Of a stretch of DNA of 64,000 bases, positions 1-64,000 are shown one piece after another; the first letter of the stretch is position 1; every line of letters begins with the position of its first letter. The position numbers and the translations under genes were made by a program. Origin of the DNA: Microbacterium terregens (lineage in GTDB: Bacteria > Actinomycetota > Actinomycetes > Actinomycetales > Microbacteriaceae); the NCBI RefSeq assembly GCF_039534975.1, contig NZ_BAAAWH010000001.1:2728001-2792000 (forward strand), in the 5' to 3' direction. Below the pieces are notes generated by a model that ran no database searches, had not been told where the DNA came from, and worked only from the letters and a program-made list of their open reading frames with translations.

Positions 1-585
1 GAGGCCCGCGCGCAGGCGGGGTGTGCGGTGCTCGTGGTCGGCGGGGGCAACTCCGCCGGGCAGGCGGCGCTGCACCTCGCCCGCTATGCGCGGTCGGTCT
101 CGCTCGTGGTGCGCGGGCCCTCGCTCGCCGAGAGCATGTCGCGCTATCTCATCGACCAGCTGGATGCCGCGGGCGTCGGCCTCATCACCGGCACCCGTGT
201 CGTCGATGCCGGCGCGCACGAGGCGGACCGGCTCGATCACGTTGTGCTCGAGCGCGCCGAGTCCGGGGAGCGCCTCGAGGTGCCCGCCGATGCGGTGTTC
301 ATCACGATCGGCGCGCGTCCGCACACCGAGTGGCTGGCCCCCGAGGTGCTGCGCGACAAGTGGGGATCGGTGATCACCGGCACGGAGGTGCTCAGCGAGG
401 GTGGCCGGCGCGCCTGGCTCGGCGCCGAGGGCGCGCCCACGCAGTTCGAATCGTCGGTACCCGGCTTCTATGCCGTCGGCGATGTGCGACGGGGTTCGGT
501 CAAGCGGGTCGCGTCGGCCGTGGGTGAGGGGTCCGTGGTGATCTCCGCCGTGCACGCGCATCTGGGCGCTCACGTCGGCGGCTGA
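1..585 (+). CDS. FAD-dependent NAD(P)-disulfide oxidoreductase, C-terminal part
   Basis: The reading frame is open from base 1, so the 5' end lies outside the window; about 194 C-terminal residues are present. A dinucleotide-binding motif, VVGGGNSAGQAA, sits near the left edge. This is the second (NADPH-type) Rossmann motif of thioredoxin-reductase-like flavoproteins. The C-terminus has the family's FAD-contact segment (FYAVGDVRRGSVKRV followed by EGSVV). No CxxC redox pair is visible in the part present, so the family's usual disulfide chemistry cannot be confirmed. The longer members often carry a cyclic-nucleotide or response-regulator domain upstream, which cannot be checked here. The class is confident; the substrate is unknown. 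Confidence 0.85.
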   Translation, partial: EARAQAGCAVLVVGGGNSAGQAALHLARYARSVSLVVRGPSLAESMSRYLIDQLDAAGVGLITGTRVVDAGAHEADRLDHVVLERAESGERLEVPADAVFITIGARPHTEWLAPEVLRDKWGSVITGTEVLSEGGRRAWLGAEGAPTQFESSVPGFYAVGDVRRGSVKRVASAVGEGSVVISAVHAHLGAHVGG

Positions 586-602
586 GCAGGCCGCTCAGTG
601 CG

Positions 603-624
603 GGCCCCTCCGGCGCGAGGGGCC
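603..624. terminator. Bidirectional hairpin between convergent genes
   Basis: A perfect 8-bp inverted repeat (GGCCCCTC / GAGGGGCC) with a 6-nt loop lies in the 41-bp gap between the stop of the flavin oxidoreductase and the stop of the opposing methyltransferase-like locus. It has no clear T tract. Its position between two convergent 3' ends makes a shared terminator the simplest reading. Confidence 0.55.
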
Positions 625-626
625 GC

Positions 627-1218
627 TCAACGGAGTCCCTTCGCCGCCCACGCGGTCGCGGTCGTGCGAATCGGGCCGCTGCCCAGTCGCGCGCGACAGC
701 GATCTCGCACCGCCTGCCGGCGATCCGTGGTCAGCGCCGTGAGCTGCACGCCCGCCGGCCCCACTCCCAGCGTGTACGGCTCCCACCAGTCCTCGAACGT
801 GGGCGAGGTGACCGTGACGGTGAGTTCTGTCTGCTCGATGTCCCGGCATCCCGCCTGCTCCAGCAGGCCGGAGAGCTCGCCGCGACGGGCGCCGGCCCGA
901 TCGACTTCGTCATCGGCATCCGGCACGACCGCACGCAGCGCGCCGAAGAACGCCGACTGAGGTGCTCGGGCTCCCGCGAAATCCCACACGCTCACGGCGA
1001 TCACCCCACCCGGCCGGGCGACCCGGCGCATCTCGCCGACGCCGGCGAGCGGATCGGTCATGAAGTGCACCACCAGCTGGGCCGTCACCAGGTCGTACCG
1101 CTCGGCGGCGAGCGGAAGGTGCTCGGCCGACGCCTTCGATGTACGCGACGTACGCGTCCCGATCCTGTGTGCGGACCGCTCCTCGCCACATCCGGACGAT
1201 CGTCTGCTGTTCACTCAT
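627..1218 (-). pseudogene. Decayed fusion: monooxygenase N-terminus joined out of frame to a methyltransferase C-terminus
   Basis: Reading from the ATG at 1218, about 29 residues (beginning MSEQQTIVRMWRGAV and containing DAYVAYIEG) resemble the start of an antibiotic-biosynthesis-monooxygenase-type ABM protein. From about 1135 onward that frame becomes nonsense, while another frame carries a class I SAM-dependent methyltransferase (ASAEHLPLA, YDLVTAQLVVHFM, ARPGGVIAVSVW) that runs to 627. The methyltransferase lacks its N-terminal third, including the SAM-binding glycine motif. The simplest reading is a deletion that joined two neighbouring genes in different frames. An open frame from 1214 covers the methyltransferase part but gives a nonsense N-terminus, so neither product is likely to work. 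Confidence 0.6.
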
Positions 1219-1258
1219 GACACCCATGATCGGATGCCGGGGCCCGGGGCGGTAGGGC

Positions 1259-2239
1259 TCAGCCGGCAACCGGGACCAATGAGCGCACCGCGCCCCGAAG
1301 GTCGGGTTGCGCGAACACGTATCCCGCTGCGCTGAGCCGCTCGGGCAGCACCCACCGGCTCTTGACGACGAGCTCGGGTTCGGTTCTGAGTGCCCACATC
1401 GCCGGTTCCAGCATCCAGCGATACGCGGGCAGCCCTACCGGCATGCCGACGGACCGGCGCAATTCGCGCATGAGGGTGCGATTGTCGCTCGGGTGCGGAC
1501 TGGCGACGTTGACCGGCCCGGCGAGCTCCTCATGGTCGAGGATGAAGCGGACGGCACCCACGACGTCGTCGATGTGCACCCAGCTGAACTTCTGGCGTCC
1601 CCGCGTGCGGTGCCAGTCCACACGACCGGCGCCCGTCGGAGTCGGTCCGATGCCGCGATAGCGCCGGGTCGCCGGCCACCAGCTGTCGATCTGCGGCCCT
1701 CCGAGCCCCAGCCGGGCGAGGGTGACGAGCGTCCTCGCGGCCGGCCCGTCCCCCAGCACGATGGCCATGCGCAGCGCAGCCCGACGGGTGCGCGGGAGGT
1801 CACCCTCGAAGAACGCCCGCTCCCAGTTCGTGGCGACATCCACCGAGAATCCGTCACCCAGCGCTCCGTCGCTCTCGGTGTTCGGGCGGCGCATCGCGTG
1901 CCGGTAGATCGTCGCCGTCGACGCGTTGAGCCACACGGCCGGCGGGTGCTGCGCCGCGGTCACCGCGGCGTGCAGCGCGCGCGTCGTTTCCACCCGAGAC
2001 CGCAGGATCTCGGTGCGATTCGCATCGTTGTAGCGGCAGTTGACCGACTTGCCTGCCAGGTTGACGAGCACGTCGGAGCCGTCGATGACCTCGGCGATCC
2101 GCGCCGGATCGGCCCACGAGACGGCCGATCGGCGTCCGATGGTGCGCACCTCGTAGCCGTCTGTCTCGAACGCGGCGACGAGCGCCCGCCCGATGAAGCC
2201 GCTGGCTCCGGCGATGACGGCGATCGGTGACTCCGGCAT
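1259..2239 (-). CDS. NAD-dependent epimerase/dehydratase-like SDR protein (TIGR01777/DUF1731 type)
   Basis: The 326-residue protein opens with a Rossmann motif, GASGFIGRAL, at residues 10-19 and has the long SDR-like core typical of the TIGR01777 family. Family features include VNLAGKSVNCRYN after the second strand, LNASTATIYRH in place of the usual YxxxK region, and FSWVHIDDVVGA in the C-terminal half. The reaction is not established for this family; a role in cell division or lipid modification has been proposed for relatives but is unproven. It is transcribed divergently from the TetR gene at 2302, 62 bp away, so that regulator may control it. Confidence 0.85.
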   Translation of the reverse strand: MPESPIAVIAGASGFIGRALVAAFETDGYEVRTIGRRSAVSWADPARIAEVIDGSDVLVNLAGKSVNCRYNDANRTEILRSRVETTRALHAAVTAAQHPPAVWLNASTATIYRHAMRRPNTESDGALGDGFSVDVATNWERAFFEGDLPRTRRAALRMAIVLGDGPAARTLVTLARLGLGGPQIDSWWPATRRYRGIGPTPTGAGRVDWHRTRGRQKFSWVHIDDVVGAVRFILDHEELAGPVNVASPHPSDNRTLMRELRRSVGMPVGLPAYRWMLEPAMWALRTEPELVVKSRWVLPERLSAAGYVFAQPDLRGAVRSLVPVAG

Positions 2240-2295
2240 GAATCCTCCATTCGACAGGGGACCCGCCCCTGCGCACAGCTCAACCGTAGTACGTT

Positions 2296-2309
2296 CTGAA
2301 TATGTTCAG
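2296..2309. promoter_or_regulatory. Candidate operator overlapping the TetR start codon
   Basis: A perfect 5-bp inverted repeat, CTGAA-TATG-TTCAG, straddles the proposed ATG at 2302. There is no Shine-Dalgarno sequence just upstream, so the TetR message may be leaderless. Binding of a TetR dimer here would block both the regulator and the divergent SDR gene. This is inferred from position and symmetry only. Confidence 0.4.
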
Positions 2310-2979
2310 TTCTGCGAAGATCGTCGGCGGCAAGCGCGATCGCACCCGAGCGAGGATCCGCGAGGTGGCGTTGCGGTCCTTCCGCGAACGCGGTTACGAC
2401 GCCACGACGATCCGCCTCATCGCGGAGGAGGCCGGGGTCTCGGTCGGCACCACCCACTACCACTTCCCCACCAAGAACCACCTGGTCCAGGAGCTCTATC
2501 TCGACGTGCAGCTCGCGCACCGCGCGGCGGCGGAACCGCTTCTGGAGGTGACGGACGATCTCGTCGAACGCCTGGGTGCGGTGTACCGGACCGGAATCGC
2601 GCAACTCCGGCCGTACCACGCTCGCGCACCGGAGTTCGTTTCGGCGGCGATGTCACCGCGCTCGCCCATCAACCCCCTCTCCGAAGACTCGGGCCCCGCG
2701 TTGGCGATCGTCGAGGGCCTCTTCACGCGCGCCGTCGACGGTGCCTCGACCTCGTTGCGCAAGGAGTTCAGGGCCACGCTCCCCCGCGCGCTCGTTCTCG
2801 CGCACCTTCTTCTCGCACTCTTCTGGGTGTACGACCCCACCCCCGGGCAGGCACGGACCGAGAAGCTGCTGCAGCGCGGGCTGAAGCTCCTCCGGGCAGC
2901 CTTGCCGCTGACGCGCGTGCCCGTGCTGCGTGCACCGTTGCGCGAACTGCTCGCGGTCGTGGCGGACGTGCGCGCATGA
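2302..2979 (+). CDS. TetR/AcrR family transcriptional regulator
   Basis: The 225-residue protein has a classic N-terminal TetR helix-turn-helix at about residues 10-55 (TRARIREVALRSF, YDATTIRLIAEEAGVSVGTTHYHF, then a KNHLVQELY helix). The C-terminal ligand domain is divergent and gives no hint of the ligand. Its stop overlaps the start of the DUF4166 gene in an ATGA arrangement, so the two are co-translated, and it faces the SDR gene across 62 bp. Autoregulation is suggested by an inverted repeat at the start codon. The fold is certain; the target genes are inferred from position. Confidence 0.9.
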   Translation: MFSSAKIVGGKRDRTRARIREVALRSFRERGYDATTIRLIAEEAGVSVGTTHYHFPTKNHLVQELYLDVQLAHRAAAEPLLEVTDDLVERLGAVYRTGIAQLRPYHARAPEFVSAAMSPRSPINPLSEDSGPALAIVEGLFTRAVDGASTSLRKEFRATLPRALVLAHLLLALFWVYDPTPGQARTEKLLQRGLKLLRAALPLTRVPVLRAPLRELLAVVADVRA

Positions 2980-3647
2980 CGGCGCATTCGGCGAGCGCCC
3001 TGTCGGTCTACCAGCGGGTGCTCGGCGACCGGTTCGCGCTGCTGGACCCTTCGCTGCGGACGTACTTCGGACCCCTGCCGCACGGGATGGTCGGTGTCGG
3101 ACACGGCGTGTTCGAGTTCGCCGGATCCCGTCGACGGATCCTCACGCCGGCGTTCGCCTGGATGGCGTGGCGACACATCATCTTTCCCGAGCATGAGAGC
3201 GCCGTTCCCTTCACCGTCGTCAACTCATACGGCTCCGATCGCACGCTGACCGCCGTTCGCACCTTCTTCTTCGCCCGCCGGACTCGTGTCATGGCGGACT
3301 CGATGACCGTGGTCGGCGGGCAGCTGGTCGATCGCCTGGGACGTCGCGGCGGGCTCGAGGTCACCCTTGGTGTATCCGTTCGTGATGGCGGGCTGCGAAT
3401 GGAGTCCGGAACGCTGCGCCTCCGTATCGCCGGGCTCCGGGTGCGACTGCCGAGGATCGCGATCATGACGCTCGACGAACGCGCGCATCCTACGGAAGCG
3501 GGGCGACAGCAGATCGATGCCCGAATCCGCGCTCCCCTGCTCGGCGAGGTCTTCCGATACTCCGGCTCGTTCACGTACCGCCAGGAGCGGGCGCGCACGC
3601 CCCGGCATCCCATGGATGAGCGATCCGGGGTCGGGCCGTCGGGTTAG
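2976..3647 (+). CDS. DUF4166 domain protein
   Basis: The 223-residue protein starts at the ATG at 2976, which overlaps the TetR stop by four bases (ATGA), indicating translational coupling. Motifs of the DUF4166 family are visible: YQRVLGDRFALLDPSLR at the start, then the GVGHGVFEFAGSRRR segment and a C-terminal beta-rich part ending in FRYSGSFTYRQ. The family has no established biochemical role. In many actinobacteria it neighbours or is fused to SDR-type proteins, which fits the SDR gene just across the TetR gene. An upstream extension of this frame exists but lies antisense or inside the TetR gene and is not used. Confidence 0.8.
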   Translation: MTAHSASALSVYQRVLGDRFALLDPSLRTYFGPLPHGMVGVGHGVFEFAGSRRRILTPAFAWMAWRHIIFPEHESAVPFTVVNSYGSDRTLTAVRTFFFARRTRVMADSMTVVGGQLVDRLGRRGGLEVTLGVSVRDGGLRMESGTLRLRIAGLRVRLPRIAIMTLDERAHPTEAGRQQIDARIRAPLLGEVFRYSGSFTYRQERARTPRHPMDERSGVGPSG

Positions 3648-3656
3648 CCTGCTCTG

Positions 3657-4829
3657 ATGGTGGAACAGGAATATGGCCTGGAACGATTCGATCTGCGCGC
3701 TGATCCCGCAGTGATCGAAGACCTGCGCACAAGGCTCCGGGCGACGCGCTGGCCCGACGCGGCCGAGGGCGACGCGTGGTCGCTGGGCACCGACCTCGCC
3801 TATCTGCGCGAGCTGGTGGCGTACTGGGTCGAGGAATTCGACTGGGACGCGCAAGAGACCGCGATCGGGCGACTGCCGCATTTCCGCGTGCAGCTCGGCG
3901 GGTCCGGCGTCCACCTCGTGCATGCGCGCGCGGCGGACCGCAGCAACCCGGTGCTGCCGCTGCTGCTGGCCCACGGCTGGCCGGACTCGTTCTGGCGCTA
4001 CCTCAAGGTCATCCCCCTGCTCACCGACCCCGCCGCGCACGGCGGAGACCCGGCCGATGCCTTCGACGTGATCGTGCCGGACATGCCGGGCTACGGGTAC
4101 TCCGAGCGACCGACGCAGCCCCTCACCTCCATCGATGTCGCCGGCCGGTGGGCCGAGCTGATGACCCTCCTCGGCTACGAGCAGTTCGTGACGGCAGGAG
4201 GTGACATCGGCAGCGGTGTGAGCCGGTTCCTGGCCCTGGATCACCCGGATCGTGTCATCGCGGTTCACCGCATGGATGCCGGGCTTCCGTTCTTCGCGGG
4301 CGATCGTTCGGTGCTGACGGCCGAGGAGCGGGACTGGCTGGACGACGCCGCGAAATGGGCCGGCGCGGAGGGCGCGTATGCGGCGATGCACCGGACCAAA
4401 CCGCAGACGGCCGCGTTCGGGCTCATCGACTCACCTGTCGGCCTCGCGGCGTGGATCGTCGAGAAACTGCGCAGCTGGAGCGACTGCGGCGGCGAGATCG
4501 AACGCTGCTTCACGAAGGACGAGATCCTGACCCTGCTGACCCAGTACTGGGTGAACGGCAACATCGGCTCGGCGATGCGGATGTACCACACCAACGCGTC
4601 GATCTCTGCGGAGCAGCTGTCGCGCCGCGTCGAGGTGCCCTCCGGATTCTCGATCTTCCCGGCGGACATCGTCCGCCCCCCTCGCGCATGGCTGGAGCGG
4701 ATGACGAATCTGGCGCGCGCCACGGAGCCCGACCGCGGTGGACACTTCGCGCCGTTCGAGCAGCCCAAACTGTACGTCCAGGAGCTGCGCGACTTCTTCC
4801 GCCCGTACCGCTCAGCGCTGCGCGGCTGA
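3657..4829 (+). CDS. Epoxide hydrolase with EHN domain
   Basis: The 390-residue alpha/beta hydrolase begins with the epoxide hydrolase N-terminal (EHN) domain (FDLRADPAVIEDLRTRLRATRWP). The core follows: the oxyanion-loop motif HGWPDSFWRY, the nucleophile elbow GGDIGSG with Asp183 as expected nucleophile, and the C-terminal GGHFAPFEQP with catalytic His363. It should hydrolyse an epoxide to a diol in the cytoplasm; the substrate cannot be deduced. The start follows the previous stop by 9 bp, so it may belong to the TetR-DUF4166 transcript. Length and motifs are complete. Confidence 0.9.
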   Translation: MVEQEYGLERFDLRADPAVIEDLRTRLRATRWPDAAEGDAWSLGTDLAYLRELVAYWVEEFDWDAQETAIGRLPHFRVQLGGSGVHLVHARAADRSNPVLPLLLAHGWPDSFWRYLKVIPLLTDPAAHGGDPADAFDVIVPDMPGYGYSERPTQPLTSIDVAGRWAELMTLLGYEQFVTAGGDIGSGVSRFLALDHPDRVIAVHRMDAGLPFFAGDRSVLTAEERDWLDDAAKWAGAEGAYAAMHRTKPQTAAFGLIDSPVGLAAWIVEKLRSWSDCGGEIERCFTKDEILTLLTQYWVNGNIGSAMRMYHTNASISAEQLSRRVEVPSGFSIFPADIVRPPRAWLERMTNLARATEPDRGGHFAPFEQPKLYVQELRDFFRPYRSALRG

Positions 4830-4870
4830 CCCGCGGCCCGGCGGAACTACTCTCCGCGAGGGCGCGCACG

Positions 4871-5068
4871 TCAGAAGTCGGTGTGCGCTTCCTTCTCGAT
4901 GTCGAGTGTGGTCTCATCGTCGGCCCACGCCGCGAGCGCCGCATCCAGCTGGCGGCGCAGCCACTCCGCAGGCAACGGGCCGCCGGCGTCCCATCGTGCG
5001 AGCTGTGCCACTCGTTCGTCGGCCGTGCCGTGCAGGTCATCGGTTGGGGATGTCGTGGGCTCGGTCAT
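4871..5068 (-). CDS. Small acidic hypothetical protein
   Basis: A 65-residue acidic protein with no membrane segment. It begins MTEPTTSPTDD, has a short amphipathic helix around WLRRQLDAALAAW and ends EKEAHTDF. A purine-rich AGGGAACAGG precedes the ATG directly. The composition and codon use look coding, but no family is recognised. It converges on the epoxide hydrolase gene. Confidence 0.55.
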   Translation of the reverse strand: MTEPTTSPTDDLHGTADERVAQLARWDAGGPLPAEWLRRQLDAALAAWADDETTLDIEKEAHTDF

Positions 5069-5455
5069 CCTGTTCCCTTCTGTCGCCCTCCGACTGCGAC
5101 ATTACTCAGATCCCGGGTGATCGGAACCCCGTCCATTCCGTCCGAAGTATCGGAGTTCGCAGTGCGAGTCAACCCCCCGGACCCGTTTGTGGTCGCACCG
5201 GAAGCGCGGGTTACCTTGGGATCCTCCGGGGGCGTCGTCGGGGGGCAGAACGCCCCCGGGGTAAAACCAACCCCTGCGCGGCGAGCCGCAGTGCGGCCCG
5301 CGCGGGGGGCGGCATCCCTCACCTCCGTCGACGCGCTCCTCGCAGGAGTGTCAGCGCCGCATTCCCGGCGCGTGCGCATCCTCGACGACCGTTGTTGCGG
5401 ACCGCGATCGTGGCCCGCTCGATAGAATCGAACCCCGACGCTCGAGGAGTCCACG
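5069..5455. other. Intergenic stretch with a strong GC hairpin
   Basis: No convincing gene is seen here. The main feature is a perfect 10-bp inverted repeat at 5226-5235 / 5250-5259 (CCGGGGGCGT / ACGCCCCCGG) with a 14-nt loop. It is not followed by a T tract on either strand. The rest presumably carries the divergent promoters of the 65-residue protein and the alpha/beta hydrolase. Confidence 0.5.
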
Positions 5456-6547
5456 ATGCCCTTGGACCCGTTCTTCTCCGAACGGCTGCGGGTGCATCGC
5501 CGCTACCTGATCGGCCAGTTCCTCGGAACGCTCCGCACCCGCGTTGCCGGTTGGCAGGCCCTGCTCTGGGGAGGCGCCGTCGCGGCGGCCACGGGAGCGA
5601 CCGCGAACGCGACCGCACAACGCCCACCTCGGGCTCGCTCTGACGTCCGCACGGCGCGGGCGCGACACCGCCGGGCCGCGGTGGCGTGGGATCGCAGAGA
5701 ACTCGAGACGGTCGGCACGCGGGGCCCCGACGTCCGCACCGTCGAGCACGAGGTGCCGGTCGCCGGTCATCCGTCGGTGCGCGTGCGCATCTACTATCCC
5801 GATGCGGCCGGCGCCGGGCCGATTCCCGCGTGGCTCGCCTTCTTCGGTGGAGCGTTCCGTATCGGCGGAATCGACTACCCGACGACGGATGCCGCCAACC
5901 GCCGTCGCGCGGCGGAGGCGGGCGTCGCGATGGCTGCCGTCGACTACGCCCTCGCCCCCGAGCACCGGTTTCCGACGCAGATAGAGCAGGCGCACGCCGC
6001 GCTGGTGTGGCTGCATCGGAACGCCGCCGAACTCGGGATCGATCCGGATCGCATCGGGGTCGCCGGAACGTCGGCCGGAGGATCCCTCGCGGCGGCACTG
6101 ACCCTGGCCAACCGCGACCGGACGCGCCTGCCGATCCGTCTTCAGCTGCTGGAGGTTCCGGTCACGGACCTCACCGGCGGTCACCTGGACCTGCGCGCCA
6201 CACGGGCACTCGGCATCCCGAGCGTCATCGCCCGGCGCGAACTGCGTTCGGTGGCCCGCACCTACCTGCCGCAGCGCTCCGATGCCCGCAACCCGCTCGC
6301 CTCTCCGCTGCGGGCGTCCTCGCACGCGGGTCTTCCCGAGGCCGTGATCCTCACCGCCGAGTTCGACCCGCTGCGCGGTGACGGCGCCGCGTACGCGGCC
6401 AGCCTGCGTGCCGCCGGTGTCGAGGCCAGCGCGGTCCAGTACCTCGGGGTCACTCATGACACGGCGATCTTCACCGGGGCGCTGCCTGCCGCGCGCCGCT
6501 GGCATCAGGACGTCATCACCGCGTTGGCGCGGCTGCACGACGATTGA
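5456..6547 (+). CDS. Alpha/beta hydrolase, hormone-sensitive-lipase type
   Basis: The 363-residue protein has an N-terminal hydrophobic stretch (WQALLWGGAVAAATGATAN), then an HSL-type esterase domain. The oxyanion motif reads FFGGAF at residues 129-134 rather than the usual HGGGF. The nucleophile elbow is GTSAGGS with Ser206. Asp304 in AEFDPLRGDG and His334 in THDTAIF complete the triad. These enzymes hydrolyse short- to medium-chain esters. The Phe-Phe substitution at the oxyanion motif is a known variation but may change substrate preference. It stands alone, with its own long upstream region. Confidence 0.85.
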   Translation: MPLDPFFSERLRVHRRYLIGQFLGTLRTRVAGWQALLWGGAVAAATGATANATAQRPPRARSDVRTARARHRRAAVAWDRRELETVGTRGPDVRTVEHEVPVAGHPSVRVRIYYPDAAGAGPIPAWLAFFGGAFRIGGIDYPTTDAANRRRAAEAGVAMAAVDYALAPEHRFPTQIEQAHAALVWLHRNAAELGIDPDRIGVAGTSAGGSLAAALTLANRDRTRLPIRLQLLEVPVTDLTGGHLDLRATRALGIPSVIARRELRSVARTYLPQRSDARNPLASPLRASSHAGLPEAVILTAEFDPLRGDGAAYAASLRAAGVEASAVQYLGVTHDTAIFTGALPAARRWHQDVITALARLHDD

Positions 6548-6604
6548 TCCGCGCGATCTTGCCTCGGGGCCTGGCCGCGCGCGACCGTCGGGTTGGGGGA
6601 CGCG

Positions 6605-6796
6605 CTACTTGGGGTCCACCAGTGGCCGGCCGATGACGCCGATCCCGACGGCTTCGTGACTCGGTTCAGGCTCGTCCGAATCGTGCGCCTTGGGTTCGTC
6701 GCCGGGCGGCGTCTCGGTGCTCGGCTCCTCGAGATCCTCGTCTGCAGGCACGTGCTCGCTCTTCTCGGGTTCTTGTGGCTGTGATTCGCTCGTCAT
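6605..6796 (-). CDS. Small acidic hypothetical protein
   Basis: A 63-residue Pro/Glu/Asp-rich, probably disordered protein (MTSESQPQEPEKSE at the start, IGVIGRPLVDPK at the end). The ATG at 6796 is chosen because a good Shine-Dalgarno, GAGGAG, lies just upstream; a start at 6856 has no such site. No family is recognised. Gene status rests on the ribosome site and consistent coding bias. Confidence 0.5.
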   Translation of the reverse strand: MTSESQPQEPEKSEHVPADEDLEEPSTETPPGDEPKAHDSDEPEPSHEAVGIGVIGRPLVDPK

Positions 6797-6902
6797 CGCT
6801 TCTCCTCTGGTATTCGCCGTTCGCACTCCAGACTCCGCCGCGCGCGGCTGTCGCACAACGGGGTTGACGGCGGCACGGTTCGCCCGGTCCAGGATCCCGA
6901 GG

Positions 6903-6973
6903 TATGCTTGACGTGATAGGCGGATTTCTCATCCGTCTCGCCCCGGCCGCGTGGTAACGGTCGGGGCTTTTTC
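6903..6973 (+). ncRNA. Possible short structured RNA
   Basis: Two hairpins follow each other on the plus strand: GGCGGAT-TTCTC-ATCCGTC at about 6919-6937, and a terminator stem ending in five Ts at about 6940-6973. A TATGCT just upstream could be a -10 element, although no good -35 is seen. No open frame explains a plus-strand transcript ending here, since the nearest plus-strand gene stops at 6547. A short untranslated RNA is possible; this is weak evidence. Confidence 0.25.
6940..6973 (+). terminator. Rho-independent terminator
   Basis: The stem GCCCCG / CGGGGC (6940-6945 with 6962-6967) is followed directly by TTTTT, the classic intrinsic terminator layout on the plus strand. It lies 390 bp beyond the alpha/beta hydrolase stop, so it may instead end a short local transcript. 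Confidence 0.6.
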
Positions 6974-7039
6974 ATGCCCGGCGGATGCCGTGGCTCGCGC
7001 GACGGAGGGCCCGACCACGCGGTGTCCCCCGCAGACCGC

Positions 7040-7408
7040 TTATCGCGTCGGTGTCCTCGGGATCCGGATGGTTGCGCCGGCGGCGAGAAAGGCGGCGGCG
7101 GCGACGATGTGCGCGACGGACCACCACATCCCGCTGAAACCGAACGGGTAGAACGGGTTCCACAGGATGGCGATCGCGAGCATGACCGGCGCCCACCACC
7201 ATTGCCTAGCCTGTATCGCGAACCACCCGACGATGACGGCGAGGATGGCGATGATGAACAGGACCGCGAGGTAGTACGGGTGTCCCACCAGGGCTATCCC
7301 CGCCAGACAGGCGATGGCGGCAAGGATCCCGGGTGCGAACGCATTGCGCTGGAACTCAGGAGCGGCCGGTGTCGGTCGGGGCATAGGGGATCGTGTCCGT
7401 CCAGTCAC
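7040..7408 (-). CDS. Small multi-pass membrane protein
   Basis: The 122-residue protein has about four hydrophobic helices (APGILAAIACLAGIALV, YLAVLFIIAILAVIVGWF, WWWAPVMLAIAILW, VAHIVAAAAFLAAGA). The layout resembles the DUF6804-type small membrane proteins of Microbacteriaceae. A GTG start at 7408 overlaps the stop of the next gene upstream (GTGA), which supports this start over the ATG at 7384. It is therefore co-translated with the 63-residue acidic protein. Function unknown. Confidence 0.7.
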   Translation of the reverse strand: MTGRTRSPMPRPTPAAPEFQRNAFAPGILAAIACLAGIALVGHPYYLAVLFIIAILAVIVGWFAIQARQWWWAPVMLAIAILWNPFYPFGFSGMWWSVAHIVAAAAFLAAGATIRIPRTPTR

Positions 7409-7596
7409 TCGGGATGCTCGCTGTGATCTTCGAGGTCTGGTTTCGCTCGCGCGATGTCGGCGATCTCTTCCTCGGGGCGCGGCGGGATGGTCTCGTCGAA
7501 CTCGAGCTCTGGGACGCTGGGCTCACCCGGACCGGGAACGTGGTGCCCGGACGTGTGGTCGTTGTGTGAAGACACGGCGAATCCTTCGTTCGGCAT
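7405..7596 (-). CDS. Small acidic hypothetical protein
   Basis: A 63-residue soluble acidic protein with a His-rich N-terminal part (SSHNDHTSGHHV) and a Pro/Glu-rich C-terminal half (PPRPEEEIADIARAKPDLEDH). Its stop overlaps the GTG start of the downstream membrane protein, so the two form a small operon. The His cluster could bind metal, but that is conjecture. No family is recognised. Confidence 0.5.
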   Translation of the reverse strand: MPNEGFAVSSHNDHTSGHHVPGPGEPSVPELEFDETIPPRPEEEIADIARAKPDLEDHSEHPE

Positions 7597-7682
7597 GATC
7601 CAAAGCGTATGCCGAACTCGTCCCGTTCCCCGCGTCGCGGACAGCGGGAAGGCTATCGCGCCGCCTGTTCGGCTTCGGGACG

Positions 7683-8723
7683 TCAGACGAAGCGCACCCA
7701 GTTCGCGCCGCGACCTGTCTCCGCGCGCTGCAGCAGCTCGAGGCGGTCGGCATCCACCGCGTACAGCGAGATGGTCGTCGATCGCTCCCCCGCAGCGATG
7801 AGAAGAGAACCATCCGGGCTGAGAGCGAAGCCGCGCGGTTGCGGCTCGGTCGTCACGAACCGGTTGGGCGCGGACACTGAGCCGTCGTCTGCGACCGAGA
7901 CCGCGCCGAGCGTGCTCTCGGTCCGTTCCGAGCACCACAGCTGGCGGCCACCGGCACCCCCGTGGAGGTCGGCGCCCCAGATGAGGTGCTCCGCCATCGG
8001 ATCTGCACCGAATCTGCTGTGACGGAGGTTCTTCGACGGGTCGAACGCGTCGGCCGCGTCGCGCAGCTCGAGTGTTCCGGCATCCGTGTCTCGCGCGAAA
8101 TGCAGCACCTGTCCGGAGTACTCGGTGAGCACGTAGACGGCGTCCTGCGCGTCGTTCATCACCAGGTGTCGCGGGCCGCTTCCGGCGGGCGCGGCGACCG
8201 TCGCAGGTGCGAGCGGTGTCAACCGCAGATCCTCGGCCAGCGCGTACTGCGCCACGAGGTCGGCGCCGAGCGAGACGAAATAGACGAACCTGCCGTCCGC
8301 ACTGGGCAGCACGGAGTGGAGATTGGGGAACCTGATCCGCGAGACGGGTTCACCGACGACGCCGTCGACGATGGGGCAGCTGATCCCGTACCCACCGCCA
8401 TAAGAGGCTGCGAGCAGGCACGTGCCATCTCTGGACAGGGCGACGTAGTGGACATGGCCCTCGGACAGGTCGAGGCGCGGACCCGGCTCGAGCGCCCCGG
8501 TCCGCCGATCCAGCTGGAGGGTCAGGATGCCGGCGAGTCCACCTTCGGCGGTTCCCGAAACCCCCGCGTAGACGAGGTCGCGGGCCGAGTCGACCGCGAA
8601 AGTCGAGCAGCCGGTCAGCCCCGCGGTCACCGTCAGTCGCTCGAGCGACCGGTCCGCTACCCGGAAAGTGCTGATGCTGCCTTCGCCGGCGTTCGCGACG
8701 AGTACGAGGGAGGAATCCACCAT
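7683..8723 (-). CDS. Lactonase-family seven-bladed beta-propeller protein
   Basis: The 346-residue protein has repeating blade signatures (VLVANAGEGSISTF, VHYVALSRDGTCLLAASYGGG, PSADGRFVYFVSLGAD, RGFALSPDGSLLIAAGE), as in the lactonase/6-phosphogluconolactonase-like (YkgB) propeller family. The GHVHYV and PNLHSVLPSADG segments match conserved family positions. It may hydrolyse a sugar lactone; many family members have no tested activity. The start at 8723 follows a GGGGG run and excludes an upstream extension that would enter the divergent promoter region. It is divergent from the PNPOx-like gene and shares with it the region holding a DosR-type box. Confidence 0.8.
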   Translation of the reverse strand: MVDSSLVLVANAGEGSISTFRVADRSLERLTVTAGLTGCSTFAVDSARDLVYAGVSGTAEGGLAGILTLQLDRRTGALEPGPRLDLSEGHVHYVALSRDGTCLLAASYGGGYGISCPIVDGVVGEPVSRIRFPNLHSVLPSADGRFVYFVSLGADLVAQYALAEDLRLTPLAPATVAAPAGSGPRHLVMNDAQDAVYVLTEYSGQVLHFARDTDAGTLELRDAADAFDPSKNLRHSRFGADPMAEHLIWGADLHGGAGGRQLWCSERTESTLGAVSVADDGSVSAPNRFVTTEPQPRGFALSPDGSLLIAAGERSTTISLYAVDADRLELLQRAETGRGANWVRFV

Positions 8724-8900
8724 CCCCCGATCGTAAGACCTGAGTATCGACGCAGAGCGGATCGGTGCGCAGGCACCGGCGGAGCAGGCGAAAGGAACGT
8801 TCCTCTTCCCGCGGAGACATCGAAGGGCGTCACTGGAGGGGAGGGTCTCGGCTGGGTAGCCTGCAGCGTATGGCCATCGCAAGCGCGCTTTCACAGGAAC

Positions 8901-8915
8901 GGGACCTTCGGCCCT
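8901..8915. promoter_or_regulatory. DosR-type box 1
   Basis: GGGACCTTCGGCCCT matches the near-palindromic DosR/DevR binding consensus of actinobacteria (GGGAC-N4-G-N-CCC) in every conserved position. It lies 72 bp upstream of the PNPOx-like gene at 8988, in the region shared with the divergent lactonase gene. A DosR-like regulator is encoded 6.6 kb away at 15501. Confidence 0.7.
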
Positions 8916-8987
8916 CACCCGCTGAGGCAGCGAACGATTCGCTGGGTGAAGAACTGTGCTGCCGCGACAAGACCCGAGGGGGACGGT

Positions 8988-9425
8988 ATGGATGGAACGG
9001 ATGATGCGCTCGTCTTCTCGTTGAGCGAGGACGAATGCTGGAACCTGCTTGCACGGCGTGAGCTGGGGCGCCTCGCCGTAGCGGTAGACGGAAAGCCCGA
9101 CATCTTCCCCGTGAACTACGTGGTCGATGGCGCGCGCGTGTTGTTCCGCACCGCGCCCGGATCGAAGCTCGCTGATCTCTCATCGAACCCCGACGTCGCT
9201 TTCGAAGTCGACGAATACGACGCCACGTCCGCCGCGAGCGTGGTGTTGAAGGGGGTCGCCACGCGTCTCGAGCTGCAGAGCGAGATCGACCTCGCCGATG
9301 CACTTCCGCTCGCTTCGTGGATCCCTACGCTCAAGTACCGCTGGGTGCGGATCGCCCCGGTCTCCATCTCCGGCAGACGGTTCGAACGCGGCCCTGAGCC
9401 TCTTCGGTACCGCGCCTCAACCTGA
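8988..9425 (+). CDS. Pyridoxamine 5'-phosphate oxidase-like flavoprotein
   Basis: The 145-residue protein is a single split-barrel domain of the PNPOx-like superfamily (CWNLLARRELGRLAVA, DIFPVNYVVDG, VLFRTAPGSKL). Actinobacterial relatives bind FMN, F420 or haem; the cofactor here is not decided by sequence. The closest relative in the window is the longer protein at 17374, which shares the ELGRLA, FPVNY/FPLNF, APGSKL and VSGRRF/ISGRRF segments. A DosR-type box lies upstream, so expression under low oxygen is likely. The ATG at 8988 is the first in-frame start after the box. Confidence 0.8.
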   Translation: MDGTDDALVFSLSEDECWNLLARRELGRLAVAVDGKPDIFPVNYVVDGARVLFRTAPGSKLADLSSNPDVAFEVDEYDATSAASVVLKGVATRLELQSEIDLADALPLASWIPTLKYRWVRIAPVSISGRRFERGPEPLRYRAST

Positions 9426-9442
9426 TCCCGTTTCACGCTCAC

Positions 9443-9457
9443 AGGACCTTCGACCCT
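9443..9457. promoter_or_regulatory. DosR-type box 2
   Basis: AGGACCTTCGACCCT matches the DosR consensus except for A in the first position. It lies 55 bp upstream of the small membrane protein gene at 9513, immediately after the stop of the PNPOx-like gene, so the membrane protein appears to have its own box. Confidence 0.6.
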
Positions 9458-9512
9458 GCACTCGCGCCTCGGAGTCCTCGACGCTGGGTCGCACACCGAG
9501 CAGGAGGTCGGA

Positions 9513-9716
9513 ATGAGCGAGACCAGCCGCAGCGTCAGAGTGGTGCAGAAGGCGGGCCCGTGGGGGTTCTTCTTCCTCTTGGCATACATCGGCGCCGCGA
9601 TCTACTTCATCTCCCATTCCGATGGGAGCTTCTGGGGAGTCGTGCTGGGACTTCTGCACGCGATCGTGTGGCCGGTGTACCTGATCTATTACGGGTTGGA
9701 GGCGCTGTTACCGTGA
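9513..9716 (+). CDS. Small two-helix membrane protein
   Basis: A 67-residue protein with two hydrophobic helices (WGFFFLLAYIGAAIYFI and FWGVVLGLLHAIVWPVYLIYY). A strong CAGGAGG Shine-Dalgarno precedes the ATG. A DosR-type box is found 55 bp upstream. Tiny membrane proteins of this kind occur in actinobacterial dormancy clusters, without known function. Its last 9 bp overlap the end of the opposing hydrolase gene. Confidence 0.75.
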   Translation: MSETSRSVRVVQKAGPWGFFFLLAYIGAAIYFISHSDGSFWGVVLGLLHAIVWPVYLIYYGLEALLP

Positions 9717-10955
9717 CGGCGCTCGCTGCCGCAGGGCAGTGCCGTCCGCCAGGGCGATGTCCAAGAATCCCACCACTCGCGCGCGCCATTCGTCGGGCGC
9801 GGTGCGCAGCGCTTCGACGTGGCCTGCGTCATCAGCCACCCACACGTCTACGCGAGCCGGACCGACGGCAGCGAGTCGGGTCGCGACCGCCTGCTCGTCA
9901 GCGTCGTTCCCCGCCGCGATCAGAAGAAGCGGAGTGGTCGGAGCGTCGCGCACGGACTGTGCCAGGGTTGCCGGCGGACTCGGGGGCGTGAGCAGGTCGA
10001 CGAATCCGTAGGTGAGCAGGTCGAGCGTGACTTGCGCGACCCCTCGGACGCCGTACGCGTCGGCGAGCCACGTCTTGTCGGCCGCCGTACGCCCCGTCGC
10101 GCCTTCTGCGACGACAGCGCGGATCCGATCGTCCGTCCCCGCAGCCCCGATCGCCTCCTCGCCGCCCATCGACAACCCCACCACGGCGACCCGACGAGGG
10201 TCGACGTCCGTCCGGTCGACCAGCGCGTCGACCGCGGCCCGAATGTCCATCTCGCCGTACCATCCCAGGTCCATGCCCTGCCCGCCGCTGTTCCCGTGAC
10301 CGCGGGCGTCGGTGGCGAGGACGCCGAATCCGGCGTCGTGCAGGATCTGCGCGTGCGCCGCCGTGTCCCCCGCTGTGGATGCTGCTCCGTGGCGGAGCAC
10401 GACGGCCGCGCCGTTGCGCGATGGCAGATACCAACCCGACAAGTGCACGCCATCCGCTGCGGTCATCTCGATCTCCGTCGCGCCGGCGGGCATGGCCGCG
10501 CGCGACACGGAGCGCGGCGGATACACCGCCGCGAGCGCGACCGAGAGGCTGTAGACCGCGATCAGCACCGCGAGGAACCAGGGCAGCAGAATGAGGCGCG
10601 CCCATCCGTGGGTCGTGCGGAAGAGAGCAATGCCTGCGGTGACCACGAATGCGACCCCCGCTACCAGCGGGGCCACCGCGAGGGCGATGCCCAGCCCGCC
10701 GGCGCCCGTCCGTGGCAGCCCGACGCCGAGTCCGATCGATACCAGGAGCCAGCCCAGCAGGGTGGCGGCGGCGAAGACCAGGAGGCGCACGCCCACTCGA
10801 CGCCCATCGCCCGAGCGCGACTGCCGGGACGCGTCCACCGCTGCCGTGCGGACTGTGCTCACAGCGCTATCCGACGTCACCACTGCCGCCGTCACCAGAG
10901 CCGAACGTCCCGAGACGACGCCGGCCGGCTCAGGTCGACCCCGGCCCTGAGGCAC
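9708..10955 (-). CDS. Membrane-anchored alpha/beta hydrolase
   Basis: The 415-residue protein has about three N-terminal membrane helices (LLVFAAATLLGWLLVSIGLGV, GIALAVAPLVAGVAFVVTAG, LILLPWFLAVLIAVYSLSVAL), then a BAAT/dipeptidyl-peptidase-like hydrolase domain. The nucleophile elbow GLSMGG has Ser262; Asp351 (AAGNDADEQ) and His379 (DDAGHVEAL) complete the triad. The helices suggest that the catalytic domain sits on one face of the membrane. It lies between dormancy-type genes, but no clear DosR box precedes it. Substrate unknown. Confidence 0.8.
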   Translation of the reverse strand: MPQGRGRPEPAGVVSGRSALVTAAVVTSDSAVSTVRTAAVDASRQSRSGDGRRVGVRLLVFAAATLLGWLLVSIGLGVGLPRTGAGGLGIALAVAPLVAGVAFVVTAGIALFRTTHGWARLILLPWFLAVLIAVYSLSVALAAVYPPRSVSRAAMPAGATEIEMTAADGVHLSGWYLPSRNGAAVVLRHGAASTAGDTAAHAQILHDAGFGVLATDARGHGNSGGQGMDLGWYGEMDIRAAVDALVDRTDVDPRRVAVVGLSMGGEEAIGAAGTDDRIRAVVAEGATGRTAADKTWLADAYGVRGVAQVTLDLLTYGFVDLLTPPSPPATLAQSVRDAPTTPLLLIAAGNDADEQAVATRLAAVGPARVDVWVADDAGHVEALRTAPDEWRARVVGFLDIALADGTALRQRAPSR

Positions 10956-10971
10956 TCAAGGCTCCGCGCTG

Positions 10972-12243
10972 TCAGGTGTTCGGCGCTGTCTGGTGGTCAA
11001 GCTCGGCCTTCATTCCCCGGGCGAACTCGGCGCCGGCCACGTGATCGGGGTCGAAGTGGACGCCGCAGTACAGGCGTCCGTCGTAGGAGATCGCCGCCAC
11101 GCCCAGCCGGACGTTCGCCGCGAGCACGGCGACCGGCCAGATGGCCGCGATGCGGGCACCCGCGAGCTCGACGGCACCGCTGGGCCCGGGAACATTGGTG
11201 ACGAACCCGGCGACCATGTGCTGGCGGCGAGCCAACCGATCCATGAGTCGCGCGCCGACCGGTCCGCGCATGAACTCGAGCGTGCCCTGCTGCCGTGCGG
11301 TCGTCTTCTCCACCTTCGTCTGGCGGGCGATGTTCCGGATGCGCGCCTGCGGATCCGACTCGCGCAGCGGCAGTCGCACGAGCATGACGCCGACCTGATT
11401 GCCCGCCGTGCCTCGGCGGCGCAAAGCCACCGGCACGGACACCGGCAGTGCATCCGGGATCCCCTCGCCGGCTGCCGTCAGCGCCGCACGGTAGCCCGCC
11501 GCAACGGCGGCGAGGAGCGCATCGTTGACGGTCGCACCGCACACGCGGGCATTCTCCTCGAGTGCGGTGAGGCCGGCGTCCAGGAAGGTGACGCCACGAC
11601 GGGCGCTCCGCTCCCCCAGGAGCACCGTCGATCCGACCTCGCGACCGCTGAGCGTCAGGCGCATGCGGTGCAACCTGAACATCGCCCTCGCGAGGATGCT
11701 GCGCAGGTCTCGTTCGAGAGCCGGCACCGCCGCGGGCCGGGGTGCATCTGCCGCCGCAACCGATGCCGCACCCGGATGGAAGATCTGCTGCACGATGGCC
11801 ACCGCGGCCATTCCGTCGGCCAGGGCGTGGTGGATACGCAGCACCATCGCCACCCCGACGGGCCCCGCGCCGGGGACGAGGAGCAGCTCCCACATCGGGC
11901 GATCCCTCGGCAGCGGCACGCTCATCAGCTCACCGCACAGGCGCTCCAGCCCCGGCAGCCCTCCCACGGCGGCGACGAGCCGGATGTGTTCCTCCAGGTC
12001 GGGCGGTGCCTCCGCCCACCGGTGCCGGTGACCGTCCGCCACGGCGACTCGGCGCAGCTGTGGCAGCGTGGCGATCCGCTCACCGACGTGCCTGCGCACG
12101 GCATCCACATCAAGCACACCCCCGGCATGGACGAACCCGCCCTCTGCCAGCAGCCCGGCGACCAGGAACACATTCACCTGGCCGGGGTGATCGAGCACGA
12201 GGTTGGCCTCGTCGACCGCGGCCAGGCGCGGGAGCCCTCTCAT
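10972..12243 (-). CDS. Wax ester synthase / diacylglycerol acyltransferase (WS/DGAT)
   Basis: The 423-residue protein carries the WS/DGAT active-site motif HHALADG at residues 138-144 (second His, His139, expected catalytic) and the family's NxPGP-type C-terminal motif (TNVPGPSGAVELAG). It would join acyl-CoA to a fatty alcohol or diacylglycerol, making wax esters or triacylglycerol as a carbon store. In Mycobacterium tuberculosis a WS/DGAT gene (tgs1) is a DosR target. Here a degenerate DosR-like site lies about 35 bp upstream, consistent with storage-lipid synthesis in dormancy. The protein is slightly short for the family, but both motif regions are intact. Confidence 0.9.
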   Translation of the reverse strand: MRGLPRLAAVDEANLVLDHPGQVNVFLVAGLLAEGGFVHAGGVLDVDAVRRHVGERIATLPQLRRVAVADGHRHRWAEAPPDLEEHIRLVAAVGGLPGLERLCGELMSVPLPRDRPMWELLLVPGAGPVGVAMVLRIHHALADGMAAVAIVQQIFHPGAASVAAADAPRPAAVPALERDLRSILARAMFRLHRMRLTLSGREVGSTVLLGERSARRGVTFLDAGLTALEENARVCGATVNDALLAAVAAGYRAALTAAGEGIPDALPVSVPVALRRRGTAGNQVGVMLVRLPLRESDPQARIRNIARQTKVEKTTARQQGTLEFMRGPVGARLMDRLARRQHMVAGFVTNVPGPSGAVELAGARIAAIWPVAVLAANVRLGVAAISYDGRLYCGVHFDPDHVAGAEFARGMKAELDHQTAPNT

Positions 12244-12277
12244 GGGTCCATGATCGCCGCGCAGGTGCGATGAGCCT

Positions 12278-12292
12278 AGAGTCGTGAGTCCC
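12278..12292. promoter_or_regulatory. Degenerate DosR-like box
   Basis: On the minus strand the site reads GGGACTCACGACTCT: the GGGAC half and the central G-A-C fit, but the second half has CTC instead of CCC. It is 34 bp upstream of the WS/DGAT start and on the far side of the cupin gene's ribosome site, so it could serve either gene. Weaker than the other boxes. Confidence 0.4.
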
Positions 12293-12352
12293 GGTCGGGG
12301 GCATCATGGATGGATCCGGATGCATCGCGGCATCCCATCGAAGGAGACAGAC

Positions 12353-12829
12353 ATGACCATCAACGACGTCGGGCCCAACCCGAACGCCTTCGACATCGAG
12401 GCGGCCACCCGGCAGAACGAGAACTACCGGACGGTGGCGTGGACCGGAACGCACCTGCAGGTCACGCTGATGAGCATCCCGGTGGGCGAGTCCATCGGCC
12501 TGGAAGCCCACCCCGGAACGGATCAGTTCCTTCGGATCGATGCGGGCGAAGGAAAGGTCGTCATGGGGCCGGCCGAGGATCAGCTCGACTTCGAGCGTGA
12601 TGTCTCCGACGGGTGGTCGATCCAGGTTCCCGCCGGCACGTGGCACGATGTCCGCAACACCGGCGACACCCCCCTGCGCCTGTACACGATCTACGCGCCG
12701 TCGCATCACGCCGCCGGGATCGTGCAGGCGACCCGCGCCGACGCCGAGCACGATGAATCGGCCGGCACCGATGAGGCACCCAGCTGGACCGTTCAGCCGT
12801 CCGAAGGCCACCCCGACCAGCACGCCTGA
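12353..12829 (+). CDS. Cupin-domain protein
   Basis: The 158-residue protein is a single small cupin barrel: GESIGLEAHPGTDQFLRI for cupin motif 1 (His/Glu metal ligands partly replaced) and PAGTWHDVRNTGDTPLRLYTIYAP for motif 2. The start at 12353 follows AAGGAGACAG. The family is broadly annotated as mannose-6-phosphate-isomerase-like cupin; enzymatic activity is not established. It lies divergent to the WS/DGAT gene and upstream of the universal stress gene. Confidence 0.8.
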   Translation: MTINDVGPNPNAFDIEAATRQNENYRTVAWTGTHLQVTLMSIPVGESIGLEAHPGTDQFLRIDAGEGKVVMGPAEDQLDFERDVSDGWSIQVPAGTWHDVRNTGDTPLRLYTIYAPSHHAAGIVQATRADAEHDESAGTDEAPSWTVQPSEGHPDQHA

Positions 12830-12849
12830 TCCCACGGCCCCCGCCCGGC

Positions 12850-12864
12850 GGGACTTTGGACCCT
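12850..12864. promoter_or_regulatory. DosR-type box 3
   Basis: GGGACTTTGGACCCT is an excellent match to the mycobacterial DosR consensus. It lies 77 bp upstream of the GTG start of the tandem universal stress gene, which is followed by the kinase and DosR-like genes. If these form one transcript, the box would make the sensor system autoregulated, as in mycobacteria. Confidence 0.75.
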
Positions 12865-12941
12865 GGGATCGGTCGCCGGGCGGATCGTAGCCTCGGAGCT
12901 GCCGCGCGATGAAGAGCGCGTCGAGCGGCCGGGAGGCAGCT

Positions 12942-13772
12942 GTGGAACGCATGACGGTGGGCTTCGATGGGACCGAGGCATCGTTCGTCGCCCTGGACTG
13001 GGCGGCGCAACGGGCGTCGGGGCGGCCGATCCAGGTGGAGATCGCCACGGTCGATGTGGCGGACCTGTTCGCCGAAGACGTTGTCGATGACGCACTCGAG
13101 GATGCCGTGCGACGGTTCCGCAACATCGCGCCCGACGCCGAGGTCAGCGCGACCGATTTCGCGGGAAGGATGCCGGGCGCCCTGCTTCACGCGGCACGGC
13201 TCTCGGATCTCCTGGTGATCGGGGCGCATCACCGCCGACCCGTCCGTTCCGCGCTGACCGGATGGCGACCGCTGCGTATCGTGTCGCATTCCGAGGTGCC
13301 GATCGTGGTCGTGCCGGACGATTGGACGGACACCTCGGGTCCGATCCTGGTCGGAATCGACGACGATGACTCGTCCTCCGGCGCGGTGGAGTTCGCGTCC
13401 GCCGAGGCCGCGGCCAGCGGTGTGGCCCTCACGCTGCTGCACGCCTGGCGGATGCCGGGACCGACCATGGACGGATCCGTCGCGCTGCTGCCGTCGCCCA
13501 TCGAAGAGAAGGCAGCTCAACGTCGCGTTCTCGACCGTGTCTGCGCCCAGGTCGTCGAGACCCACCCGGAGGTGAAGGTGGACTGCATCCTCGCTCGGGA
13601 CAGCCCCTCGCCCGCTCTGCTGACGGAGTCGCGTCGGTCGTCGCTGCTCGTCATCGGCACGCATCGTCGAGGCCTGCTGGCCGGGTCCTTCCTGGGCTCG
13701 GTGGGTCAGGACGTGCTGGTCGAGGCGCGCGTGCCGATCTGCGTGGTCCCTGCGACCGCATCCACGCCGTAG
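12942..13772 (+). CDS. Tandem universal stress protein
   Basis: The 276-residue protein has two UspA domains. The first begins MTVGFDGTEASFVALDWAA and the second PILVGIDDDDSSSGAVEFA, ending in LLVIGTHRRGLLAGSFLGSVGQ, which contains the ATP-binding G-x2-R-G-x9 pattern of ATP-type Usp domains. The first domain has the weaker VIGAHHRRPVRSALTGW version. The GTG at 12942 is preferred because GGGAGG lies 6 bp upstream. Position next to a DosS/DosR pair mirrors Rv3134c beside dosRS in M. tuberculosis. A perfect DosR box lies upstream. Confidence 0.9.
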   Translation: MERMTVGFDGTEASFVALDWAAQRASGRPIQVEIATVDVADLFAEDVVDDALEDAVRRFRNIAPDAEVSATDFAGRMPGALLHAARLSDLLVIGAHHRRPVRSALTGWRPLRIVSHSEVPIVVVPDDWTDTSGPILVGIDDDDSSSGAVEFASAEAAASGVALTLLHAWRMPGPTMDGSVALLPSPIEEKAAQRRVLDRVCAQVVETHPEVKVDCILARDSPSPALLTESRRSSLLVIGTHRRGLLAGSFLGSVGQDVLVEARVPICVVPATASTP

Positions 13773-13827
13773 TGCCGGTATGGGGCGGCATGCGTTCTCG
13801 CTAGGATCGCGTCGACGGGAGACGGTG

Positions 13828-15504
13828 ATGACCGACGACGCAGCGGCAGACGAACGCAGAGTCGGCTCGTCAGCGGACAGCGCAGGCACTTCCCGTTCCG
13901 AGCGTCGCGTGCGCGACCTGCTGCGGGCGAGTACGTCGATCGTGGAGCGGCTGGACCTGGAGGTCGTTCTCCGCCGCATCGTCGAGGCGGGAATGAAGCT
14001 TGTCGGCGCTCGGTACGGCGCGCTGGGCGTGATCAGTCGCGAAGGCGGCCTGGAGCGCTTCATCCACGTGGGCATCGACCGCGACATGGCCACCGCGATC
14101 GGCCACCTGCCGACGGGTCGCGGTCTGCTCGGCGCGGTCATCACCGACCGGGAGCCGATTCGCTTGGCGCATCTGGCTGACGATCCGCGCTCGGTCGGCT
14201 TTCCGGACCACCACCCGGACATGGACTCCTTCCTGGGCGTCCCCGTGCGGGTCGGCGAACAGATCTACGGCAATCTCTACCTGACCCAGGGCGAGAGCGG
14301 GCCGTTCAGTGCGGACGATCAGGAACTCATCGTCGCGTTGGCGGCGACCGCGGGAATCGCGATCGAGAACGCGCACCTGTACGACGTGGCGAAGACGCGG
14401 GAGGCGTGGAACGCGACGATCGCAGACGTCATGGCGGCGATGCTGGACGTGTCCGGCGAGAACGTCCTGGACGTCCTCGCCGAGCGCGTCGCAGCGTTGA
14501 TCGACGCGGACCTCGTCGCCGTCGCCATCCCGCACGGCGACAACGAGCTCATCCTCTCCACCGTGCACGGCCGATCCGCCACGCAACTGCGCGGCCGCAC
14601 GTTCAGCGCTGCCGGGACGCTCACCGCCCGCGCTCTGGCGAGCCGGCAGGCCGTGAGCATCGAGGGCGAGCCGGCCACGGCCATGTTCGATCTGCGACCC
14701 GGTCTCGGGCCGACCGTCGCCATCCCGCTCTTCGCGGGCGACGAACCGCTGGGCGTCCTCACCATCTCACGCAAGCCCGACGGCCCGGGCTTCACGGCTG
14801 CGGACCTCGAGATGGCCTTCGCGTTCGCCGCCCAGGCGAGCATCGCGCTGGAGGTGGTGCGTGCCAGAGACGACCGCAGACGTCTGGAGACCACGCAGGA
14901 CCGGGCCCGAATCGCCCGAGACCTGCACGACCAGGTCATCCAGCGACTGTTCGGCGCCGGACTCGCCCTCCAGGGCGTGTCCTCGCTCGTGGACGCCGAC
15001 TCATCCGCGGCCATCGAGGCTCAGATCGACGTGATCGATGCCACCATCAAAGACATCCGCACGATCATCTTCGCCCTCAGCAGCGGCGACCGGCCCGGCA
15101 CCAAGCGCCTGCGCGATCGGCTGCTCGACGTCGCCTCCGATGTCGCCGACTCGTTGCCGACGCCGCCGAGGATCGCCTTCGCCGGCCCCCTCGACAGCCT
15201 CGTCTCGCTGGGTCTGGCGGACGACATGGTGGCCGTGCTCCGCGAACTGCTGACCAACATCGTCAAACACGCGCACGCTCACACCGTCGAGATCGCCGTC
15301 GCGGTCACCGACGACCGGGTCGAGCTGCGCGTGGACGACAACGGAGTGGGTGTGCCGGATTCGGTTCCCCGCAGCGGCCTGGCGAACATCGCCACCCGCG
15401 CCGCCCTGCGCGGCGGTGACTGCGAGGTCACGCGACTGCCCGGTGGTGGCACGCGCGTGCGGTGGCACGCGCCGACGGACAACGAGGAAGGAGCCGACGG
15501 ATGA
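13828..15504 (+). CDS. DosS/DevS-like double-GAF sensor histidine kinase
   Basis: The 558-residue protein has GAF A (about 40-190), GAF B (about 205-350), a HisKA_3 dimerisation domain with ARDLHDQVIQRLF (phosphate acceptor His367) and a C-terminal HATPase with LRELLTNIVKHA and DDNGVGVP. GAF A closely follows mycobacterial DosS: VGFPDHHPDM corresponds to the segment holding the haem ligand His149 of DosS, and His129 is the aligned residue. That predicts a haem-based oxygen/NO/CO or redox sensor. The stop overlaps the regulator start (ATGA), so the two are coupled. The ATG at 13828 follows CGGGAGACG. Confidence 0.93.
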   Translation: MTDDAAADERRVGSSADSAGTSRSERRVRDLLRASTSIVERLDLEVVLRRIVEAGMKLVGARYGALGVISREGGLERFIHVGIDRDMATAIGHLPTGRGLLGAVITDREPIRLAHLADDPRSVGFPDHHPDMDSFLGVPVRVGEQIYGNLYLTQGESGPFSADDQELIVALAATAGIAIENAHLYDVAKTREAWNATIADVMAAMLDVSGENVLDVLAERVAALIDADLVAVAIPHGDNELILSTVHGRSATQLRGRTFSAAGTLTARALASRQAVSIEGEPATAMFDLRPGLGPTVAIPLFAGDEPLGVLTISRKPDGPGFTAADLEMAFAFAAQASIALEVVRARDDRRRLETTQDRARIARDLHDQVIQRLFGAGLALQGVSSLVDADSSAAIEAQIDVIDATIKDIRTIIFALSSGDRPGTKRLRDRLLDVASDVADSLPTPPRIAFAGPLDSLVSLGLADDMVAVLRELLTNIVKHAHAHTVEIAVAVTDDRVELRVDDNGVGVPDSVPRSGLANIATRAALRGGDCEVTRLPGGGTRVRWHAPTDNEEGADG

Positions 15505-16145
15505 CGCGCGTGTTCCTGCTCGATGACCACGAGATCGTCCGACGCGGCATCGCACAGCTGGTCGACGCGGAACCCGACCTCGAGGTGGTCGGCGAAGCGG
15601 CCAACGTGCGCGAGGCGATGCGCCGGATCGAGGCCACCCGGCCCGATGTCGCCGTACTGGATGTGCGGCTCCCCGACGGGAACGGCATCGACCTGTGCCG
15701 CGACATCCGCTCCACGCATCCGGAGGTCTTCTGCCTCATCCTGACCGGCTACGACGACGATCAGGCGCTGCGCTCCGCGGTCCTCGCCGGCGCCAGCGGC
15801 TACGTCCTGAAGGATGTGCGCAGTGGCCTGCTCGTGCAGGCGATCCGCCGTGCCGCCGCCGGAGGCACCGTCCAGCCGCCCGACGTGATGTGGCGAGCCG
15901 CCCGAGCCCTGCACAGCGAGCATTCCGACCGTCCCGATCCGGCCGTCCCCGCACTGTCGCTGCGGGAGAGTCAGGTGCTGTCGCTGATCGCCGAGGGCCT
16001 GACCAATCGCGAGATCGGCGACCGGCTCGGGATCGCGGAGAAGACGGTCAAGAACTACGTCAGTGGCCTGCTCGCCAAGCTCGGCATGGAGCGTCGCACG
16101 CAAGCGGCCGTGTACGGCGCCGAGCGCAAGCACCATTCGGACTAG
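15501..16145 (+). CDS. DosR/DevR-like NarL-family response regulator
   Basis: The 214-residue regulator begins MTRVFLLDDHEIVRRG, with phosphoacceptor Asp54 in AVLDVRLPDGNGIDLCRDI, the same residue number as in M. tuberculosis DosR. The C-terminal LuxR-type helix-turn-helix has LTNREIGDRLGIAEKTVKNYVSGLLAKLGMERRTQAAVY; the recognition helix AEKTVKNYV keeps the Lys and Asn residues used by DosR to contact its box. It should bind the GGGAC-type sites listed in this region and activate the dormancy genes when phosphorylated by the adjacent kinase. Gene symbol not assigned because orthology cannot be tested here. Confidence 0.93.
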   Translation: MTRVFLLDDHEIVRRGIAQLVDAEPDLEVVGEAANVREAMRRIEATRPDVAVLDVRLPDGNGIDLCRDIRSTHPEVFCLILTGYDDDQALRSAVLAGASGYVLKDVRSGLLVQAIRRAAAGGTVQPPDVMWRAARALHSEHSDRPDPAVPALSLRESQVLSLIAEGLTNREIGDRLGIAEKTVKNYVSGLLAKLGMERRTQAAVYGAERKHHSD

Positions 16146-16170
16146 CCGCCGCGCTCGCGCACCAGACGAC

Positions 16171-16185
16171 GGGACGTTCGGCCCA
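16171..16185. promoter_or_regulatory. DosR-type box 4
   Basis: GGGACGTTCGGCCCA fits the DosR consensus in all core positions. It lies 60 bp upstream of the flavodoxin gene and 26 bp beyond the response regulator stop, marking a new transcription unit. Confidence 0.7.
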
Positions 16186-16245
16186 TGTGCGCGATGCCCG
16201 GCAGGTGCAGACTCCCCATGCCAAGCCAGCGAAGGGGAAGGGACA

Positions 16246-16782
16246 ATGAACGCACTGATCGTCTACGAATCGATGTTCGGCAACACCAGGCAGATCGCCG
16301 AAGCGATTGCCGAAGCACTCCAGGCAGCGGGCACGACCGTCACGGTGACCACCGCGGCGAACGCCCCCGTCGAGCTGAGCGGTCTCGACCTGGTGGTGAT
16401 CGGTTCACCAACCCACGCGCACACGCTGCCGCAACCCTCGTCCCGGAAAGACGCCGCGGCCTGGGCCGACGATGAAAAGAAGCAGCTGCATCTCGAGCCC
16501 GGCGCACAGGATCCGGGCGTGCGGGAATGGCTGGAACGCGTTCCGGTCGCCGAAGTGAACGCGCGGTTCGCCGCCTTTTCGACGCGCGCGGACTTTCCGC
16601 TGATCTTCGCCGGCGACGCCGCCGCCGCCATCAAGCGTCGGCTTCGTAAGCGGGGCGTGCACGTCGATGCGCACGAGAACTTCCTCGTCGACTTCGACAG
16701 CCGGCTCCTGCCCGACGAGCAGCAGCGCGCCCGCGATTGGGCGGTGGCGACCTTGCTTCCGGTCACCGCGAGTCAGAGCTGA
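16246..16782 (+). CDS. Flavodoxin-domain protein
   Basis: The 178-residue protein has a flavodoxin fold with the FMN phosphate-binding loop YESMFGNTRQIAEAI at residues 7-21 and the 50s-loop VVIGSPTHAHTLP. It is longer than short-chain flavodoxins because of a C-terminal helical part (RDWAVATLLPV). It would carry electrons on FMN; the partner enzyme is unknown. An AAGGGGAAGGGAC ribosome site precedes the ATG at 16246, and a DosR-type box lies 60 bp upstream, so induction under low oxygen is expected. Confidence 0.85.
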   Translation: MNALIVYESMFGNTRQIAEAIAEALQAAGTTVTVTTAANAPVELSGLDLVVIGSPTHAHTLPQPSSRKDAAAWADDEKKQLHLEPGAQDPGVREWLERVPVAEVNARFAAFSTRADFPLIFAGDAAAAIKRRLRKRGVHVDAHENFLVDFDSRLLPDEQQRARDWAVATLLPVTASQS

Positions 16783-16790
16783 GCAGCGAC

Positions 16791-17267
16791 ATGCAATCGG
16801 CCACCGCGTCGCGCGGACTCGACTATGTCGGCGGCAGGAGCAGGTTCGCGAGGACCGGGCTCATGCTGACCCAGGCCTTCGTCGCGGTCACCGCCCTCGC
16901 GGGCGGATCCGCCCTCATCGTCGCCGAGCCTCTGCCGCAGACGGCCACTGTGCTCAGCCCACCCGAGGACTACCTGCTCGGCACGCCTTTCACGAGCTAT
17001 CTCGTGCCCGGGCTGCTTCTCGCGGTGGTCGTCGGCGGGGTTCACACCGCCGCGTTCCTGTTGAACCTCACCAGGAGCAGCTGGCGCGTCCTGGGCGCCG
17101 CGACAGCGGGTTTCGCGCTGCTGATCTGGATCTTCGTCCAGATGGTCTTCATCCCGTTCAGCTTCCTGCAGGCCGTCTATTTCGTGGCCGGCCTTGCTGA
17201 GATCGGGTTGATCATGCTGGCGCTGGGGATCACGGACCCGGCGGCAGGTGAGTCGAGGTCCCGCTGA
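16791..17267 (+). CDS. Four-helix membrane protein
   Basis: The 158-residue protein has about four membrane helices (LTQAFVAVTALAGGSALIV, YLVPGLLLAVVVGGVHTAAFLL, VLGAATAGFALLIWIFVQMVF, FVAGLAEIGLIMLALGI). It begins 8 bp after the flavodoxin stop, so it is very likely co-transcribed with it under box 4. A start at 16737 inside the flavodoxin gene is possible but less likely. No specific family is recognised. Confidence 0.75.
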   Translation: MQSATASRGLDYVGGRSRFARTGLMLTQAFVAVTALAGGSALIVAEPLPQTATVLSPPEDYLLGTPFTSYLVPGLLLAVVVGGVHTAAFLLNLTRSSWRVLGAATAGFALLIWIFVQMVFIPFSFLQAVYFVAGLAEIGLIMLALGITDPAAGESRSR

Positions 17268-17295
17268 TCGTCGAGCTTCACGACCGGATGCCGGT

Positions 17296-17310
17296 GGGAC
17301 CAACGGCCCT
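17296..17310. promoter_or_regulatory. DosR-type box 5
   Basis: GGGACCAACGGCCCT fits the DosR consensus. It lies 63 bp upstream of the second PNPOx-like gene, in the gap after the four-helix membrane protein. Confidence 0.7.
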
Positions 17311-17373
17311 ATGACGAGATCGCTTCATCGGGCACGGTGAGATCACATCCAGATTTCACCCTCCGGAACAAGG

Positions 17374-18003
17374 ATGGAAGTGACCTTGAGCATGGAACCT
17401 CGCGTCGAACCCAACCCCTATCGCGCGCAGCCCCACCCCGAACCGCTTTCGGCGGCGGAGGCGGGGGTGGAGGAGTTGACCATCGCGGAGTGCTGGCGCC
17501 TCGTCGAGCTGAGCCGGCTGGGTCGGTTGGCGCTGGAGGCCTTCGACGGGCACCCCGACGTCTTTCCGCTCAACTTCCTCGTGCACGACGGGAGCGTGTT
17601 CGTCCGATCCGCCCCGGGCAGCAAACTGCGCAGCATGGCGGCGAATCCGGCCGTCGCCTTCGAGGTCGACGGCTCCGATGAGAAGTACTACTGGAGCGTG
17701 GTCATTCGCGCCAAGGCGGAGCGGATGGACACCGACGCCGAGATCGAGGCGTCCGGCGTCCTGAATCTCGTGTCGTGGAGTCCGACCTCCAAGCATGACT
17801 TCGTACGGCTCGTCCCGGTGACGGTCAGCGGCAGACGCTTCCCGCGACACCTGCGTCGCACCTGGATCCGGCGTGACCTGAATGCGCAAGCCTCGGAACA
17901 GAGCACCGCACCGCGCAGCCCCACGGATCCGGCGCCCGCGGTAGGGAGCCCCGAGCACGACAAGCCGCAGCCGATCCCCCACTTCGCTCCGCTCCCCCAC
18001 TGA
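17374..18003 (+). CDS. Pyridoxamine 5'-phosphate oxidase-like flavoprotein, long form
   Basis: The 209-residue protein has a PNPOx-like split barrel (CWRLVELSRLGRLALEAFDG, VFPLNFLVHDG, FVRSAPGSKLRSM) with a Pro/Ala-rich, probably disordered tail of about 45 residues. It is a paralogue of the protein at 8988, sharing the core motifs. A second possible start at 17392 would shorten it by six residues. It lies 37 bp upstream of the single-domain universal stress gene, and box 5 precedes both. Confidence 0.8.
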   Translation: MEVTLSMEPRVEPNPYRAQPHPEPLSAAEAGVEELTIAECWRLVELSRLGRLALEAFDGHPDVFPLNFLVHDGSVFVRSAPGSKLRSMAANPAVAFEVDGSDEKYYWSVVIRAKAERMDTDAEIEASGVLNLVSWSPTSKHDFVRLVPVTVSGRRFPRHLRRTWIRRDLNAQASEQSTAPRSPTDPAPAVGSPEHDKPQPIPHFAPLPH

Positions 18004-18039
18004 CCGGCCGACCATCGCGGAATCCAAGGAGCAGAAACC

Positions 18040-18546
18040 ATGAGCAGGCAGGCAGATAAGAGGCCGATCATCGTCGCTGTCGACGGCTCCCCGTCATCGA
18101 TCGAGGCACTCCGCAAGGCGTCCGAACTCGCCCGAGCGCTGGACGCCCCGCTCGAAGCCGTGACGGCGTGGCAGTTTCCGATGGGGTTCGACGGCGCGGG
18201 CTACGCCACCCAGACGTGGTCTCCTGAGGCGGAGAGCCAGACGCTCCTGAACTCCGCGATCGAAACCGCTTTTCCGGACGGGCCGCCCGCAGACCTCAGA
18301 CTGACGGTCACCGCCGGACCCGCCGCCGGTGTCCTCATCGACAAGAGCAACGACGCTGCCATGCTCGTCATGGGCAGCCGTGGTCGTGGCGGGTTCGCCG
18401 GGCTGCTGCTCGGGTCGGTGAGCACGGCGTGCGCCCAGCACGCGCACTGCCCCGTCTTGATCATGCGCGGCCCCGAACGGCCGTCGAAGAAGACGAAGAA
18501 GACGAAGAACCGCGGCGCTGTCGAGGACCTCCAGCCGACCGTCTGA
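18040..18546 (+). CDS. Universal stress protein with lysine-rich tail
   Basis: The 168-residue single UspA domain begins PIIVAVDGSPSSIEALRKA and has the ATP-loop motif MLVMGSRGRGGFAGLLLGSVSTACAQHA near its end, intact for nucleotide binding. An unusual basic tail, KKTKKTKNRG, follows the domain and might bind nucleic acid or membrane phosphates; this is only a guess. CAAGGAGCAG precedes the ATG. It probably shares the transcript of the PNPOx-like gene under box 5. Confidence 0.88.
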   Translation: MSRQADKRPIIVAVDGSPSSIEALRKASELARALDAPLEAVTAWQFPMGFDGAGYATQTWSPEAESQTLLNSAIETAFPDGPPADLRLTVTAGPAAGVLIDKSNDAAMLVMGSRGRGGFAGLLLGSVSTACAQHAHCPVLIMRGPERPSKKTKKTKNRGAVEDLQPTV

Positions 18547-18668
18547 CCCGCCCCGACGAAGCACCAGCCTCCGCCAGGCGCGCTCGGCGTCCTGTCAGGA
18601 GCCGCGTTTTCGCGATGTTAGGCTTCTGCACGGCAGTCGTACCGACACCACTGTCAGTAAGATTGAAC

Positions 18669-18776
18669 GTGTTCGTTGCATGGCGTGACCTCGGCTTTGC
18701 CCGGGGCCGGTTCGCTCTCATCGCCTCCGTGGTGCTCCTCATCACCCTCCTGGTTGGCTTCCTCGAGGAACAGACC
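18669..18776 (+). pseudogene. Remnant of an FtsX-type ABC permease, in frame with the ATPase
   Basis: From a GTG at 18669 the frame encodes VFVAWRDLGFARGRFALIAS and a hydrophobic segment VVLLITLLVGFL. This matches the N-terminus and first helix of macrolide-export/DevC-type ABC permeases. Right after this helix the sequence passes in frame to the ATPase start at 18777. Nearly the whole permease (several hundred residues) is therefore missing, most likely by an internal deletion. The product could be an ATPase with a membrane-anchoring N-terminus, or the ATPase may start separately. Confidence 0.6.
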
Positions 18777-19478
18777 ATGATCGAACTTCGCGACGTCACC
18801 CTCACCTACCCGGACGGCGACGGGATCATCACCGCGATCAACGCGGCGAGCCTCATCGTCAAGCCCGGCGAGATCACGGCGATCACCGGCCCGAGCGGCT
18901 CGGGCAAGTCGAGCGTGCTGGCCGTGGCCTCGACGTTGATCGCGCCGCAGCAGGGCTCGGTGCTGATCAACGGCACCCCCGCTGCGGACCTGTCCCGCAT
19001 CCAGACCGCGGCCCTGCGCCGCGACCAGATCGGAATCGTGTTCCAGCAGGCCAACCTGCTCGCCTCGCTCACCGCCCTCGAGCAGCTCGAGGTGATGAGC
19101 CACCTCGGCTCGACCCCGACCAGGCGTTCGCGGTCCGAGACGCGGGCGAAGGCCATGGAACTGCTGGCCGCGGTCGGCCTGGAGAAGAAGGCGCACAAGC
19201 GCCCGAACGCTCTCTCCGGGGGTGAGCGCCAGCGGGTGAACATCGCCCGCGCGTTCATGAACGACCCCTCCGTTCTGATCGTCGACGAGCCCACCAGCTC
19301 CCTGGATCAGGAACGCGGCTCCGCCATCATCGAGCTCATCATCGAGCTGACGCGCACGCGCAACGTGGCCACCTTGCTCGTGACCCACGACCGCACGCAC
19401 CTGCCCCTGATGGACGCCGTACTCGCCATGGTCGACGGCGACCTGAGCGCGCACGCGCCCGTGGCAGTGGCTGCATAG
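18777..19478 (+). CDS. ABC transporter ATP-binding protein (LolD/MacB-like)
   Basis: The 233-residue ATPase has an intact nucleotide-binding domain: Walker A GPSGSGKSS near residue 40, Q-loop QQANLL, signature LSGGERQRVNIARAF, Walker B VLIVDEPTSSLD and H-loop VTHD. Family neighbours pair this protein with an FtsX-like permease, but here only the first helix of that permease survives just upstream and in frame. A divergent-end TetR gene follows, as is common for such exporters. Without its permease the transport role is probably lost or is provided by a permease elsewhere. Confidence 0.85.
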   Translation: MIELRDVTLTYPDGDGIITAINAASLIVKPGEITAITGPSGSGKSSVLAVASTLIAPQQGSVLINGTPAADLSRIQTAALRRDQIGIVFQQANLLASLTALEQLEVMSHLGSTPTRRSRSETRAKAMELLAAVGLEKKAHKRPNALSGGERQRVNIARAFMNDPSVLIVDEPTSSLDQERGSAIIELIIELTRTRNVATLLVTHDRTHLPLMDAVLAMVDGDLSAHAPVAVAA

Positions 19479-19489
19479 AGCTCGTCGTC

Positions 19490-19524
19490 AAGCCCCCTGG
19501 ATGCTCCTGGCGTCCGGGGGGCTT
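19490..19524. terminator. Hairpin terminator between convergent genes
   Basis: The arms AAGCCCCC (19490-19497) and GGGGGCTT (19517-19524) form a perfect stem between the ABC ATPase stop and the TetR stop. The AA/TT ends give short A and T tracts on both sides, fitting a bidirectional terminator. Confidence 0.75.
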
Positions 19525-19540
19525 CGTGCGTTGAGGCTCG

Positions 19541-20134
19541 TCAGGCCCGCGGCACTGCGGCCGGCTGCACCGCGGCGTGGATCAGGGCCAGCGTCGTGCG
19601 GGTGACGGCATCCGGATCCGAACCCGACTCGATGGCGCCCATCGCCGACTCCAGGACCCCGCCGAGCAGACGCGCGGTGATCATCAGATCGGGCACGCCC
19701 AACTGCTGCAGTGCGCCCATGAACGGTGCGATCTGCTCGTGGTGCAGCTCGGCCAGGCGGGCGCGGCATCCGTCCGGCAACTGGGCTGCAGACAGCGCAG
19801 CGGCGGGCCGGTGCGCTCCCTCGGCGGCCTGGCGCAGCGTCTCGCGGACGTACGCGTCCATCACCTCGGCAGGCTCGGTGAGCCCGTCGAGGGCGGCGGC
19901 GAGCTGAGCGTTCGAGCGCGGAAAGGAGTCCTCGATGATGGCCGCCAGGATGCCGGCGGCCGAGTCGAAGTACTGGTAGACGCTGGGGCGGGCCAAGCCG
20001 GTTGCCGCGCCGACGGCCGCGGGGGTGACTGCCGAGACGCCGCCCTGCACGAGCAGCGTGGTCGCGGCCGCCAGGAGCGCCTCACGTTGACGCCTGCGGT
20101 GCTCAGCCACGGTAGGGGCTGAAATCTTCGGCAT
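19541..20134 (-). CDS. TetR family transcriptional regulator
   Basis: The 197-residue protein has an N-terminal TetR helix-turn-helix (QREALLAAATTLLV, VSAVTPAAVGAATGLARPSVYQYF) followed by a helical ligand domain. It converges on the ABC ATPase gene. In related genomes a TetR of this kind next to an ATPase-permease pair controls the exporter; here the exporter is broken, so the regulator may be a leftover or may control the zinc dehydrogenase downstream on the same strand. The ligand is unknown. Confidence 0.88.
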   Translation of the reverse strand: MPKISAPTVAEHRRRQREALLAAATTLLVQGGVSAVTPAAVGAATGLARPSVYQYFDSAAGILAAIIEDSFPRSNAQLAAALDGLTEPAEVMDAYVRETLRQAAEGAHRPAAALSAAQLPDGCRARLAELHHEQIAPFMGALQQLGVPDLMITARLLGGVLESAMGAIESGSDPDAVTRTTLALIHAAVQPAAVPRA

Positions 20135-20237
20135 GGCTTAGGACTCCTATCATGCGCGTCCCCCCAGCCTACCGACCAGATGAGGCTCGGGACCGAAGAT
20201 ACGGACACTGAGTCAGCAAAAGACGCCGGTGCGGTGA

Positions 20238-21293
20238 TCACGCCGTGAGGATGACCTTGAGCGCCTTCGTCTCGGCCGCGCGGCCGAAGGTGTCATAGGC
20301 ATTCATGATGTCCTCGAGCGCGAAGCGGTGGCTGATGAAACCAGCGACGTCCAGTCGCCCCTGGGCGAGCATCTTGATGAGCATGCGCGCCGTGTCGGTG
20401 TTGACGAGTCCGGTGGTGATCGTGAGGTTCTGGATCCACGCCGTCTCGAGCGGAAAGCTCACCGGCTTGCCGTGCACGCCGACGTTGGCGACGTGGCCGC
20501 CCGGTCGCACGATCGCCAGCGACATGTCCCAGGTCGCCGGCACGCCGACGGCCTCGATGGCGACATCCACGCCCAGGCCATCCGTGAGCGCGAGCACCTG
20601 CTCCTTCCAGTCCGAGTCCGTCGAGACCACACCGTCGCTGGCGCCGAAGCGTTTGGCCTGCTCGACCCGGTTGGCGTCGATGTCGATCGCGATGACGCGG
20701 CTGGGTCCGTACAGAGCGGCCGTGGTCATCGCGGCGAGACCGACGGGGCCGGCGCCGATGACGGCCACGACATCGCCCGGCTTGACCGCGCCGTACTTGA
20801 TGCCGATCTCGTGCCCCGTCGGCAGAATGTCGCTGATCATGGCAGCCTCTTCGGGCGCAACGCCCTCAGGCACCTTGTGCAGCGAGGTCTCGGCGAAGGG
20901 CACCCGCACGTATTCAGCCTGGGTGCCGTCGATGAGGTGGCCCAGGATCCAGCCGATCCCCGATGCTCCCTCGTCCGCGAGGCAATGCGAATACATGCCC
21001 TCCAGGCAATAGCTGCACTTGCCGCACGCCGAGATGCACGAGATGATCACGCGATCGCCGACGGCGATCTCGGTGACGGCCGCACCGACCTCGGTGACCA
21101 CGCCGACCCCCTCGTGACCGAGGATGCGTCCTGGTTCCACGGTCGGAACGTCTCCCTTGATGATGTGCAGATCGGTCCCGCAGATCGTCGTCGTCTCGAC
21201 CTTGACGATCGCGTCTGTCGGCTTCTGAATTGTCGGAGCCGGCACGTCCTGCCAGACGATCGCACCCGGACCTGTGTACACCAACGCTCGCAT
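20238..21293 (-). CDS. Zinc-dependent alcohol dehydrogenase (MDR family)
   Basis: The 351-residue medium-chain dehydrogenase has the catalytic-zinc residues Cys38 (TTICGTDLH) and His60-Glu61 (GHEGVG), the structural-zinc cysteines 90, 93, 96 and 104, and the NAD(P) motif GAGPVG. It would interconvert an alcohol and an aldehyde or ketone. The ATG at 21293 follows GAGGAGG and is preferred over an upstream extension. A DosR-type box lies 67 bp upstream, so NADH recycling by this enzyme during oxygen limitation is a reasonable inference. Confidence 0.9.
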   Translation of the reverse strand: MRALVYTGPGAIVWQDVPAPTIQKPTDAIVKVETTTICGTDLHIIKGDVPTVEPGRILGHEGVGVVTEVGAAVTEIAVGDRVIISCISACGKCSYCLEGMYSHCLADEGASGIGWILGHLIDGTQAEYVRVPFAETSLHKVPEGVAPEEAAMISDILPTGHEIGIKYGAVKPGDVVAVIGAGPVGLAAMTTAALYGPSRVIAIDIDANRVEQAKRFGASDGVVSTDSDWKEQVLALTDGLGVDVAIEAVGVPATWDMSLAIVRPGGHVANVGVHGKPVSFPLETAWIQNLTITTGLVNTDTARMLIKMLAQGRLDVAGFISHRFALEDIMNAYDTFGRAAETKALKVILTA

Positions 21294-21359
21294 CTTGCCT
21301 CCTCGGTCTTCCCGCTGTGCGGGATAACCCATGGTCCTCTTCGCGCCGCGGCAGGGACA

Positions 21360-21374
21360 GGGACCTAAGACCCA
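21360..21374. promoter_or_regulatory. DosR-type box 6
   Basis: GGGACCTAAGACCCA fits the DosR consensus. It lies between the minus-strand zinc dehydrogenase (start 21293) and the plus-strand membrane protein gene (start 21477). Being nearly palindromic it could act on either; the distance of 67 bp to the dehydrogenase matches the spacing seen at the other boxes. Confidence 0.65.
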
Positions 21375-21476
21375 CGCTGTCTGCGACTCATGCCGGTTCG
21401 GGCTCGGCGATCGGGTAGCCCCGCCCCGTTCCGGGCACCCCTTTTCGCCCCTGCCGCCCGGGCGGATAATCGGGGG

Positions 21477-22346
21477 ATGGATGCCCCGCGGGGGTCGGTC
21501 GAGCTCGAGCACACGGACGAGTTGGAGCGTCTACGGCGACGCGCATATGGACCGGATGCCGACATCGCAGGGGATGCCGCGGCTCAGGCACGGCTCTCCG
21601 AACTCGAAGCGGCGGCCCGTGGCCACCAGTCGGCGCCCGCCGCCGATGCGGCCGCGAGGGTTCCCGCCGTGGTTCCCGACCACGCCCGAGTGAGTGACGA
21701 CGCCCCGGTCGCTGAGCCGCCGGGACCCGTCGAAGGGCTGCGCCCGGCGGCGACTGCTGCCCCGCAGGGTGCCGAGAGGCCGATCAACGACGGCGCGCCC
21801 GCGGCACCGTGGTGGCGCCGACGCCGAGGGCGGGCGATCCTCGTCGGCGCCTTCGCGGCCCTCGCGCTGATCGTGGCGCTCATCGCGTGGATGTTCGCGT
21901 CGCTTGCCGCTGAGAGCCCGTCAGACACGTCGACAATGAGGATCCCGCCCGTCCCCGCTGCGCAGGGACGTGGGATCTTCGAGCCCGCACCGGACTTCGT
22001 GCTCGCGCTGAAGCCGAGCGGAGCCGATGCGCCGCATGACCCACACGGCGTTCTCGACGCGCTGGGTATCCGTGCAGACGAGCTTCGGCACTATGAGGAC
22101 TTCGAGGGCATGGAGGTCTGGAGCGGAGCGTCCCGCTACGGCATGGCCTGCCTGTTCGTGACCGTGCCCGGTCAGGGATTCCGCGAGGGACGCGGCGCCG
22201 AAGGGTGCTCCCCCGACGGGCTCGACACCCAGGCGGACCTGGCCTCGATCGCCGGCCGCGGTGTCACCCGATTCGTTCTCGAGAGCGACCACGTCGACGT
22301 CTTCGTCTACAACCGAGCCGCCGACCCGAACACGTCGCAGGGTTAG
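21477..22346 (+). CDS. Single-pass membrane protein, actinobacterial hypothetical
   Basis: The 289-residue protein has a long soluble Ala/Pro-rich N-terminal part, a basic stop (WWRRRRGRAI) and one helix (LVGAFAALALIVALIAWMFASLA) at about 115-140. An extracytoplasmic domain follows, with two cysteines (GMACLFV and AEGCSPDG) likely forming a disulfide. The C-terminal domain resembles that of the next gene, so the two are probably paralogues. The ATG at 21477 follows a GGGGG stretch. Function unknown. Confidence 0.7.
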   Translation: MDAPRGSVELEHTDELERLRRRAYGPDADIAGDAAAQARLSELEAAARGHQSAPAADAAARVPAVVPDHARVSDDAPVAEPPGPVEGLRPAATAAPQGAERPINDGAPAAPWWRRRRGRAILVGAFAALALIVALIAWMFASLAAESPSDTSTMRIPPVPAAQGRGIFEPAPDFVLALKPSGADAPHDPHGVLDALGIRADELRHYEDFEGMEVWSGASRYGMACLFVTVPGQGFREGRGAEGCSPDGLDTQADLASIAGRGVTRFVLESDHVDVFVYNRAADPNTSQG

Positions 22347-22419
22347 TGGGGCGGCGCCGCAGATCCGGTCCAGAGCGAGCGTCATCACCCCGGCTGATCC
22401 GAACCGAAGGGATACACCG

Positions 22420-22932
22420 ATGAACGAGTCGACAAGCCCGGCGACCGAGCCTGCGCCGGATTCGACAGGGCGTTTCCGCGGCATCCTGCCCTGGGTGATC
22501 GCCGCGGTCGCCGTGCTGGTGGCGGCGATCGCGATCGGTTTCCTCGTCGTCAATGTGTCGAGCGAGCCCAAACCGGTGGCACAGCTCACGCCGCAGTCCG
22601 CCCAGGGCTCCATTCCCCTCGACGAGGAGACGGCCCGGGACTGGGGCGTGACGGAGGCGGACTTCGTCTCGTACGGCTCGTACGGCGACCTGCAGATATG
22701 GGTCACGACGAAGCCCGAGAATAAGCGGTGTCTCGCGGTGGTCGCAGAGAATCACATCTCGATGTTCCGCTGCGTCGCACCCACGTTCGACACCATCGCC
22801 GATTTCGACGTCGACCCCGATCACGTACCGCCCGCGCCGAGCGGTGAGCCTGCAGGCAATGTCCGGTTCGTCCTCCACGATGACGTCGTGGACGTGTACC
22901 TGGCCCCGAATCCCGAGGGCGGGTTCTACTGA
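22420..22932 (+). CDS. Single-pass membrane protein, paralogue of the upstream gene
   Basis: The 170-residue protein has one helix (ILPWVIAAVAVLVAAIAIGFLVV) and an extracytoplasmic domain with KRCLAVV and MFRCVAP cysteines, placed like the cysteine pair of the previous protein. Both end in similar RFVLxxDxVDV strands. It starts 74 bp downstream with GAACCGAAGGGAT as ribosome site, so the pair may be an operon. No function is known. Confidence 0.7.
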   Translation: MNESTSPATEPAPDSTGRFRGILPWVIAAVAVLVAAIAIGFLVVNVSSEPKPVAQLTPQSAQGSIPLDEETARDWGVTEADFVSYGSYGDLQIWVTTKPENKRCLAVVAENHISMFRCVAPTFDTIADFDVDPDHVPPAPSGEPAGNVRFVLHDDVVDVYLAPNPEGGFY

Positions 22933-22994
22933 CGACCGAGCGACGAGGCCGAACAGAGCCTCGCCGAATTGGCCGCGCTCATGCGTCTTCTGCC

Positions 22995-23016
22995 TGAAGA
23001 GACCATGGACTCTTCA
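22995..23016. repeat. Perfect inverted repeat before the LQRTAGN protein gene
   Basis: TGAAGAG and CTCTTCA (7-bp arms, 8-nt loop) form a perfect repeat ending one base before the ATG at 23018. As RNA it would sit in the leader and hide the ribosome site if that ATG is used; as DNA it could be an operator. Its role is not determined. Confidence 0.4.
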
Positions 23017-23017
23017 C

Positions 23018-24454
23018 ATGCGGGCAGATCAGGCGTCGGTTGCTGGACAGCGTGGCGTTGTGCAGCGATACGATGCCTCGATGGCGACCGAAAGGCACGG
23101 TGGCCGCCGCGGGGAAACGCGGTCACAAGATCCTCCGCAACGGGAGCCTCGAGGCTCCGGATTCCGACAGGCCTCGGGGGCCGCCCGCCTCGAGCCCGAG
23201 ACCGGCCTCATCACCTCCCGGCCCGGCGTGGCGCGTCTTCAGCGGACCGCCGGAAATGTCGCCACGTCTGCTCTGCTGCGAGACACACCTCCCGCACGCA
23301 CCGGCAAAGCCCTCGTTGTCCAACGGGATCCGAACGTCGTGCCGTTCGTCGACAGGAAGCACCGGCCCACTGACGTCGCGTTCGCCACCAAGCTGGGGAA
23401 GTCAGATGCAGCGGACCTGCGCAGCAAGGGCGTTCTGGGCCTGAAGACCAAGCAGATGATGAACGGCAAGATGCAGTGGTTTCGCGGCGCCGCACACGAT
23501 GCCTATGTCGACCAGGTCACGCCTGCGCTGCGTGAGGCACATGTGCAGACCCAGATCAACGCTCTCAAGGGTCGCCAGGCCGCCACGACACAGGATCTGC
23601 GTTGGCGGGGCGTGTTCGGGCAGAAGCTTTCGAGTTGGCGGCAAGCGATCCTGAGAATGGCAGGTGGAATGGACGACGCCAGGAGTTCCTTTCAAGACGC
23701 GCTCAGCAGCCAGGCACAAGCCAATGCGCTCATGACGCAGATACTCCTCGCCGCCGTGACGATCGGCTTCGCAGCGGGCTTTGAGCCGCTGCTATCCGCG
23801 GCACTGATGGCGTCGAAGATCGGAGGCACTGCCGCGGAAGTCGCAGAGGCGACGAAGCGAGTGGCAGCCATTGTCGAAAGAGCCGAAAATCCTGTCATCG
23901 CCGCCGTGGGCACCACGGGGAACATCGTCGGCGCCGCCCCGCGTCCTGGCGTCAAGAGCAGCAGCCCGATGTCCTATTTGACGGACACCCTCGAAGCCCT
24001 CGAGCGGCACATACAAGCCATCGAGGAGGCCTTCGGCACGCGGGCGGGGAACGTGGCGCAGTTACCCGATGATGCCGCCGCCGTCATCGACACCGCAGCA
24101 CAAGAGCAGATCTACAAGAACCTCTTCGACAAGCTCGACAAGCAAGCGTTAGGCGTTGAGTCCCTCAAGGAGCGGCCGCAGTTGACCATCATCCTTGAGC
24201 GCTACATGTGGGCGAAATGGTTCCCGCAGAACTACGTGCCGGATTACCACCCCGAAACCGGCGGATACTGGGAAGCCAACTTCAAGGGGTGGGGAACGGG
24301 TCTTGAAGACCACATGAACGACATCGGGATTGCAAAGCTCGCCGGTGTCGAGCTCACCGGCCATTGGTACTCGTCGAACTCCTCGGGCTGGGCGGATGAC
24401 CTCATCGCTTGGTCGAAGCAATACATGAACAACGGTGAAACGTTCAAGAAGTAG
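23018..24454 (+). CDS. Large soluble protein with LQRTAGN motif
   Basis: The product is about 478 residues. The N-terminal region is polar and disordered, then comes GVARLQRTAGNVATSALL followed by VVQRDP. This LQR-x-AGN...VQR signature is common in actinobacterial proteins associated with extracellular contractile injection systems (DUF4157-type), but no DUF4157 HEXXH site is seen. The C-terminal part has a hydrophobic helix (TQILLAAVTIGFAAGFEPLLSAALM) and ends with a Trp/Tyr-rich domain (YWEANFKGWGTGLEDHMN, WYSSNSSGW). It may be an injected or secreted effector. The start is uncertain: 23018 or 23081. Confidence 0.6.
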   Translation: MRADQASVAGQRGVVQRYDASMATERHGGRRGETRSQDPPQREPRGSGFRQASGAARLEPETGLITSRPGVARLQRTAGNVATSALLRDTPPARTGKALVVQRDPNVVPFVDRKHRPTDVAFATKLGKSDAADLRSKGVLGLKTKQMMNGKMQWFRGAAHDAYVDQVTPALREAHVQTQINALKGRQAATTQDLRWRGVFGQKLSSWRQAILRMAGGMDDARSSFQDALSSQAQANALMTQILLAAVTIGFAAGFEPLLSAALMASKIGGTAAEVAEATKRVAAIVERAENPVIAAVGTTGNIVGAAPRPGVKSSSPMSYLTDTLEALERHIQAIEEAFGTRAGNVAQLPDDAAAVIDTAAQEQIYKNLFDKLDKQALGVESLKERPQLTIILERYMWAKWFPQNYVPDYHPETGGYWEANFKGWGTGLEDHMNDIGIAKLAGVELTGHWYSSNSSGWADDLIAWSKQYMNNGETFKK

Positions 24455-24523
24455 GCGGATCAGACACGCCCTCGCCGACTTCAGCCGGGCAGAGTCAGTC
24501 CGCCTCCGCCAGATAGCTGGCCC

Positions 24524-27142
24524 TCACCACAGCGCCATGGCCTCTTTCACGCTCGGCTCGGCGTCTGGCAACGCGACCGCCACCGCCTCGGTCAAGGCCA
24601 TCGCGGCTCCCGCGCGCTCGCCCGCCGCCAATCCCTGCGGGTCGCGTTCGCGAAGAGCTGCCAGCGGAGCTCTCTGCACGGCAAGACCCTCGACATCCAG
24701 GATGCCGGTGCGCCGGCGGGCCGAGGCCGCAACCTGCGAGAAGGCGCCCGCGCGCCATGCGTCCCCCCGGGTCGCGGCGATCGCGGCGAGACCGTCCAGC
24801 GCGAATGCGACGCCTTCCTCGTAGTGCAACCGGATCGACAGTCTGAGGGTGAGGAACCACTCCTGCTCAGCCGCCTCCACCTGCCCGGTCAAGAACAGCA
24901 CCCGCGTGCGATTGTTGCCCGCAACGGCTCGCGTGTACGGGTCGTGTCCCTCGTCGGCGATCTCAGCGGAGCGAGAGAAGTGGGCCAGGGCCCCGTCGAG
25001 ATGGCCCCCGACCACATCGACCCAACCGAGGCCGACCTCGGCCATCGATTCAGACCAGCGGTCATCTACCTTGCGGAAGGTGGCGAGTGCCTCGTTGAGT
25101 TCGAGCGCAACGGCCTCTGCGTCGAAGTCGGGGAACTGGAGTCTCGCCGTCGCGCGCCCCGCGAGCGCGATGGCCGCGGCATCCTCATCTCCGCTCTCTG
25201 CAAACAACCGTGCGCTCTCGCCCAGTCCGGCGACGACTTCGTTCGACGGATGCTGCCACAACTCGCTCCACATGGCGAAGAACTCCGCCACCGCGCGAGT
25301 GCGCTGCGAGATCGGCTGGTGCTTCTCAAGCAGCTCGAGCATCCACAGACGCACCTCGGAGAGGAAGCCCGAGATCCACCAATAGACGAACAGGGTCCAC
25401 GCGAGCTCCGCGACGTCGTCGAGTCGGTTGCCATCCATCAGATGACGCACGGCGGCCCGCAGATTCGACAGCTCCCAGCCGATCTGTCGCACAGCGTCGA
25501 CTTGTCCCGCGCCGCGAAGACCGGGTGCCACCCGGCGGACAAGGTCCGCGTAGTAGTCGGCATGGGCCGCCCGAAGCTCATCGATCTCGCCGCGCGCTTT
25601 GAGGCGATCGACCGCATACTCCCGCATGATCGAGAGCAGCGAAAAGGTGGATCTGCCCTCGACCTCGATCGGCTTGACGAGTGAGTCGTCCACCAGTTCC
25701 GACAGCGCATCGATTGCGCGGCCGTCCCACGGCCTCCCGCGACCGATGGCCTCGACGGCATCCAGAGTGAACCGGGTGGCGAAGACGCCCAGATCTTCCA
25801 GCAACGTGCGCTGCTCTTGGCTGAGCAGGCTGACGCTCCATTCGATTGTCGTCCGCATGGTCCGGTGCCGAATGGGCATGTCGCGGTTCGCCACCGTCAG
25901 AACGCTGAGGCTGTGATCCAAGCGTTGGGCGATATAGCGCGGTGTGAGCAGCCGCACTTGCGCCGCCGCCAGTTCGATGGCCAAGGGCAGACCCTCGAGT
26001 CGCTTGCAGATGTCGACGACAGCGGCCACGTTCTCTGTCGTGAGCGTGAAGTCGGGTTTGACCGCCTGTGCCCGGTCGACGAACAGTGCAACCGCCGAGG
26101 ATGCACGGGCTCGGTCAGGATTCAGAGGTCCGGTGTCCCCCGGCAGACGAAGCGATTCCACCTCGTACACTTGCTCTCCGCGGATCCGCAGCACGATTCG
26201 GCTGGTCACGAGAAAACGCGCGTGCGGCGCCGCGGTGTAGAGCTGGACGATCGCCGGTGCAGCCTCCACGATCTGCTCGAAGTCATCGAGCACGATCAGC
26301 ACCCGTCTGTCCTCGAGCGCGTGAGAAATGCGCTCTTCCAGTGCCACTTCGCCGTTGTCGCGGACGCCGAAGAAGTAAGCGATCGTGGGAAGGAGCAGGC
26401 CGGGCTCCTGCACGCCTTCGAGCGCCACGAAGTAGATTCCATCCGGAAACATGTCCTCTGACGCGGCGGCGACCTCGACGGCGAGTCGGCTCTTGCCGAT
26501 TCCGCCAGGGCCTACCAAGGTCACCACGTGGTTGTCGTCCCGCGCGAGCAGCTGCCGCACCCGTGAGACGTCCTCCTCGCGACCGACGGTCTTCGTGAAT
26601 GCGACCGGAAGCTGAGGGACAGGGGGCGCGGACTCGACAGCATCGTCGCCGGCCTCGGGCCGAGTCTCGTCGAAGCGCTCTGCCAAGAGTGTGGCGAGAT
26701 CCGTCAAAACCCGCCCCACCAACTCGTCCGTATCCGTGAACGGCAGGTAGGAAGCGGTGTTGTCAATCTGGATGCGGTCGATCAGACGCTCGAGGCGGTC
26801 GTCGCGTCCGTCGCTTTCCTTGATGTAGATCAGCTTCGGCATGGTCGGAGGAGCCCGATCGTACTCATCTTCGATGGCCGACGTCGTCCCGTCGGCAGCT
26901 ACGTCGCCATAGCTGTCGGCATAGATGCCGACGAAGATGTCGCTCTGCGCGAGATACGACCGGGACAGCTCGGCGGGCGAATGAGGGTGTGCACCGAGAT
27001 TCGACATGACCGGGGCAAGTCGCAGGCGCTCGATCGCCTGCTGCACAGCGCGTCGTTCGTCGGCGAGCTCCCGCAGGGTAGAGCTCACGAACACGCGAAT
27101 CTGCTGATCCGGCGTTCGAATCACCGATGGCGTCGCGGCCAT
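24524..27142 (-). CDS. DUF4062-STAND ATPase (AfsR/LuxR-like NTPase with TPR region)
   Basis: The product is about 872 residues. The DUF4062 domain fills residues ~15-110 (IRVFVSSTLRELADERRAV, SDIFVGIYADSYG). The NB-ARC-type ATPase has Walker A VGPGGIGKSRLA (~207-218) and Walker B VLIVLDDFEQ (~282-291), then a winged-helix part (SLLSQEQRTLLEDLGVF) and a TPR-rich C-terminus. No DNA-binding domain is seen at either end, so regulator annotation is doubtful. STAND proteins with such N-terminal domains act as ligand-triggered switches, and several families work in antiphage defence; a role here is inference. A GTG at 27169 is an alternative start. Confidence 0.85.
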   Translation of the reverse strand: MAATPSVIRTPDQQIRVFVSSTLRELADERRAVQQAIERLRLAPVMSNLGAHPHSPAELSRSYLAQSDIFVGIYADSYGDVAADGTTSAIEDEYDRAPPTMPKLIYIKESDGRDDRLERLIDRIQIDNTASYLPFTDTDELVGRVLTDLATLLAERFDETRPEAGDDAVESAPPVPQLPVAFTKTVGREEDVSRVRQLLARDDNHVVTLVGPGGIGKSRLAVEVAAASEDMFPDGIYFVALEGVQEPGLLLPTIAYFFGVRDNGEVALEERISHALEDRRVLIVLDDFEQIVEAAPAIVQLYTAAPHARFLVTSRIVLRIRGEQVYEVESLRLPGDTGPLNPDRARASSAVALFVDRAQAVKPDFTLTTENVAAVVDICKRLEGLPLAIELAAAQVRLLTPRYIAQRLDHSLSVLTVANRDMPIRHRTMRTTIEWSVSLLSQEQRTLLEDLGVFATRFTLDAVEAIGRGRPWDGRAIDALSELVDDSLVKPIEVEGRSTFSLLSIMREYAVDRLKARGEIDELRAAHADYYADLVRRVAPGLRGAGQVDAVRQIGWELSNLRAAVRHLMDGNRLDDVAELAWTLFVYWWISGFLSEVRLWMLELLEKHQPISQRTRAVAEFFAMWSELWQHPSNEVVAGLGESARLFAESGDEDAAAIALAGRATARLQFPDFDAEAVALELNEALATFRKVDDRWSESMAEVGLGWVDVVGGHLDGALAHFSRSAEIADEGHDPYTRAVAGNNRTRVLFLTGQVEAAEQEWFLTLRLSIRLHYEEGVAFALDGLAAIAATRGDAWRAGAFSQVAASARRRTGILDVEGLAVQRAPLAALRERDPQGLAAGERAGAAMALTEAVAVALPDAEPSVKEAMALW

Positions 27143-27406
27143 GACCACATCATCCACCCCGGGCGCCACCCGGTACCAGTAGTACCCCTTGACATCGATA
27201 GGCGGGCCAGAGTAGTAAACAGATGTTCGGCGCTTCTACATTCGAGTTCATGTCGGTGCTGATCGAATTGTGACCTGCGCTACCCGAGGTTCACGTCGAA
27301 TCCTCGCAGGGTTGTTTTCGACCTCTGGGGGTATTCGTGGAGCCGATTGTCACGACCGCGTGCAGCGGCCGGTCCCCGGTCAGGTCGACCAGACCCGAAC
27401 ACGCCC

Positions 27407-28180
27407 ATGCTGGCTGACGCTCATACGGAGCAATGGTGCCCGTCCGGCTGGGTGCGGCACGAGTACGTCCATGGCGACCATGAACACAACTTCTACGTCG
27501 TCGACCCGACGCCCTCTCCATCTCGACGCAGCGTGCTGCTCTTGCACGAATTCCCAGGAATAGACAAACGGATCGTCTCGCTCGCGGATCGGCTGTCCGC
27601 TGACTTCCGCGTCGTGCTTCCCTCGATGTTCGGGGTGGACGGATCACTGCGGGCGTGGGACAGCGTGAAGCAGATCTGCGTCCGAAGGGAAGTGCACCTG
27701 ATCGCGAGGGGCAGCGTTTCAAAGAGCGTCGTATGGCTCAAGGATTTCATCGACAAGCATGTGGCACCCGAAGAATCCCCCTACGGCGTCGTCGGGATGT
27801 GCTTCTCGGGCAACTTTGCGCTCGCGTTGGCAGTGGACGATCAGGTGAAGGCGGCGATCGTCGCACAGCCGTCTCTTCCGCTCTTTCCCTCCTCACTCGG
27901 GCTGTCTCGAAGTGATCAGAAACGGCTCAGGGAGCGCACCGACCTGTGTGTTCGCGGCTATCGCTATTACGGCGATCAGATCTCACCCGCGGTGAAACTC
28001 GCCTCTGCTGCGCGGCTCCTTGACCCGGGAAGGATTCAGACATTCACGCTGTCAGCCGCGCAGCCCACGCACTCGACTCTCACGGGTTGCCGTCCGAGCG
28101 CGTTTGCGCTCGCGGACATGCAGAGATTTCTTGTCGCCGCGCTGCGCAGCGGTGAAACCGAAGTGCAGCAAGGGCAGTGA
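27407..28180 (+). CDS. Dienelactone hydrolase-like protein
   Basis: The 257-residue alpha/beta hydrolase has the DLH-type nucleophile elbow GMCFSG with Cys132 as expected nucleophile, after SVLLLHEFPGIDKR. The C-terminal histidine is probably in QPTHSTL. The family cleaves dienelactones or acts more broadly on esters; the substrate cannot be assigned. It is divergent from the STAND ATPase across 264 bp and lies 124 bp upstream of the giant membrane protein. The protein uses rarer codons than typical for its neighbours in places. Confidence 0.75.
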   Translation: MLADAHTEQWCPSGWVRHEYVHGDHEHNFYVVDPTPSPSRRSVLLLHEFPGIDKRIVSLADRLSADFRVVLPSMFGVDGSLRAWDSVKQICVRREVHLIARGSVSKSVVWLKDFIDKHVAPEESPYGVVGMCFSGNFALALAVDDQVKAAIVAQPSLPLFPSSLGLSRSDQKRLRERTDLCVRGYRYYGDQISPAVKLASAARLLDPGRIQTFTLSAAQPTHSTLTGCRPSAFALADMQRFLVAALRSGETEVQQGQ

Positions 28181-28304
28181 TACCCACATCGGTGGCGACT
28201 TCGCCCCACGGCTCAAAGGGAATTGGCGCGTCACCGCAAGGCGCGAGACGCCGGCCCTTCGTGCGCGTCGATATCGGTCGAGGGACGAGCAGAAAGGCTT
28301 GAGC

Positions 28305-31181
28305 GTGAACGACATGGAATTGCTTGAACTGAGAATTCATGGCGTCTTCAACACCCCTCCGGCGGAGATGCTCGAGGTGGAGAGCGACGGCGTCGTCAGG
28401 GTCGGCGGGGATACTCTGGGTTCCTTCTGGGCGCGTCGCACCGATCAGGCGAGGGGTGGCGTGGTCACGCCGGTGGCCTTTTCGTGGGGCGCCCAAGCCA
28501 GAACCGGCGGTGGCGCGACCCAGGCGATCGGTCGGGCCCTGGTGCATGTGGGATGGTTCCTTGTGCTGCCGTACGCGCTGGTGAACCTCGCCTACTGGAC
28601 TCGAGAGATTCCGGCACAGGAAAGCGGTGAGCATCGAACGTGGGAAGGCGGCGTCGGCGCGGGAACTGTTCGACTCTTCGGGTTGATTCTCACTCTCATC
28701 GCGGTCGCAGCATTCTCCGCCGTCGCGATCGATCTGGTCGCCGTTCAGTGCTTCCGCCGCTTCGCGGAGGGCACCGACGCGGTCTGCGCCGCGCTCCCCT
28801 CCCTCTTCGACGGCTTGCGGGCGTTCGATGCCGACAGTCGAGCGGCCCTTCTCGGCCTCATCCCGATCGCCGTCGTATTCGTCCTGTACTGGATCGGCCG
28901 CCGCGGCCGAGTGCGATTCGACGCGCCTGTCGAGCAATTCGCGAAGGATATCGGCGGCAACCACGAAAAGGGATTGCCCCTCCTCTCGACGCGGGGGTTC
29001 TGGGCGGGCGCCCGCGTGAGGTCGACATCCGAGTGGCTGCACGTGGCGGCCTCCATCCTCCTCGTCCTCTTCCTGCTCGCCTTCGACGCCGCATTCCCGA
29101 AAGCGGACTGCGTGGCCGTTCCCGCAGACACTCTGACCCTCGCGTGCCTTGACGCACCGCGGATCGTGCCGCTCGTGTTCGCCGTCGGCGCCGTGGCCGG
29201 GATCGTCATCGTCGGTGTCTTTGTGGTGCTCGCCTCGAGCACACCGATGCGTGACGCGGAACCGCAGGCCGCTCGCCGGCGCATGCCGCGGTGGGTGCAG
29301 AATCGGATGAATCAGCCTCCGCACCGGCGGATCGACCAGAAGCGCTTTCATGCTCTCGTGTCTCTGGTCGTCGCTTCCTGCGCGTACGTCAGCTGGCTCA
29401 TCTTGACCAGTTTCGTCTCCTTCGCGAACGAGCCGGGCGCGCAACCGCAGTTCACGGGCTTGATCGGAACGCCGATCGTGTTGATGACGCTGGCGCTGTT
29501 CCTTGCGCTGTCAGCGCTCAATTGGCGCCAAGCATCCCCGCGGCTCCGGACCGCTGGGTACACCTTCCTCTGGGTAGGCGGAATCGGCTTACTCGTGGGC
29601 GCGATCCTGCCGTCCGGGACGACGCAATGGCTTGTCACGTTTCTGGGTGCGGCCGTGGTGATCGCATTCCTGTTCTTCGTCCGCGGGTCGACGCGAGACG
29701 CGCGGGCGCTGACTCCCGTCCCCTGCGCGCCGGAGACCCCACCGTCCGCGGGGGCTGAGCCGCAGTTCCCGGCGCTTCGCTTCAGGGCGTGGGATGGTCA
29801 CGGGGCGGCGGTGGCCATGATGCTCGCACTGTTCGTCTCCATGGCGCTGTCGAGCCTTCTCGTGCTGGGGCTCGCGGCCTGGCTGGGCGCACCGCAGCCG
29901 GCAGCGGCCGACCGTCTCTGGCGCACCCCTGCGGCACCGCCCTCGGCTGCGGAATGGAACATTCCCGACGCCTACGAACGGTTCGCCGTCGTACTGACGG
30001 TCATCGTGGGGCTGACCCTCATCCTCCTCATCGTCGTCGCTGTGTCGACGATGCGCCGACTCACGAAATACACGCTTCCGAAGCTGTCTTGGACGGCCGA
30101 AAAGGACTCCCGAGGCGAGCGCACGTTCGCGGAGCGCGGCGGTGTCGAAAGGCCCGATACGTCGGGGTACCCCGTCAAGCTGGAAGCGGAGGCCGAGCGG
30201 ACTCGTCTCAGGGCGATGACCAGACGCACCTCACACCTTGCGCATCGCGGCGAACCGCTCTTCGCCTGGATCTCCGCCTTGGCGATGACCGGCTTCATCA
30301 CACTGGCGTCGCCGGCCCTGTTCGACTTCGTCAAGGCGTGGCTCACCACGATCAAGCCGGGCCTGCCCGGTGAGATACGGACTATGACGACGGCCGTACT
30401 CGTTGCACTGGCCGTTCTGGCAGCCGGAGCGGTGGTCGCCAACGCCGTGTCCAGCGTTGACCGACCCCTGGGTGTGTTCTGGGATGTGGTCGCCTTCTTC
30501 CCCCGAGCCGGGCACCCCTTCGCCCCGCCGTGCTTCGCCGAGAGGACCGTACCCGAACTTGCCGAATACTCGCGAAGGTTCCTCAAAACGACCGAGACGC
30601 TGGGCAACGGGCGGCCTGTCGACCGCGCCATCATCATGACGGCGCACTCGATGGGCTCCACCATCGCGGCCGCGACCATCCTGTCGCTACGAGGCGAAAC
30701 AGTCGGCTACGCACCGCACGACATACGCCTGCTTACGGATCGAATCGCGATGCTTTCGTACGGCAGCCAGCTCCGGGCCTACTTCAGTCGGTTCTTCCCC
30801 TCGGTCTTCGGGTGCCAGGTCCTGGGCGTGCCCGGCCTCCTGGGGCCCAGCCTGTTCGGGCTAGATCCATGGAAAAGGCAGGTCGAAGCTGAGTTTGCGT
30901 GCGCGCAGCTGTGTCCGCCGGACGCCAGCCCTCACAGTCTGACCGGAATGCTCGGCGCGAAAGGCAGGGAGGTGTCGAAGTGGCGCAACCTTTGGCGCCG
31001 GAGCGACTACCTCGGCTTCCCCGTGTACGCCTACCGAGACGAGGGGAACCCCGTTGACCGAGGCGCTTCTGAAACCGCTCCGGGCTACATGTGGCGAATC
31101 GCCACCCATTCGGACTACCTGGCGGTCGACCAACTCGCCCTGCAACGCGAGCACCTTGAGGCAGCGCTTCGGGCTGGCTGA
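28305..31181 (+). CDS. Very large multi-pass membrane protein with lipase-like motif
   Basis: The 958-residue protein starts VNDMELLELRIHGVFNTPP; GTG at 28305 has AGAAAGG upstream (an ATG lies three codons later). About ten to twelve membrane helices are spread over residues ~70-740. Near the C-terminus AHSMGSTIAAA (His781, Ser782, Gly784) looks like a serine-hydrolase elbow, followed by a domain with SYGSQLRAYF and a late ATHSDYL. Such proteins are annotated only as hypothetical in actinobacteria. It may be a membrane-embedded lipase or esterase. It follows the dienelactone hydrolase-like gene on the same strand. Confidence 0.75.
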   Translation: MNDMELLELRIHGVFNTPPAEMLEVESDGVVRVGGDTLGSFWARRTDQARGGVVTPVAFSWGAQARTGGGATQAIGRALVHVGWFLVLPYALVNLAYWTREIPAQESGEHRTWEGGVGAGTVRLFGLILTLIAVAAFSAVAIDLVAVQCFRRFAEGTDAVCAALPSLFDGLRAFDADSRAALLGLIPIAVVFVLYWIGRRGRVRFDAPVEQFAKDIGGNHEKGLPLLSTRGFWAGARVRSTSEWLHVAASILLVLFLLAFDAAFPKADCVAVPADTLTLACLDAPRIVPLVFAVGAVAGIVIVGVFVVLASSTPMRDAEPQAARRRMPRWVQNRMNQPPHRRIDQKRFHALVSLVVASCAYVSWLILTSFVSFANEPGAQPQFTGLIGTPIVLMTLALFLALSALNWRQASPRLRTAGYTFLWVGGIGLLVGAILPSGTTQWLVTFLGAAVVIAFLFFVRGSTRDARALTPVPCAPETPPSAGAEPQFPALRFRAWDGHGAAVAMMLALFVSMALSSLLVLGLAAWLGAPQPAAADRLWRTPAAPPSAAEWNIPDAYERFAVVLTVIVGLTLILLIVVAVSTMRRLTKYTLPKLSWTAEKDSRGERTFAERGGVERPDTSGYPVKLEAEAERTRLRAMTRRTSHLAHRGEPLFAWISALAMTGFITLASPALFDFVKAWLTTIKPGLPGEIRTMTTAVLVALAVLAAGAVVANAVSSVDRPLGVFWDVVAFFPRAGHPFAPPCFAERTVPELAEYSRRFLKTTETLGNGRPVDRAIIMTAHSMGSTIAAATILSLRGETVGYAPHDIRLLTDRIAMLSYGSQLRAYFSRFFPSVFGCQVLGVPGLLGPSLFGLDPWKRQVEAEFACAQLCPPDASPHSLTGMLGAKGREVSKWRNLWRRSDYLGFPVYAYRDEGNPVDRGASETAPGYMWRIATHSDYLAVDQLALQREHLEAALRAG

Positions 31182-31300
31182 GGTTCGCGTTGACATCAGT
31201 CGGCGCCGAGGTACCGACGGCGGGTTCCGGGACAGCGAGCCAACCCACCCCCCGCACAACAAACCGGCGCGTTCTCTCGTGGCGGGCCGGCGCGACGTGG

Positions 31301-31987
31301 TCAGACGACGAGGAAGTCGAGCAGTCGCTGGGGATCTTCGCGCACGTCGGCGGCCGGCGAGTCGAGCACGATCGCGCCCTTCTCCATGGCCAAGACGCGT
31401 GTGGCGAATTCCACGAGCGGCTGCGGGGATTGGTCCACCAGAACGATGATGACTCCGGCGCCGGCGATGTCGCGGAACGCCGCCAGCACGTCGCGCACGA
31501 GCGAGGGCTGCAGGCCTTGGGAGAACTCGTCGACGAGGATCGCCTTCTCCCCCGCCAGGATCGCGCGCGCGAGTCCGACCTGTTGTTTCTGCCCTCCGGA
31601 GAGGTCGCCGGCGTTGACGTTCATGCGCTCCCGGATCACGGGAAACAGAGCGGTGACATCCACCGGCGGCTCGTAGCCGCGACGTCGCGCCAGGGCGAGG
31701 TTCTCCGCGACCGTCAGGCGGGGAAAGACGCCCCGGTCATCGGGCAGGAACGACAGGCCGGCGCGCGCCGCGAGATCGGCGCGACCCGAACGAAGCGGCA
31801 CTTCGTCCAGGAGCACCGTGCCGTCGATCGCGGGCAGCTGGCCGGCCAACGTGCGCATCACCGTGGTCTTGCCCATGCCGTTGCGGCCCAGCAATGCGAT
31901 CACTTCCCCGGCGGCGATGGTCAGGTCCAGCCGCGGGACGACGGGGATCCCGTCGTAACCGGCCGCGAGCGCGTTCACCTCGATCAC
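31301..31987 (-). CDS. livF: Branched-chain amino acid/amide ABC transporter ATPase, LivF type
   Basis: The 228-residue ATPase has Walker A GRNGMGKTT, signature LSGGQKQQVGLARAI, Walker B AILVDEFSQGL and, in place of the H-loop, VDQSPQ. The GTG start overlaps the stop of the LivMG fusion (GTGA). It is the last gene of an operon running amidase-livH-livK-livMG-livF. It powers uptake together with the ATPase half of the fusion protein. The substrate is unknown, but the amidase at the head of the operon hints at an amide or amidated amino acid. Confidence 0.88.
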   Translation of the reverse strand: MIEVNALAAGYDGIPVVPRLDLTIAAGEVIALLGRNGMGKTTVMRTLAGQLPAIDGTVLLDEVPLRSGRADLAARAGLSFLPDDRGVFPRLTVAENLALARRRGYEPPVDVTALFPVIRERMNVNAGDLSGGQKQQVGLARAILAGEKAILVDEFSQGLQPSLVRDVLAAFRDIAGAGVIIVLVDQSPQPLVEFATRVLAMEKGAIVLDSPAADVREDPQRLLDFLVV

Positions 31988-33687
31988 GTCACAACTCCCA
32001 AGTAGGCATCCTTCACATCGTCTCGCGCGGTGATCTCCTCCATCGTCCCCTCCGCGAGGAAGCGCCCGTTCGCGAGCACCACGACGCGGTCCGCGAGTTC
32101 GCGGACGATGTCCATGTCGTGTTCGATGATCACCAGCGTCGCGCCGGTCTCGGTCGCGACGCTGCGCAGAAGTCGCGCCAATGCAACGGACTCCTCGTGC
32201 GACAGACCAGCGGCCGGCTCGTCCAGGATGACGACCTCGGGCCCCCACACGAGCACCATCGCGAGCTCGAGCGACCGACGATCCGCCAGCGGCAGCTCGG
32301 CGGCGGACCGGCCGTCGTCGCGTTCGAACCGGGCGAGGGCTTCGGGAACCTCGCGCGGCTGGAGTGCTTCGCTGCGCGCGAGCCGGAGGTTGTCGGCCGG
32401 GGAGAGCTCTGTGAAGACGCTCGGGATCTGGAACACCTTGCCCATGCCGGCCAGGGCGCGACGGTGGATGCGCCAGCGGGTCGCGTCGGCGTCGAAGATC
32501 GCCACCGTACCGGCGGTAGGCGCGATGTCTCCGGCGACGATGTTCAGCAGCGTCGTCTTGCCGGCGCCGTTCGGCCCGATGATGCAGAGAACCTCCCCCG
32601 TCGGGACCATGAGGTCCACGCCCAGGAGCACCTTCGTCGCACCGAAGGACTTGCTGATGCCGCGGGCCTGCACCGCGAACTCCGTCTTCGCGGGCAGCTT
32701 GCGCCGCAGGATCGGGCCGGAGAGCCGCGCGTCCTGCCTCGCCGCACGGTAGGCGGGGATGCGGATGACGCGGCGCACGAGCCCGACGAGACCGCCCGGG
32801 GCGAACCGCACGACGATGAGGAAGATCACGCCGAGCACGAGCAGGTACCACGAGCCGATCGCCTCGCCGAGATACTGCTGACCCATGGTGACGATCACGG
32901 CTCCGGCGAAGGCGCCGATCAGCGTGCCGCGACCACCGACGGCCAGCCACACGAGCACCTGCGTGGAGAGCATGATGCCGCCGGCCGATGGCGAGACCAG
33001 GCCCATGACCGGAGCGGCGATCGCGCCCGCTGCCGCGGCCACGGCCGCGCTGACGACCAGCGCCGACAGCCGCGTGCCACGAACGTCGATGCCCAGGTGG
33101 GCTGCCCGGTCTGGATTGAGATTGACGGCGAGGGCTCGGCGGCCGAGGCGGCCGCGGAGCACGAAGAGCCAGACCACGGCGACGATCAGCAGCACCAGCG
33201 CGGCGGTGGTGTAGTAGTCGGGGATGAGCCCGCGGGAGCGTACGACGATGCCGTTGCTGCCGTTGGTCAGATCCGACCATGTGCGCGCGAGCTGCTCGAA
33301 CAGCAGCGTCAGCGCGAGAGTGAGGATCGCCATCGTGGAGGGCAGGGCGCGGCGTCCGAGTCCCGCCAGTCCGATGACGACGGCAACGCCGACGGCGATG
33401 AGGATGCCGCACACCGCGCCGACGGCACCCGGCAGGTTGTGGCGTTCAGCGATGGCCCAGCCGTAGGCACCGAGTCCGAAGAACGCGGCGTGACCGATGC
33501 TCACGATCCCGGTGCGCCCCCACGCGATGTCCAGCCCGAAGGCGAACAAGCCGTAGACCAGCGCGAGCGTCAGCAGAGCGAGCGGGTACGGCGGCAGGAT
33601 GAACGGGGCGAGCCCGAGCAGCCCTACGGCTGCGGCGAACCCGAGGGCTCGCCGCAGCCGTAGGCGCGGTTCGACGGAGTGCATCAC
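31984..33687 (-). CDS. LivM-LivG fusion: permease and ATPase of a branched-chain-type ABC importer
   Basis: The 567-residue protein joins a LivM-type permease (about residues 1-310, ~9 helices, with GRTGIVSIGHAAFFGLGAY) to a LivG-type ATPase (about 330-567). The ATPase has Walker A GPNGAGKTT and Walker B VVILDEPAAGL, but the signature is degenerate: LPLADRRSLELA where LivG proteins have LSxGxxR. This half-site may rely on LivF for the complete signature. The ATG at 33687 overlaps the livK stop (ATGA). Fused LivMG proteins are known in actinobacteria. Confidence 0.88.
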   Translation of the reverse strand: MMHSVEPRLRLRRALGFAAAVGLLGLAPFILPPYPLALLTLALVYGLFAFGLDIAWGRTGIVSIGHAAFFGLGAYGWAIAERHNLPGAVGAVCGILIAVGVAVVIGLAGLGRRALPSTMAILTLALTLLFEQLARTWSDLTNGSNGIVVRSRGLIPDYYTTAALVLLIVAVVWLFVLRGRLGRRALAVNLNPDRAAHLGIDVRGTRLSALVVSAAVAAAAGAIAAPVMGLVSPSAGGIMLSTQVLVWLAVGGRGTLIGAFAGAVIVTMGQQYLGEAIGSWYLLVLGVIFLIVVRFAPGGLVGLVRRVIRIPAYRAARQDARLSGPILRRKLPAKTEFAVQARGISKSFGATKVLLGVDLMVPTGEVLCIIGPNGAGKTTLLNIVAGDIAPTAGTVAIFDADATRWRIHRRALAGMGKVFQIPSVFTELSPADNLRLARSEALQPREVPEALARFERDDGRSAAELPLADRRSLELAMVLVWGPEVVILDEPAAGLSHEESVALARLLRSVATETGATLVIIEHDMDIVRELADRVVVLANGRFLAEGTMEEITARDDVKDAYLGVVT

Positions 33688-34913
33688 GAGCAGGTGCGTG
33701 CCGTCGTGTCGTCGATCGGGTCGAGCACCTCGACGGTCGAGTAGACGCCGCCGTCGATCTGCACGAGAACCATGTCGCTGCTGACGTAGTGGTTGTCCTC
33801 ACGGAACCCCAGGTCGCCCAGGAGCCCGTCCAGACGGATGGTCGACATCTGCTCGCTGATCGCGTCGGCGTCATAGCCGCCGGCCGCGTTGACGGCGGCA
33901 GCGATGAAGCGCACGGCTTCGTACGCGGTCGCGGCGATCGCAGAGATCGAGCCGTTGTCGCCGTGCTCCTCGCGGTAGGCCGCGACGAACGCCTCGTTCG
34001 CGGCGCCCGGCGTCTGGTCGGAGTACTGGAGAGCGGTCGTCCGTCCATCCAGGATGGGGCCGAGCGCGCCGTAGAACTCCTGCTGCGACGTGGTGCCGGT
34101 GACACCGCGGTCGGTGAGCAGCCCGAACTGGTCGGCCTGGTTCATGAACGACACGGCGTCGCCGCCGACGACGGCTGTCAGGATCCAGTCGGGGTCGGCG
34201 TTGCCGAGCTTGCCGATCACCGGCTGCCAGTCGGCCGTTCCCAGGGGGCTGTACTCCTCTGCGACGACCTCGCCGCCGTTCTCGGCGATGATCTCGCTGG
34301 CCACCGCGTGGTACGTGTGCGGGAAGATGTAGTCGTTTCCGACCAGCCCCACGCTCGGACCGTACTGCTCGATCATGTGCGGGATCAGGTCTTCGACCAT
34401 CATGCGCTCGCTCGCGCCGAAGGGCCAGAAGTGCGGGCTGCAGTATTCGACCGTGCCGTTGACGACGGTCGAGAACGGCACATCCGCCTCGGCCGCGACC
34501 GATCCGGCCGCGACAGAGGTGTCACCGGCGATCGTTCCCAGCACGTAGTCCACGTCGTTCTGGCGGATGAGCTGCTGGGTCACCTGCGTGGAGGTCGCGG
34601 CATCCGATTTGTCGTCGACGACGACCAGTTCGATCGGGTGGCCGAGCACGCCGCCATCGGCGTTCACGGCCTCGATGCCGAGCTTGGCGCCCATGACCAG
34701 CGAGCTGCCCTCGAGCGAGGCGACACCGGTTGTGGGAGCGACCAGGCCGAGGCGGAAGGCGCGGTCTTCCGCACCTGCGGCGCCCTCGTCGGCGCCGCCG
34801 GCGAAGGATCCTCCACCGCACGCGGTGAGTGCCAACGTGGCGACGGCCAGTGCCGCGATTCCGGCGGTTGCGCGCCGCCTGTTCAGGCGACGCGCTGTCG
34901 AAGCGGTTTCCAT
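33684..34913 (-). CDS. livK: Branched-chain-type ABC transporter substrate-binding lipoprotein, LivK type
   Basis: The 409-residue protein has a signal peptide and lipobox LTAC (Cys32 lipidated), followed by a type I periplasmic-binding fold (FRLGLVAPTTGVASLEG, NADGGVLGHPIELVVVDDKSD, VGNDYIFPHTYH). It would capture the substrate at the outer face of the membrane for the LivH/LivM channel. Its start overlaps the end of livH by 31 bp. The start codon at 34913 places the signal peptide correctly; upstream extensions would destroy it. Confidence 0.9.
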   Translation of the reverse strand: METASTARRLNRRRATAGIAALAVATLALTACGGGSFAGGADEGAAGAEDRAFRLGLVAPTTGVASLEGSSLVMGAKLGIEAVNADGGVLGHPIELVVVDDKSDAATSTQVTQQLIRQNDVDYVLGTIAGDTSVAAGSVAAEADVPFSTVVNGTVEYCSPHFWPFGASERMMVEDLIPHMIEQYGPSVGLVGNDYIFPHTYHAVASEIIAENGGEVVAEEYSPLGTADWQPVIGKLGNADPDWILTAVVGGDAVSFMNQADQFGLLTDRGVTGTTSQQEFYGALGPILDGRTTALQYSDQTPGAANEAFVAAYREEHGDNGSISAIAATAYEAVRFIAAAVNAAGGYDADAISEQMSTIRLDGLLGDLGFREDNHYVSSDMVLVQIDGGVYSTVEVLDPIDDTTARTCS

Positions 34914-35764
34914 AGTGTGAACCTCCAGTTGGGGCCTTGCGGCTGCAGGGCGATCAAGACGATGAGAGCGATGAAGAAGACGACGCCGGCGACTGTCTCG
35001 GGCAGGACCGTGCGCAGCCCGATGTCCAGCACGGCGACGACGAAGGCGCCGAAGATCGGCCCGCCGATGCTGCCGGGGCGACCGAGCAGCACGGCGAAGA
35101 ACGTGGGCGCCAGCAGCGACACACCCACCTGCGGGGTGATGCCGAGCATGGGGCTCTGCAGGGCGCCGGCGAGCACCGCCAGCGCGGTGCCGACGGCGAA
35201 GGTGCCGGTGACCATGGCGCCGGTCGGGATGCCGAACCCGGCGGCCATCGCACGGTTGTCGATCGATGCGCGCAGCCGCAGTCCCAGGCTGGTCCGGTAC
35301 ATCACCAGCACAAGGCCGGCGAGGATCAGGAGCGAGACGGTCGCGCTGACCAGGCGGAAGATCGGGTAGTCGACCCCGAGGACCTCCACGGTGCCGGTGA
35401 TGGGCACGGGAACGGACGCCGGCGTGGGTCCGAAGATCGCCTCGGCGGTCTGGCGCAGGACGATGCCGGTGCCCCACATGGCCAGGAGAGTGGCGAGCAT
35501 GCCGTGTTCGTACAGGCGGCTGAGCAGTCCTCGCTCGATGAGCGCACCCAGGACCAGACCTCCGATGACGGCGAGGAGCAGCCGCAGCGGGAAGGCCACC
35601 GGGGTCAGCACGACCATGAGATAGGCGCCGACCATGGCCATATCGCCGTGGGCGACGTTCACCACGTTGAGCTGGCCGAAGATCAGCCCGAGGCCCCACG
35701 CCAGCAGGGCGTAGAAGCCGAAGGCGGTGAACACCGACAGCGCGAAGAGGACGAAGGGCTCCAT
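34883..35764 (-). CDS. livH: Branched-chain-type ABC transporter permease, LivH type
   Basis: The 293-residue permease begins MEPFVLFALSVFTAFGFYALLAWG and has the family segment GQLNVVNVAHGDMAMVGAYLMV and about eight helices. The ATG at 35764 lies only 4 bp after the amidase stop with GGTGAG upstream. It overlaps the livK start by 31 bp. With LivM it forms the membrane channel of the importer. Confidence 0.9.
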   Translation of the reverse strand: MEPFVLFALSVFTAFGFYALLAWGLGLIFGQLNVVNVAHGDMAMVGAYLMVVLTPVAFPLRLLLAVIGGLVLGALIERGLLSRLYEHGMLATLLAMWGTGIVLRQTAEAIFGPTPASVPVPITGTVEVLGVDYPIFRLVSATVSLLILAGLVLVMYRTSLGLRLRASIDNRAMAAGFGIPTGAMVTGTFAVGTALAVLAGALQSPMLGITPQVGVSLLAPTFFAVLLGRPGSIGGPIFGAFVVAVLDIGLRTVLPETVAGVVFFIALIVLIALQPQGPNWRFTLWKPLRQRVA

Positions 35765-35768
35765 CAGC

Positions 35769-37193
35769 TCACCAGGCGAGGACGGGGACGGGAAGGCGCT
35801 CCTGCAGTGCCAGGGCGATGGCAAGGGTCTCGGCGTCGGCGTCGCCGGGTCCGATGACCGACACCCCGACGGGCAGACCCGTGCGGCTCCCGATTCCTGC
35901 GGGGAGCGCGGCGACGGGGAAGCCTGTGACGTTCCAGGTCGCGGTGAAGGCGGTGAGCGGATCGGTGCCACCCATCGGGCGACCGGCGTCGTACCCGTGC
36001 CCGCGCAGGGGCGCGGTGGATGCCGCGGTCGGTTCGATCAGTGCGGCGATGCCGTTCTCGGCGAACCACCGTTGCCACACGGCAGTGACCCCGGCCCGGC
36101 GCTCCTGCGCGGCCAGGTAGACGTCGACGGTGATGGGCGGCAGGTCGTGCGCCAGGAACTCGCGCACGGACGGCCGGTACTCGCTCGCGCGGTCGGCGTA
36201 CCGCGCGTGATACGTGCGCGCCTCGGCGAGGAAGATCGTGTCGTAGTCGGCTTTGGACAGATCCGGCGGCGCCGGGACGGTGACGACGGTCGCGCCGAGC
36301 TCCCACAGCGCCGCGACGGCCCGTTCCAGACCATCGCGCACATCCGGCTCGACGTCGACGAGGTCGGGACGGTCGGTCACCGCCACCCGGATGCCGCGCA
36401 GGTCCGCCACCCCCGGTGCCATGATGCCGGGCCGCGCGCCGACACCGAACGGGTCGCGAGAGCGCGGCGCCGCGCTGAGGACCTCGAGCGCGACGGCGCA
36501 GTCGTCGATCGTCCGGGCGATCGGGCCGGCGTGGTCGAGTGTCGTGGACAGCGGGATGACGCCGTCGGTCGGCACGCGACCGTACGTCGCCTTGAAGGAG
36601 GAGACCCCGACCAGTGCCGCGGGGATGCGGAGGGACCCGGCCGTGTCGGTGCCGAGCGCCAGGGGCACCATGCCGGCGGCGACCGCGGCGCCGGAGCCTC
36701 CGCTGGAACCGCCGGGGCTGTGAGCGAGGTTCCACGGGTTGCCGACCTGGTCGGTGGTGCCGCCGGCGGCGAATTCGTGCGTGTGGGTGTGCCCCATGTA
36801 CACGGCGCCGGCGTCGGAGAGTGCCCCCCACGTAGCGCTGTCCGCGTCTACGGTCTCCGTCGCGCGGACGCGGCTCGAAGCGGTCAGCGGCTGTCCCGCG
36901 ACGGCGAACAGATCCTTGACCCCGACGGGGATTCCCGCCAGCAGCGAGGGGTCGCCCTGCGCGATGCGCCTGTCCGCGGCATCCGCAGCATTCAGCGCGG
37001 AATCGCGGTCGAGACGCACCCACGCGTTGACCGCGTCCGGGCCTCCGTCGAAGTCGGGCTTTCCGCCGTTTCGCGCGTCGATCCTGTCGAAGGCGAGCGC
37101 CGTCAGATCGCGCGAGCTGAGGCTGCCGTCGCGCAGCTGTTCCGCCAGACGGCGGATTCCGGAATCCAGCGGATGAGCACCATTGTTCGACAC
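35769..37193 (-). CDS. Amidase signature-family enzyme
   Basis: The 474-residue protein has the complete amidase-signature triad: Lys93 (PVGVKDLF), cis-Ser in SPGGSSGGSG (163/164) and nucleophile Ser187 in GTDTAGSLRIPAA. It would hydrolyse an amide to acid and ammonia in the cytoplasm. It heads the liv operon, with livH starting 4 bp later. That makes import followed by deamidation the likely job. A GTG start at 37193 is used (VSNNGAHP). A separate TetR gene lies 78 bp upstream on the same strand. Confidence 0.9.
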   Translation of the reverse strand: MSNNGAHPLDSGIRRLAEQLRDGSLSSRDLTALAFDRIDARNGGKPDFDGGPDAVNAWVRLDRDSALNAADAADRRIAQGDPSLLAGIPVGVKDLFAVAGQPLTASSRVRATETVDADSATWGALSDAGAVYMGHTHTHEFAAGGTTDQVGNPWNLAHSPGGSSGGSGAAVAAGMVPLALGTDTAGSLRIPAALVGVSSFKATYGRVPTDGVIPLSTTLDHAGPIARTIDDCAVALEVLSAAPRSRDPFGVGARPGIMAPGVADLRGIRVAVTDRPDLVDVEPDVRDGLERAVAALWELGATVVTVPAPPDLSKADYDTIFLAEARTYHARYADRASEYRPSVREFLAHDLPPITVDVYLAAQERRAGVTAVWQRWFAENGIAALIEPTAASTAPLRGHGYDAGRPMGGTDPLTAFTATWNVTGFPVAALPAGIGSRTGLPVGVSVIGPGDADAETLAIALALQERLPVPVLAW

Positions 37194-37271
37194 ATCTCGA
37201 TCATGCGAGCGCGGGGTGATCCGTGCGCGGAAAATGAGAGAGCTGACCCGAATCTGTCGCAGATGAGCGGA

Positions 37272-37847
37272 TCAGTGCGCGTGATGCACGGTACGCAGCA
37301 GTCGCTCGACGTCGACCTGCGGTGCCACGAAGCCTCCGACGATCGTTGCCAGCATGGGGCTGCGACGCTCCTTGTTGCGGATCGAGCCGACGAGCTCGAC
37401 AGCGTCCCGGGGGTCGGCCCACCGGCGGACGGACCCCGAGGCGCGAGCGGCGTTCCAGAGTTCGTCGAACCGCGCGTCGAAGACCTCGCGCATCGGCGCG
37501 ATCGCGGCGGGCGTCATGCCGACCTTCAACCCGGCGGCCTGGATGAACTGCGCGTCGTCGCTGACGAGTCGCGAGAATCGTTCGAGCACGAGGGTGATGT
37601 CGAAGACCGCCGCGCGGGGGCTGCGCGAGCCACGGGCCCACTCGCTCATGCGCTCCCACCGATCCACCGAGATGCCATCGACAAGCGCCTGCTTGTTGGG
37701 GAAGTGACGGTAGAGGGTCGCCGAGCTCACGCCGGCGCGATCGGCGATGTCGCGCGCGCTGATCTCATCGGTGCCGACCTGCGCGATGAGATCGCATGCG
37801 GCATCCAGCAACAGCATGCGATTCTGCTTGGCATCGCTGCGGAGCAT
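37272..37847 (-). CDS. TetR family regulator of the amidase-liv operon
   Basis: The 191-residue protein has a typical helix-turn-helix (MLLLDAACDLIAQVG, SARDIADRAGVSSATLYRHFPNKQALV) and a divergent ligand domain. It lies 78 bp upstream of the amidase gene on the same strand, so it probably belongs to, or controls, that operon. An inverted repeat TGAC-N6-GTCA lies 16 bp before its start. Regulation by the imported amide or its product is an inference. Confidence 0.88.
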   Translation of the reverse strand: MLRSDAKQNRMLLLDAACDLIAQVGTDEISARDIADRAGVSSATLYRHFPNKQALVDGISVDRWERMSEWARGSRSPRAAVFDITLVLERFSRLVSDDAQFIQAAGLKVGMTPAAIAPMREVFDARFDELWNAARASGSVRRWADPRDAVELVGSIRNKERRSPMLATIVGGFVAPQVDVERLLRTVHHAH

Positions 37848-37862
37848 CGGATGATTCCCCCT

Positions 37863-37876
37863 TGACGAACTGGTCA
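37863..37876. promoter_or_regulatory. Candidate TetR operator
   Basis: TGAC-GAACTG-GTCA, followed by a second AGTCA, lies 16 bp upstream of the TetR start at 37847. A 14-bp dyad at this place is typical of autoregulated TetR genes. It would control the downstream amidase-liv operon if transcription starts here. Confidence 0.45.
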
Positions 37877-38028
37877 GTCACCCTACCATCGACGGCCCGA
37901 TCCTACGGTTCTCGGCCCGCGGCGGTTCACTGTAACGAAACTCACAGCCCGCTTCCTACGCTTCGAGTATCGGTGGGTGAGATCACCCCGGCGGGCATCC
38001 GCCCCGCGGTACCAAGACCGGAGAGACC

Positions 38029-38451
38029 ATGCGCACCCCCTTCACCCGCACCACGCTGATCGTCGCCGTAACCGCCGCGGCATTGCTCATGACAGCCTGC
38101 GCCGGGGCGACACCCGACGACACGGCCACGGGCACTGACGTCGCCGACGCCGACTCTGCGACGCGGAAACGGACCTCTGAACCGACGACGGGCGACGGGG
38201 ACGGTTATGCCTTCGGCACCAGTCGCGACCAGCTCGCCACGGCGCTGGACCGAGCCTTCTCAACTGAGAACGGTAAGGCGCGGTGGGAAGGCGACACCCT
38301 CGTGCTCGCCGTCGACGGTGATGCGAGCGAGATGATGGCCGGTTTCACTCAATGCCGCGTGCTGCTCTCACTGCTGCAGGCAGACGATGTGAGTGTCATC
38401 GAATTCCCGAACGGTCAGGTCGCGTGCGCCGATGCGCTCGCGGAAGACTAG
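38029..38451 (+). CDS. Small lipoprotein
   Basis: A 140-residue protein with a signal peptide and lipobox LMTAC (Cys24), a Thr/Asp-rich linker, and a small C-terminal domain with two cysteines (FTQCRVLL and QVACADAL) that may form a disulfide. No family recognised. Its TAG stop overlaps the TAG stop of the opposing SARP-type gene by sharing the palindrome CTAG. Confidence 0.7.
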   Translation: MRTPFTRTTLIVAVTAAALLMTACAGATPDDTATGTDVADADSATRKRTSEPTTGDGDGYAFGTSRDQLATALDRAFSTENGKARWEGDTLVLAVDGDASEMMAGFTQCRVLLSLLQADDVSVIEFPNGQVACADALAED

Positions 38452-40478
38452 CGCGGCGCTCGGGGCGGTCGACTCTGCTGAGCGGAGGGAGGATCGTCTC
38501 GCCGTGTGGGGATACCGAGGGCTTCCATCCGCAGCGAGTACTCGACTCTTGCGGCGGCGGCCTGCCCGTGCGAGCCGACGCGGGCGAGGGCCTCGATGAG
38601 TCGTTCGTGGGCACGCTGGTCGTAACCGTCGAGCGCGAGGATGCGTCGATACGTCTCGATCGGGGTGAGGTGATCGTCGGCGGCAGCGGACGATTCCGCG
38701 AGGGCATGCGCCGCAGCGAAGAAAACGATATGGGCCTCGCGTCGCAGTTCTGCCGCCCACAGCTCTTCCTGGTCATCGGTCAGCGGGTCACCGTGATAGC
38801 TCGCAAGCACATCCCTCAGCCGTTCCCGACGGGTGGCCTCTGGCGCTGTCGAAACGAGCGCGGCGTTCGCCTCCGTGAGGAACTCTTCCACATCGACTCG
38901 GACCGCATCGAGCCGGAGCCGGATCAGCCCCTCACTGCTATCCAGGTAGGTGTCGCCGGGCAGCGTGCCGGTGGGGTCGAGCGCACGCCGCACGACCGTC
39001 GTGGCAACGGAGAATCGATTGGCCAGACGCTGAGCGGATTCATCCGGCCAGAGCAGGTGCATCACCGTTTCCCGGCTGACCGCCGCTCCACGACGCGCGA
39101 CGAGGATCTTGAGAAGCTGCCGGGCCTTGCGCGACTGCCAACGGGCGACGGTGCCCTCCGCCGAGGTGACGGCGAAGTCGCCGAGCACGGTGATGCGCGG
39201 TGCCCGCCGGGGAACAGACGGCCGCGTCTGCGCGAGCCCACCGCGGGTCGCCGGTTTCAGCGAGGCGAGGACGGTGGATGCGGCACCCTCGATACCGTGC
39301 AGTTGAAGCGCGCGACCCGTTGCGGCTGCCTCCGCGGCCAGAAACAGCGCCTCGTCGTGATCCCCGGGCTGACAGCGATGTGCCAGCAGCTCGGCCAACT
39401 CCCACTGGGCTTCGGCGAGCCAGGGGTGGGCGCCGACGCGGGCGGCGCACTCGACAGCATTGCGGTAGTGCGAGATTGCAGCTTCCGCGTCGCCGAGAGC
39501 GGCCGCAAGCAGCCCGAGCGGGCGGGCAACAGTACCCCAGCAGGTCACGCCCAGTCCGATCGTCATCAGCCGATCCTCGAAAGGCAGGAGAGCGTCGTGC
39601 AGCTCTTGGGCCAAAGCGAGCTCATCCAGCTCTGCGGCGACCACCGCCAAGATGCACGACGTCGATAGCCAGTTGCGGTCAACGGGCAACTCCGCAATCG
39701 GAGGAAGGGCGAAGATCAAGGCCTGCGCAGCACTTCTGCGACCTTGTCGCAGCCACATCCACGCAAGAGACACCGCCCAGATCGGTTCGTGAGGTGCGAG
39801 TTGCCGCGCGACAAGGAAGGCAGGTTCGAGCTCCTCGACTCGCCCCTGTATCCACCGGATGATCGCCAGCTGGCCGACTCGCACACTCTGCGCGTCGGGA
39901 TCGTTGCTTTCCAGGGCCACCGCGTAGGCGCGGTGTGCCATCTGTTCGGCAGTCTCGATGTGCCCGTCGAGCGTCGCCCGCAAGCAGCGGAACCAGGCGA
40001 CGTGCCGACCGTCATTCAGCCACGGGAAGGTGGACATCAACGGTCCCACGGGGCAAAGAGCCTGATCGAGCTCGGCGATCTGACCGAGCTCGGCCAGAGC
40101 TGCCAGATGCAGGAAGTAGGCGGACGGAACGATCGACGACTCACCGGAATGCTGGGCGATCTCGAGCACCTCGAGGGTCATCGACAGCCGTTGCTCGGTG
40201 GCCGCACAAGACAAGTCCACCACGCACGCGGCCAGCAGAGACCAGGCCCGAGCGACGGCGCCACCTGCCTTCGCCGCCTCGTGCGCGGATTTTCGCGCAG
40301 CGTCGGCAGCGGCATCCGGGTCCGTGAAAACACGAGCGGCCGCAAGAATCGCGAGAAGACGGGCACGCACGTCGTGCTCATCAGTACTCACCTGCGCCAG
40401 CAGCACTTCCGCCGACTCTTGCTGCTCGAAGACGTCCCGCCCGGAGAAATTCAGCGCAATTCTCATGGTGTAGGACAT
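38448..40478 (-). CDS. SARP/BTAD-type transcriptional regulator with TPR N-terminus
   Basis: The 676-residue protein has helical TPR-like repeats over ~1-410, an OmpR-type winged helix at ~427-505 (RITVLGDFAV, KARQLLKILVARRGAAVSRE, LLWPD), and a bacterial transcriptional activation domain at ~520-655 (VDVEEFLTEAN, YRRILALDGYDQRAHERLI). SARP regulators usually have the winged helix and BTAD at the N-terminus; here they are at the C-terminus and no NTPase is present. It probably activates a nearby operon by binding direct repeats at a promoter. Targets unknown. Confidence 0.8.
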   Translation of the reverse strand: MSYTMRIALNFSGRDVFEQQESAEVLLAQVSTDEHDVRARLLAILAAARVFTDPDAAADAARKSAHEAAKAGGAVARAWSLLAACVVDLSCAATEQRLSMTLEVLEIAQHSGESSIVPSAYFLHLAALAELGQIAELDQALCPVGPLMSTFPWLNDGRHVAWFRCLRATLDGHIETAEQMAHRAYAVALESNDPDAQSVRVGQLAIIRWIQGRVEELEPAFLVARQLAPHEPIWAVSLAWMWLRQGRRSAAQALIFALPPIAELPVDRNWLSTSCILAVVAAELDELALAQELHDALLPFEDRLMTIGLGVTCWGTVARPLGLLAAALGDAEAAISHYRNAVECAARVGAHPWLAEAQWELAELLAHRCQPGDHDEALFLAAEAAATGRALQLHGIEGAASTVLASLKPATRGGLAQTRPSVPRRAPRITVLGDFAVTSAEGTVARWQSRKARQLLKILVARRGAAVSRETVMHLLWPDESAQRLANRFSVATTVVRRALDPTGTLPGDTYLDSSEGLIRLRLDAVRVDVEEFLTEANAALVSTAPEATRRERLRDVLASYHGDPLTDDQEELWAAELRREAHIVFFAAAHALAESSAAADDHLTPIETYRRILALDGYDQRAHERLIEALARVGSHGQAAAARVEYSLRMEALGIPTRRDDPPSAQQSRPPRAPR

Positions 40479-40648
40479 ACCTCACCGTAGCCACTTATGA
40501 GAGCCGACGTTAAGACCGCTCGAACCCCCTCCCGTAGGGTCACGGTGGCAGTCACTCGAGGGAGTTCTGCGTCGCGCAGCCCATGAGGCGACCGTCGCTC
40601 CCTCTCTCCACCACGTGAGCTCCCCCGCTCTCTCCCGAAGGATTCATC

Positions 40649-41179
40649 ATGCGCGCACCACGTCACACGATCCCATCACTCGGCGCAGTCGCCCTGCTGA
40701 TCCTCGCGCTGAGCGGTTGCGCGGGCGCAGGGGCGAACACCGGTGCCCCCTCGTCGGCAGGCGAGCCCTCCGACCCACCTCGGAACGTCGACGCAGCCCA
40801 GTCCCCCACCGCCCGGAACGGCGAGGCGACCTTCTCTGCGGGCGGCCGTGACTTCACCATCGATCTGGCCGTGTGCTCGGTGTATGAGGCCGGCGATGTG
40901 CTGCTGGGCGGACCCGCGAACGAAGTGGGCACCGACGCGACGGGCTATCTCGACGGAGACTCCACCGTGCTCGATTCGCAGGCATACGGGGAGTTCCGCA
41001 TCGATATCGGTGCGGACGGCCCGCTCCAATCCACCGATGATTTCCTTGCCCTGGGTAACTCGCTCGGCGGTGCGTTCGCCCTCTCGGACGACGGTGCCGG
41101 ATACCTGATCACTGCGAGCGCCTGGAACGCGCAGGGAGACGACCTCGGTGAAGCGACACTCGCCTTCACCTGTTCGTGA
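40649..41179 (+). CDS. Lipoprotein, hypothetical
   Basis: The 176-residue protein has a signal peptide and lipobox LSGC (Cys24), a Pro/Ser linker, and a beta-rich domain (ATFSAGGRDFTIDLAVCSVYEAGDV ... ATLAFTCS) with two cysteines. The pattern resembles the LppP/LprE-like small lipoproteins of actinobacteria, without known function. CCGAAGG lies upstream of the ATG. It is divergent from the SARP-type regulator, 170 bp away. Confidence 0.7.
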   Translation: MRAPRHTIPSLGAVALLILALSGCAGAGANTGAPSSAGEPSDPPRNVDAAQSPTARNGEATFSAGGRDFTIDLAVCSVYEAGDVLLGGPANEVGTDATGYLDGDSTVLDSQAYGEFRIDIGADGPLQSTDDFLALGNSLGGAFALSDDGAGYLITASAWNAQGDDLGEATLAFTCS

Positions 41180-41430
41180 TCGGTGACCGGGGTCCCGTAG
41201 GCCGCGAAGAATTCGTTCTGGTGGCCCTCGCCAAAGTTCCCGTCCAGACTCATTGACGCGATCGCGAGATCAGCCCATCGGTCGCCGACGGCGAGTTCGC
41301 CGAAATCCACGTTGCCGACCCATGCGCCGTCATGGGAGAGGCTCGGGATGAAGCGTGAAGACGACGTCGGGCACGGGATCATCCCGCTGATCAGACGCTT
41401 CCGGCATCACCGCATGCCACTCGCGATGCG
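41180..41430 (-). pseudogene. Remnant of an aminoglycoside 3'-phosphotransferase-like gene
   Basis: On the minus strand a stretch reads WVGNVDFGELAVGDRWADLA and then GNFGEGHQNEFFAAYG. This is the C-terminal kinase region (DxG-like VDFGEL and the helix after it) of APH(3')-type enzymes. Just upstream, another frame holds VPDVVFTLHPEPLP, resembling the segment before the HGD catalytic loop with a frameshift and altered residues. The N-terminal half is absent and the 3' end runs into the lipoprotein gene. It cannot be functional. Confidence 0.6.
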
Positions 41431-41489
41431 ATGATCCGCCGAGGAGGGACGAGCACGAACCGCGAATCGGACAGGGGTACCGTGAGGCC

Positions 41490-42047
41490 ATGCCACGCCT
41501 CGATGCCGTTTGTCCCTCGCGGAGGGTCGGCGCCCTCGTCGCAGCGATGGTCGCCGCGTCGCTTCTCACCGCATGTGCTCAGGCGTATCCGATCTCTCGC
41601 GCGCCGGACGGCGATCCCATCCAGGCCGCGAGGGAGCTTCCGGATGCCCCCGATGCGGTTCGAGATGGTGCGGCCGCGGGCAGCTGCGGCGAGTTTGCTC
41701 TTGGCCAAGGAGGAAACTTGCCGACCGAGGCGGTGCAATGCCTAACACGTGCTGCTTCCACGGGCGAGGATGCCGAGCTGGCGTGGACCTACCCGACCAC
41801 TGAAGGCGATCCTATGGTCTACTTCGCGTTTGTTGCGGATGGAGACGACGAGGTGACCGTCTTCACGACAAACGCGTTCGACTCATTTGGTGGAGATCCC
41901 ACCTGGACGACGAACTCGTGCATCGATGCGATCGTTGCCACCAGCCCGCTGGGGTGCTCGGCACGATCGGAGAGCGGGGAACGAAGCGCGACCCCGAACT
42001 CGCTGGCCTGCGATCCGGGCGTGGTGCGTCGACGAGACCGACCTTGA
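41490..42047 (+). CDS. Lipoprotein, hypothetical
   Basis: The 185-residue protein has a signal peptide with lipobox LLTAC (Cys29) and an extracytoplasmic domain with several cysteines (SCGEFAL, AVQCLTRA, TNSCIDA, PLGCSA). The core AELAWTYPTTEGDP and FVADGDDEVTVFT is recognisable from small actinobacterial lipoproteins but no function is known. The last ~35 residues look unstructured, and another frame runs on past 42047, so a late frameshift is possible. Confidence 0.6.
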   Translation: MPRLDAVCPSRRVGALVAAMVAASLLTACAQAYPISRAPDGDPIQAARELPDAPDAVRDGAAAGSCGEFALGQGGNLPTEAVQCLTRAASTGEDAELAWTYPTTEGDPMVYFAFVADGDDEVTVFTTNAFDSFGGDPTWTTNSCIDAIVATSPLGCSARSESGERSATPNSLACDPGVVRRRDRP

Positions 42048-42508
42048 CATCGATCGGGAATCTCCTGTCGACTAATGATTGGTCATACACCCCTCAATTT
42101 GAGGGCGATGAGGGAGTCTGCTCAAACCCTGGAGGGAATTGAGCCTTCTGTGTCGGCATTCGCTGCGAATTGTGGTTGCACGTATCTGATTGTCTACAGA
42201 GGGACTCGAACACGTTTTGAGCATTTTGCATAGCTGCGTGGAACGACAGTTTTCCGCGTAATCACGCGGGTTTTGGCGGTCTCGCCGACATCGGGCGACG
42301 TCCGAAAACAGCTAGTTGGAAATGGAATGCGGGCAAAAAGCGGGCAAGACACGCCGGTCATGGAGCGGCTCTCCGACTGATGCCAGAAACGGATGCGGGC
42401 AAACTTCTATCTGCCCCCTAGAATCTGGCCAGATTTGCGCACTTTGCTCCGTTCGACGGGATCTGTGGCGCAGAGTGCCAACAGGGCGTTCGATGCACCA
42501 GATTGTCG
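42048..42508. other. AT-richer intergenic stretch, possible island boundary
   Basis: No credible gene is seen in this 460-bp stretch. It is visibly less GC-rich than the chromosome to its left (for example around 42180-42290), and contains short direct repeats (GCGGGCAA twice near 42330). It separates a normal chromosomal lipoprotein from a run of mobile-element-type genes, so it is the likeliest place for the left edge of the island. No duplicated attachment site was found with confidence. Confidence 0.4.
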
Positions 42509-43120
42509 TCAACGCCCGATGGAGGGGCCCGACGCAGTGCCCGGGAGTTGGTGCGGGCGCGTCCGCTCCTCGTCATCGGCCCGCATTCGGTTGTACGTCT
42601 CGCGCGTAATCAGGTCCTCGGCGAGGCCGGCTTCGCGCGCGCGAGCCATCATGCGAGTCGCAGTACTGACGCTCACGCCGAGTTGCTCCGACACGAGCTT
42701 GAGGGGGGCAAGGTTCACCGTCGCCGCCAGCCGGTAGAGCGTCACAGCCTCACGCACCGTCTCCTCGTACTTGCGATCTGCGCGCGTCTTCACGTCCGCG
42801 ATGTACTCACTGAAGGACTCCGGCTTGCCCGCCTCACGCGTCACAGTGACCACGCGCATGGATGACAGCGTGACGAGGTACTGAACGCGCACATCGCGAA
42901 GCGCGGCGGCAGTCACCTCGTCACCCTCTCCCGTGCGATCGAGGCGGACCGATGCGGCGGCTGTGCGCCGCAGCTGTTCGTCAAACACCACGTGAAGGCG
43001 GATCGCTCCCGCGACGTTCGGCTCGCCGGTGGCGACGGCGTCCCACGCCTTCGGGATGCTGACGCCGTCGCCGACGCTGATCCGCGCACTGTCCGTCACC
43101 TCGACGAGAACGTCACTCAT
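42509..43120 (-). CDS. Hypothetical protein with C-terminal helix-turn-helix
   Basis: The 203-residue protein has an alpha/beta N-terminal half and, at about 160-185, a helix-turn-helix (LKLVSEQLGVSVSTATRMMARAREAGL). It is divergent from the small excisionase-like gene at 43236. Three copies of an ATTGCTCA half-site lie between the two starts. This resembles a regulator or replication/partition-type protein of an integrative element; precise function unknown. Confidence 0.65.
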   Translation of the reverse strand: MSDVLVEVTDSARISVGDGVSIPKAWDAVATGEPNVAGAIRLHVVFDEQLRRTAAASVRLDRTGEGDEVTAAALRDVRVQYLVTLSSMRVVTVTREAGKPESFSEYIADVKTRADRKYEETVREAVTLYRLAATVNLAPLKLVSEQLGVSVSTATRMMARAREAGLAEDLITRETYNRMRADDEERTRPHQLPGTASGPSIGR

Positions 43121-43149
43121 GCCGCGAGCCTTTCATGATTCTGGCCCCC

Positions 43150-43219
43150 TGAGCAATATGTGTCGCGGATTGCTCACGACAGGAGTACGGTGTGGGCAAG
43201 TGATGACATGCATTGCTCA
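43150..43219. promoter_or_regulatory. Operator-like repeat cluster in a divergent promoter
   Basis: TGAGCAAT at 43150-43157 and ATTGCTCA at 43169-43176 form a perfect 8-bp inverted repeat with an 11-bp spacer. A third copy, ATTGCTCA, lies at 43212-43219, just before the ribosome site of the excisionase-like gene. Three ordered half-sites between divergent regulator-type genes suggest an operator controlling both. Confidence 0.55.
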
Positions 43220-43235
43220 CCGAGAGGAGAAGGAC

Positions 43236-43415
43236 ATGAACAGGACAGACAACTCGCTGGCGCTGACGATGAAGGATGCCGCCAAGCTCGTCGGTGTCGA
43301 CTACCGCACGATCAAGCTCGGCATCGAGAACGGGACCATTCCCACGGTCCAGCTCGGCCCGCGCCGGATGATCCCCCGCGTCCCGTTGCTGCGCGCATTC
43401 GGCGTCAACGCCTGA
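43236..43415 (+). CDS. Excisionase-like small DNA-binding protein, copy 1
   Basis: The 59-residue protein is one winged HTH of the excisionase/MerR-like family (MKDAAKLVGVDYRTIKLGIENG, IPTVQLGPRRMIPRVPLLRAFG). A GAGAGGAGAAGG ribosome site precedes the ATG at 43236. Family members direct element excision or bind regulatory sites. A second, 5'-shortened copy lies at 52104. No integrase is adjacent. Confidence 0.75.
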   Translation: MNRTDNSLALTMKDAAKLVGVDYRTIKLGIENGTIPTVQLGPRRMIPRVPLLRAFGVNA

Positions 43416-43671
43416 ACAAGCGGCTCGGCTCAAGCAACGGAAACCGCCCGTTCGCTCAGGATCGCTATCCGGGCATCGCGCCTGAGCGAGAAGACGGTAC
43501 GCGGGCCTTCTGCCCGACGCTCGCACGCTGCTTGCGCGTGTGAAGCACGCGTGACGAGGTCCAGAGGGGCCCGACTCAAGCCCCTCGCCGTCGCAGTATC
43601 TCTGTTTCGCCCCTGCGTGTTATCCCCAAGGGTCAGCGCTGGCTAGGCTCTCGCCGAGACGAGGAGGCGAT

Positions 43672-44097
43672 ATGGGCTACACGATCGAATGGCAGTCCAG
43701 GGACCGTGAGATTCGAAAGAGCTCGCATGGCACGATTGACGATGCGAAGTTTTCGCTTGTTGAAATGCCAGCCAACGCAGCGATCTACGAAGGCGACTCG
43801 CCGGTAGGCGGGACGGTGGTCGCAGTCTGGGACCACCACGAGGCATGGATTGACGTCGAACACGTCTCAAAGCTTGGGTGGTGGCAGGAGGTCCCACAGG
43901 GAGTACGGGACTGGATGATGGACAACCCGAGAGCAGGGATGCCCTACGGGGTGTGGGACGCCGTCGTGCGTGCGGGTGGGGCGATCACCGGGATGGAGTG
44001 GCGGTATAGCGAGCTTTCCGGCGACCTCCACCTCATCATCGCTGACGAGGACTGGAGTACGGCCCTAAACGATCTAGACGAGTCGGGCGGGTACTGA
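43672..44097 (+). CDS. Hypothetical protein
   Basis: The 141-residue acidic protein (MGYTIEWQSRDREIRKSS ... TALNDLDESGGY) has an alpha+beta look, several tryptophans and no membrane segment. The ATG follows GAGGAGGCGAT. GC content is lower than in the chromosomal genes to the left, as in the rest of the island. No family recognised. Confidence 0.65.
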   Translation: MGYTIEWQSRDREIRKSSHGTIDDAKFSLVEMPANAAIYEGDSPVGGTVVAVWDHHEAWIDVEHVSKLGWWQEVPQGVRDWMMDNPRAGMPYGVWDAVVRAGGAITGMEWRYSELSGDLHLIIADEDWSTALNDLDESGGY

Positions 44098-44500
44098 ACA
44101 GCGGATCACGCCGCGCTATTCCGACCGGTCATTGCCTCTCGTAGATGTGCCGCATGGTGTCCGCGTGCGCGGCTATCACCTTTGGCGGGTCTTCTGAGAT
44201 GAAGCGCGCCACGAGTGGGACGCCCCCGTTGCGAAGCTTCGCTATGAGCTGGCCATGCGCTTGTTGGACTAGAAAACGCGCCGTCCGTCGGCGTACGTGG
44301 TGATCCCAACCGGGCACTGCGCGCGAGCGGAGGGACGCGCGCGGCGACGACCAGACCGAAAGCGGGTGCTCGTCGCGCCGCATTCGGACGAGTTCCGTCG
44401 GACGGTGCCAGCAGCCCACCTGCCACTGTGCAAAGCCGAAACTGAAACGCTGTGGCGCGGTTCGCACTTCTCACGCGATCGCCTTCGCTACCGTCGGAGG
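44098..44500. other. Intergenic stretch with a possible gene fragment
   Basis: On the minus strand at about 44129-44285 a protein-like stretch (LVQQAHGQLIAKLRNGG, LVARFISEDPPKVIAAHAD) ends at a stop at 44129, but the sequence upstream of it is not protein-like. It may be the 3' end of a lost gene. Nothing else recognisable is present. Confidence 0.3.
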
Positions 44501-44944
44501 ATGGCCATATCGGACGCGACGAGGAAGGTGCTATGGGCGCGCAGTCACAACCGCTGTGCAATCTGTCGGGCTCTCCTCGCTGTTGACGCAGATAGCGCCG
44601 ACCTCCCGTGGTTGATCCTCGGCGAGGAGGCACACATCATCACCCGAAAGCCCGGCGGGCCCCGTGGGATGGAGGGTGATCGCGCGCGGCCTTACGAGTA
44701 CGAGAACTTGATCCTCTTGTGTGCCGACGATCATAAGCGCGTTGACCTCCAGCCCGACGTGTACCGCGCTGCTGATCTTCGTGGATGCAAGCTCGCCCAT
44801 GAACGATGGGCGGAAGAGAAGTTCGCCGGCGAGGCAGAGGAGCCCATACGCCTAGTCAAAGCACCGGATGAGGACTCGATACCGATGCAGCCGGTTGCGA
44901 CTGGTGCCGCGGGATGGGGCCTCCTAGTCGGATCTGGACTGTAA
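44501..44944 (+). CDS. HNH endonuclease
   Basis: The 147-residue protein has a zinc-stabilised HNH fold: Cys19 and Cys22 (RCAIC), the first His in EEAHIIT (His45), Asn69 in YENLILLC and the last Cys74 and His78 in LCADDHKRVD. It should cut DNA. It starts at 44501 right after TCGGAGG, and the next gene starts 3 bp after its stop. Free-standing HNH genes of this kind occur in restriction and toxin-like contexts as well as in mobile elements. Confidence 0.85.
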   Translation: MAISDATRKVLWARSHNRCAICRALLAVDADSADLPWLILGEEAHIITRKPGGPRGMEGDRARPYEYENLILLCADDHKRVDLQPDVYRAADLRGCKLAHERWAEEKFAGEAEEPIRLVKAPDEDSIPMQPVATGAAGWGLLVGSGL

Positions 44945-44947
44945 TTC

Positions 44948-45271
44948 ATGCGCTCGATCGAAGACGACTCGGATCCGGGGACCTCGGACGCTGCCGACGA
45001 GTTCCTCTCCAACGCCCGCGATTATGGCGACATCTCGGAGGAAATACTCGCTGGGGGGTTCAGCGCGGTGCGCGAGGCTCAGCGGTCCCTCCAGGAGATG
45101 CTAATGGGACCCTGGGAACGCGACCTGTTTGTGTACGATCGCCGGGTGACGCGGACGCTCACTGGGGGCAAAGGTGCTCCGACTCCGTTCGCTGCCACCC
45201 ACCTCATCGCGCTCGCTTCCGACGAGGTAGGTGAGCACGGCGGGTTCGCCGAAGACTCGCCGCAACCATAG
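44948..45271 (+). CDS. Hypothetical protein downstream of the HNH nuclease
   Basis: A 107-residue acidic protein (MRSIEDDSDPGTSDAADEF ... GGFAEDSPQP), with a helix-rich middle (REAQRSLQEMLMGPWERDLF). It starts 3 bp after the HNH stop, so the two are co-expressed; an immunity or partner role is possible but unsupported by any recognised domain. Confidence 0.5.
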   Translation: MRSIEDDSDPGTSDAADEFLSNARDYGDISEEILAGGFSAVREAQRSLQEMLMGPWERDLFVYDRRVTRTLTGGKGAPTPFAATHLIALASDEVGEHGGFAEDSPQP

Positions 45272-45399
45272 GTGGCTGCCGAAGGTACGATCCGTACACG
45301 GGCATTGCTCGTTTGTGGGACGTCGCGGGTGTTTCGCAGCGTTGCCACACCAGGACTCTTCGTTTCTCGGCGGCCGGCAAGTCGCGCCACACTTGGTCC

Positions 45400-45960
45400 A
45401 TGGAGATCGCACTTCTCGTCCTTGAGTATCTGAAGGTACTCGTGTGGCCCGCCGTTGTGATGGTCGGCATCCTGATATTCCGGCGCAGTCTGCGTGCCCT
45501 TATCAGCCGCATTCGCAAGGGGTCCGGGTGGGGCGTCGCAATCGAGCTAGAGGGTGACGCTGATCAGCTCGCTGCGGAATCAGTCCAGTTGCCCGAGCTG
45601 AAGGGAAAAACCCATTCTCAAACTGAAGATCCACCGCAGGGATCGGACCGCGAGAGTCGGCTTGGAAGGGTCCTTACAGCCTGGTCCGCAGTGGAGCGAG
45701 AAGCCGCGGCCCTGGCCAGCAGACTCGGACTGATACCTCGGACAAACCTGGGCGTTCTCTCACGAGAGCTCTTGGCCAAAGATCTGGTATCTGGCGAAAC
45801 CGCCAAGGTGATGAACGGTCTCCAACAATTGAGGAATCGAATCGTCCACACCGCGGACACCGTGGATCTTACAGATGCCACCGTGGAGGACTTCGTCTTG
45901 ACAAGTCGGAACCTCTCCGGCGTTCTTTCTGCCCTGCAGCCGCCGAAGCCGGTCGACTAA
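45400..45960 (+). CDS. Membrane-anchored protein with HEPN-like domain
   Basis: The 186-residue protein has one N-terminal helix (VLEYLKVLVWPAVVMVGILIF), a charged linker, and a helical C-terminal domain with VMNGLQQLRNRIVHTAD. The RN-x-x-V-H pattern matches the R-x4-6-H motif of HEPN domains, found in many toxins and defence RNases. The domain may cut RNA or bind nucleotides. It lies alone between the HNH pair and the IS element. Confidence 0.6.
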   Translation: MEIALLVLEYLKVLVWPAVVMVGILIFRRSLRALISRIRKGSGWGVAIELEGDADQLAAESVQLPELKGKTHSQTEDPPQGSDRESRLGRVLTAWSAVEREAAALASRLGLIPRTNLGVLSRELLAKDLVSGETAKVMNGLQQLRNRIVHTADTVDLTDATVEDFVLTSRNLSGVLSALQPPKPVD

Positions 45961-46204
45961 CTCGCCGACCCGCCGCGAGGCACCGGGACCCCAATCCCTG
46001 CACGGGCAGTGCCCGCGGGTGGGGCGGTGCCGTGGAGGGATACTTGCTCAACGGCCAGTCCGTACCGCGTTCGCAATGAGATTGTCTGGGTTCGATCAGG
46101 CGTCGCAGCCGGGGGGCACGTGTAGTCGCAGCGTTGAGGTACGGTCTCGGTCATGACTGAGGACATGTCTGCGGCGCAAGGCACCCTTGTGGCACTGGGG
46201 AGCA

Positions 46205-46986
46205 TGACCCGGTTTCCCGGACGGTTCTTGTGTGTTGATCATGCCGCGATTTCAGCGGCGTTGTGAAGGGCTTCGTCGACGAGGCTGAGGTTGTCGAGGC
46301 TGGTGTGTCGGCGGAGGGGGTTACAGAAGCCCTCGATCCACTCGAACATGGCCGACGCGAGTTGCGCCCTGGAGTCCCAGGTGGTGCGGTCGAGGAGCTC
46401 GCGTTGCATCGTCGACCAGCCCGAGCCGCAGCTCGGCGAGCACCCGCGGGGTGCCGTGGGTTGCCCGGGAGTCGGCGTGGATGCGGCTGATCGCGACCGT
46501 CAGCTCGGCGTCGGCGATGGCCCGCGCAGATGGTGGTCGGTCTCGTCAGTCGTAGTAGTCGGAGGTCGAGATGTTCAGGGACCGGCAGGCCACCGCGAAC
46601 GGGGACACCGTCGGCGGCAAGCTCCTGGACCAGCCGGAACCCCATTCTGGGAGCACGTTCTCGCTGGCGAAGTACGCCGAGGCGCGCTTGGTGATCTCGA
46701 TCTCCGTCTCCAGCACGCGGTTCCGCCGCCGCAACTCGACGAGTTCCTTGTGCTCATCGGTGGTCAGGCCGGGCTTGCGCCCGGTGTCGACCGCGTCCCG
46801 GTTCATCCAGTTCCGAAGACAGGATTCGCTGATCCCGAGATCACGGGCGGTCTGACTCACCGGGTTTCCCTGCGCGACAAGATCCAGGGCTCGTCGCCGG
46901 AACTCCGGCGGGTGGGCAGCAGGCATCTCAAGGACTCCTCTCTGAGACGATCATCGCCTCAACTCGGTATCCGGAAAAGCGGGTCA
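46205..46986. mobile_element. IS3-family element, internally deleted, both ends preserved
   Basis: The 782-bp element is bounded by imperfect 17-bp terminal inverted repeats starting TGACCCG and ending CGGGTCA (46205-46221 and 46970-46986, 15 of 17 matched). On the minus strand it has orfA and pieces of orfB in several frames, including MGFRLVQELAADGVP, AVACRSLNISTS, HADSRATHGTPRVLAELRLGL and a C-terminal FEWIEGFCNPLRRHTSLDNLS. The central DDE region is missing, so the element is dead on its own but could be mobilised in trans. No target duplication is obvious. Confidence 0.75.
46546..46926 (-). pseudogene. IS3-family transposase OrfA with fused OrfB fragment
   Basis: The frame begins MPAAHPPEFRRRALDLVAQG with the OrfA helix-turn-helix (VSQTARDLGISESCLRNWM) and leucine-zipper part (ELVELRRRNRVLETEIEITKRA). 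After the normal OrfA end (YFASENVLPE) the reading continues through a frameshifted stretch into an OrfB segment (FAVACRSLNISTSDYYD) and stops at 46546. OrfA itself is nearly intact; OrfB is broken. Confidence 0.7.
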
Positions 46987-47040
46987 GGCTCCGTCAGCCT
47001 TGATTCGTCAGTATCGGTCGTGGCTACGAGCGAGGTCGTG

Positions 47041-49134
47041 CTACGCGAAGATCCTAGAGAAGATCCCCGTCAGCTCTGCTTCCACCGCGTCGGCGTCATC
47101 CGCAAGGGAAGCGCGGTAGTCCTCAATCGATGGTCTACTGGCTCGATAGGCGACCGCCTGGCTGACCTTGTCTCGCTTCTGATTCGAACTCGCGTAGTAG
47201 CGCTCGATTGCACCCCGGGACAGGACATGACAATCGTGTTCGGACAGCTGGGTGAGCAGTTCCGCCTTTAAGCGCGCGACAGCTCCGCCCTCGGCCACAG
47301 TCATCAACGCGTCCAAACGGTCCGATCGGCGCACGTACGCGAAGATCCGCTCCAGGCACTCAATCACCGAAGCAGCCTCGCCGGCGGCATGAGCTTCCTT
47401 TGCTTCGCGTAGTAGCGAACGGGTGTCACCGCTACGTTCCAGATCACGAAGTTGCGAACTGGTGAGCTCGGAATCGTCTTCGGTACACGCGTCCAGGGCC
47501 GCGATCAATTCGGCGCGCAGCTCCGTGCAGTGTTCTGTAGGGCTGAGACGGTCGAATCCGTCTGTGATGACGTCAAGATCACAGATCACTGAGACGGGTA
47601 TATCGAAGTTGGCGAAGAAGGTTCGATAGCTCTGGATGTTGGACTTCCCTTGCACCCTGGCAAAAGCGATGTTTTGCTCGGCTGCATCCCAGCGCTCGTC
47701 AATCAGTTTTGCGATCATGGGGAGTATCACGGCATCGCTATCCCCCTCCACGAGCACGACACGCTTTGCGAAGAAGCCAATGCTGTTGTTCTCATGACAG
47801 ACGATCTGGAAGGCAGTTTTCGCTGGAAGGTTCTCCGAGAGGCGTACCTGGAGCAGCTGGGTTATCGGCGCTCCGCCGGTTGGGCAAGTCGCCTTGCGGA
47901 GCTTGATCAGCGTCTCGGTCGCATCCGCTTCAAAAAAGAGCGGTGAATGAGTGCTTACCATCACCAGATGGTTCTCTGCGAACACACGTAACGCGGCGAA
48001 CAGCTGGCGCTGCGCGTGCGGGTGGAGGTATAGCTCTGGTTCCTCGAACAGGAGCCAGTATCCCGGGTGAGCGTCCTGAGAGTCGGTGCTCATAGTGCGG
48101 AGCTCCGTGTACGCCCGGAGTATGGCAAACGTCACGGCGCGCTTCAATCCGTCTCCCTTTGAGACGACGGGACCTCTGTGCCCGTCGTCGGCGTGCACCT
48201 CTGCAGAGTTGATGAGCGTTCTCACCTTGGGCACCGGCACATGGATCGTGAGGTCCACGCCCGGGAAGCTCTGCCGCACAAAGTCCGCGATCGTGGTCTC
48301 GATGTCCTTGACTCGTTGGATGCGGTCGTCAACCTCCTCGCCGTCCTCGCCCACTACTCTGCTCAAGAGCGATTGGATGCTGCGAAACTGCTTCTCCACA
48401 TCGCCGAGCTGATCAGAAATTTCCTCCATCAGGATCCCGATGAGTTTTCCGAACGTCGCTGACTCCGAGGTCTTCACCTCATCGCTCACATCCTTGACCG
48501 CTTCGACGTAGATCGGCTCGGGAAGAAGATCCTTGATCCCAGCGTCTAGCCCAGTTGGGAGCGGCTCGTCGCTGTAGGTCAGATGTTGTTGAGGCATCGT
48601 GGCGACAAAGGCATCCCGTGCGGCGCGGATGGCTGTCTGGGTCGGTCGTGCCGCGAGTTCGGGCTCGAGTTCCGGCAGAGAGCTGATGACCGCTTCACGG
48701 AGCTCTGCTCCGGTCTTGCCGCGCATCGTGTCGGTGAGTACGTCATCGTGCCAACGGGACTCCTTGGGGATCAACCGCGAGACGAGTAGCTGAGAGCGGC
48801 CTGACTCACCAGACTTGAACTTGCGGACGAACCGGACGGTTCCGTCGTTGACAACTGATTGAAAGCTCGCGCGATGTTGGTCATTCTTGATCCGCGCGAG
48901 ATCGGCTTCCGTAATCCCCTCAGCAGTCATCTCGAGGCGAATCGGCGTGCCCAGCGCGTAGAACTCTTCCTCTCGAGGGCGCCGTGTTGAGGACGGCATC
49001 ATCAGAAGGATCGCTTGCAGGACGGATGACTTACCGGAATTATTCTCGCCAATGAGGCACCCGAAGTTCGAAAGAGGGACGGTGACGTCCTTCAGCCCGC
49101 GAAAGTTCTCGACCTTGAGTTCAGTTAGCTGCAC
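47041..49134 (-). CDS. OLD-family ATP-dependent endonuclease (ABC ATPase + TOPRIM)
   Basis: The 697-residue protein begins with an ABC-type ATPase (LKVENFRGLKDVTVPLSN, Walker A GENNSGKSS at ~29-37; later YWLLFEEPELYLHP as Walker B). The C-terminal TOPRIM domain starts at about residue 458 (VVLVEGDSDAVILP, then VICDLDVITDG), with the acidic residues needed for DNA cleavage. The family includes phage P2 Old and GajA of the Gabija system. No UvrD-like GajB follows, so it is not a complete Gabija locus. It sits beside a nuclease-like gene on the same strand in a defence-rich island. Confidence 0.88.
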   Translation of the reverse strand: MQLTELKVENFRGLKDVTVPLSNFGCLIGENNSGKSSVLQAILLMMPSSTRRPREEEFYALGTPIRLEMTAEGITEADLARIKNDQHRASFQSVVNDGTVRFVRKFKSGESGRSQLLVSRLIPKESRWHDDVLTDTMRGKTGAELREAVISSLPELEPELAARPTQTAIRAARDAFVATMPQQHLTYSDEPLPTGLDAGIKDLLPEPIYVEAVKDVSDEVKTSESATFGKLIGILMEEISDQLGDVEKQFRSIQSLLSRVVGEDGEEVDDRIQRVKDIETTIADFVRQSFPGVDLTIHVPVPKVRTLINSAEVHADDGHRGPVVSKGDGLKRAVTFAILRAYTELRTMSTDSQDAHPGYWLLFEEPELYLHPHAQRQLFAALRVFAENHLVMVSTHSPLFFEADATETLIKLRKATCPTGGAPITQLLQVRLSENLPAKTAFQIVCHENNSIGFFAKRVVLVEGDSDAVILPMIAKLIDERWDAAEQNIAFARVQGKSNIQSYRTFFANFDIPVSVICDLDVITDGFDRLSPTEHCTELRAELIAALDACTEDDSELTSSQLRDLERSGDTRSLLREAKEAHAAGEAASVIECLERIFAYVRRSDRLDALMTVAEGGAVARLKAELLTQLSEHDCHVLSRGAIERYYASSNQKRDKVSQAVAYRASRPSIEDYRASLADDADAVEAELTGIFSRIFA

Positions 49135-49396
49135 AGAACGTTCTTACCGCACGGCCCCCACACCGTGAGCGAGACGCGCAGTCGCCCTCTTCTCCCGCAG
49201 GTCGAACTCGCGAGCATCGTCCCTATCGAGAACGCGGGAGCGGTGACCGAACTCTCGTAGTTTTTGTGCCGGGCGACGCGAGAAGTTAGCTGAAGTGGGA
49301 AGGCGCGGAGGTCGGACGCCTCGCTTCAGAACTCGAACGCGCCGTCTACCGCTAACGAGTTGAGACTGTCGGTCGCTCGCACCTCCGGATCACGAG

Positions 49397-50305
49397 TCAG
49401 CTGGTCGGGTCGTACTCCTCCTGCATAATGAGCGCCCTGACCATCTGCAGTTCTGCCCCGGCATCCATTGGCTTTCCGGCGAGTTCGTCAAGCAATCCTT
49501 GCAACGGCCAGGTTGTGAGGCTGCCGTACCGTGCCGCGTAGATGCCAAGGCTTGCGACATCACCGTACTGTTCGATGTGCTCGGTGCTCAGCAGGCCGTA
49601 GCACACCAGCTGGTAGATGGTTTTGGTCGGCGGAAGGTAGCTGAACCGCCCGACGGAATTAGCGGTGCCGCGGTCGGCTTTCAAGTCCAGGAGCACGCCG
49701 CCGGCGATGACGTCGCCCTGGGCTTGCACGTAGTCGGTGCCGAGCCACGGCTGAAAGTGGGCGGGCGCTTTCAGGTGCGGGTAAAGCTCGATGGTCGCGA
49801 TCTCGTCGAGCATTCGCAGCTCGGAGATGCCGGCGGCGGGGATCAAATCATCGCCCAGCGCGTCGAGAACACCGTCCAGGTCACTCCCGCGCCGCAACAC
49901 CTCTGTTAGAGGGCTAGACATATACGACTGCATCGAGCGGATTGAGCTCACCAACATCCCGAGCACCCACACGCTTCGGTAGAAGTCTGCGTCCGCCGCC
50001 CTGTTCGCCACGCTGGCGTTGGCTTGCGTTGAAGCGAAGTGGGCGAGCGCGGCGTGATTCTTCGTCCACATCATTGACGAGTTGCTCACGGAGTACGGTT
50101 CCGGGTCGACGACAACGTCTGCCATCACGTCGAACGCGGACCCGAGCCCGGAGCCGTCCCTCCCCGTGCCGGGGGTTTGACGGATGTCGCCCGCGGCCGC
50201 CCGAATGCGCTGGCGCATCGGCAGGTGATTCGGAAAAGTCTCGGCCATGTAGCGAGACAGGTGGCTCTTGCTGCTATTCAGCAAGCCCGTCAATGTGGGC
50301 GTCAA
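49397..50305 (-). CDS. Hypothetical protein with PD-(D/E)XK-like motif
   Basis: The 302-residue protein is best started at a TTG at 50305, which follows GAGAGGAG; it then begins MTPTLTGLLNSSKSHLSRYM. A nuclease-like pattern, GDVIAGGVLLDLKAD, has Asp198, Asp207 and Lys209 in the spacing of PD-(D/E)XK cores. Other parts are helical with no known family. It lies 262 bp upstream of the OLD gene on the same strand, so the two could act together. Nuclease activity is inferred only from the motif. Confidence 0.55.
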   Translation of the reverse strand: MTPTLTGLLNSSKSHLSRYMAETFPNHLPMRQRIRAAAGDIRQTPGTGRDGSGLGSAFDVMADVVVDPEPYSVSNSSMMWTKNHAALAHFASTQANASVANRAADADFYRSVWVLGMLVSSIRSMQSYMSSPLTEVLRRGSDLDGVLDALGDDLIPAAGISELRMLDEIATIELYPHLKAPAHFQPWLGTDYVQAQGDVIAGGVLLDLKADRGTANSVGRFSYLPPTKTIYQLVCYGLLSTEHIEQYGDVASLGIYAARYGSLTTWPLQGLLDELAGKPMDAGAELQMVRALIMQEEYDPTS

Positions 50306-50939
50306 GTGGCTCCTCTCGGTGGGGTGTGGGAACCGTACCAGCGGGTGGGGGTTAATCCAGCAATCGCCTCCGGCAGGCGCGAATTTCGAGGGGCCTTCGG
50401 TGCCGCGCAGCAATCGCTCTGATCGACCTCTTCCGGCAGCGATCGGCCGGAAGGGCCCAGGCGGCTGCGCGAAGAGTTGCACGTACCGCGTGGAATACCC
50501 CCGTCAGCACCGCTCCGTAGCGAGCCCAGTCCCATCCGTCACTCAGCTTTCGGCGCAGTTTCATCTGCCGCATCGGGCTAAGTTCGTCACCCGGGGTCGC
50601 TCTCGTTCTGTTGAATAGATCAATCGCGGCTGCGATCGATGGCGAACAACGCCACCGTGACGAAAAGGGTGGCGTTGGTCGTGAGGAATCCGACGAGGAT
50701 GGGGTCCATGAGATCAACCTAGAGTTCGGTGCAGGCATCGCCCGGTCAGAGCAGCAGCCGTGGGGCAAGACAGACATTTCCCGGTGCTCGCAAGCCGGTC
50801 GTCGATCGGCGACCGTGATCAGCGCGATCGTGGCCGCCGACACTCCAGACATGAGGCCGGCAAACGAGGGCTACATTGCTTTCTCGCCCAGCGGATGTCG
50901 AGACCCGATCAGGCTGCGTGTCGGCGGATGTGCGGGTGA
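50306..50939. other. Intergenic stretch with a tiny membrane-peptide frame
   Basis: Apart from the 29-codon frame at 50620-50709 on the minus strand, no gene is convincing. Longer open frames on both strands here have compositions typical of unused GC-rich frames. The stretch probably holds the promoter of the PD-(D/E)XK-like gene and of the GIY-YIG-like gene. Confidence 0.4.
50620..50709 (-). CDS. Putative 29-residue membrane peptide
   Basis: The frame encodes MDPILVGFLTTNATLF-type hydrophobic sequence with one helix (through VTVALFAI) and a charged tail DRSRD. Small hydrophobic peptides with charged ends are typical of type I toxins and of small stress peptides. The ribosome site is weak (AGGTTGATCTC). 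It is listed because the frame is well shaped, but it may be chance. Confidence 0.3.
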   Translation of the reverse strand: MDPILVGFLTTNATLFVTVALFAIDRSRD

Positions 50940-51797
50940 GTGTACGCTCAGCGCGTGAGTGCGATCGAGCATCCCGGGTTTGGAGGCGCGGCGGACATCG
51001 GCGCGCCACTGAGTGAGACTCCGCTCACGCCACGGCAGGAGCTCGAAGCTCTTCTGTTGACGGATAAAGGGCGGCTTGGTGATGTCTTCAACCGTGCTGG
51101 TTTAGAACCCGAGCAAGTTGCCGCGGACCTGAACGTCTCCTCGCCAGCATTCGTCTACAACCAGCGCCGCACTATCGACGCGATACTGGACGGCCGGCCG
51201 GTTCAAGGGCCGGTCTACAGACGCCAAGTGCTCGCGACCCTTCGTACGCAGCAAGCGCGCGGGCGTGGAATCCTCTCTCCCGAAGCAGCTGAGCTACTCG
51301 CCAAGAACCGTGCAGCAGTTGAAGCGGCAGGCGCGGACGAGGATTCAGTACAAGCTGCGGAAGAGGCTGCGGCCGAGGAACGGGAAGCGGGGAACACGCT
51401 CGTCGCGCTGGAGGGAGTGTCGGGGGTGTACGCGTTCTCTTACGGCTGGTACCTGGAGTCCCCACTTGACCCCGGGAGGGGCAACACACTTATCAAGGTG
51501 GGTATGTCCGCGAATGTCGCCGAGCGAGTTCGTCAGCACACCCGATCTGCCAGGGCGCACATACCGGAACCGCTTGCGCTCATTCGCGTCTACGAGGCCG
51601 GGGTTCACGGCGCCGACTATCTCGAGCAAGCGTTTCACGCGCTGCTACACGCTGCGGGACATGACAACCCGCGGCGGACAGGTCGGGAAGTAGGTGTCGA
51701 GTGGTTCCTCACCAACGCAGACTTCCTCGACACGATCGCTCGAACGATCGGCCTCCGGACGATCTACAGCGGTCGAAGCGAGTTCATGCAGTCATAG
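50940..51797 (+). CDS. GIY-YIG/T5orf172-type nuclease-like protein
   Basis: The product is about 285 residues. The N-terminal half is helical (TPRQELEALLLTDKGR, a region like a DNA-binding helix pair, and an Ala/Glu coiled stretch AAVEAAGADEDSVQAAEEAAAEERE). The C-terminal half has VYAFSYGWYLE, LIKVGMSANVAERVRQH and a long helix, the layout of T5orf172/MUG113 GIY-YIG nucleases (Y...K-G-x-S...R). A catalytic Glu probably lies in YLEQAFH. A GTG at 50955 is an alternative start. It may cleave DNA in defence or element mobility. Confidence 0.65.
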   Translation: MYAQRVSAIEHPGFGGAADIGAPLSETPLTPRQELEALLLTDKGRLGDVFNRAGLEPEQVAADLNVSSPAFVYNQRRTIDAILDGRPVQGPVYRRQVLATLRTQQARGRGILSPEAAELLAKNRAAVEAAGADEDSVQAAEEAAAEEREAGNTLVALEGVSGVYAFSYGWYLESPLDPGRGNTLIKVGMSANVAERVRQHTRSARAHIPEPLALIRVYEAGVHGADYLEQAFHALLHAAGHDNPRRTGREVGVEWFLTNADFLDTIARTIGLRTIYSGRSEFMQS

Positions 51798-52103
51798 TTG
51801 CCTGGATCTCGAAGTCAATGCGGTACGAATGGTGCGCTTAGCTCGGTCGGCAGAGCGCGCGCCGCATGCCAAGAGCTTGACCTCAGTCGAGGTGTGACGG
51901 GGCTCCCGTGATTCTTCTCCCACCAGCTCGCGAGAAGCGTACGGTGCTTGACGATGAGCGCTTTCGTTCTCCTGAGCTGCTTGCGGCTTGCCCGAAGTGG
52001 AAGCTCGCCGACGGTTTAGCCAGTCTCGAGGTCGGTCTTCAAGAACTGGCTAGCTGGCTCAGCCTCCTTCAGAATGTGTGAACGATAATCGGATTTCCTG
52101 GCT
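51798..52103. other. Intergenic stretch with a tRNA D-arm-like segment
   Basis: The stretch 51831-51858 reads like the acceptor 5' strand and D-arm of a tRNA (TTAGCTCGGTCGGCAGAGCG), but no anticodon arm, T-arm or acceptor 3' strand follows. It could be a chance match or a tRNA fragment left by an integrative element. Nothing else is recognised. Confidence 0.3.
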
Positions 52104-52256
52104 GTGACCATGAAGGATGCCGCGAAGCTCGTCGGCGTCGACTACCGCACCATCAAGCAGGGCATCGAGGCTGGAACGATCCCGACCGTCGAGCTGGGGC
52201 CGCGGCGGATGATTCCCCGGGCCGGTTTGCTGCGGGCGTTCGGCGTCGAGGTCTGA
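52104..52256 (+). CDS. Excisionase-like small DNA-binding protein, copy 2
   Basis: A 50-codon frame (GTG 52104 or ATG 52110) encodes MKDAAKLVGVDYRTIKQGIEAG and then IPTVELGPRRMIPRAGLLRAFG. It differs from the protein at 43236 at only a few residues but lacks its first ~10 residues: a stop occurs at 52086. No good ribosome site is visible. It is either a short functional paralogue or a decapitated duplicate from a second related element. Confidence 0.65.
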   Translation: MTMKDAAKLVGVDYRTIKQGIEAGTIPTVELGPRRMIPRAGLLRAFGVEV

Positions 52257-52757
52257 TCACACATCGCTCGTTATGGTGTCCGGCTCGCGAGGCGGCGGTA
52301 TCCCCGACGATCCTTAAGAAGGCCTCGAGCCGATGAGGAAACGGCTTTGGGCAGGGTCGAGCACTCAACGGAACAGACGGGCTACGGTTACCGCGGGAAC
52401 ATCGATGCGTTGAGCAGCACCACGATCGCCCGCGTTCGACGCCGTTGCCTGGCGGAGGTGACGCTCCCGGCGAGTCCGGGTGTCTCCTCCAATCCGCTGA
52501 GGGATTGACGGATTGCCCAATGTTGCCGGCTCGAGTGCTGCCGCGACCGGTTGAAGCTACCTCAGCGAGCGAGGCCCGCGAACCTTGCTCAAGTGGCCGG
52601 CTCACAGACGGCCGCCTAACGGATTGCGAGCGGCCCGAGCTATCCCGCTTGCGCCGTGACTCCCCTTTTATAACCGCGCTGGCAAAGTGGACCTATGCGA
52701 TGAACGGCTTGTCTGCCAACCTGGCCCCATTGGAGTGGGGAATTGAGGGGGCCAGAA
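52257..52757. other. Intergenic stretch without recognisable gene
   Basis: About 500 bp with no convincing coding sequence, hairpin or repeat. Open frames on both strands look like chance frames. A promoter for the downstream membrane protein gene is expected near its right end. Confidence 0.4.
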
Positions 52758-53666
52758 GTGAAAGCAGAGCAGGTTGCCACGCTTGTCGTATTGATTGCCG
52801 GAATCGTCATCGTTGTCGCGCTCGTTGCGACCCTCGTGTTCGTCATCTCAAAGAGGCGGACGGAGGGTCTACGAATCGAAGGATTGGCGCCGGCCGAGCG
52901 CGCGGCGCACGACGCGGCGGTCGCGGCGGCAGCGCGGTTCAAAGAGGCGCAACGCGAACTGACTCTCGCTCGCAAAGAGTACGACCAGAGCGTGAAAGCC
53001 GCTGAGAAGGCGTTGTCACGAGGGCAGAAGGAGCATCAAGCCGCCATAAAGTCCGCCCAGCGAACTCTCGCCGACGCACACGCCATCGGCGCCCGTTCGA
53101 TTGGCGTAGTTGCTGGTCGTGAAGGCCGAATCTCGGCAACCGAAACGACGGTCACCGTGCCACAGGGCGTCTTCCCCATTGACGGGGTGACGGCTTCAGT
53201 CGACACCGCCGGCAATTTCGCGACTAGTAGCCGGACAACCGTGACACGAGTAGCCGCAGGCGCCGTGGTTTTCGGGCCGGTCGGCGCGCTGGTCGGTGCT
53301 ACTGCGAAGAAGACCAAAGCCCACGACCTTCGCGAGCTCTATCTATTGGTTGAGGGCCCAGGATTCGCCGCCGTCGTGACATGTAACCCGGACCACGGGT
53401 CGCAGGTCCGCCAGTTCGCTGCTGCCGTGAACTCAGCAGCACCCAATGTGAACGCGGTTCTCGCCTACCGAGCGCAATCGGTCGCGGTTGCGGAAGTCCA
53501 GTTGAAGACGGTTACCGCTGACACCACAACTCCGGACCGACTCAGCGCCGAATTGGCTACGGTGAGGCACCAAACACTGCGGATCCGAGCCGCCGAGCAA
53601 AGACTGGCTCTGGAGTCGCCGACGCTTTCGTCAGAAGTGCCCCCGGAAGGACTCGAACACGAGTGA
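52758..53666 (+). CDS. Membrane-anchored coiled-coil protein
   Basis: The 302-residue protein has one N-terminal helix (VATLVVLIAGIVIVVALVATLVFVI), an Ala/Glu/Lys coiled coil (AERAAHDAAVAAAARFKEAQRELTLARKEYD...), and a C-terminal domain of beta strands (GVVAGREGRISATETTVTVPQG, LYLLVEGPGFAAVVTCN) with a Gly-rich hydrophobic hairpin (GAVVFGPVGALVGATAKK). GTG at 52758 follows GAGGGGG. No known family. Confidence 0.6.
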   Translation: MKAEQVATLVVLIAGIVIVVALVATLVFVISKRRTEGLRIEGLAPAERAAHDAAVAAAARFKEAQRELTLARKEYDQSVKAAEKALSRGQKEHQAAIKSAQRTLADAHAIGARSIGVVAGREGRISATETTVTVPQGVFPIDGVTASVDTAGNFATSSRTTVTRVAAGAVVFGPVGALVGATAKKTKAHDLRELYLLVEGPGFAAVVTCNPDHGSQVRQFAAAVNSAAPNVNAVLAYRAQSVAVAEVQLKTVTADTTTPDRLSAELATVRHQTLRIRAAEQRLALESPTLSSEVPPEGLEHE

Positions 53667-53957
53667 GCAAAATGGCTCAATCCAGCTTGTACCTGCAAAC
53701 CACGGGATCATGCGGTAGCACGAGCAGTCGGGCAACATCGCCCAACCGCTGAAAGCGGGTCTCGACGAACGGTTCGCGGCCCCAACTGCGGGCAACAACC
53801 CCCGGAATCGTGCGCGTCGGAGGTTGCCCCCCTCCCGCGACGCCAAAACCGCAATCCGATGATTGTCTCGCCCAGCGACAGCTAACCGGCGCGCGCCTCT
53901 CCGATATCCAACGGCCTGGATTCGGTAGTGCACTCGGCGACCGATACGGTTCGTAAC

Positions 53958-54752
53958 ATGAGCGAACGCACCCCGGGCTGGTATCCGAACCCCGACCCCA
54001 ACGGAGGCATTCGCTGGTGGAACGGGAGCGAGTGGACGGAGAATCAGCCGACTCAGACAGCACCGGTCGGCCAATTCTCAATTCCGGGAGAACCACTTAA
54101 CGCGGTCGATCCGAAGTCGAGGCGGAGACTGGTGATCGCGAGCATCGCTGTGGGCGGAGTTCTTCTGGTTGGCGCGGGCATCGCTGTCGGAGCATCGCTT
54201 CTTGCGGGTGACAATGGTGCGCTCACAGCAGCAACTCCGTCGGCGAGCAGAGAATCCGTTGAGCGGACAACACCGGCCGCCGCCCCGCCGCGACCGACAC
54301 CCGAAGCGCCGCCCGCACCAACTCTTATCGCTGTCGGGCAAACTCTCGAGAGCCAGAACTTTCACCTGACCGTGAATAGCGCCCAGGTACTCGAACGAAT
54401 CGAGACGACCGACGGCGCGCCGCTGACTCCGGCAGCTGGAACGCAGCTCGTCCTGGTCAAGACGACGTACACGGTCACGGGCCCGAACGCTGTGGACCTG
54501 ACGTGCGGGAACTATGACACGTTTATCCGCGGTTACGACAGCGACGGTGGGCAGATGGCCGAGACGTTCGAGACTCCTCGCATCCCCGGAAATCAGCCAT
54601 GCAACGAGAAGATCGTGACCGGACAGACTGCGGAATGGAATTTCGCCTACCAGATGACCGCGGGCCGGCAGCCGGGGGCGCTCGTCGTCATCGACACGAA
54701 CTTCTACGGCGCAAATGCATGGGGCGAAGAGCAGTTGCTGTCGCTGCGATAG
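53958..54752 (+). CDS. DUF2510/DUF4352 membrane-anchored protein
   Basis: The 264-residue protein has an N-terminal DUF2510 motif (PGWYPNPDPNGGIRWWNGSEWTE), a helix (LVIASIAVGGVLLVGAGIAVGASLL) at about 58-78, a Pro/Thr linker, and a DUF4352-type immunoglobulin-like domain (FHLTVNSAQVLERI, QLVLVKTTYTVTG) with a cysteine pair (TCGN, PCNEK). Such proteins are surface-exposed in actinobacteria and often linked to mobile elements or secretion loci. Function unknown. Confidence 0.75.
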   Translation: MSERTPGWYPNPDPNGGIRWWNGSEWTENQPTQTAPVGQFSIPGEPLNAVDPKSRRRLVIASIAVGGVLLVGAGIAVGASLLAGDNGALTAATPSASRESVERTTPAAAPPRPTPEAPPAPTLIAVGQTLESQNFHLTVNSAQVLERIETTDGAPLTPAAGTQLVLVKTTYTVTGPNAVDLTCGNYDTFIRGYDSDGGQMAETFETPRIPGNQPCNEKIVTGQTAEWNFAYQMTAGRQPGALVVIDTNFYGANAWGEEQLLSLR

Positions 54753-55070
54753 CTCCCCTCAGCCCCATCGCGATCAGCGACAGGGACTAGTCGCCCGGTG
54801 CCAAATCACCAACCGAAGAACGAGAGAGATCCTCACAGTCCGCGTGCATTTTGCCCCACGGGGGCTTCCGCGGCCCTACCAGGGCCGAGTCCGAACGGAC
54901 GGCCTGTCGACATCGAGCGGACCCCGTTTGTCCTGTCCCGCCAACACGCGAGCATACGCGATCACCACCTCTGCAAGTCCGACCGATACCGGTTCGCTTT
55001 CGGTCGGATGACCGGCCCGAGCGGCTACCGGCCGAGCACGTGCCCGCTGATCGCCGCCAAACGAGCGTCG
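54753..55070. other. Intergenic stretch between opposed genes
   Basis: About 320 bp between the DUF2510 protein stop and the relaxase stop. No coding sequence, repeat or clear terminator hairpin is recognised. Confidence 0.4.
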
Positions 55071-57815
55071 CTACATCCCCATCCCACGCCCCGCAGTCGG
55101 CGCCCCAACTACCGGCCCGGTCGCCATGGCCGCCAAGTCCCGCGCCCGTGCCGCACGCCGCATCTCCACGTAAGCCGCTCGCACAGCATCCTGCATCGTC
55201 AACTCCGGCGTGCCGCGCTGCATCGACTCGGCGAGACACTCGCGGGCGGCGGCGTCCGTCCGCGCAATCACGATCGCGATGTTGCGCACCCGTCCGCGTG
55301 TGAGGCCGACGTACAGGCCCGCCGCGTCCACATCCGGCCCGACCACGGAGGCATCGGCGGTGTCCCCCTGCACGCCATGCACCGTCGAGGCGTAGGCGAG
55401 CTGCAGGTGCTCCCGTGCATATTCGGCAGATACTCGCCGCAACTCGCCGCTGTCGCCAACCGACACAAGATCGACAAACTCCCCGCGGATGCCGCGCACG
55501 ATCCACTGTGCACGATTCTCGACTCCCGTGAGCCGGTCGTTGCGGCGAGTCTGGACTGTGTCACCGACGAGGATGCGCTGCTCCCCCATTCCCCACGCGA
55601 CCACGCCGGGATCCAGCTCGCCGCGATCGACTCGCCGCTGCTGGATCGCGTCGTTGATGGCATCCGCCTCTGCGTTGGTACCGGAGACCAGCGTCACCCG
55701 CTTGCCATGCGCGTGCCACTCGAAGTAGGCGTCGATCATCCGCTCACGCGCCGCTTCGTGATGATCGACCCGCTCGACGTGGCCGCCTTCCGCCAGTTCA
55801 CTCGCAACCGCCAATGCATGCTCGCGATCACTCGCGTCGCGCAGCCGCAAGGTAAGCACCGCGTACTCCGGATCGCGGAACCGATGCACCGTATCGAGCT
55901 CAACCGACGCATTCGCGTGCCGGACCGCTGACCCCATCGCGCCCGCATGCCCGACCGGCATCGCCTGGTGCGGGTCACCGACGAACGCGAGCCCTACCCC
56001 CTGTTCGATCGCGAGGTCGACGAGGGCGTTCGCGGTCTGCAGATCGATCATGCCCGCTTCATCGACCACGATCCGATCGCGAGAACGCAGCACGTACTGC
56101 GTGGGCCCGCCATATGTGACACCCGTGCTGGGGTCGATCTCCCCCACACACAGTCGTGTCCACACCTTTGCACCGGCCTGATCGGCACCCCACCGGTAGC
56201 CGTGGTCTGCAAGCAGTGCATGAATACTGGATGCCGCAGCCCCGACTTCGCGAGACGCCACCGACGCCGCTTTCCGGGTCGGAGCCACGACGAGCATCCG
56301 CCGCCGTTGTGCCCCGAGCGCTGCGAACGCGGCACGCAGCATGGTCGTCTTGCCTGTGCCAGCGGGGCCGGTGACCGTGACGAGCCCGTCGGTCCCAGCG
56401 ATCGCGCACGCGGCGACGCTTTGCGAAGCATCCAGTGTCGAGATGTCTTCGTTCGGCGCGAAGCGATGCAACTCGTTTGGCAGGAGTGAGCGCCCCGGCC
56501 GGGCGAGCGCGTCAAGGCGTCCGGCGAGGCGCACCTTCGCGCGCACTGTCTCGGTGGCCATGAAGGCCTTCACGTGCGCCGGCGGAACCTCCGCAACGAG
56601 CCGATAGACACCGTTCGCGGCGCGTGTTGTGATCTTGACGATCACGTCGTCGAGCTGGTTGCGCTCCGCAACGATGCCCGTTCGCGAGAGTGCACGGATT
56701 GCGCCGGCGCGGATGTCGAAGCTGCTGAATCGCCCGCCACACGGTGTGGACCGTTCGTCCGCATCCACGATCGCCGCAGCTGCGAGCAGATCCAGATCGA
56801 GGGCGGGCCGGTCTGTCGCAGCGATGGCAATCGGTGCACGCGCGGTGATGAGGCTCGGATCGATCACCGCGATCTCGTCACGGACGCGCGACTCCCACGA
56901 CGTCTCGTCGAGGTCGGCCGGCTTGTTCGGTCGCGCAACCGCCCATGCGCGCCGGTCGATCTGATGGAGGACGTCTACGCTCGGCGCCGATCCCCCGTGC
57001 GCCGCCGCCCACTCGGCGATCAGGCGCGCTCGGTTGACCTCGATCTGCGCCGACCGACGTGAGAGCGGGCGGACGGCGCCGGCGAGTTCGGCGATCTCGC
57101 CCGAGTCGTCGAGTCTGTACCCGTGGCGCGCAAGCGCGGCGATCCACCCGGGATCTGTGCGGGCGGCGAGCTCCCCCTCGGCGTTGACGACGGTATGCAG
57201 CTTCATCGCGACACGCGAGTCGAGATTCGACCACTTGCCGTCCGCGCCGAGCACCTTGATGTTCAGCCAGAGGTGGCGGTGGATGTGCGGGTCGAGCGCC
57301 CGCGAGCGGCGGTGCTGCAGCTCGACGACCTCAATGCGCGTGACCTCCTCGCGGACGAGCCCACCATGCCCACGCCGCGCGTTGAGCTCGGTCTGCCATG
57401 TGAGCAGGATGCGCTCACGCAACCGATCCTGGAGCGCTTCGAACTCGGCAGCGAGTGCCGGATGCAGCAGCGCGGCAATACTGTACGACTTCGGGTGGTT
57501 GAGGGTCCCGTCGAGCAGCAGGTCGGCGTCGGGACTCAGCCGCTGGTGGCCGCGCTCCTGCCCCGTGATCGGGTCGTGCCCGGCGAGCCAAACACGAAGT
57601 CCCCCGGCTGTGAGTTCGTCGGAGGTGATGACGCCGTTCTCGACGATGAACCGAGAGACGGTTGAATCGGATGCTGCGCCATACGCCTCGAGCGCCTCGG
57701 CGCCCATCGAGTGGGGCATGTGGGCGTCGCACGTGCCCTCGAGAGCGTACGAGATCGCGTGCCCAACCCCGCGGGATTCGACACCCCTCTTCCATCGCTC
57801 CAGACCTCCGCGCAT
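55071..57815 (-). CDS. MobF-type relaxase-helicase (TraI/TrwC-like)
   Basis: The 914-residue protein has the relaxase metal site PHIHRHLWLN with His177, His179 and His181, preceded by KSYSIAALLHP, and then a RecD-like SF1 helicase with Walker A GPAGTGKTT near residue 485 and Walker B IVVDEAGMIDL. It would nick a plasmid or integrative element at oriT and unwind DNA for conjugative transfer. No coupling protein (TraD-type) or type IV secretion gene is in the window, so the element is mobilisable only or continues elsewhere. The N-terminal catalytic tyrosine is not clear in the present start. Confidence 0.88.
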   Translation of the reverse strand: MRGGLERWKRGVESRGVGHAISYALEGTCDAHMPHSMGAEALEAYGAASDSTVSRFIVENGVITSDELTAGGLRVWLAGHDPITGQERGHQRLSPDADLLLDGTLNHPKSYSIAALLHPALAAEFEALQDRLRERILLTWQTELNARRGHGGLVREEVTRIEVVELQHRRSRALDPHIHRHLWLNIKVLGADGKWSNLDSRVAMKLHTVVNAEGELAARTDPGWIAALARHGYRLDDSGEIAELAGAVRPLSRRSAQIEVNRARLIAEWAAAHGGSAPSVDVLHQIDRRAWAVARPNKPADLDETSWESRVRDEIAVIDPSLITARAPIAIAATDRPALDLDLLAAAAIVDADERSTPCGGRFSSFDIRAGAIRALSRTGIVAERNQLDDVIVKITTRAANGVYRLVAEVPPAHVKAFMATETVRAKVRLAGRLDALARPGRSLLPNELHRFAPNEDISTLDASQSVAACAIAGTDGLVTVTGPAGTGKTTMLRAAFAALGAQRRRMLVVAPTRKAASVASREVGAAASSIHALLADHGYRWGADQAGAKVWTRLCVGEIDPSTGVTYGGPTQYVLRSRDRIVVDEAGMIDLQTANALVDLAIEQGVGLAFVGDPHQAMPVGHAGAMGSAVRHANASVELDTVHRFRDPEYAVLTLRLRDASDREHALAVASELAEGGHVERVDHHEAARERMIDAYFEWHAHGKRVTLVSGTNAEADAINDAIQQRRVDRGELDPGVVAWGMGEQRILVGDTVQTRRNDRLTGVENRAQWIVRGIRGEFVDLVSVGDSGELRRVSAEYAREHLQLAYASTVHGVQGDTADASVVGPDVDAAGLYVGLTRGRVRNIAIVIARTDAAARECLAESMQRGTPELTMQDAVRAAYVEMRRAARARDLAAMATGPVVGAPTAGRGMGM

Positions 57816-58513
57816 GGCGCCACAGTAGGCTAGGTTTTGGCGGTTATCCAGGGCTTTTTCTGCGTTGAAGGTATCTGTAGCAAAGCGGTTTCAAAAGGCG
57901 TCGTCCACCGTTGGTGCCTGCGTGCATTGCTCTTGTTCTCTTCGTCTTCGGTCTTCGGTCTTCGGTCTTCGGTCTTCGGTCTTCGACCTTCGTTCTCCGT
58001 TCTCCGTTCTTCGTTCTTCGTTCTTCGTTCTGGATCTTGAGCATTGAGGTTTCCTGATCCATTGGTCGTCGATCCCTTCGTTCCCGATGTAGCCGTAGCG
58101 TGAAGCCTCCGATGCCACGGGGCGCGCCCTAGTGACACGCTTGAGCACGCGCGCATCGAGTCCCCGCGACCTCGCCATTCAACTGGTGCCAGGTCTCGAC
58201 GAGATGGGCTGGTGGTGCCGTCACCGCGTGTCCTGTCCGTGATCAGTGGTAGTCCGCGTCGCAGAGTTCGCCTGGAATCCACACAATGAGAAGCCTCATT
58301 TCCTCTCGGGATGGTCGCTATCGCCGTTCCGGGTCTCAATGGTGCACGCATTCCAGCCACGGACCTTCTTCCCTAGGTCGAGCAGGATCTCGTTGTTAGC
58401 CGGTGGTTCTCGGCGCCCAGACGTATGTCGCGCGGCGTTTGCCACCTCGGTTCCCCTACGGTGAGATGCAATACGAACGGGTGTCTGCAAATTGAGCGAT
58501 GCGGGGAGAACAC
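57816..58513. other. Long intergenic stretch holding a heptanucleotide array
   Basis: About 700 bp without a credible gene. It holds a 7-bp tandem repeat array (57946-58029) and, at 58285-58300, a perfect AATGAG-AAGC-CTCATT hairpin. Open frames crossing the repeats encode repetitive peptides such as EDRRPKT on the minus strand, which reflect the DNA repeats. As it lies just upstream of the relaxase it may include oriT, but no nick-site motif was recognised. Confidence 0.4.
57946..58029. repeat. Heptanucleotide tandem array, 12 units
   Basis: Twelve consecutive 7-bp units of the form CTTCGNN or CTCCGNN: five CTTCGGT, one CTTCGAC, one CTTCGTT, two CTCCGTT and three CTTCGTT. The array changes from GGT-type to GTT-type units part-way, as if two blocks expanded in turn. 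Heptameric arrays of this kind are typically unstable through slippage. Confidence 0.9.
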
Positions 58514-59635
58514 GTGGCCAATGAGGGCTGGGACGACGAGGAGTTCCGCAATAAGTGGCAGCAGCAGGCTGAGAAGATCGGCCGGTTCAATCTTGCGATC
58601 TTCGGCAAGACTGGTGTCGGCAAGTCCACGCTTATCAACGCCATCTTCGGACGCGAGGTCGCTGCGACCGGTATAGGCGAGCCTGTAACCATGGACGAGG
58701 TTCTCCATCTGCACGACAACGGATTCCTCGGGCTCCTGGACACGCGCGGCCTTGAAATCGGTGCGGACACCGACGCGATCATCAAAGACCTCAGTCAGCA
58801 CATGAAGGACCGGCGAAAGAAGCAAGAAACTGACCAGGTGCACGTCGCCTGGTACTGCGTTAGCGCTAACCACAAGCGCTTCGAAGACACGGAAGCCGAC
58901 TTCATCCGCCGGCTCGACGAACTCGGACTGCCGGTGATCGTCGTGCTCACACAGGTGCCATCCCGAGACGGCGAGCTTCATGGTGACGCGATCGAGCTTG
59001 CAGAGCATATAGCGGCCCGTGCACTGCCGATTGTCGGCGGCCGACCGCTCCCCGTCATGGCGCAAGCCGACGACTTCACACGTCAGCCCACCCACGGGCT
59101 GGAAGACCTACTAGATGCCACCTTTCGCGTGGCTCCCGAGGGCGTCCGCGTCGCGCTCACCGCAGCGCAAAAGATCGATATGGGGCGGAAGTTTCGGCAG
59201 GCGCAGCTCGCAGTGTGGGCGGCGGGCGCGCTAGCTGGCGCGACGAGCGTCTTCCTCAAAGACGAGCCGAAAGCGCTGCCGACCATCGTTCTAGGGATGA
59301 CCGGCGCCGTAGCTGCCATCTACGGCATACCCGAGGATATCGCGGCCTTGGCGTGGGCCGCAGCCGCTACGGCTGTGACAGCCGCCGGTGGAAGCGTCAC
59401 CGACGGCCTGATCGCACTCATCCCCGAGGAGAAGGTGGGCGCACAGGACGTAGTCACAGGCGTCGTTGCTGGCACCATCGTGGTTGCGGTCGGGTACGCC
59501 TGGACCGCTGTGTGCGGGCAGCTCGCTCAAGGCAAGCTTGATGGCGTAGGGGGCCTGCTGCAGGACGGTATGGTGCGCGAGCTGTTTCTTACACAGTTCA
59601 AGAAGAAGTTCGCGCAGGAGAGCGGCGCCGCCTAG
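58514..59635 (+). CDS. Membrane-associated GTPase (YfjP/GIMAP-like)
   Basis: The 373-residue protein has a GTPase domain with G1 GKTGVGKST (~31-39), G3 DTRG and G4 TQVP in place of NKxD (so guanine specificity may differ). A C-terminal hydrophobic domain follows with about four helices (VWAAGALAGATSVF, LPTIVLGMTGAVAAIYG, AALAWAAAATAVTAAGG, VVTGVVAGTIVVAVGYAW). A GTG start at 58514 fits a GGGGAGA site; an ATG at 58499 is the alternative. It lies next to the BREX-2 genes, converging on brxHI. Similar GTPases occur in phage-defence and mobile loci. Confidence 0.75.
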   Translation: MANEGWDDEEFRNKWQQQAEKIGRFNLAIFGKTGVGKSTLINAIFGREVAATGIGEPVTMDEVLHLHDNGFLGLLDTRGLEIGADTDAIIKDLSQHMKDRRKKQETDQVHVAWYCVSANHKRFEDTEADFIRRLDELGLPVIVVLTQVPSRDGELHGDAIELAEHIAARALPIVGGRPLPVMAQADDFTRQPTHGLEDLLDATFRVAPEGVRVALTAAQKIDMGRKFRQAQLAVWAAGALAGATSVFLKDEPKALPTIVLGMTGAVAAIYGIPEDIAALAWAAAATAVTAAGGSVTDGLIALIPEEKVGAQDVVTGVVAGTIVVAVGYAWTAVCGQLAQGKLDGVGGLLQDGMVRELFLTQFKKKFAQESGAA

Positions 59636-59725
59636 TTCCTCGGGGCTCTGCGCTTAGGATCAGCTGTCTGTGATCGCCGCGCACAAGCTGACAAGTAGCT
59701 CGATCTCACAAATCGGCACCGTGGG

Positions 59726-61807
59726 TTACGCGGATGTCCCACCTGAAATCGTCGACTTAACAATCCGGCGGGCGCCCTCACGATCAACAAATCTCTCCGC
59801 AAGAGTTGCGAATGCCATCGCGTTCGGCAGCGCGGCCGAAAACTTCAACCCGTCGACCGCCTGCGGTGCGATCTCCGGGAGCGTGCCCTCCACGACGACT
59901 CCGACAAGCACATCGTCACCGACCGCCGGCCCGAACCGGATCGTCTCGTTGTCCGCCGTAGCGCTCGCGGCGAACTCATCTGGCAGGGCCGCGAGCAACG
60001 TCGCATGCGCCTTCAGTCCTCCGAAGGACCAGAGCACCGACGACTTCTCGCCTCGCGCCAGCACCGATCCGTCCTCGGCGACCTGATTATGTCGAAGCGC
60101 CCGCACCTCGGCGAGTCGCGCCACCGCGCGCTGCGAGAGATTCACCTGCGGCTCCGCCCCGAGCAGCACATCCCGCCGCGCCCGGACCATCTCGAATGCC
60201 TCCGGTAGAGCCCCAGAGCCCCACCGAACCCGACCCTTGGTAAGGTCCTCCCGGACGACGACCACGTGTCGGTCCCAGTCGATCGACTCGACAACCCAGG
60301 AACGGCCGGCGAGCAATAGCGGCTTGCGCCCCTCGATGACGGGAGCTGTCAGCGAAAGCGGCGCGATCGACCCAATCTCACGCCGACCCTCGAGCACCTT
60401 CATCTCAAGATCAGCGATGAACGTTGACAGTAGCTCCATGAAGTGCCGCCGACCGAACTCGCGCTCGGCGCGGGGCCCGATGAAGAGCCATGGTCCGTCG
60501 ACTGCGAGGAACTCTTCCTCGACGAGGTACTCCAGCACCTCGGGCGCGCTGTCCATCACGTGTGATCCCGCCCACCACTCAGCCCACGCCGCCCGCGCGA
60601 ACCGCCCTTCCTGAAGTGCGAGCGCCAGCAGCTGCTGCGCGGCAATGTGCCGGGGCGATGGCGGCGGCACAACGGGCTCGACAAATCCGCTCCCCCACAG
60701 ATGGAGCAACCCTGCAGCGCGCAGCAGCGTGTCGTTGTCGGCCGTAAGGAAAAGTGCGTTCCGCACCGTCCCAGCGCGGCGCCCGGTGCGCCCCAGCCGT
60801 TGCAGGAAGGAAGACACCGATCGAGGCGAGTCGAGCTGGATCATCCGATCCAGATCGCCGATGTCGATACCGAGTTCGAGCGTCGATGTCGCGACGATCA
60901 CGCAGTTGCGACCCTCAGCGAATGCGCGTTCGCTGCGCCGCCGTTCGTCGACGGACAGGGAGGAGTGTGACACGTATGTCTCGACCCCATTGGTTCGCAG
61001 CGCAAACGCGAGCTCTTCCGCCTGCGCGCGCGACTCGCAGAACACGAGCCGCTTCTCGCCCAGGAACATCTGCGATAGCACCGTCGCCGCGTTGTCGACC
61101 GAACCGACAAAGTCGAGCGTCACTTCGGGCGCCTGCGCGAGCGATGCTTCGCCGATCACGACCCGCGTAGGAACACCCGCTGCGGAGTTCGAGCCCTGCA
61201 GCCAATGCAGGACCTCCTCCGGATTGCCGAGCGTCGCCGACAGCCCGATCCGCTGCACCCGCTGTCCGCTCAATCGCTGGAGACGCTCGAGTACCGCGAC
61301 GAGATGCCAGCCACGATCGGATGCCGCCAATGCGTGCACCTCGTCGGCAATGAGCACACGCACCGACTGGAAGAACAAGTGGTGGTTCACACGACGGGAG
61401 ACGAGCATCGCTTCGAGCGACTCGGGAGTGGTGAGCAGGATTTCGGGCGGATCACCCAGGATGCGGCGGCGTTCTCCGTCACCGATATCGCCGTGCCAGA
61501 GGGCGACCCGTCGACCTAGCCACGCTGCATACTGCTCGAGGCGAGGCAAAAGGTTGTTGAGCAGCGCCTTCAGCGGCGCAACGTAAATGACGCTGAGCCC
61601 CCGCCAGCCCTCATCGACCATCCGGGACAACACAGGGAAGGTAGCAGCCTCTGTCTTGCCTCCCGCGGTCGGCGCGATGAGCAGACAGTCGGCGCCTGAT
61701 CGAACCGGCTCGATGGAGGCACGCTGCAGCGGTCGAAGGTCGTTCCAGCCGAGCGTGTTCGCGACGTGGTACTCGAGTGCCGCCGTGAGCTCGGTGACGT
61801 CAGACAT
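59726..61807 (-). CDS. brxHI: BREX type 2 Lhr-like helicase BrxHI
   Basis: The 693-residue protein is a superfamily 2 helicase of the Lhr type: motif I APTAGGKTEA (47-54 region), DEVH in LIADEVHALA, LSATLGNPEE, and motif VI QRLGRTGRRAG. It lies immediately downstream of brxD and pglZ, the order of BREX type 2 (Pgl) systems. Its ATG overlaps the brxD stop by 8 bp. In this system it is thought to aid phage exclusion; its biochemical role is not settled. It ends the operon. Confidence 0.9.
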   Translation of the reverse strand: MSDVTELTAALEYHVANTLGWNDLRPLQRASIEPVRSGADCLLIAPTAGGKTEAATFPVLSRMVDEGWRGLSVIYVAPLKALLNNLLPRLEQYAAWLGRRVALWHGDIGDGERRRILGDPPEILLTTPESLEAMLVSRRVNHHLFFQSVRVLIADEVHALAASDRGWHLVAVLERLQRLSGQRVQRIGLSATLGNPEEVLHWLQGSNSAAGVPTRVVIGEASLAQAPEVTLDFVGSVDNAATVLSQMFLGEKRLVFCESRAQAEELAFALRTNGVETYVSHSSLSVDERRRSERAFAEGRNCVIVATSTLELGIDIGDLDRMIQLDSPRSVSSFLQRLGRTGRRAGTVRNALFLTADNDTLLRAAGLLHLWGSGFVEPVVPPPSPRHIAAQQLLALALQEGRFARAAWAEWWAGSHVMDSAPEVLEYLVEEEFLAVDGPWLFIGPRAEREFGRRHFMELLSTFIADLEMKVLEGRREIGSIAPLSLTAPVIEGRKPLLLAGRSWVVESIDWDRHVVVVREDLTKGRVRWGSGALPEAFEMVRARRDVLLGAEPQVNLSQRAVARLAEVRALRHNQVAEDGSVLARGEKSSVLWSFGGLKAHATLLAALPDEFAASATADNETIRFGPAVGDDVLVGVVVEGTLPEIAPQAVDGLKFSAALPNAMAFATLAERFVDREGARRIVKSTISGGTSA

Positions 61808-63110
61808 CGATCTGGATGGCGTCGAGGCCGCCGGCGGCGGCGCGCTCGTCCGTGTTGAGTTCACCGTCGGCGACGATGACGGCTGATGCCTCAGCGGGCG
61901 TGTAATCCGGGAACTGCTCGATCTTGTCGAGCGTGTCGACGAGCTTGCGCAGGTACATTCTCGGTGCGACACCGACCTTTCCGCCGAGTCGTCCCGCGAT
62001 CGTATCGGCGAGATTCGCGAGATAGTGATCGGTCACGAGCGCCTCGATTCGGACCGCTGCCGGGCTCCCGCCGGCGTAGATCTCACGAACGCGCTCGCCG
62101 AGTTCCTGCAGGCTTGCCCGCTGAAACCCGAGCAGCCTCACCTGCGGGGCGCGAGGGTTATCCCAGCGCGGATCCCCGCTGAAGTCCACACCGATGCGAG
62201 CCGCGAGCGGGGGAAGTCGCTGCACGCCCTGGGTCCCGTCGAAGAATGCGGGCGTTCCCGTGATGAGCACGTAAAGCCCGGGAAAGCGGCCGGCATCCAC
62301 CTCATCGAGCAGCTGACGCAGAGCGTTCAGCGCCTTCTCGCGCACGTCGCTGCGCACCCGCTGCAGCGTCTCCACCTCGTCCAGCACCAGCACGAGGCCG
62401 CGGTAGTCCGTATCGCGGAGCACTGCGAGCAACCCCTGCATGAAGCCGAACGCCCCGAAGTGGTCGAGGTCTCCGCGGATCCCCGCTCCACGCCGGATCG
62501 CCGCAGCGACATGGGGCTGTCCGCCCAGCCAGGCAATGAGACCATCTGCGGTCTCAATTTCACCGCGGACAGTGGCCGCGTGATAGCCGCGCAGCGCCGC
62601 TGCGAACGCCGGGGCCGTACGGGAGACGACGGCGAGCCGCTGTTCCAACAGCTGCTGCGCATGCTCCGCGAGCGAGGCTCGGTCGACGGCGCTCGCGCCG
62701 GCGGCGACGGCGTCCTCCTCCAGCACGCGCAGCCACTCGTCGATCACTTCGCGGAAGGCGCTGGGTGCAGTGGATTCCGTGGCGAGGTTTTCGGTGACGC
62801 GCCGATAGATGGTCTCCAGACGATGAAGCGGAGTCTCGGTCTCCGAGATCTGCACCTCTGCGGTCGCGAAACCCCGCTGCTTCGCGGACTCGATGAGCCA
62901 ACGCGCGAAGAACGTCTTCCCCGCGCCGTACTCACCCCGGACGGCCTTGAACACTGCGCCGCCCTCGGCGACGCCGTCCAACTCATCGCCGAGCGCATCC
63001 TGGAATCGATCGAGCCCAACCGCCATAATGTCCAGCCCGCGTTGGGGCACCGTTCCACGTCGCAGCGCATCGATGATCTCGCGTCGGCGACGGGGGCTCA
63101 CGGTCGTCAT
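61800..63110 (-). CDS. brxD: BREX type 2 ATP-binding protein BrxD
   Basis: The 436-residue protein is a P-loop ATPase of the BrxD (DUF2791) family, with Walker A RGEYGAGKTFFARWL (59-66 core) and Walker B LVLVLDEVETL. Its ATG overlaps the pglZ stop (ATGA) and its end overlaps brxHI, so the three are translationally coupled. BrxD is found in BREX type 2 and some other BREX types as a helicase-associated ATPase. Confidence 0.9.
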   Translation of the reverse strand: MTTVSPRRRREIIDALRRGTVPQRGLDIMAVGLDRFQDALGDELDGVAEGGAVFKAVRGEYGAGKTFFARWLIESAKQRGFATAEVQISETETPLHRLETIYRRVTENLATESTAPSAFREVIDEWLRVLEEDAVAAGASAVDRASLAEHAQQLLEQRLAVVSRTAPAFAAALRGYHAATVRGEIETADGLIAWLGGQPHVAAAIRRGAGIRGDLDHFGAFGFMQGLLAVLRDTDYRGLVLVLDEVETLQRVRSDVREKALNALRQLLDEVDAGRFPGLYVLITGTPAFFDGTQGVQRLPPLAARIGVDFSGDPRWDNPRAPQVRLLGFQRASLQELGERVREIYAGGSPAAVRIEALVTDHYLANLADTIAGRLGGKVGVAPRMYLRKLVDTLDKIEQFPDYTPAEASAVIVADGELNTDERAAAGGLDAIQIDV

Positions 63111-64000
63111 CGCTGGCTCCCCAGTCCGAACTGCTCACGAAGCAGCGACTCATCGAGCGTGACGGTGACTTGATCAGCGTCGAGTTCGATGACGGGGTAT
63201 CCATCTACGTTCAGCAGTCGACGCAAGGACGCTAGCAACCCCGGAAGAGACGTCGCCGCCACACCCGCCGCGACAGCGATCGTGTCACGGTGGGCGCGGC
63301 CGCCTCCTGCCAGAAGCGACGACACTATCGCTCGCACGGTCTGGTCCTCGATCGGATGCCGACCGCCATGGCGTTGCCTGTCCAGGTAGGTTTCGCTACT
63401 CACAAGCCGCTCGTCGAGAGCGACAGCGAGACTCGCAGCCGGTACAGCTGGAGTGGCGGGCAGTTCGTCAAAGAGCGCTGGCCCCGCTGGAGCCTGCTTG
63501 CGGGCGCGAGACTTCGCCGGTGCGACAGACACCACGGACTCCGCCCGCACAGGCTCGTTCCACCACACCGGCTCCTGCGGCGGTGCGTCTACCCAGCAGA
63601 CAGGGTTCTCGACACCGTTCGGCTTGATCACGACGATCGGAATGGCGATCTCGGCCATCGCCGCGCCACCGTGATAGCCAGCCTTCTTGGCCGCGAATCG
63701 CACGCCGTCTGACACCGCGAGCACGCTCACGCCACCCGGCACGAGCACGCGCGGGCCGCTCACGAGCACCTCATCGCCCTGCACTGCCCCCGTAGCCGGG
63801 TCCCTGAATCGCGCGACTGCTCCGGGAGCACTGCGCAGCTCACTGCCTCGCTCAACCATGTGTCCGTGGTCGGAGGTCAAGATCACGATGCGCCCAGCGT
63901 CGCGCGCGGCCGCGAGCAGCGCCGACAGGTTGGCGATCTGATCGATGTGCCAGCGCAGAGAATCAACCTCGGCGGTCGCGAGCGCGTCGTCGATGGTGTT
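63107..64000 (-). CDS. pglZ: BREX type 2 phosphatase-like protein PglZ, C-terminal part
   Basis: The gene continues beyond the right edge of the window; 297 C-terminal residues are present. A metal-site motif of the alkaline-phosphatase fold, VILTSDHGHM, lies about 45 residues in from the cut edge, followed by a winged-helix-like C-terminal region. PglZ is a core component of all BREX systems. The ATGA overlap with brxD marks the operon order pglZ-brxD-brxHI. Upstream partners pglX, pglY and pglW should lie further right. Confidence 0.88.
   Translation of the reverse strand, partial: NTIDDALATAEVDSLRWHIDQIANLSALLAAARDAGRIVILTSDHGHMVERGSELRSAPGAVARFRDPATGAVQGDEVLVSGPRVLVPGGVSVLAVSDGVRFAAKKAGYHGGAAMAEIAIPIVVIKPNGVENPVCWVDAPPQEPVWWNEPVRAESVVSVAPAKSRARKQAPAGPALFDELPATPAVPAASLAVALDERLVSSETYLDRQRHGGRHPIEDQTVRAIVSSLLAGGGRAHRDTIAVAAGVAATSLPGLLASLRRLLNVDGYPVIELDADQVTVTLDESLLREQFGLGSQR

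What the first reader, a model, noticed from the sequence alone, without database searches (positions are those of the whole stretch)
8901..21374. DosR-like dormancy regulon in a compact 12-kb block
Five sites match GGGAC-N4-G-N-CCC fully (8901, 12850, 16171, 17296, 21360), one with A in the first position (9443), and one is degenerate (12278). They precede genes for two PNPOx-like proteins, a small membrane protein, a WS/DGAT, universal stress proteins plus DosS/DosR-like pair, a flavodoxin and a zinc dehydrogenase. Each good box lies 55-77 bp before a start. The consensus and the gene types (stress proteins, storage-lipid synthase, DosRS) are established for the mycobacterial DosR regulon; here regulator and targets are packed together, which allows a self-contained hypoxia response to be proposed for this organism.
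Basis: partly seen in the sequence, partly recalled or inferred. Interest (0 to 1): 0.8.

Follow-up and report, generated by a model that had tools for sequence, protein, structure and literature searches.

The report
DosR-type oxygen-response gene block in Microbacterium
A bacterium carries a compact set of stress genes that appears to be switched on by a heme-based sensor and a regulator of the same kind that controls dormancy in mycobacteria and Streptomyces; the kind of system is known, and this is a well-preserved new example of it.

Summary
The genome is Microbacterium-like. At 8.9-21.4 kb a DosS-type kinase and DosR-type regulator sit among universal stress proteins, PNPOx-like proteins, a flavodoxin, a WS/DGAT and a Zn-dehydrogenase. 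A box matrix trained only on 40 other genomes of the genus finds seven sites of at least 8 bits in the 64-kb window: all in this block, all intergenic, 56-101 bp before a called start. In the genus, and separately in 30 other actinobacterial loci, a -10-like ANNNT lies at a fixed spacing from the box, so the box overlaps -35. The motif alone is at chance level genome-wide; clustering, position and conservation carry the case. Packing of targets around the regulator is already described for Streptomyces coelicolor osdRK, where one box matches ours over 16 nt. New member of a known kind; low-oxygen induction is inferred, not shown.

The parts
8901..8914 (+). DosR-type box GGGACCTTCGGCCC, 73 bp before PNPOx-like gene
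   Evidence: exact; 20.5 bits with matrix from other genomes; CGGGACCTTCGGCCCT at 8900-8915 identical to the OsdR site of SCO5979 in PMC5069765; no phased -10 seen
8988..9425 (+). PNPOx-like (Pyridox_ox_2) protein 1
   Evidence: PF12900 1.8e-28; relatives boxed in 7 of 15, control pattern 1
9443..9456 (+). DosR-type box AGGACCTTCGACCC with -10-like GACGCT at 9480-9485
   Evidence: 18.5 bits; offset 37
9513..9716 (+). 67-aa hydrophobic, probably membrane protein (read from the sequence, no predictor run)
   Evidence: no Pfam match; 3 of 3 relatives boxed
9708..10796 (-). alpha/beta hydrolase
   Evidence: PF12146 7.1e-13; start at 10796 by codon model; a longer ORF to 10955 exists and would place the 10898 box inside it
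   Evidence: 12.5 bits, seventh best in window; no phased -10 at offsets 36-38; the single relative of the hydrolase is unboxed
10972..12243 (-). WS/DGAT (wax ester/triacylglycerol synthase family)
   Evidence: PF03007 1.1e-21, PF06974 2e-20; TIGR02946 212 bits, below its cut-off of 310
12279..12292 (-). degenerate box GGGACTCACGACTC before WS/DGAT, with -10-like GATCAT at 12255-12250 and ATG where +1 would fall
   Evidence: 3.0 bits only; geometry of the leaderless class seen in relatives
12353..12829 (+). cupin protein, not supported as a regulon member
   Evidence: PF07883 4.7e-14; no box of 8 bits or more before it
12850..12863 (+). best box GGGACTTTGGACCC, 78 bp before the USP-DosS-DosR genes, -10-like TAGCCT at 12888-12893
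   Evidence: 23.9 bits; offset 38
12942..13772 (+). tandem universal stress protein, first gene of the presumed regulator operon
   Evidence: PF00582, two stretches; relatives boxed in 18 of 38
13828..15504 (+). DosS/DosT-type histidine kinase (GAF-GAF-HisKA_3-HATPase)
   Evidence: PDB 2vzw E 1.1e-41, 2w3d 9.1e-40, 3zxo 1.9e-19; H129, Y151, G67, H367
15501..16145 (+). DosR/DevR-type NarL-family response regulator
   Evidence: PDB 3c3w (DevR) E 1.1e-67 against next best VraR-type 4e-40; D54 and recognition helix AEKTVKNYV
16171..16184 (+). box GGGACGTTCGGCCC, 61 bp before flavodoxin, -10-like CAGACT at 16208-16213
   Evidence: 20.1 bits; offset 37
16246..16782 (+). flavodoxin-domain protein
   Evidence: PF12724 1.6e-10; relatives boxed in 6 of 17
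16791..17267 (+). 158-aa hydrophobic protein, possibly co-transcribed with flavodoxin
   Evidence: no Pfam match; 0 of 9 relatives have a box of their own
17296..17309 (+). box GGGACCAACGGCCC, 64-70 bp before PNPOx-like 2 and USP, -10-like CACGGT at 17333-17338
   Evidence: 20.1 bits; offset 37
17374..18003 (+). PNPOx-like protein 2
   Evidence: PF12900 1.8e-21; relatives boxed in 10 of 15
18040..18546 (+). single-domain universal stress protein, likely co-transcribed with PNPOx-like 2
   Evidence: PF00582 3.6e-29; relatives boxed in 5 of 15, control pattern 1
20238..21293 (-). zinc-dependent alcohol dehydrogenase family protein
   Evidence: NCBIfam matches to dehydrogenases of this superfamily, none over its cut-off; distantly related ADHs (29-37% in the loci printed) boxed in 12 of 19
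21360..21373 (-). box (read toward the dehydrogenase: GGGTCTTAGGTCCC), 66 bp before it, -10-like GACCAT at 21336-21331
   Evidence: 15.0 bits; offset 37

Best explanation
The block is the core regulon of a DosR/DevR/OsdR-type two-component system. The kinase's first GAF domain keeps the heme-pocket residues of DosS/DosT (proximal His, distal Tyr) and has Gly where wild-type M. tuberculosis DosS has Glu, as in DosT; I therefore infer a heme-based sensor of oxygen (and probably NO/CO) that turns active when O2 leaves the heme. It would phosphorylate Asp54 of the regulator, which then binds GGGAC-N-TT-N-G-N-CCC boxes as a dimer. Each box is centred near -41.5, overlaps -35 and lies a fixed distance from a weak -10, so the regulator would act as a class II activator. 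The strongest box drives USP-DosS-DosR (positive autoregulation). Six further boxes drive two PNPOx-like proteins (one with a USP), a small membrane protein, a hydrolase, a flavodoxin and a Zn-dehydrogenase; a weak one may drive WS/DGAT as a leaderless mRNA. Shown by sequence: families, residues, boxes, spacing, conservation. Inferred: heme binding, the signal, phosphotransfer, dimer binding, operons, activation and physiology.
For: Regulator: best PDB hit is DevR 3c3w, 1.1e-67, far above a VraR-type protein at 4e-40. Kinase: DosT GAF 1.1e-41 and DosS GAF about 1e-40; ATPase domains of DosS 1.9e-19 and DosT 6.1e-18. Heme His and Tyr are kept here and in 91 of 94 relatives each. No second kinase of this build was found in the genome; the other matches are weak and partial. 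Boxes: a matrix from 40 other genomes gives seven sites of at least 8 bits in the window, all in the block and intergenic; at 14 bits or more, 6 against a mean of 0.15 in 40 Markov controls. Conservation: 122 boxes against 33 control in the 40 genus loci; 129 exact boxes against 32 control in 80 named loci. Promoter geometry: ANNNT at offset 36-37 in 29 of 48 genus promoters and at 37-38 in 27 of 48 from loci not titled Microbacterium, against about 1 per offset elsewhere; 5 of 7 window boxes have it at 37-38 (P about 1e-5 to 4e-5, with the offsets 36-38 taken from the relatives). USP genes at four loci outside the block have no box of 8 bits or more nearby; best 6.5, inside a coding sequence. 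O2 loss activating DosT/DevS is as stated in PMC5069765 (passage).
Against: The motif by itself is not enriched genome-wide (44 against 50 control) and the bare count in the window is marginal (4 of 100 shuffles reach it). At the looser cut-off of 8 bits Markov controls average 3.2 sites, and one control sequence reached 19.7 bits. Two of the seven boxes (8901, 10898) lack the phased -10. In relatives many target-type genes have no full box (for example flavodoxin 6 of 17 with, USP 18 of 38 with), and the relatives of the hydrolase, WS/DGAT and 158-aa protein have none directly upstream (0 of 1, 0 of 2, 0 of 9). No expression, binding or spectroscopic data exist here.
Confidence: 0.9

Rival explanations
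1. The same two-component regulon, but the signal is not oxygen: the sensor responds to NO, redox state or entry into stationary phase, and the genes are a general stress set.
For: USP, PNPOx-like and flavodoxin proteins fit redox stress as well as hypoxia. In S. coelicolor the osdR mutant affects stress and development broadly (PMC5069765, abstract and section 12).
Against: Heme-pocket residues are kept and Gly stands at the Glu87 position, which by recalled work on DosT and DosS mutants favours reversible O2 binding. Boxed genes in relatives include phosphoketolase, lactate/malate dehydrogenase, PPDK and a sugar PTS (one member of each group scanned), which fits low-oxygen metabolism.
Confidence: 0.25
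2. The boxes are chance matches of a GC-rich palindrome in a GC-rich genome, next to an unrelated NarL-type two-component system.
For: Genome-wide the exact motif is as common as its reversed control, and 34 of 38 places outside the block lie in coding sequence.
Against: Clustering and intergenic position, seven of seven sites of at least 8 bits in the block, conservation before the same gene families in other genomes, and the phased -10 seen in two sets of promoters.
Confidence: 0.02
3. The regulon is not confined to the block: many further targets lie elsewhere in the genome behind degenerate boxes or reach the regulator indirectly.
For: One candidate outside, GGGACGTTCGGCCT 75 bp before a gene for an 83-aa hydrophobic protein (G000 3022099), has a phased -10. 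PMC5069765 reports OsdR binding to promoters without the consensus (passage). The scan here was partial.
Against: Of 38 exact and 27 one-mismatch places examined outside the block, 34 and 23 are in coding sequence. Of the four intergenic exact places, three were checked for a phased -10 in both directions and none had it.
Confidence: 0.35

Closest known systems
OsdR/OsdK (SCO0204/SCO0203) core regulon, Streptomyces coelicolor
   Same: Regulator and kinase of the same family; boxes cluster around the regulator genes and precede USP, PNPOx (SCO0214) and Zn-dehydrogenase (SCO0179) genes; the SCO5979 site CGGGACCTTCGGCCCT is identical to window 8900-8915 (PMC5069765 section 7). PPDK (SCO0208) is a boxed target there and in relatives of this genome.
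   Different: The Streptomyces consensus AGGGCCGATCGGCCCT usually has C where boxes of this genus usually have A at the fourth core base; its block contains nitrate reductase and nitroreductase genes and is larger; gene order differs. The window has WS/DGAT, flavodoxin and a hydrolase.
DosR/DevR-DosS/DosT regulon, Mycobacterium tuberculosis
   Same: Closest solved structures for both proteins; start-proximal box overlapping -35 (PMC3029386, passages); USP and WS/DGAT (tgs1) as target types and a USP gene heading the regulator operon (recalled).
   Different: About 48 genes spread over the genome there, with two kinases (recalled); here one kinase and, as far as examined, a single block. The kinase has DosT-type Gly at the position of DosS Glu87 (numbers recalled).
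Other DosR-type loci in the genus
   Same: Regulator matches at E of 4e-57 or better in 47 of 149 genus genomes examined, own included; the same boxes before USP, PNPOx, flavodoxin and ADH genes.
   Different: Gene content varies; some have two DosR-like genes, or PPDK, phosphoketolase, LDH-type or PTS genes behind boxes, which this block lacks.

Membership tests
DosR/DevR/OsdR response regulator | NarL-family receiver plus LuxR-type HTH with DevR as nearest solved relative | tested here: met
   PF00072, PF00196; 3c3w 1.1e-67
DosR/DevR/OsdR response regulator | Phospho-acceptor Asp54 and DNA-contact residues of the recognition helix (K179, K182, N183 in DosR, recalled) | tested here: met
   D54; EKTVKNYV aligned without change. 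D54 and the K, K, N positions are invariant in 120 of 120 matches, but AEKTVKNY was one of the patterns that collected 80 of those loci, so that invariance is partly by selection
DosS/DosT heme sensor kinase | Two GAF domains, HisKA_3 with phospho-His, HATPase | tested here: met
   H367
DosS/DosT heme sensor kinase | Proximal heme His (H149) and distal Tyr (Y171) in GAF-A (numbers recalled) | tested here: met
   H129 and Y151 by alignment to 2w3d-type chains and 2vzw; 91 of 94 relatives each (at least four records occur twice among them)
DosS/DosT heme sensor kinase | Binds heme and responds to O2, NO or CO | not testable with these tools
   needs purified protein
DosR regulon | GGGAC-type palindromic boxes, one or more per target promoter | tested here: met
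   One box of 8 bits or more per promoter in the window; paired boxes, reported for some M. tuberculosis promoters (PMC3029386, passages), were not seen here but occur in some relatives (L159, L174)
DosR regulon | Start-proximal box overlaps the -35 region | tested here: met
   by the phased -10-like element in relatives and in 5 of 7 window boxes; transcription starts themselves not mapped, and two boxes lack the element
DosR regulon | Induction by hypoxia or NO through the regulator | not testable with these tools
   no expression data

The most novel reading that the evidence does not exclude
In this organism the entire direct DosR-type regulon has contracted to one 12.5-kb cassette that carries sensor, regulator and essentially all functional boxes. 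With its patchy occurrence (47 of 149 genus genomes) and shuffling gene content, it behaves as a portable low-oxygen module. Its promoters follow one strict actinobacteria-wide design (box centred near -41.5, -10 starting 36-38 nt from the first base of the box), including a leaderless subclass to which WS/DGAT here belongs.
Probability: 0.25. Interest if true: 0.55.

Novelty: new member of a known kind. Interest (0 to 1): 0.36.

Why it matters
It extends the DosR/OsdR type of regulation to Microbacterium, an environmental genus, with sharp predictions (seven boxes, fixed promoter spacing, DosT-like heme pocket) that can be tested without a pathogen. The phased -10 found in two separate promoter sets offers a simple rule for picking likely DosR-type targets in GC-rich genomes, where the motif alone says little: here 44 exact hits against 50 for a control pattern.

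Tried and rejected
Bare motif as evidence: rejected as insufficient, since genome-wide counts equal the reversed control and 4 of 100 shuffles of the window reach five exact hits.

WS/DGAT box at 12279: 3.0 bits, a level reached by 27 places in the window. Kept only as possible, because the -10 and the ATG fall exactly where the leaderless class puts them (a post hoc estimate of about 1% for any of 12 genes).

Site at 17226 (one mismatch) scores 2.1 bits and lies inside the gene for the 158-aa protein: rejected. High-scoring exact sites elsewhere: 2129926 lies in a coding sequence that by eye is nadD-like, 1286176 in a coding sequence, 2878958 between convergent genes: rejected as targets. Among the 27 one-mismatch places, 2422869 has an ANNNT at offset 38 but overlaps the end of a gene that runs toward another: rejected.

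Cupin, ABC ATPase and TetR genes as regulon members: no support (no box of 8 bits or more before them in the window; 0 of 7 ABC and 0 of 2 TetR relatives boxed, and no cupin relative in the 40 loci).

Not finished: the AT-centred one-mismatch sites were listed only in part (100 of 182 rows), and the whole genome was not scanned with the matrix. From I scored 82 places outside the block, nine of them exact matches already held; of the other 73, I fetched 27: all 22 with a core score of at least 12, and five below. Six of 46 genomes with an orthologue were left out of the 40-locus set. No structure prediction and no family tree were made. The codon-model gene caller is my own, trained on window genes and applied also to other genera; its starts are approximate. 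In one search boxes with a called start on both sides were left out of the promoter sets.

Literature: searches 'Microbacterium + DosR + dormancy regulon' (one paper, unrelated by its passages), 'OsdR/OsdK/DosR regulon/Microbacteriaceae/Micrococcales/Actinomycetota' (20 of 383 listed), 'DosR + phosphoketolase + hypoxia' (2 papers) and 'DosR/leaderless/Arthrobacter' (15 of 74 listed) showed no report of this system in Microbacterium in the titles and abstract beginnings listed. The library is open-access only. Passages of PMC12919924 gave nothing on box-to-start spacing.
Full report
What is there. The window lies at 2,728,001-2,792,000 of contig 1 of a 3.57-Mb genome. The nearest named DosR relatives are in Microbacterium (79% in strain BR1, 77% in RU33B). 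Four contigs of its genus group have the same lengths as Microbacterium records (480377, 112765, 1537791 and 89365 bases), so I take the genus to be Microbacterium; that is an inference from contig lengths. Gene families were assigned with Pfam and NCBIfam. The order is: PNPOx-like, 67-aa hydrophobic protein, alpha/beta hydrolase (-), WS/DGAT (-), cupin, tandem USP, DosS-like kinase, DosR-like regulator, flavodoxin, 158-aa hydrophobic protein, PNPOx-like, USP, ABC ATPase, TetR (-), Zn-dehydrogenase (-).

The two-component pair. The regulator's best solved relative is DevR/DosR of M. tuberculosis (E 1.1e-67), well above VraR-type proteins (4e-40) and NarL (4e-31). Asp54 and the recognition helix AEKTVKNYV are identical. 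The kinase matches the DosT and DosS GAF domains (1.1e-41 and about 1e-40) and the DosS and DosT ATPase domains (1.9e-19, 6.1e-18). Its proximal heme His and distal Tyr are kept, and Gly stands where DosS has Glu87 (residue numbers and the wild-type Glu recalled). In 94 relatives these positions are H 91, Y 91, G 83 and E 5 (94 of 120 loci gave a full alignment, and at least four records occur in both source sets). No second kinase of this architecture was found in the genome; other matches are weak and partial. In the genus, 47 of 149 genomes (own included) have a regulator match at E of 4e-57 or better; the next best is 4e-53 at 47% identity, and I take the gap as the limit of orthology.

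The boxes. All five exact matches in the window lie in the block. On their own these counts are weak evidence: genome-wide there are 44 rows against 50 for the reversed control, and 4 of 100 window shuffles reach five. The clustering (P about 6e-7) and the position are not weak: 5 of 5 intergenic here, against 4 of 38 places elsewhere. The independent test is a matrix built from 100 distinct intergenic boxes in 40 other genus genomes (orthologues in six further genomes were not fetched). It gives seven window sites of at least 8 bits, from 12.5 to 23.9, all in the block; the next best in the window is 7.1 and coding. Forty Markov controls average 3.2 sites at 8 bits, 0.4 at 12 and 0.15 at 14, and the highest single control site reached 19.7. 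The seventh site (10898, minus) was not in the finding. The finding's 12279 site scores 3.0.

Conservation. In the 40 genus loci the relaxed box occurs 122 times against 33 for the reversed control. Genes with a box within 180 bp upstream, with control matches in brackets: small hydrophobic protein 3 of 3 (0), PNPOx2-like 10 of 15 (0), ADH-like 12 of 19 (0), tandem USP 18 of 38 (0), PNPOx1-like 7 of 15 (1), flavodoxin 6 of 17 (0), single USP 5 of 15 (1), DosS 12 of 40 (0), DosR 7 of 46 (0), other genes 43 of 464 (3), and none for relatives of the 158-aa protein (9), WS/DGAT (2), ABC (7), TetR (2) and hydrolase (1). In two relatives WS/DGAT lies downstream of a boxed gene in the same direction (L159, L184). 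Among 80 named loci there are 129 exact boxes against 32 control. USP genes at four loci outside the block have no box of 8 bits or more in the 3.4 kb around them; the best is 6.5 bits inside a coding sequence.

Promoter design. With 48 genus promoters aligned by the box (window excluded), A and T of an ANNNT element fall at offset 36 in 20 and at 37 in 9; other offsets average 0.93, maximum 5. In 48 promoters from 30 loci whose titles do not name Microbacterium, the same element falls at 37 in 20 and at 38 in 7, together 27 of 48. If the T is at -7, the box centre is near -41.5 and the box overlaps -35, as reported for DevR promoters (PMC3029386, passages read). In the window, 5 of 7 boxes have the element at 37-38; 8901 and 10898 do not. 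A leaderless subclass is likely but less firmly shown: ATG occurs at offset 48, where +1 would fall, in 6 genus promoters, but also at offset 80 in 6, and with GTG counted offsets 40 (9) and 80 (8) exceed 48 (6); in the other set ATG/GTG peaks at offset 49 (8, next 6). Five genus genes have a called start exactly 34 bp after the box. The WS/DGAT start lies at offset 49 with GATCAT at 37.

Outside the block. I examined 38 exact and 27 one-mismatch places. The only one with a sensible gene distance and a phased -10 toward that gene is 3022099, before an 83-aa hydrophobic protein beside a gene that by its DKTGT motif looks like a P-type ATPase. The scan was not complete (one search listed 100 of 182 rows). 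In relatives, further boxed genes include PPDK, phosphoketolase, an LDH-type dehydrogenase, a short-chain dehydrogenase, a beta-CASP nuclease and a sugar PTS (one member of each group scanned), which points to low-oxygen carbon metabolism.

Known or new. PMC5069765 (abstract, sections 7 and 12 and passages read) already describes OsdR/OsdK in S. coelicolor: same binding element as DevR, eight sites around osdR covering 20 of 22 genes from SCO0198 to SCO0219, USP, PNPOx and Zn-dehydrogenase targets, and one site identical over 16 nt to window 8900-8915. So the compact block is a known arrangement and this is a new member. My searches showed no report of it in Microbacterium in what they listed, within an open-access library. 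What may be new in detail is the phased promoter rule across actinobacteria and how small this regulon appears to be.

Noticed in passing
window 59726-63110 (-): BREX-type defence genes: BrxHI-like helicase (917 bits) and BrxD (641 bits), next to each other, in a lower-GC part of the window.
   Followed up: partly
window 47041-49134 (-): Old/GajA-like protein (PADLOC Old, 317 bits), suggesting a defence island from about 40 kb onward, where GC falls to 0.62-0.64.
   Followed up: partly
window 24524-27169 (-): 881-aa protein with DUF4062 and NB-ARC domains (STAND-type NTPase) of unknown role.
   Followed up: no
window 18669-19478 (+): ABC ATPase whose first 30 or so residues read by eye like the N-terminal membrane helix of an ABC permease; looks like a fusion left by an internal deletion (sequence; family).
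   Followed up: no
G000:C1:3022099-3022112 (-), locus L215: Possible extra DosR-type box GGGACGTTCGGCCT with phased -10, 75 bp before an 83-aa hydrophobic protein beside a P-type-ATPase-like gene.
   Followed up: partly
L151, L156, L164, L171, L177, L162: Boxed genes in other DosR loci of the genus: phosphoketolase, LDH-type dehydrogenase, PPDK, sugar PTS, beta-CASP nuclease, short-chain dehydrogenase.
   Followed up: partly
L158, L161, L163, L166, L181: Some genus genomes carry two DosR-like genes close together (for example 65% and 60% in L158).
   Followed up: no
L149-L188 against L001-L080 not titled Microbacterium: The favoured box to -10 spacing differs by one base: 36 in the genus set, 37 in the other set; the window itself mostly shows 37.
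   Followed up: no
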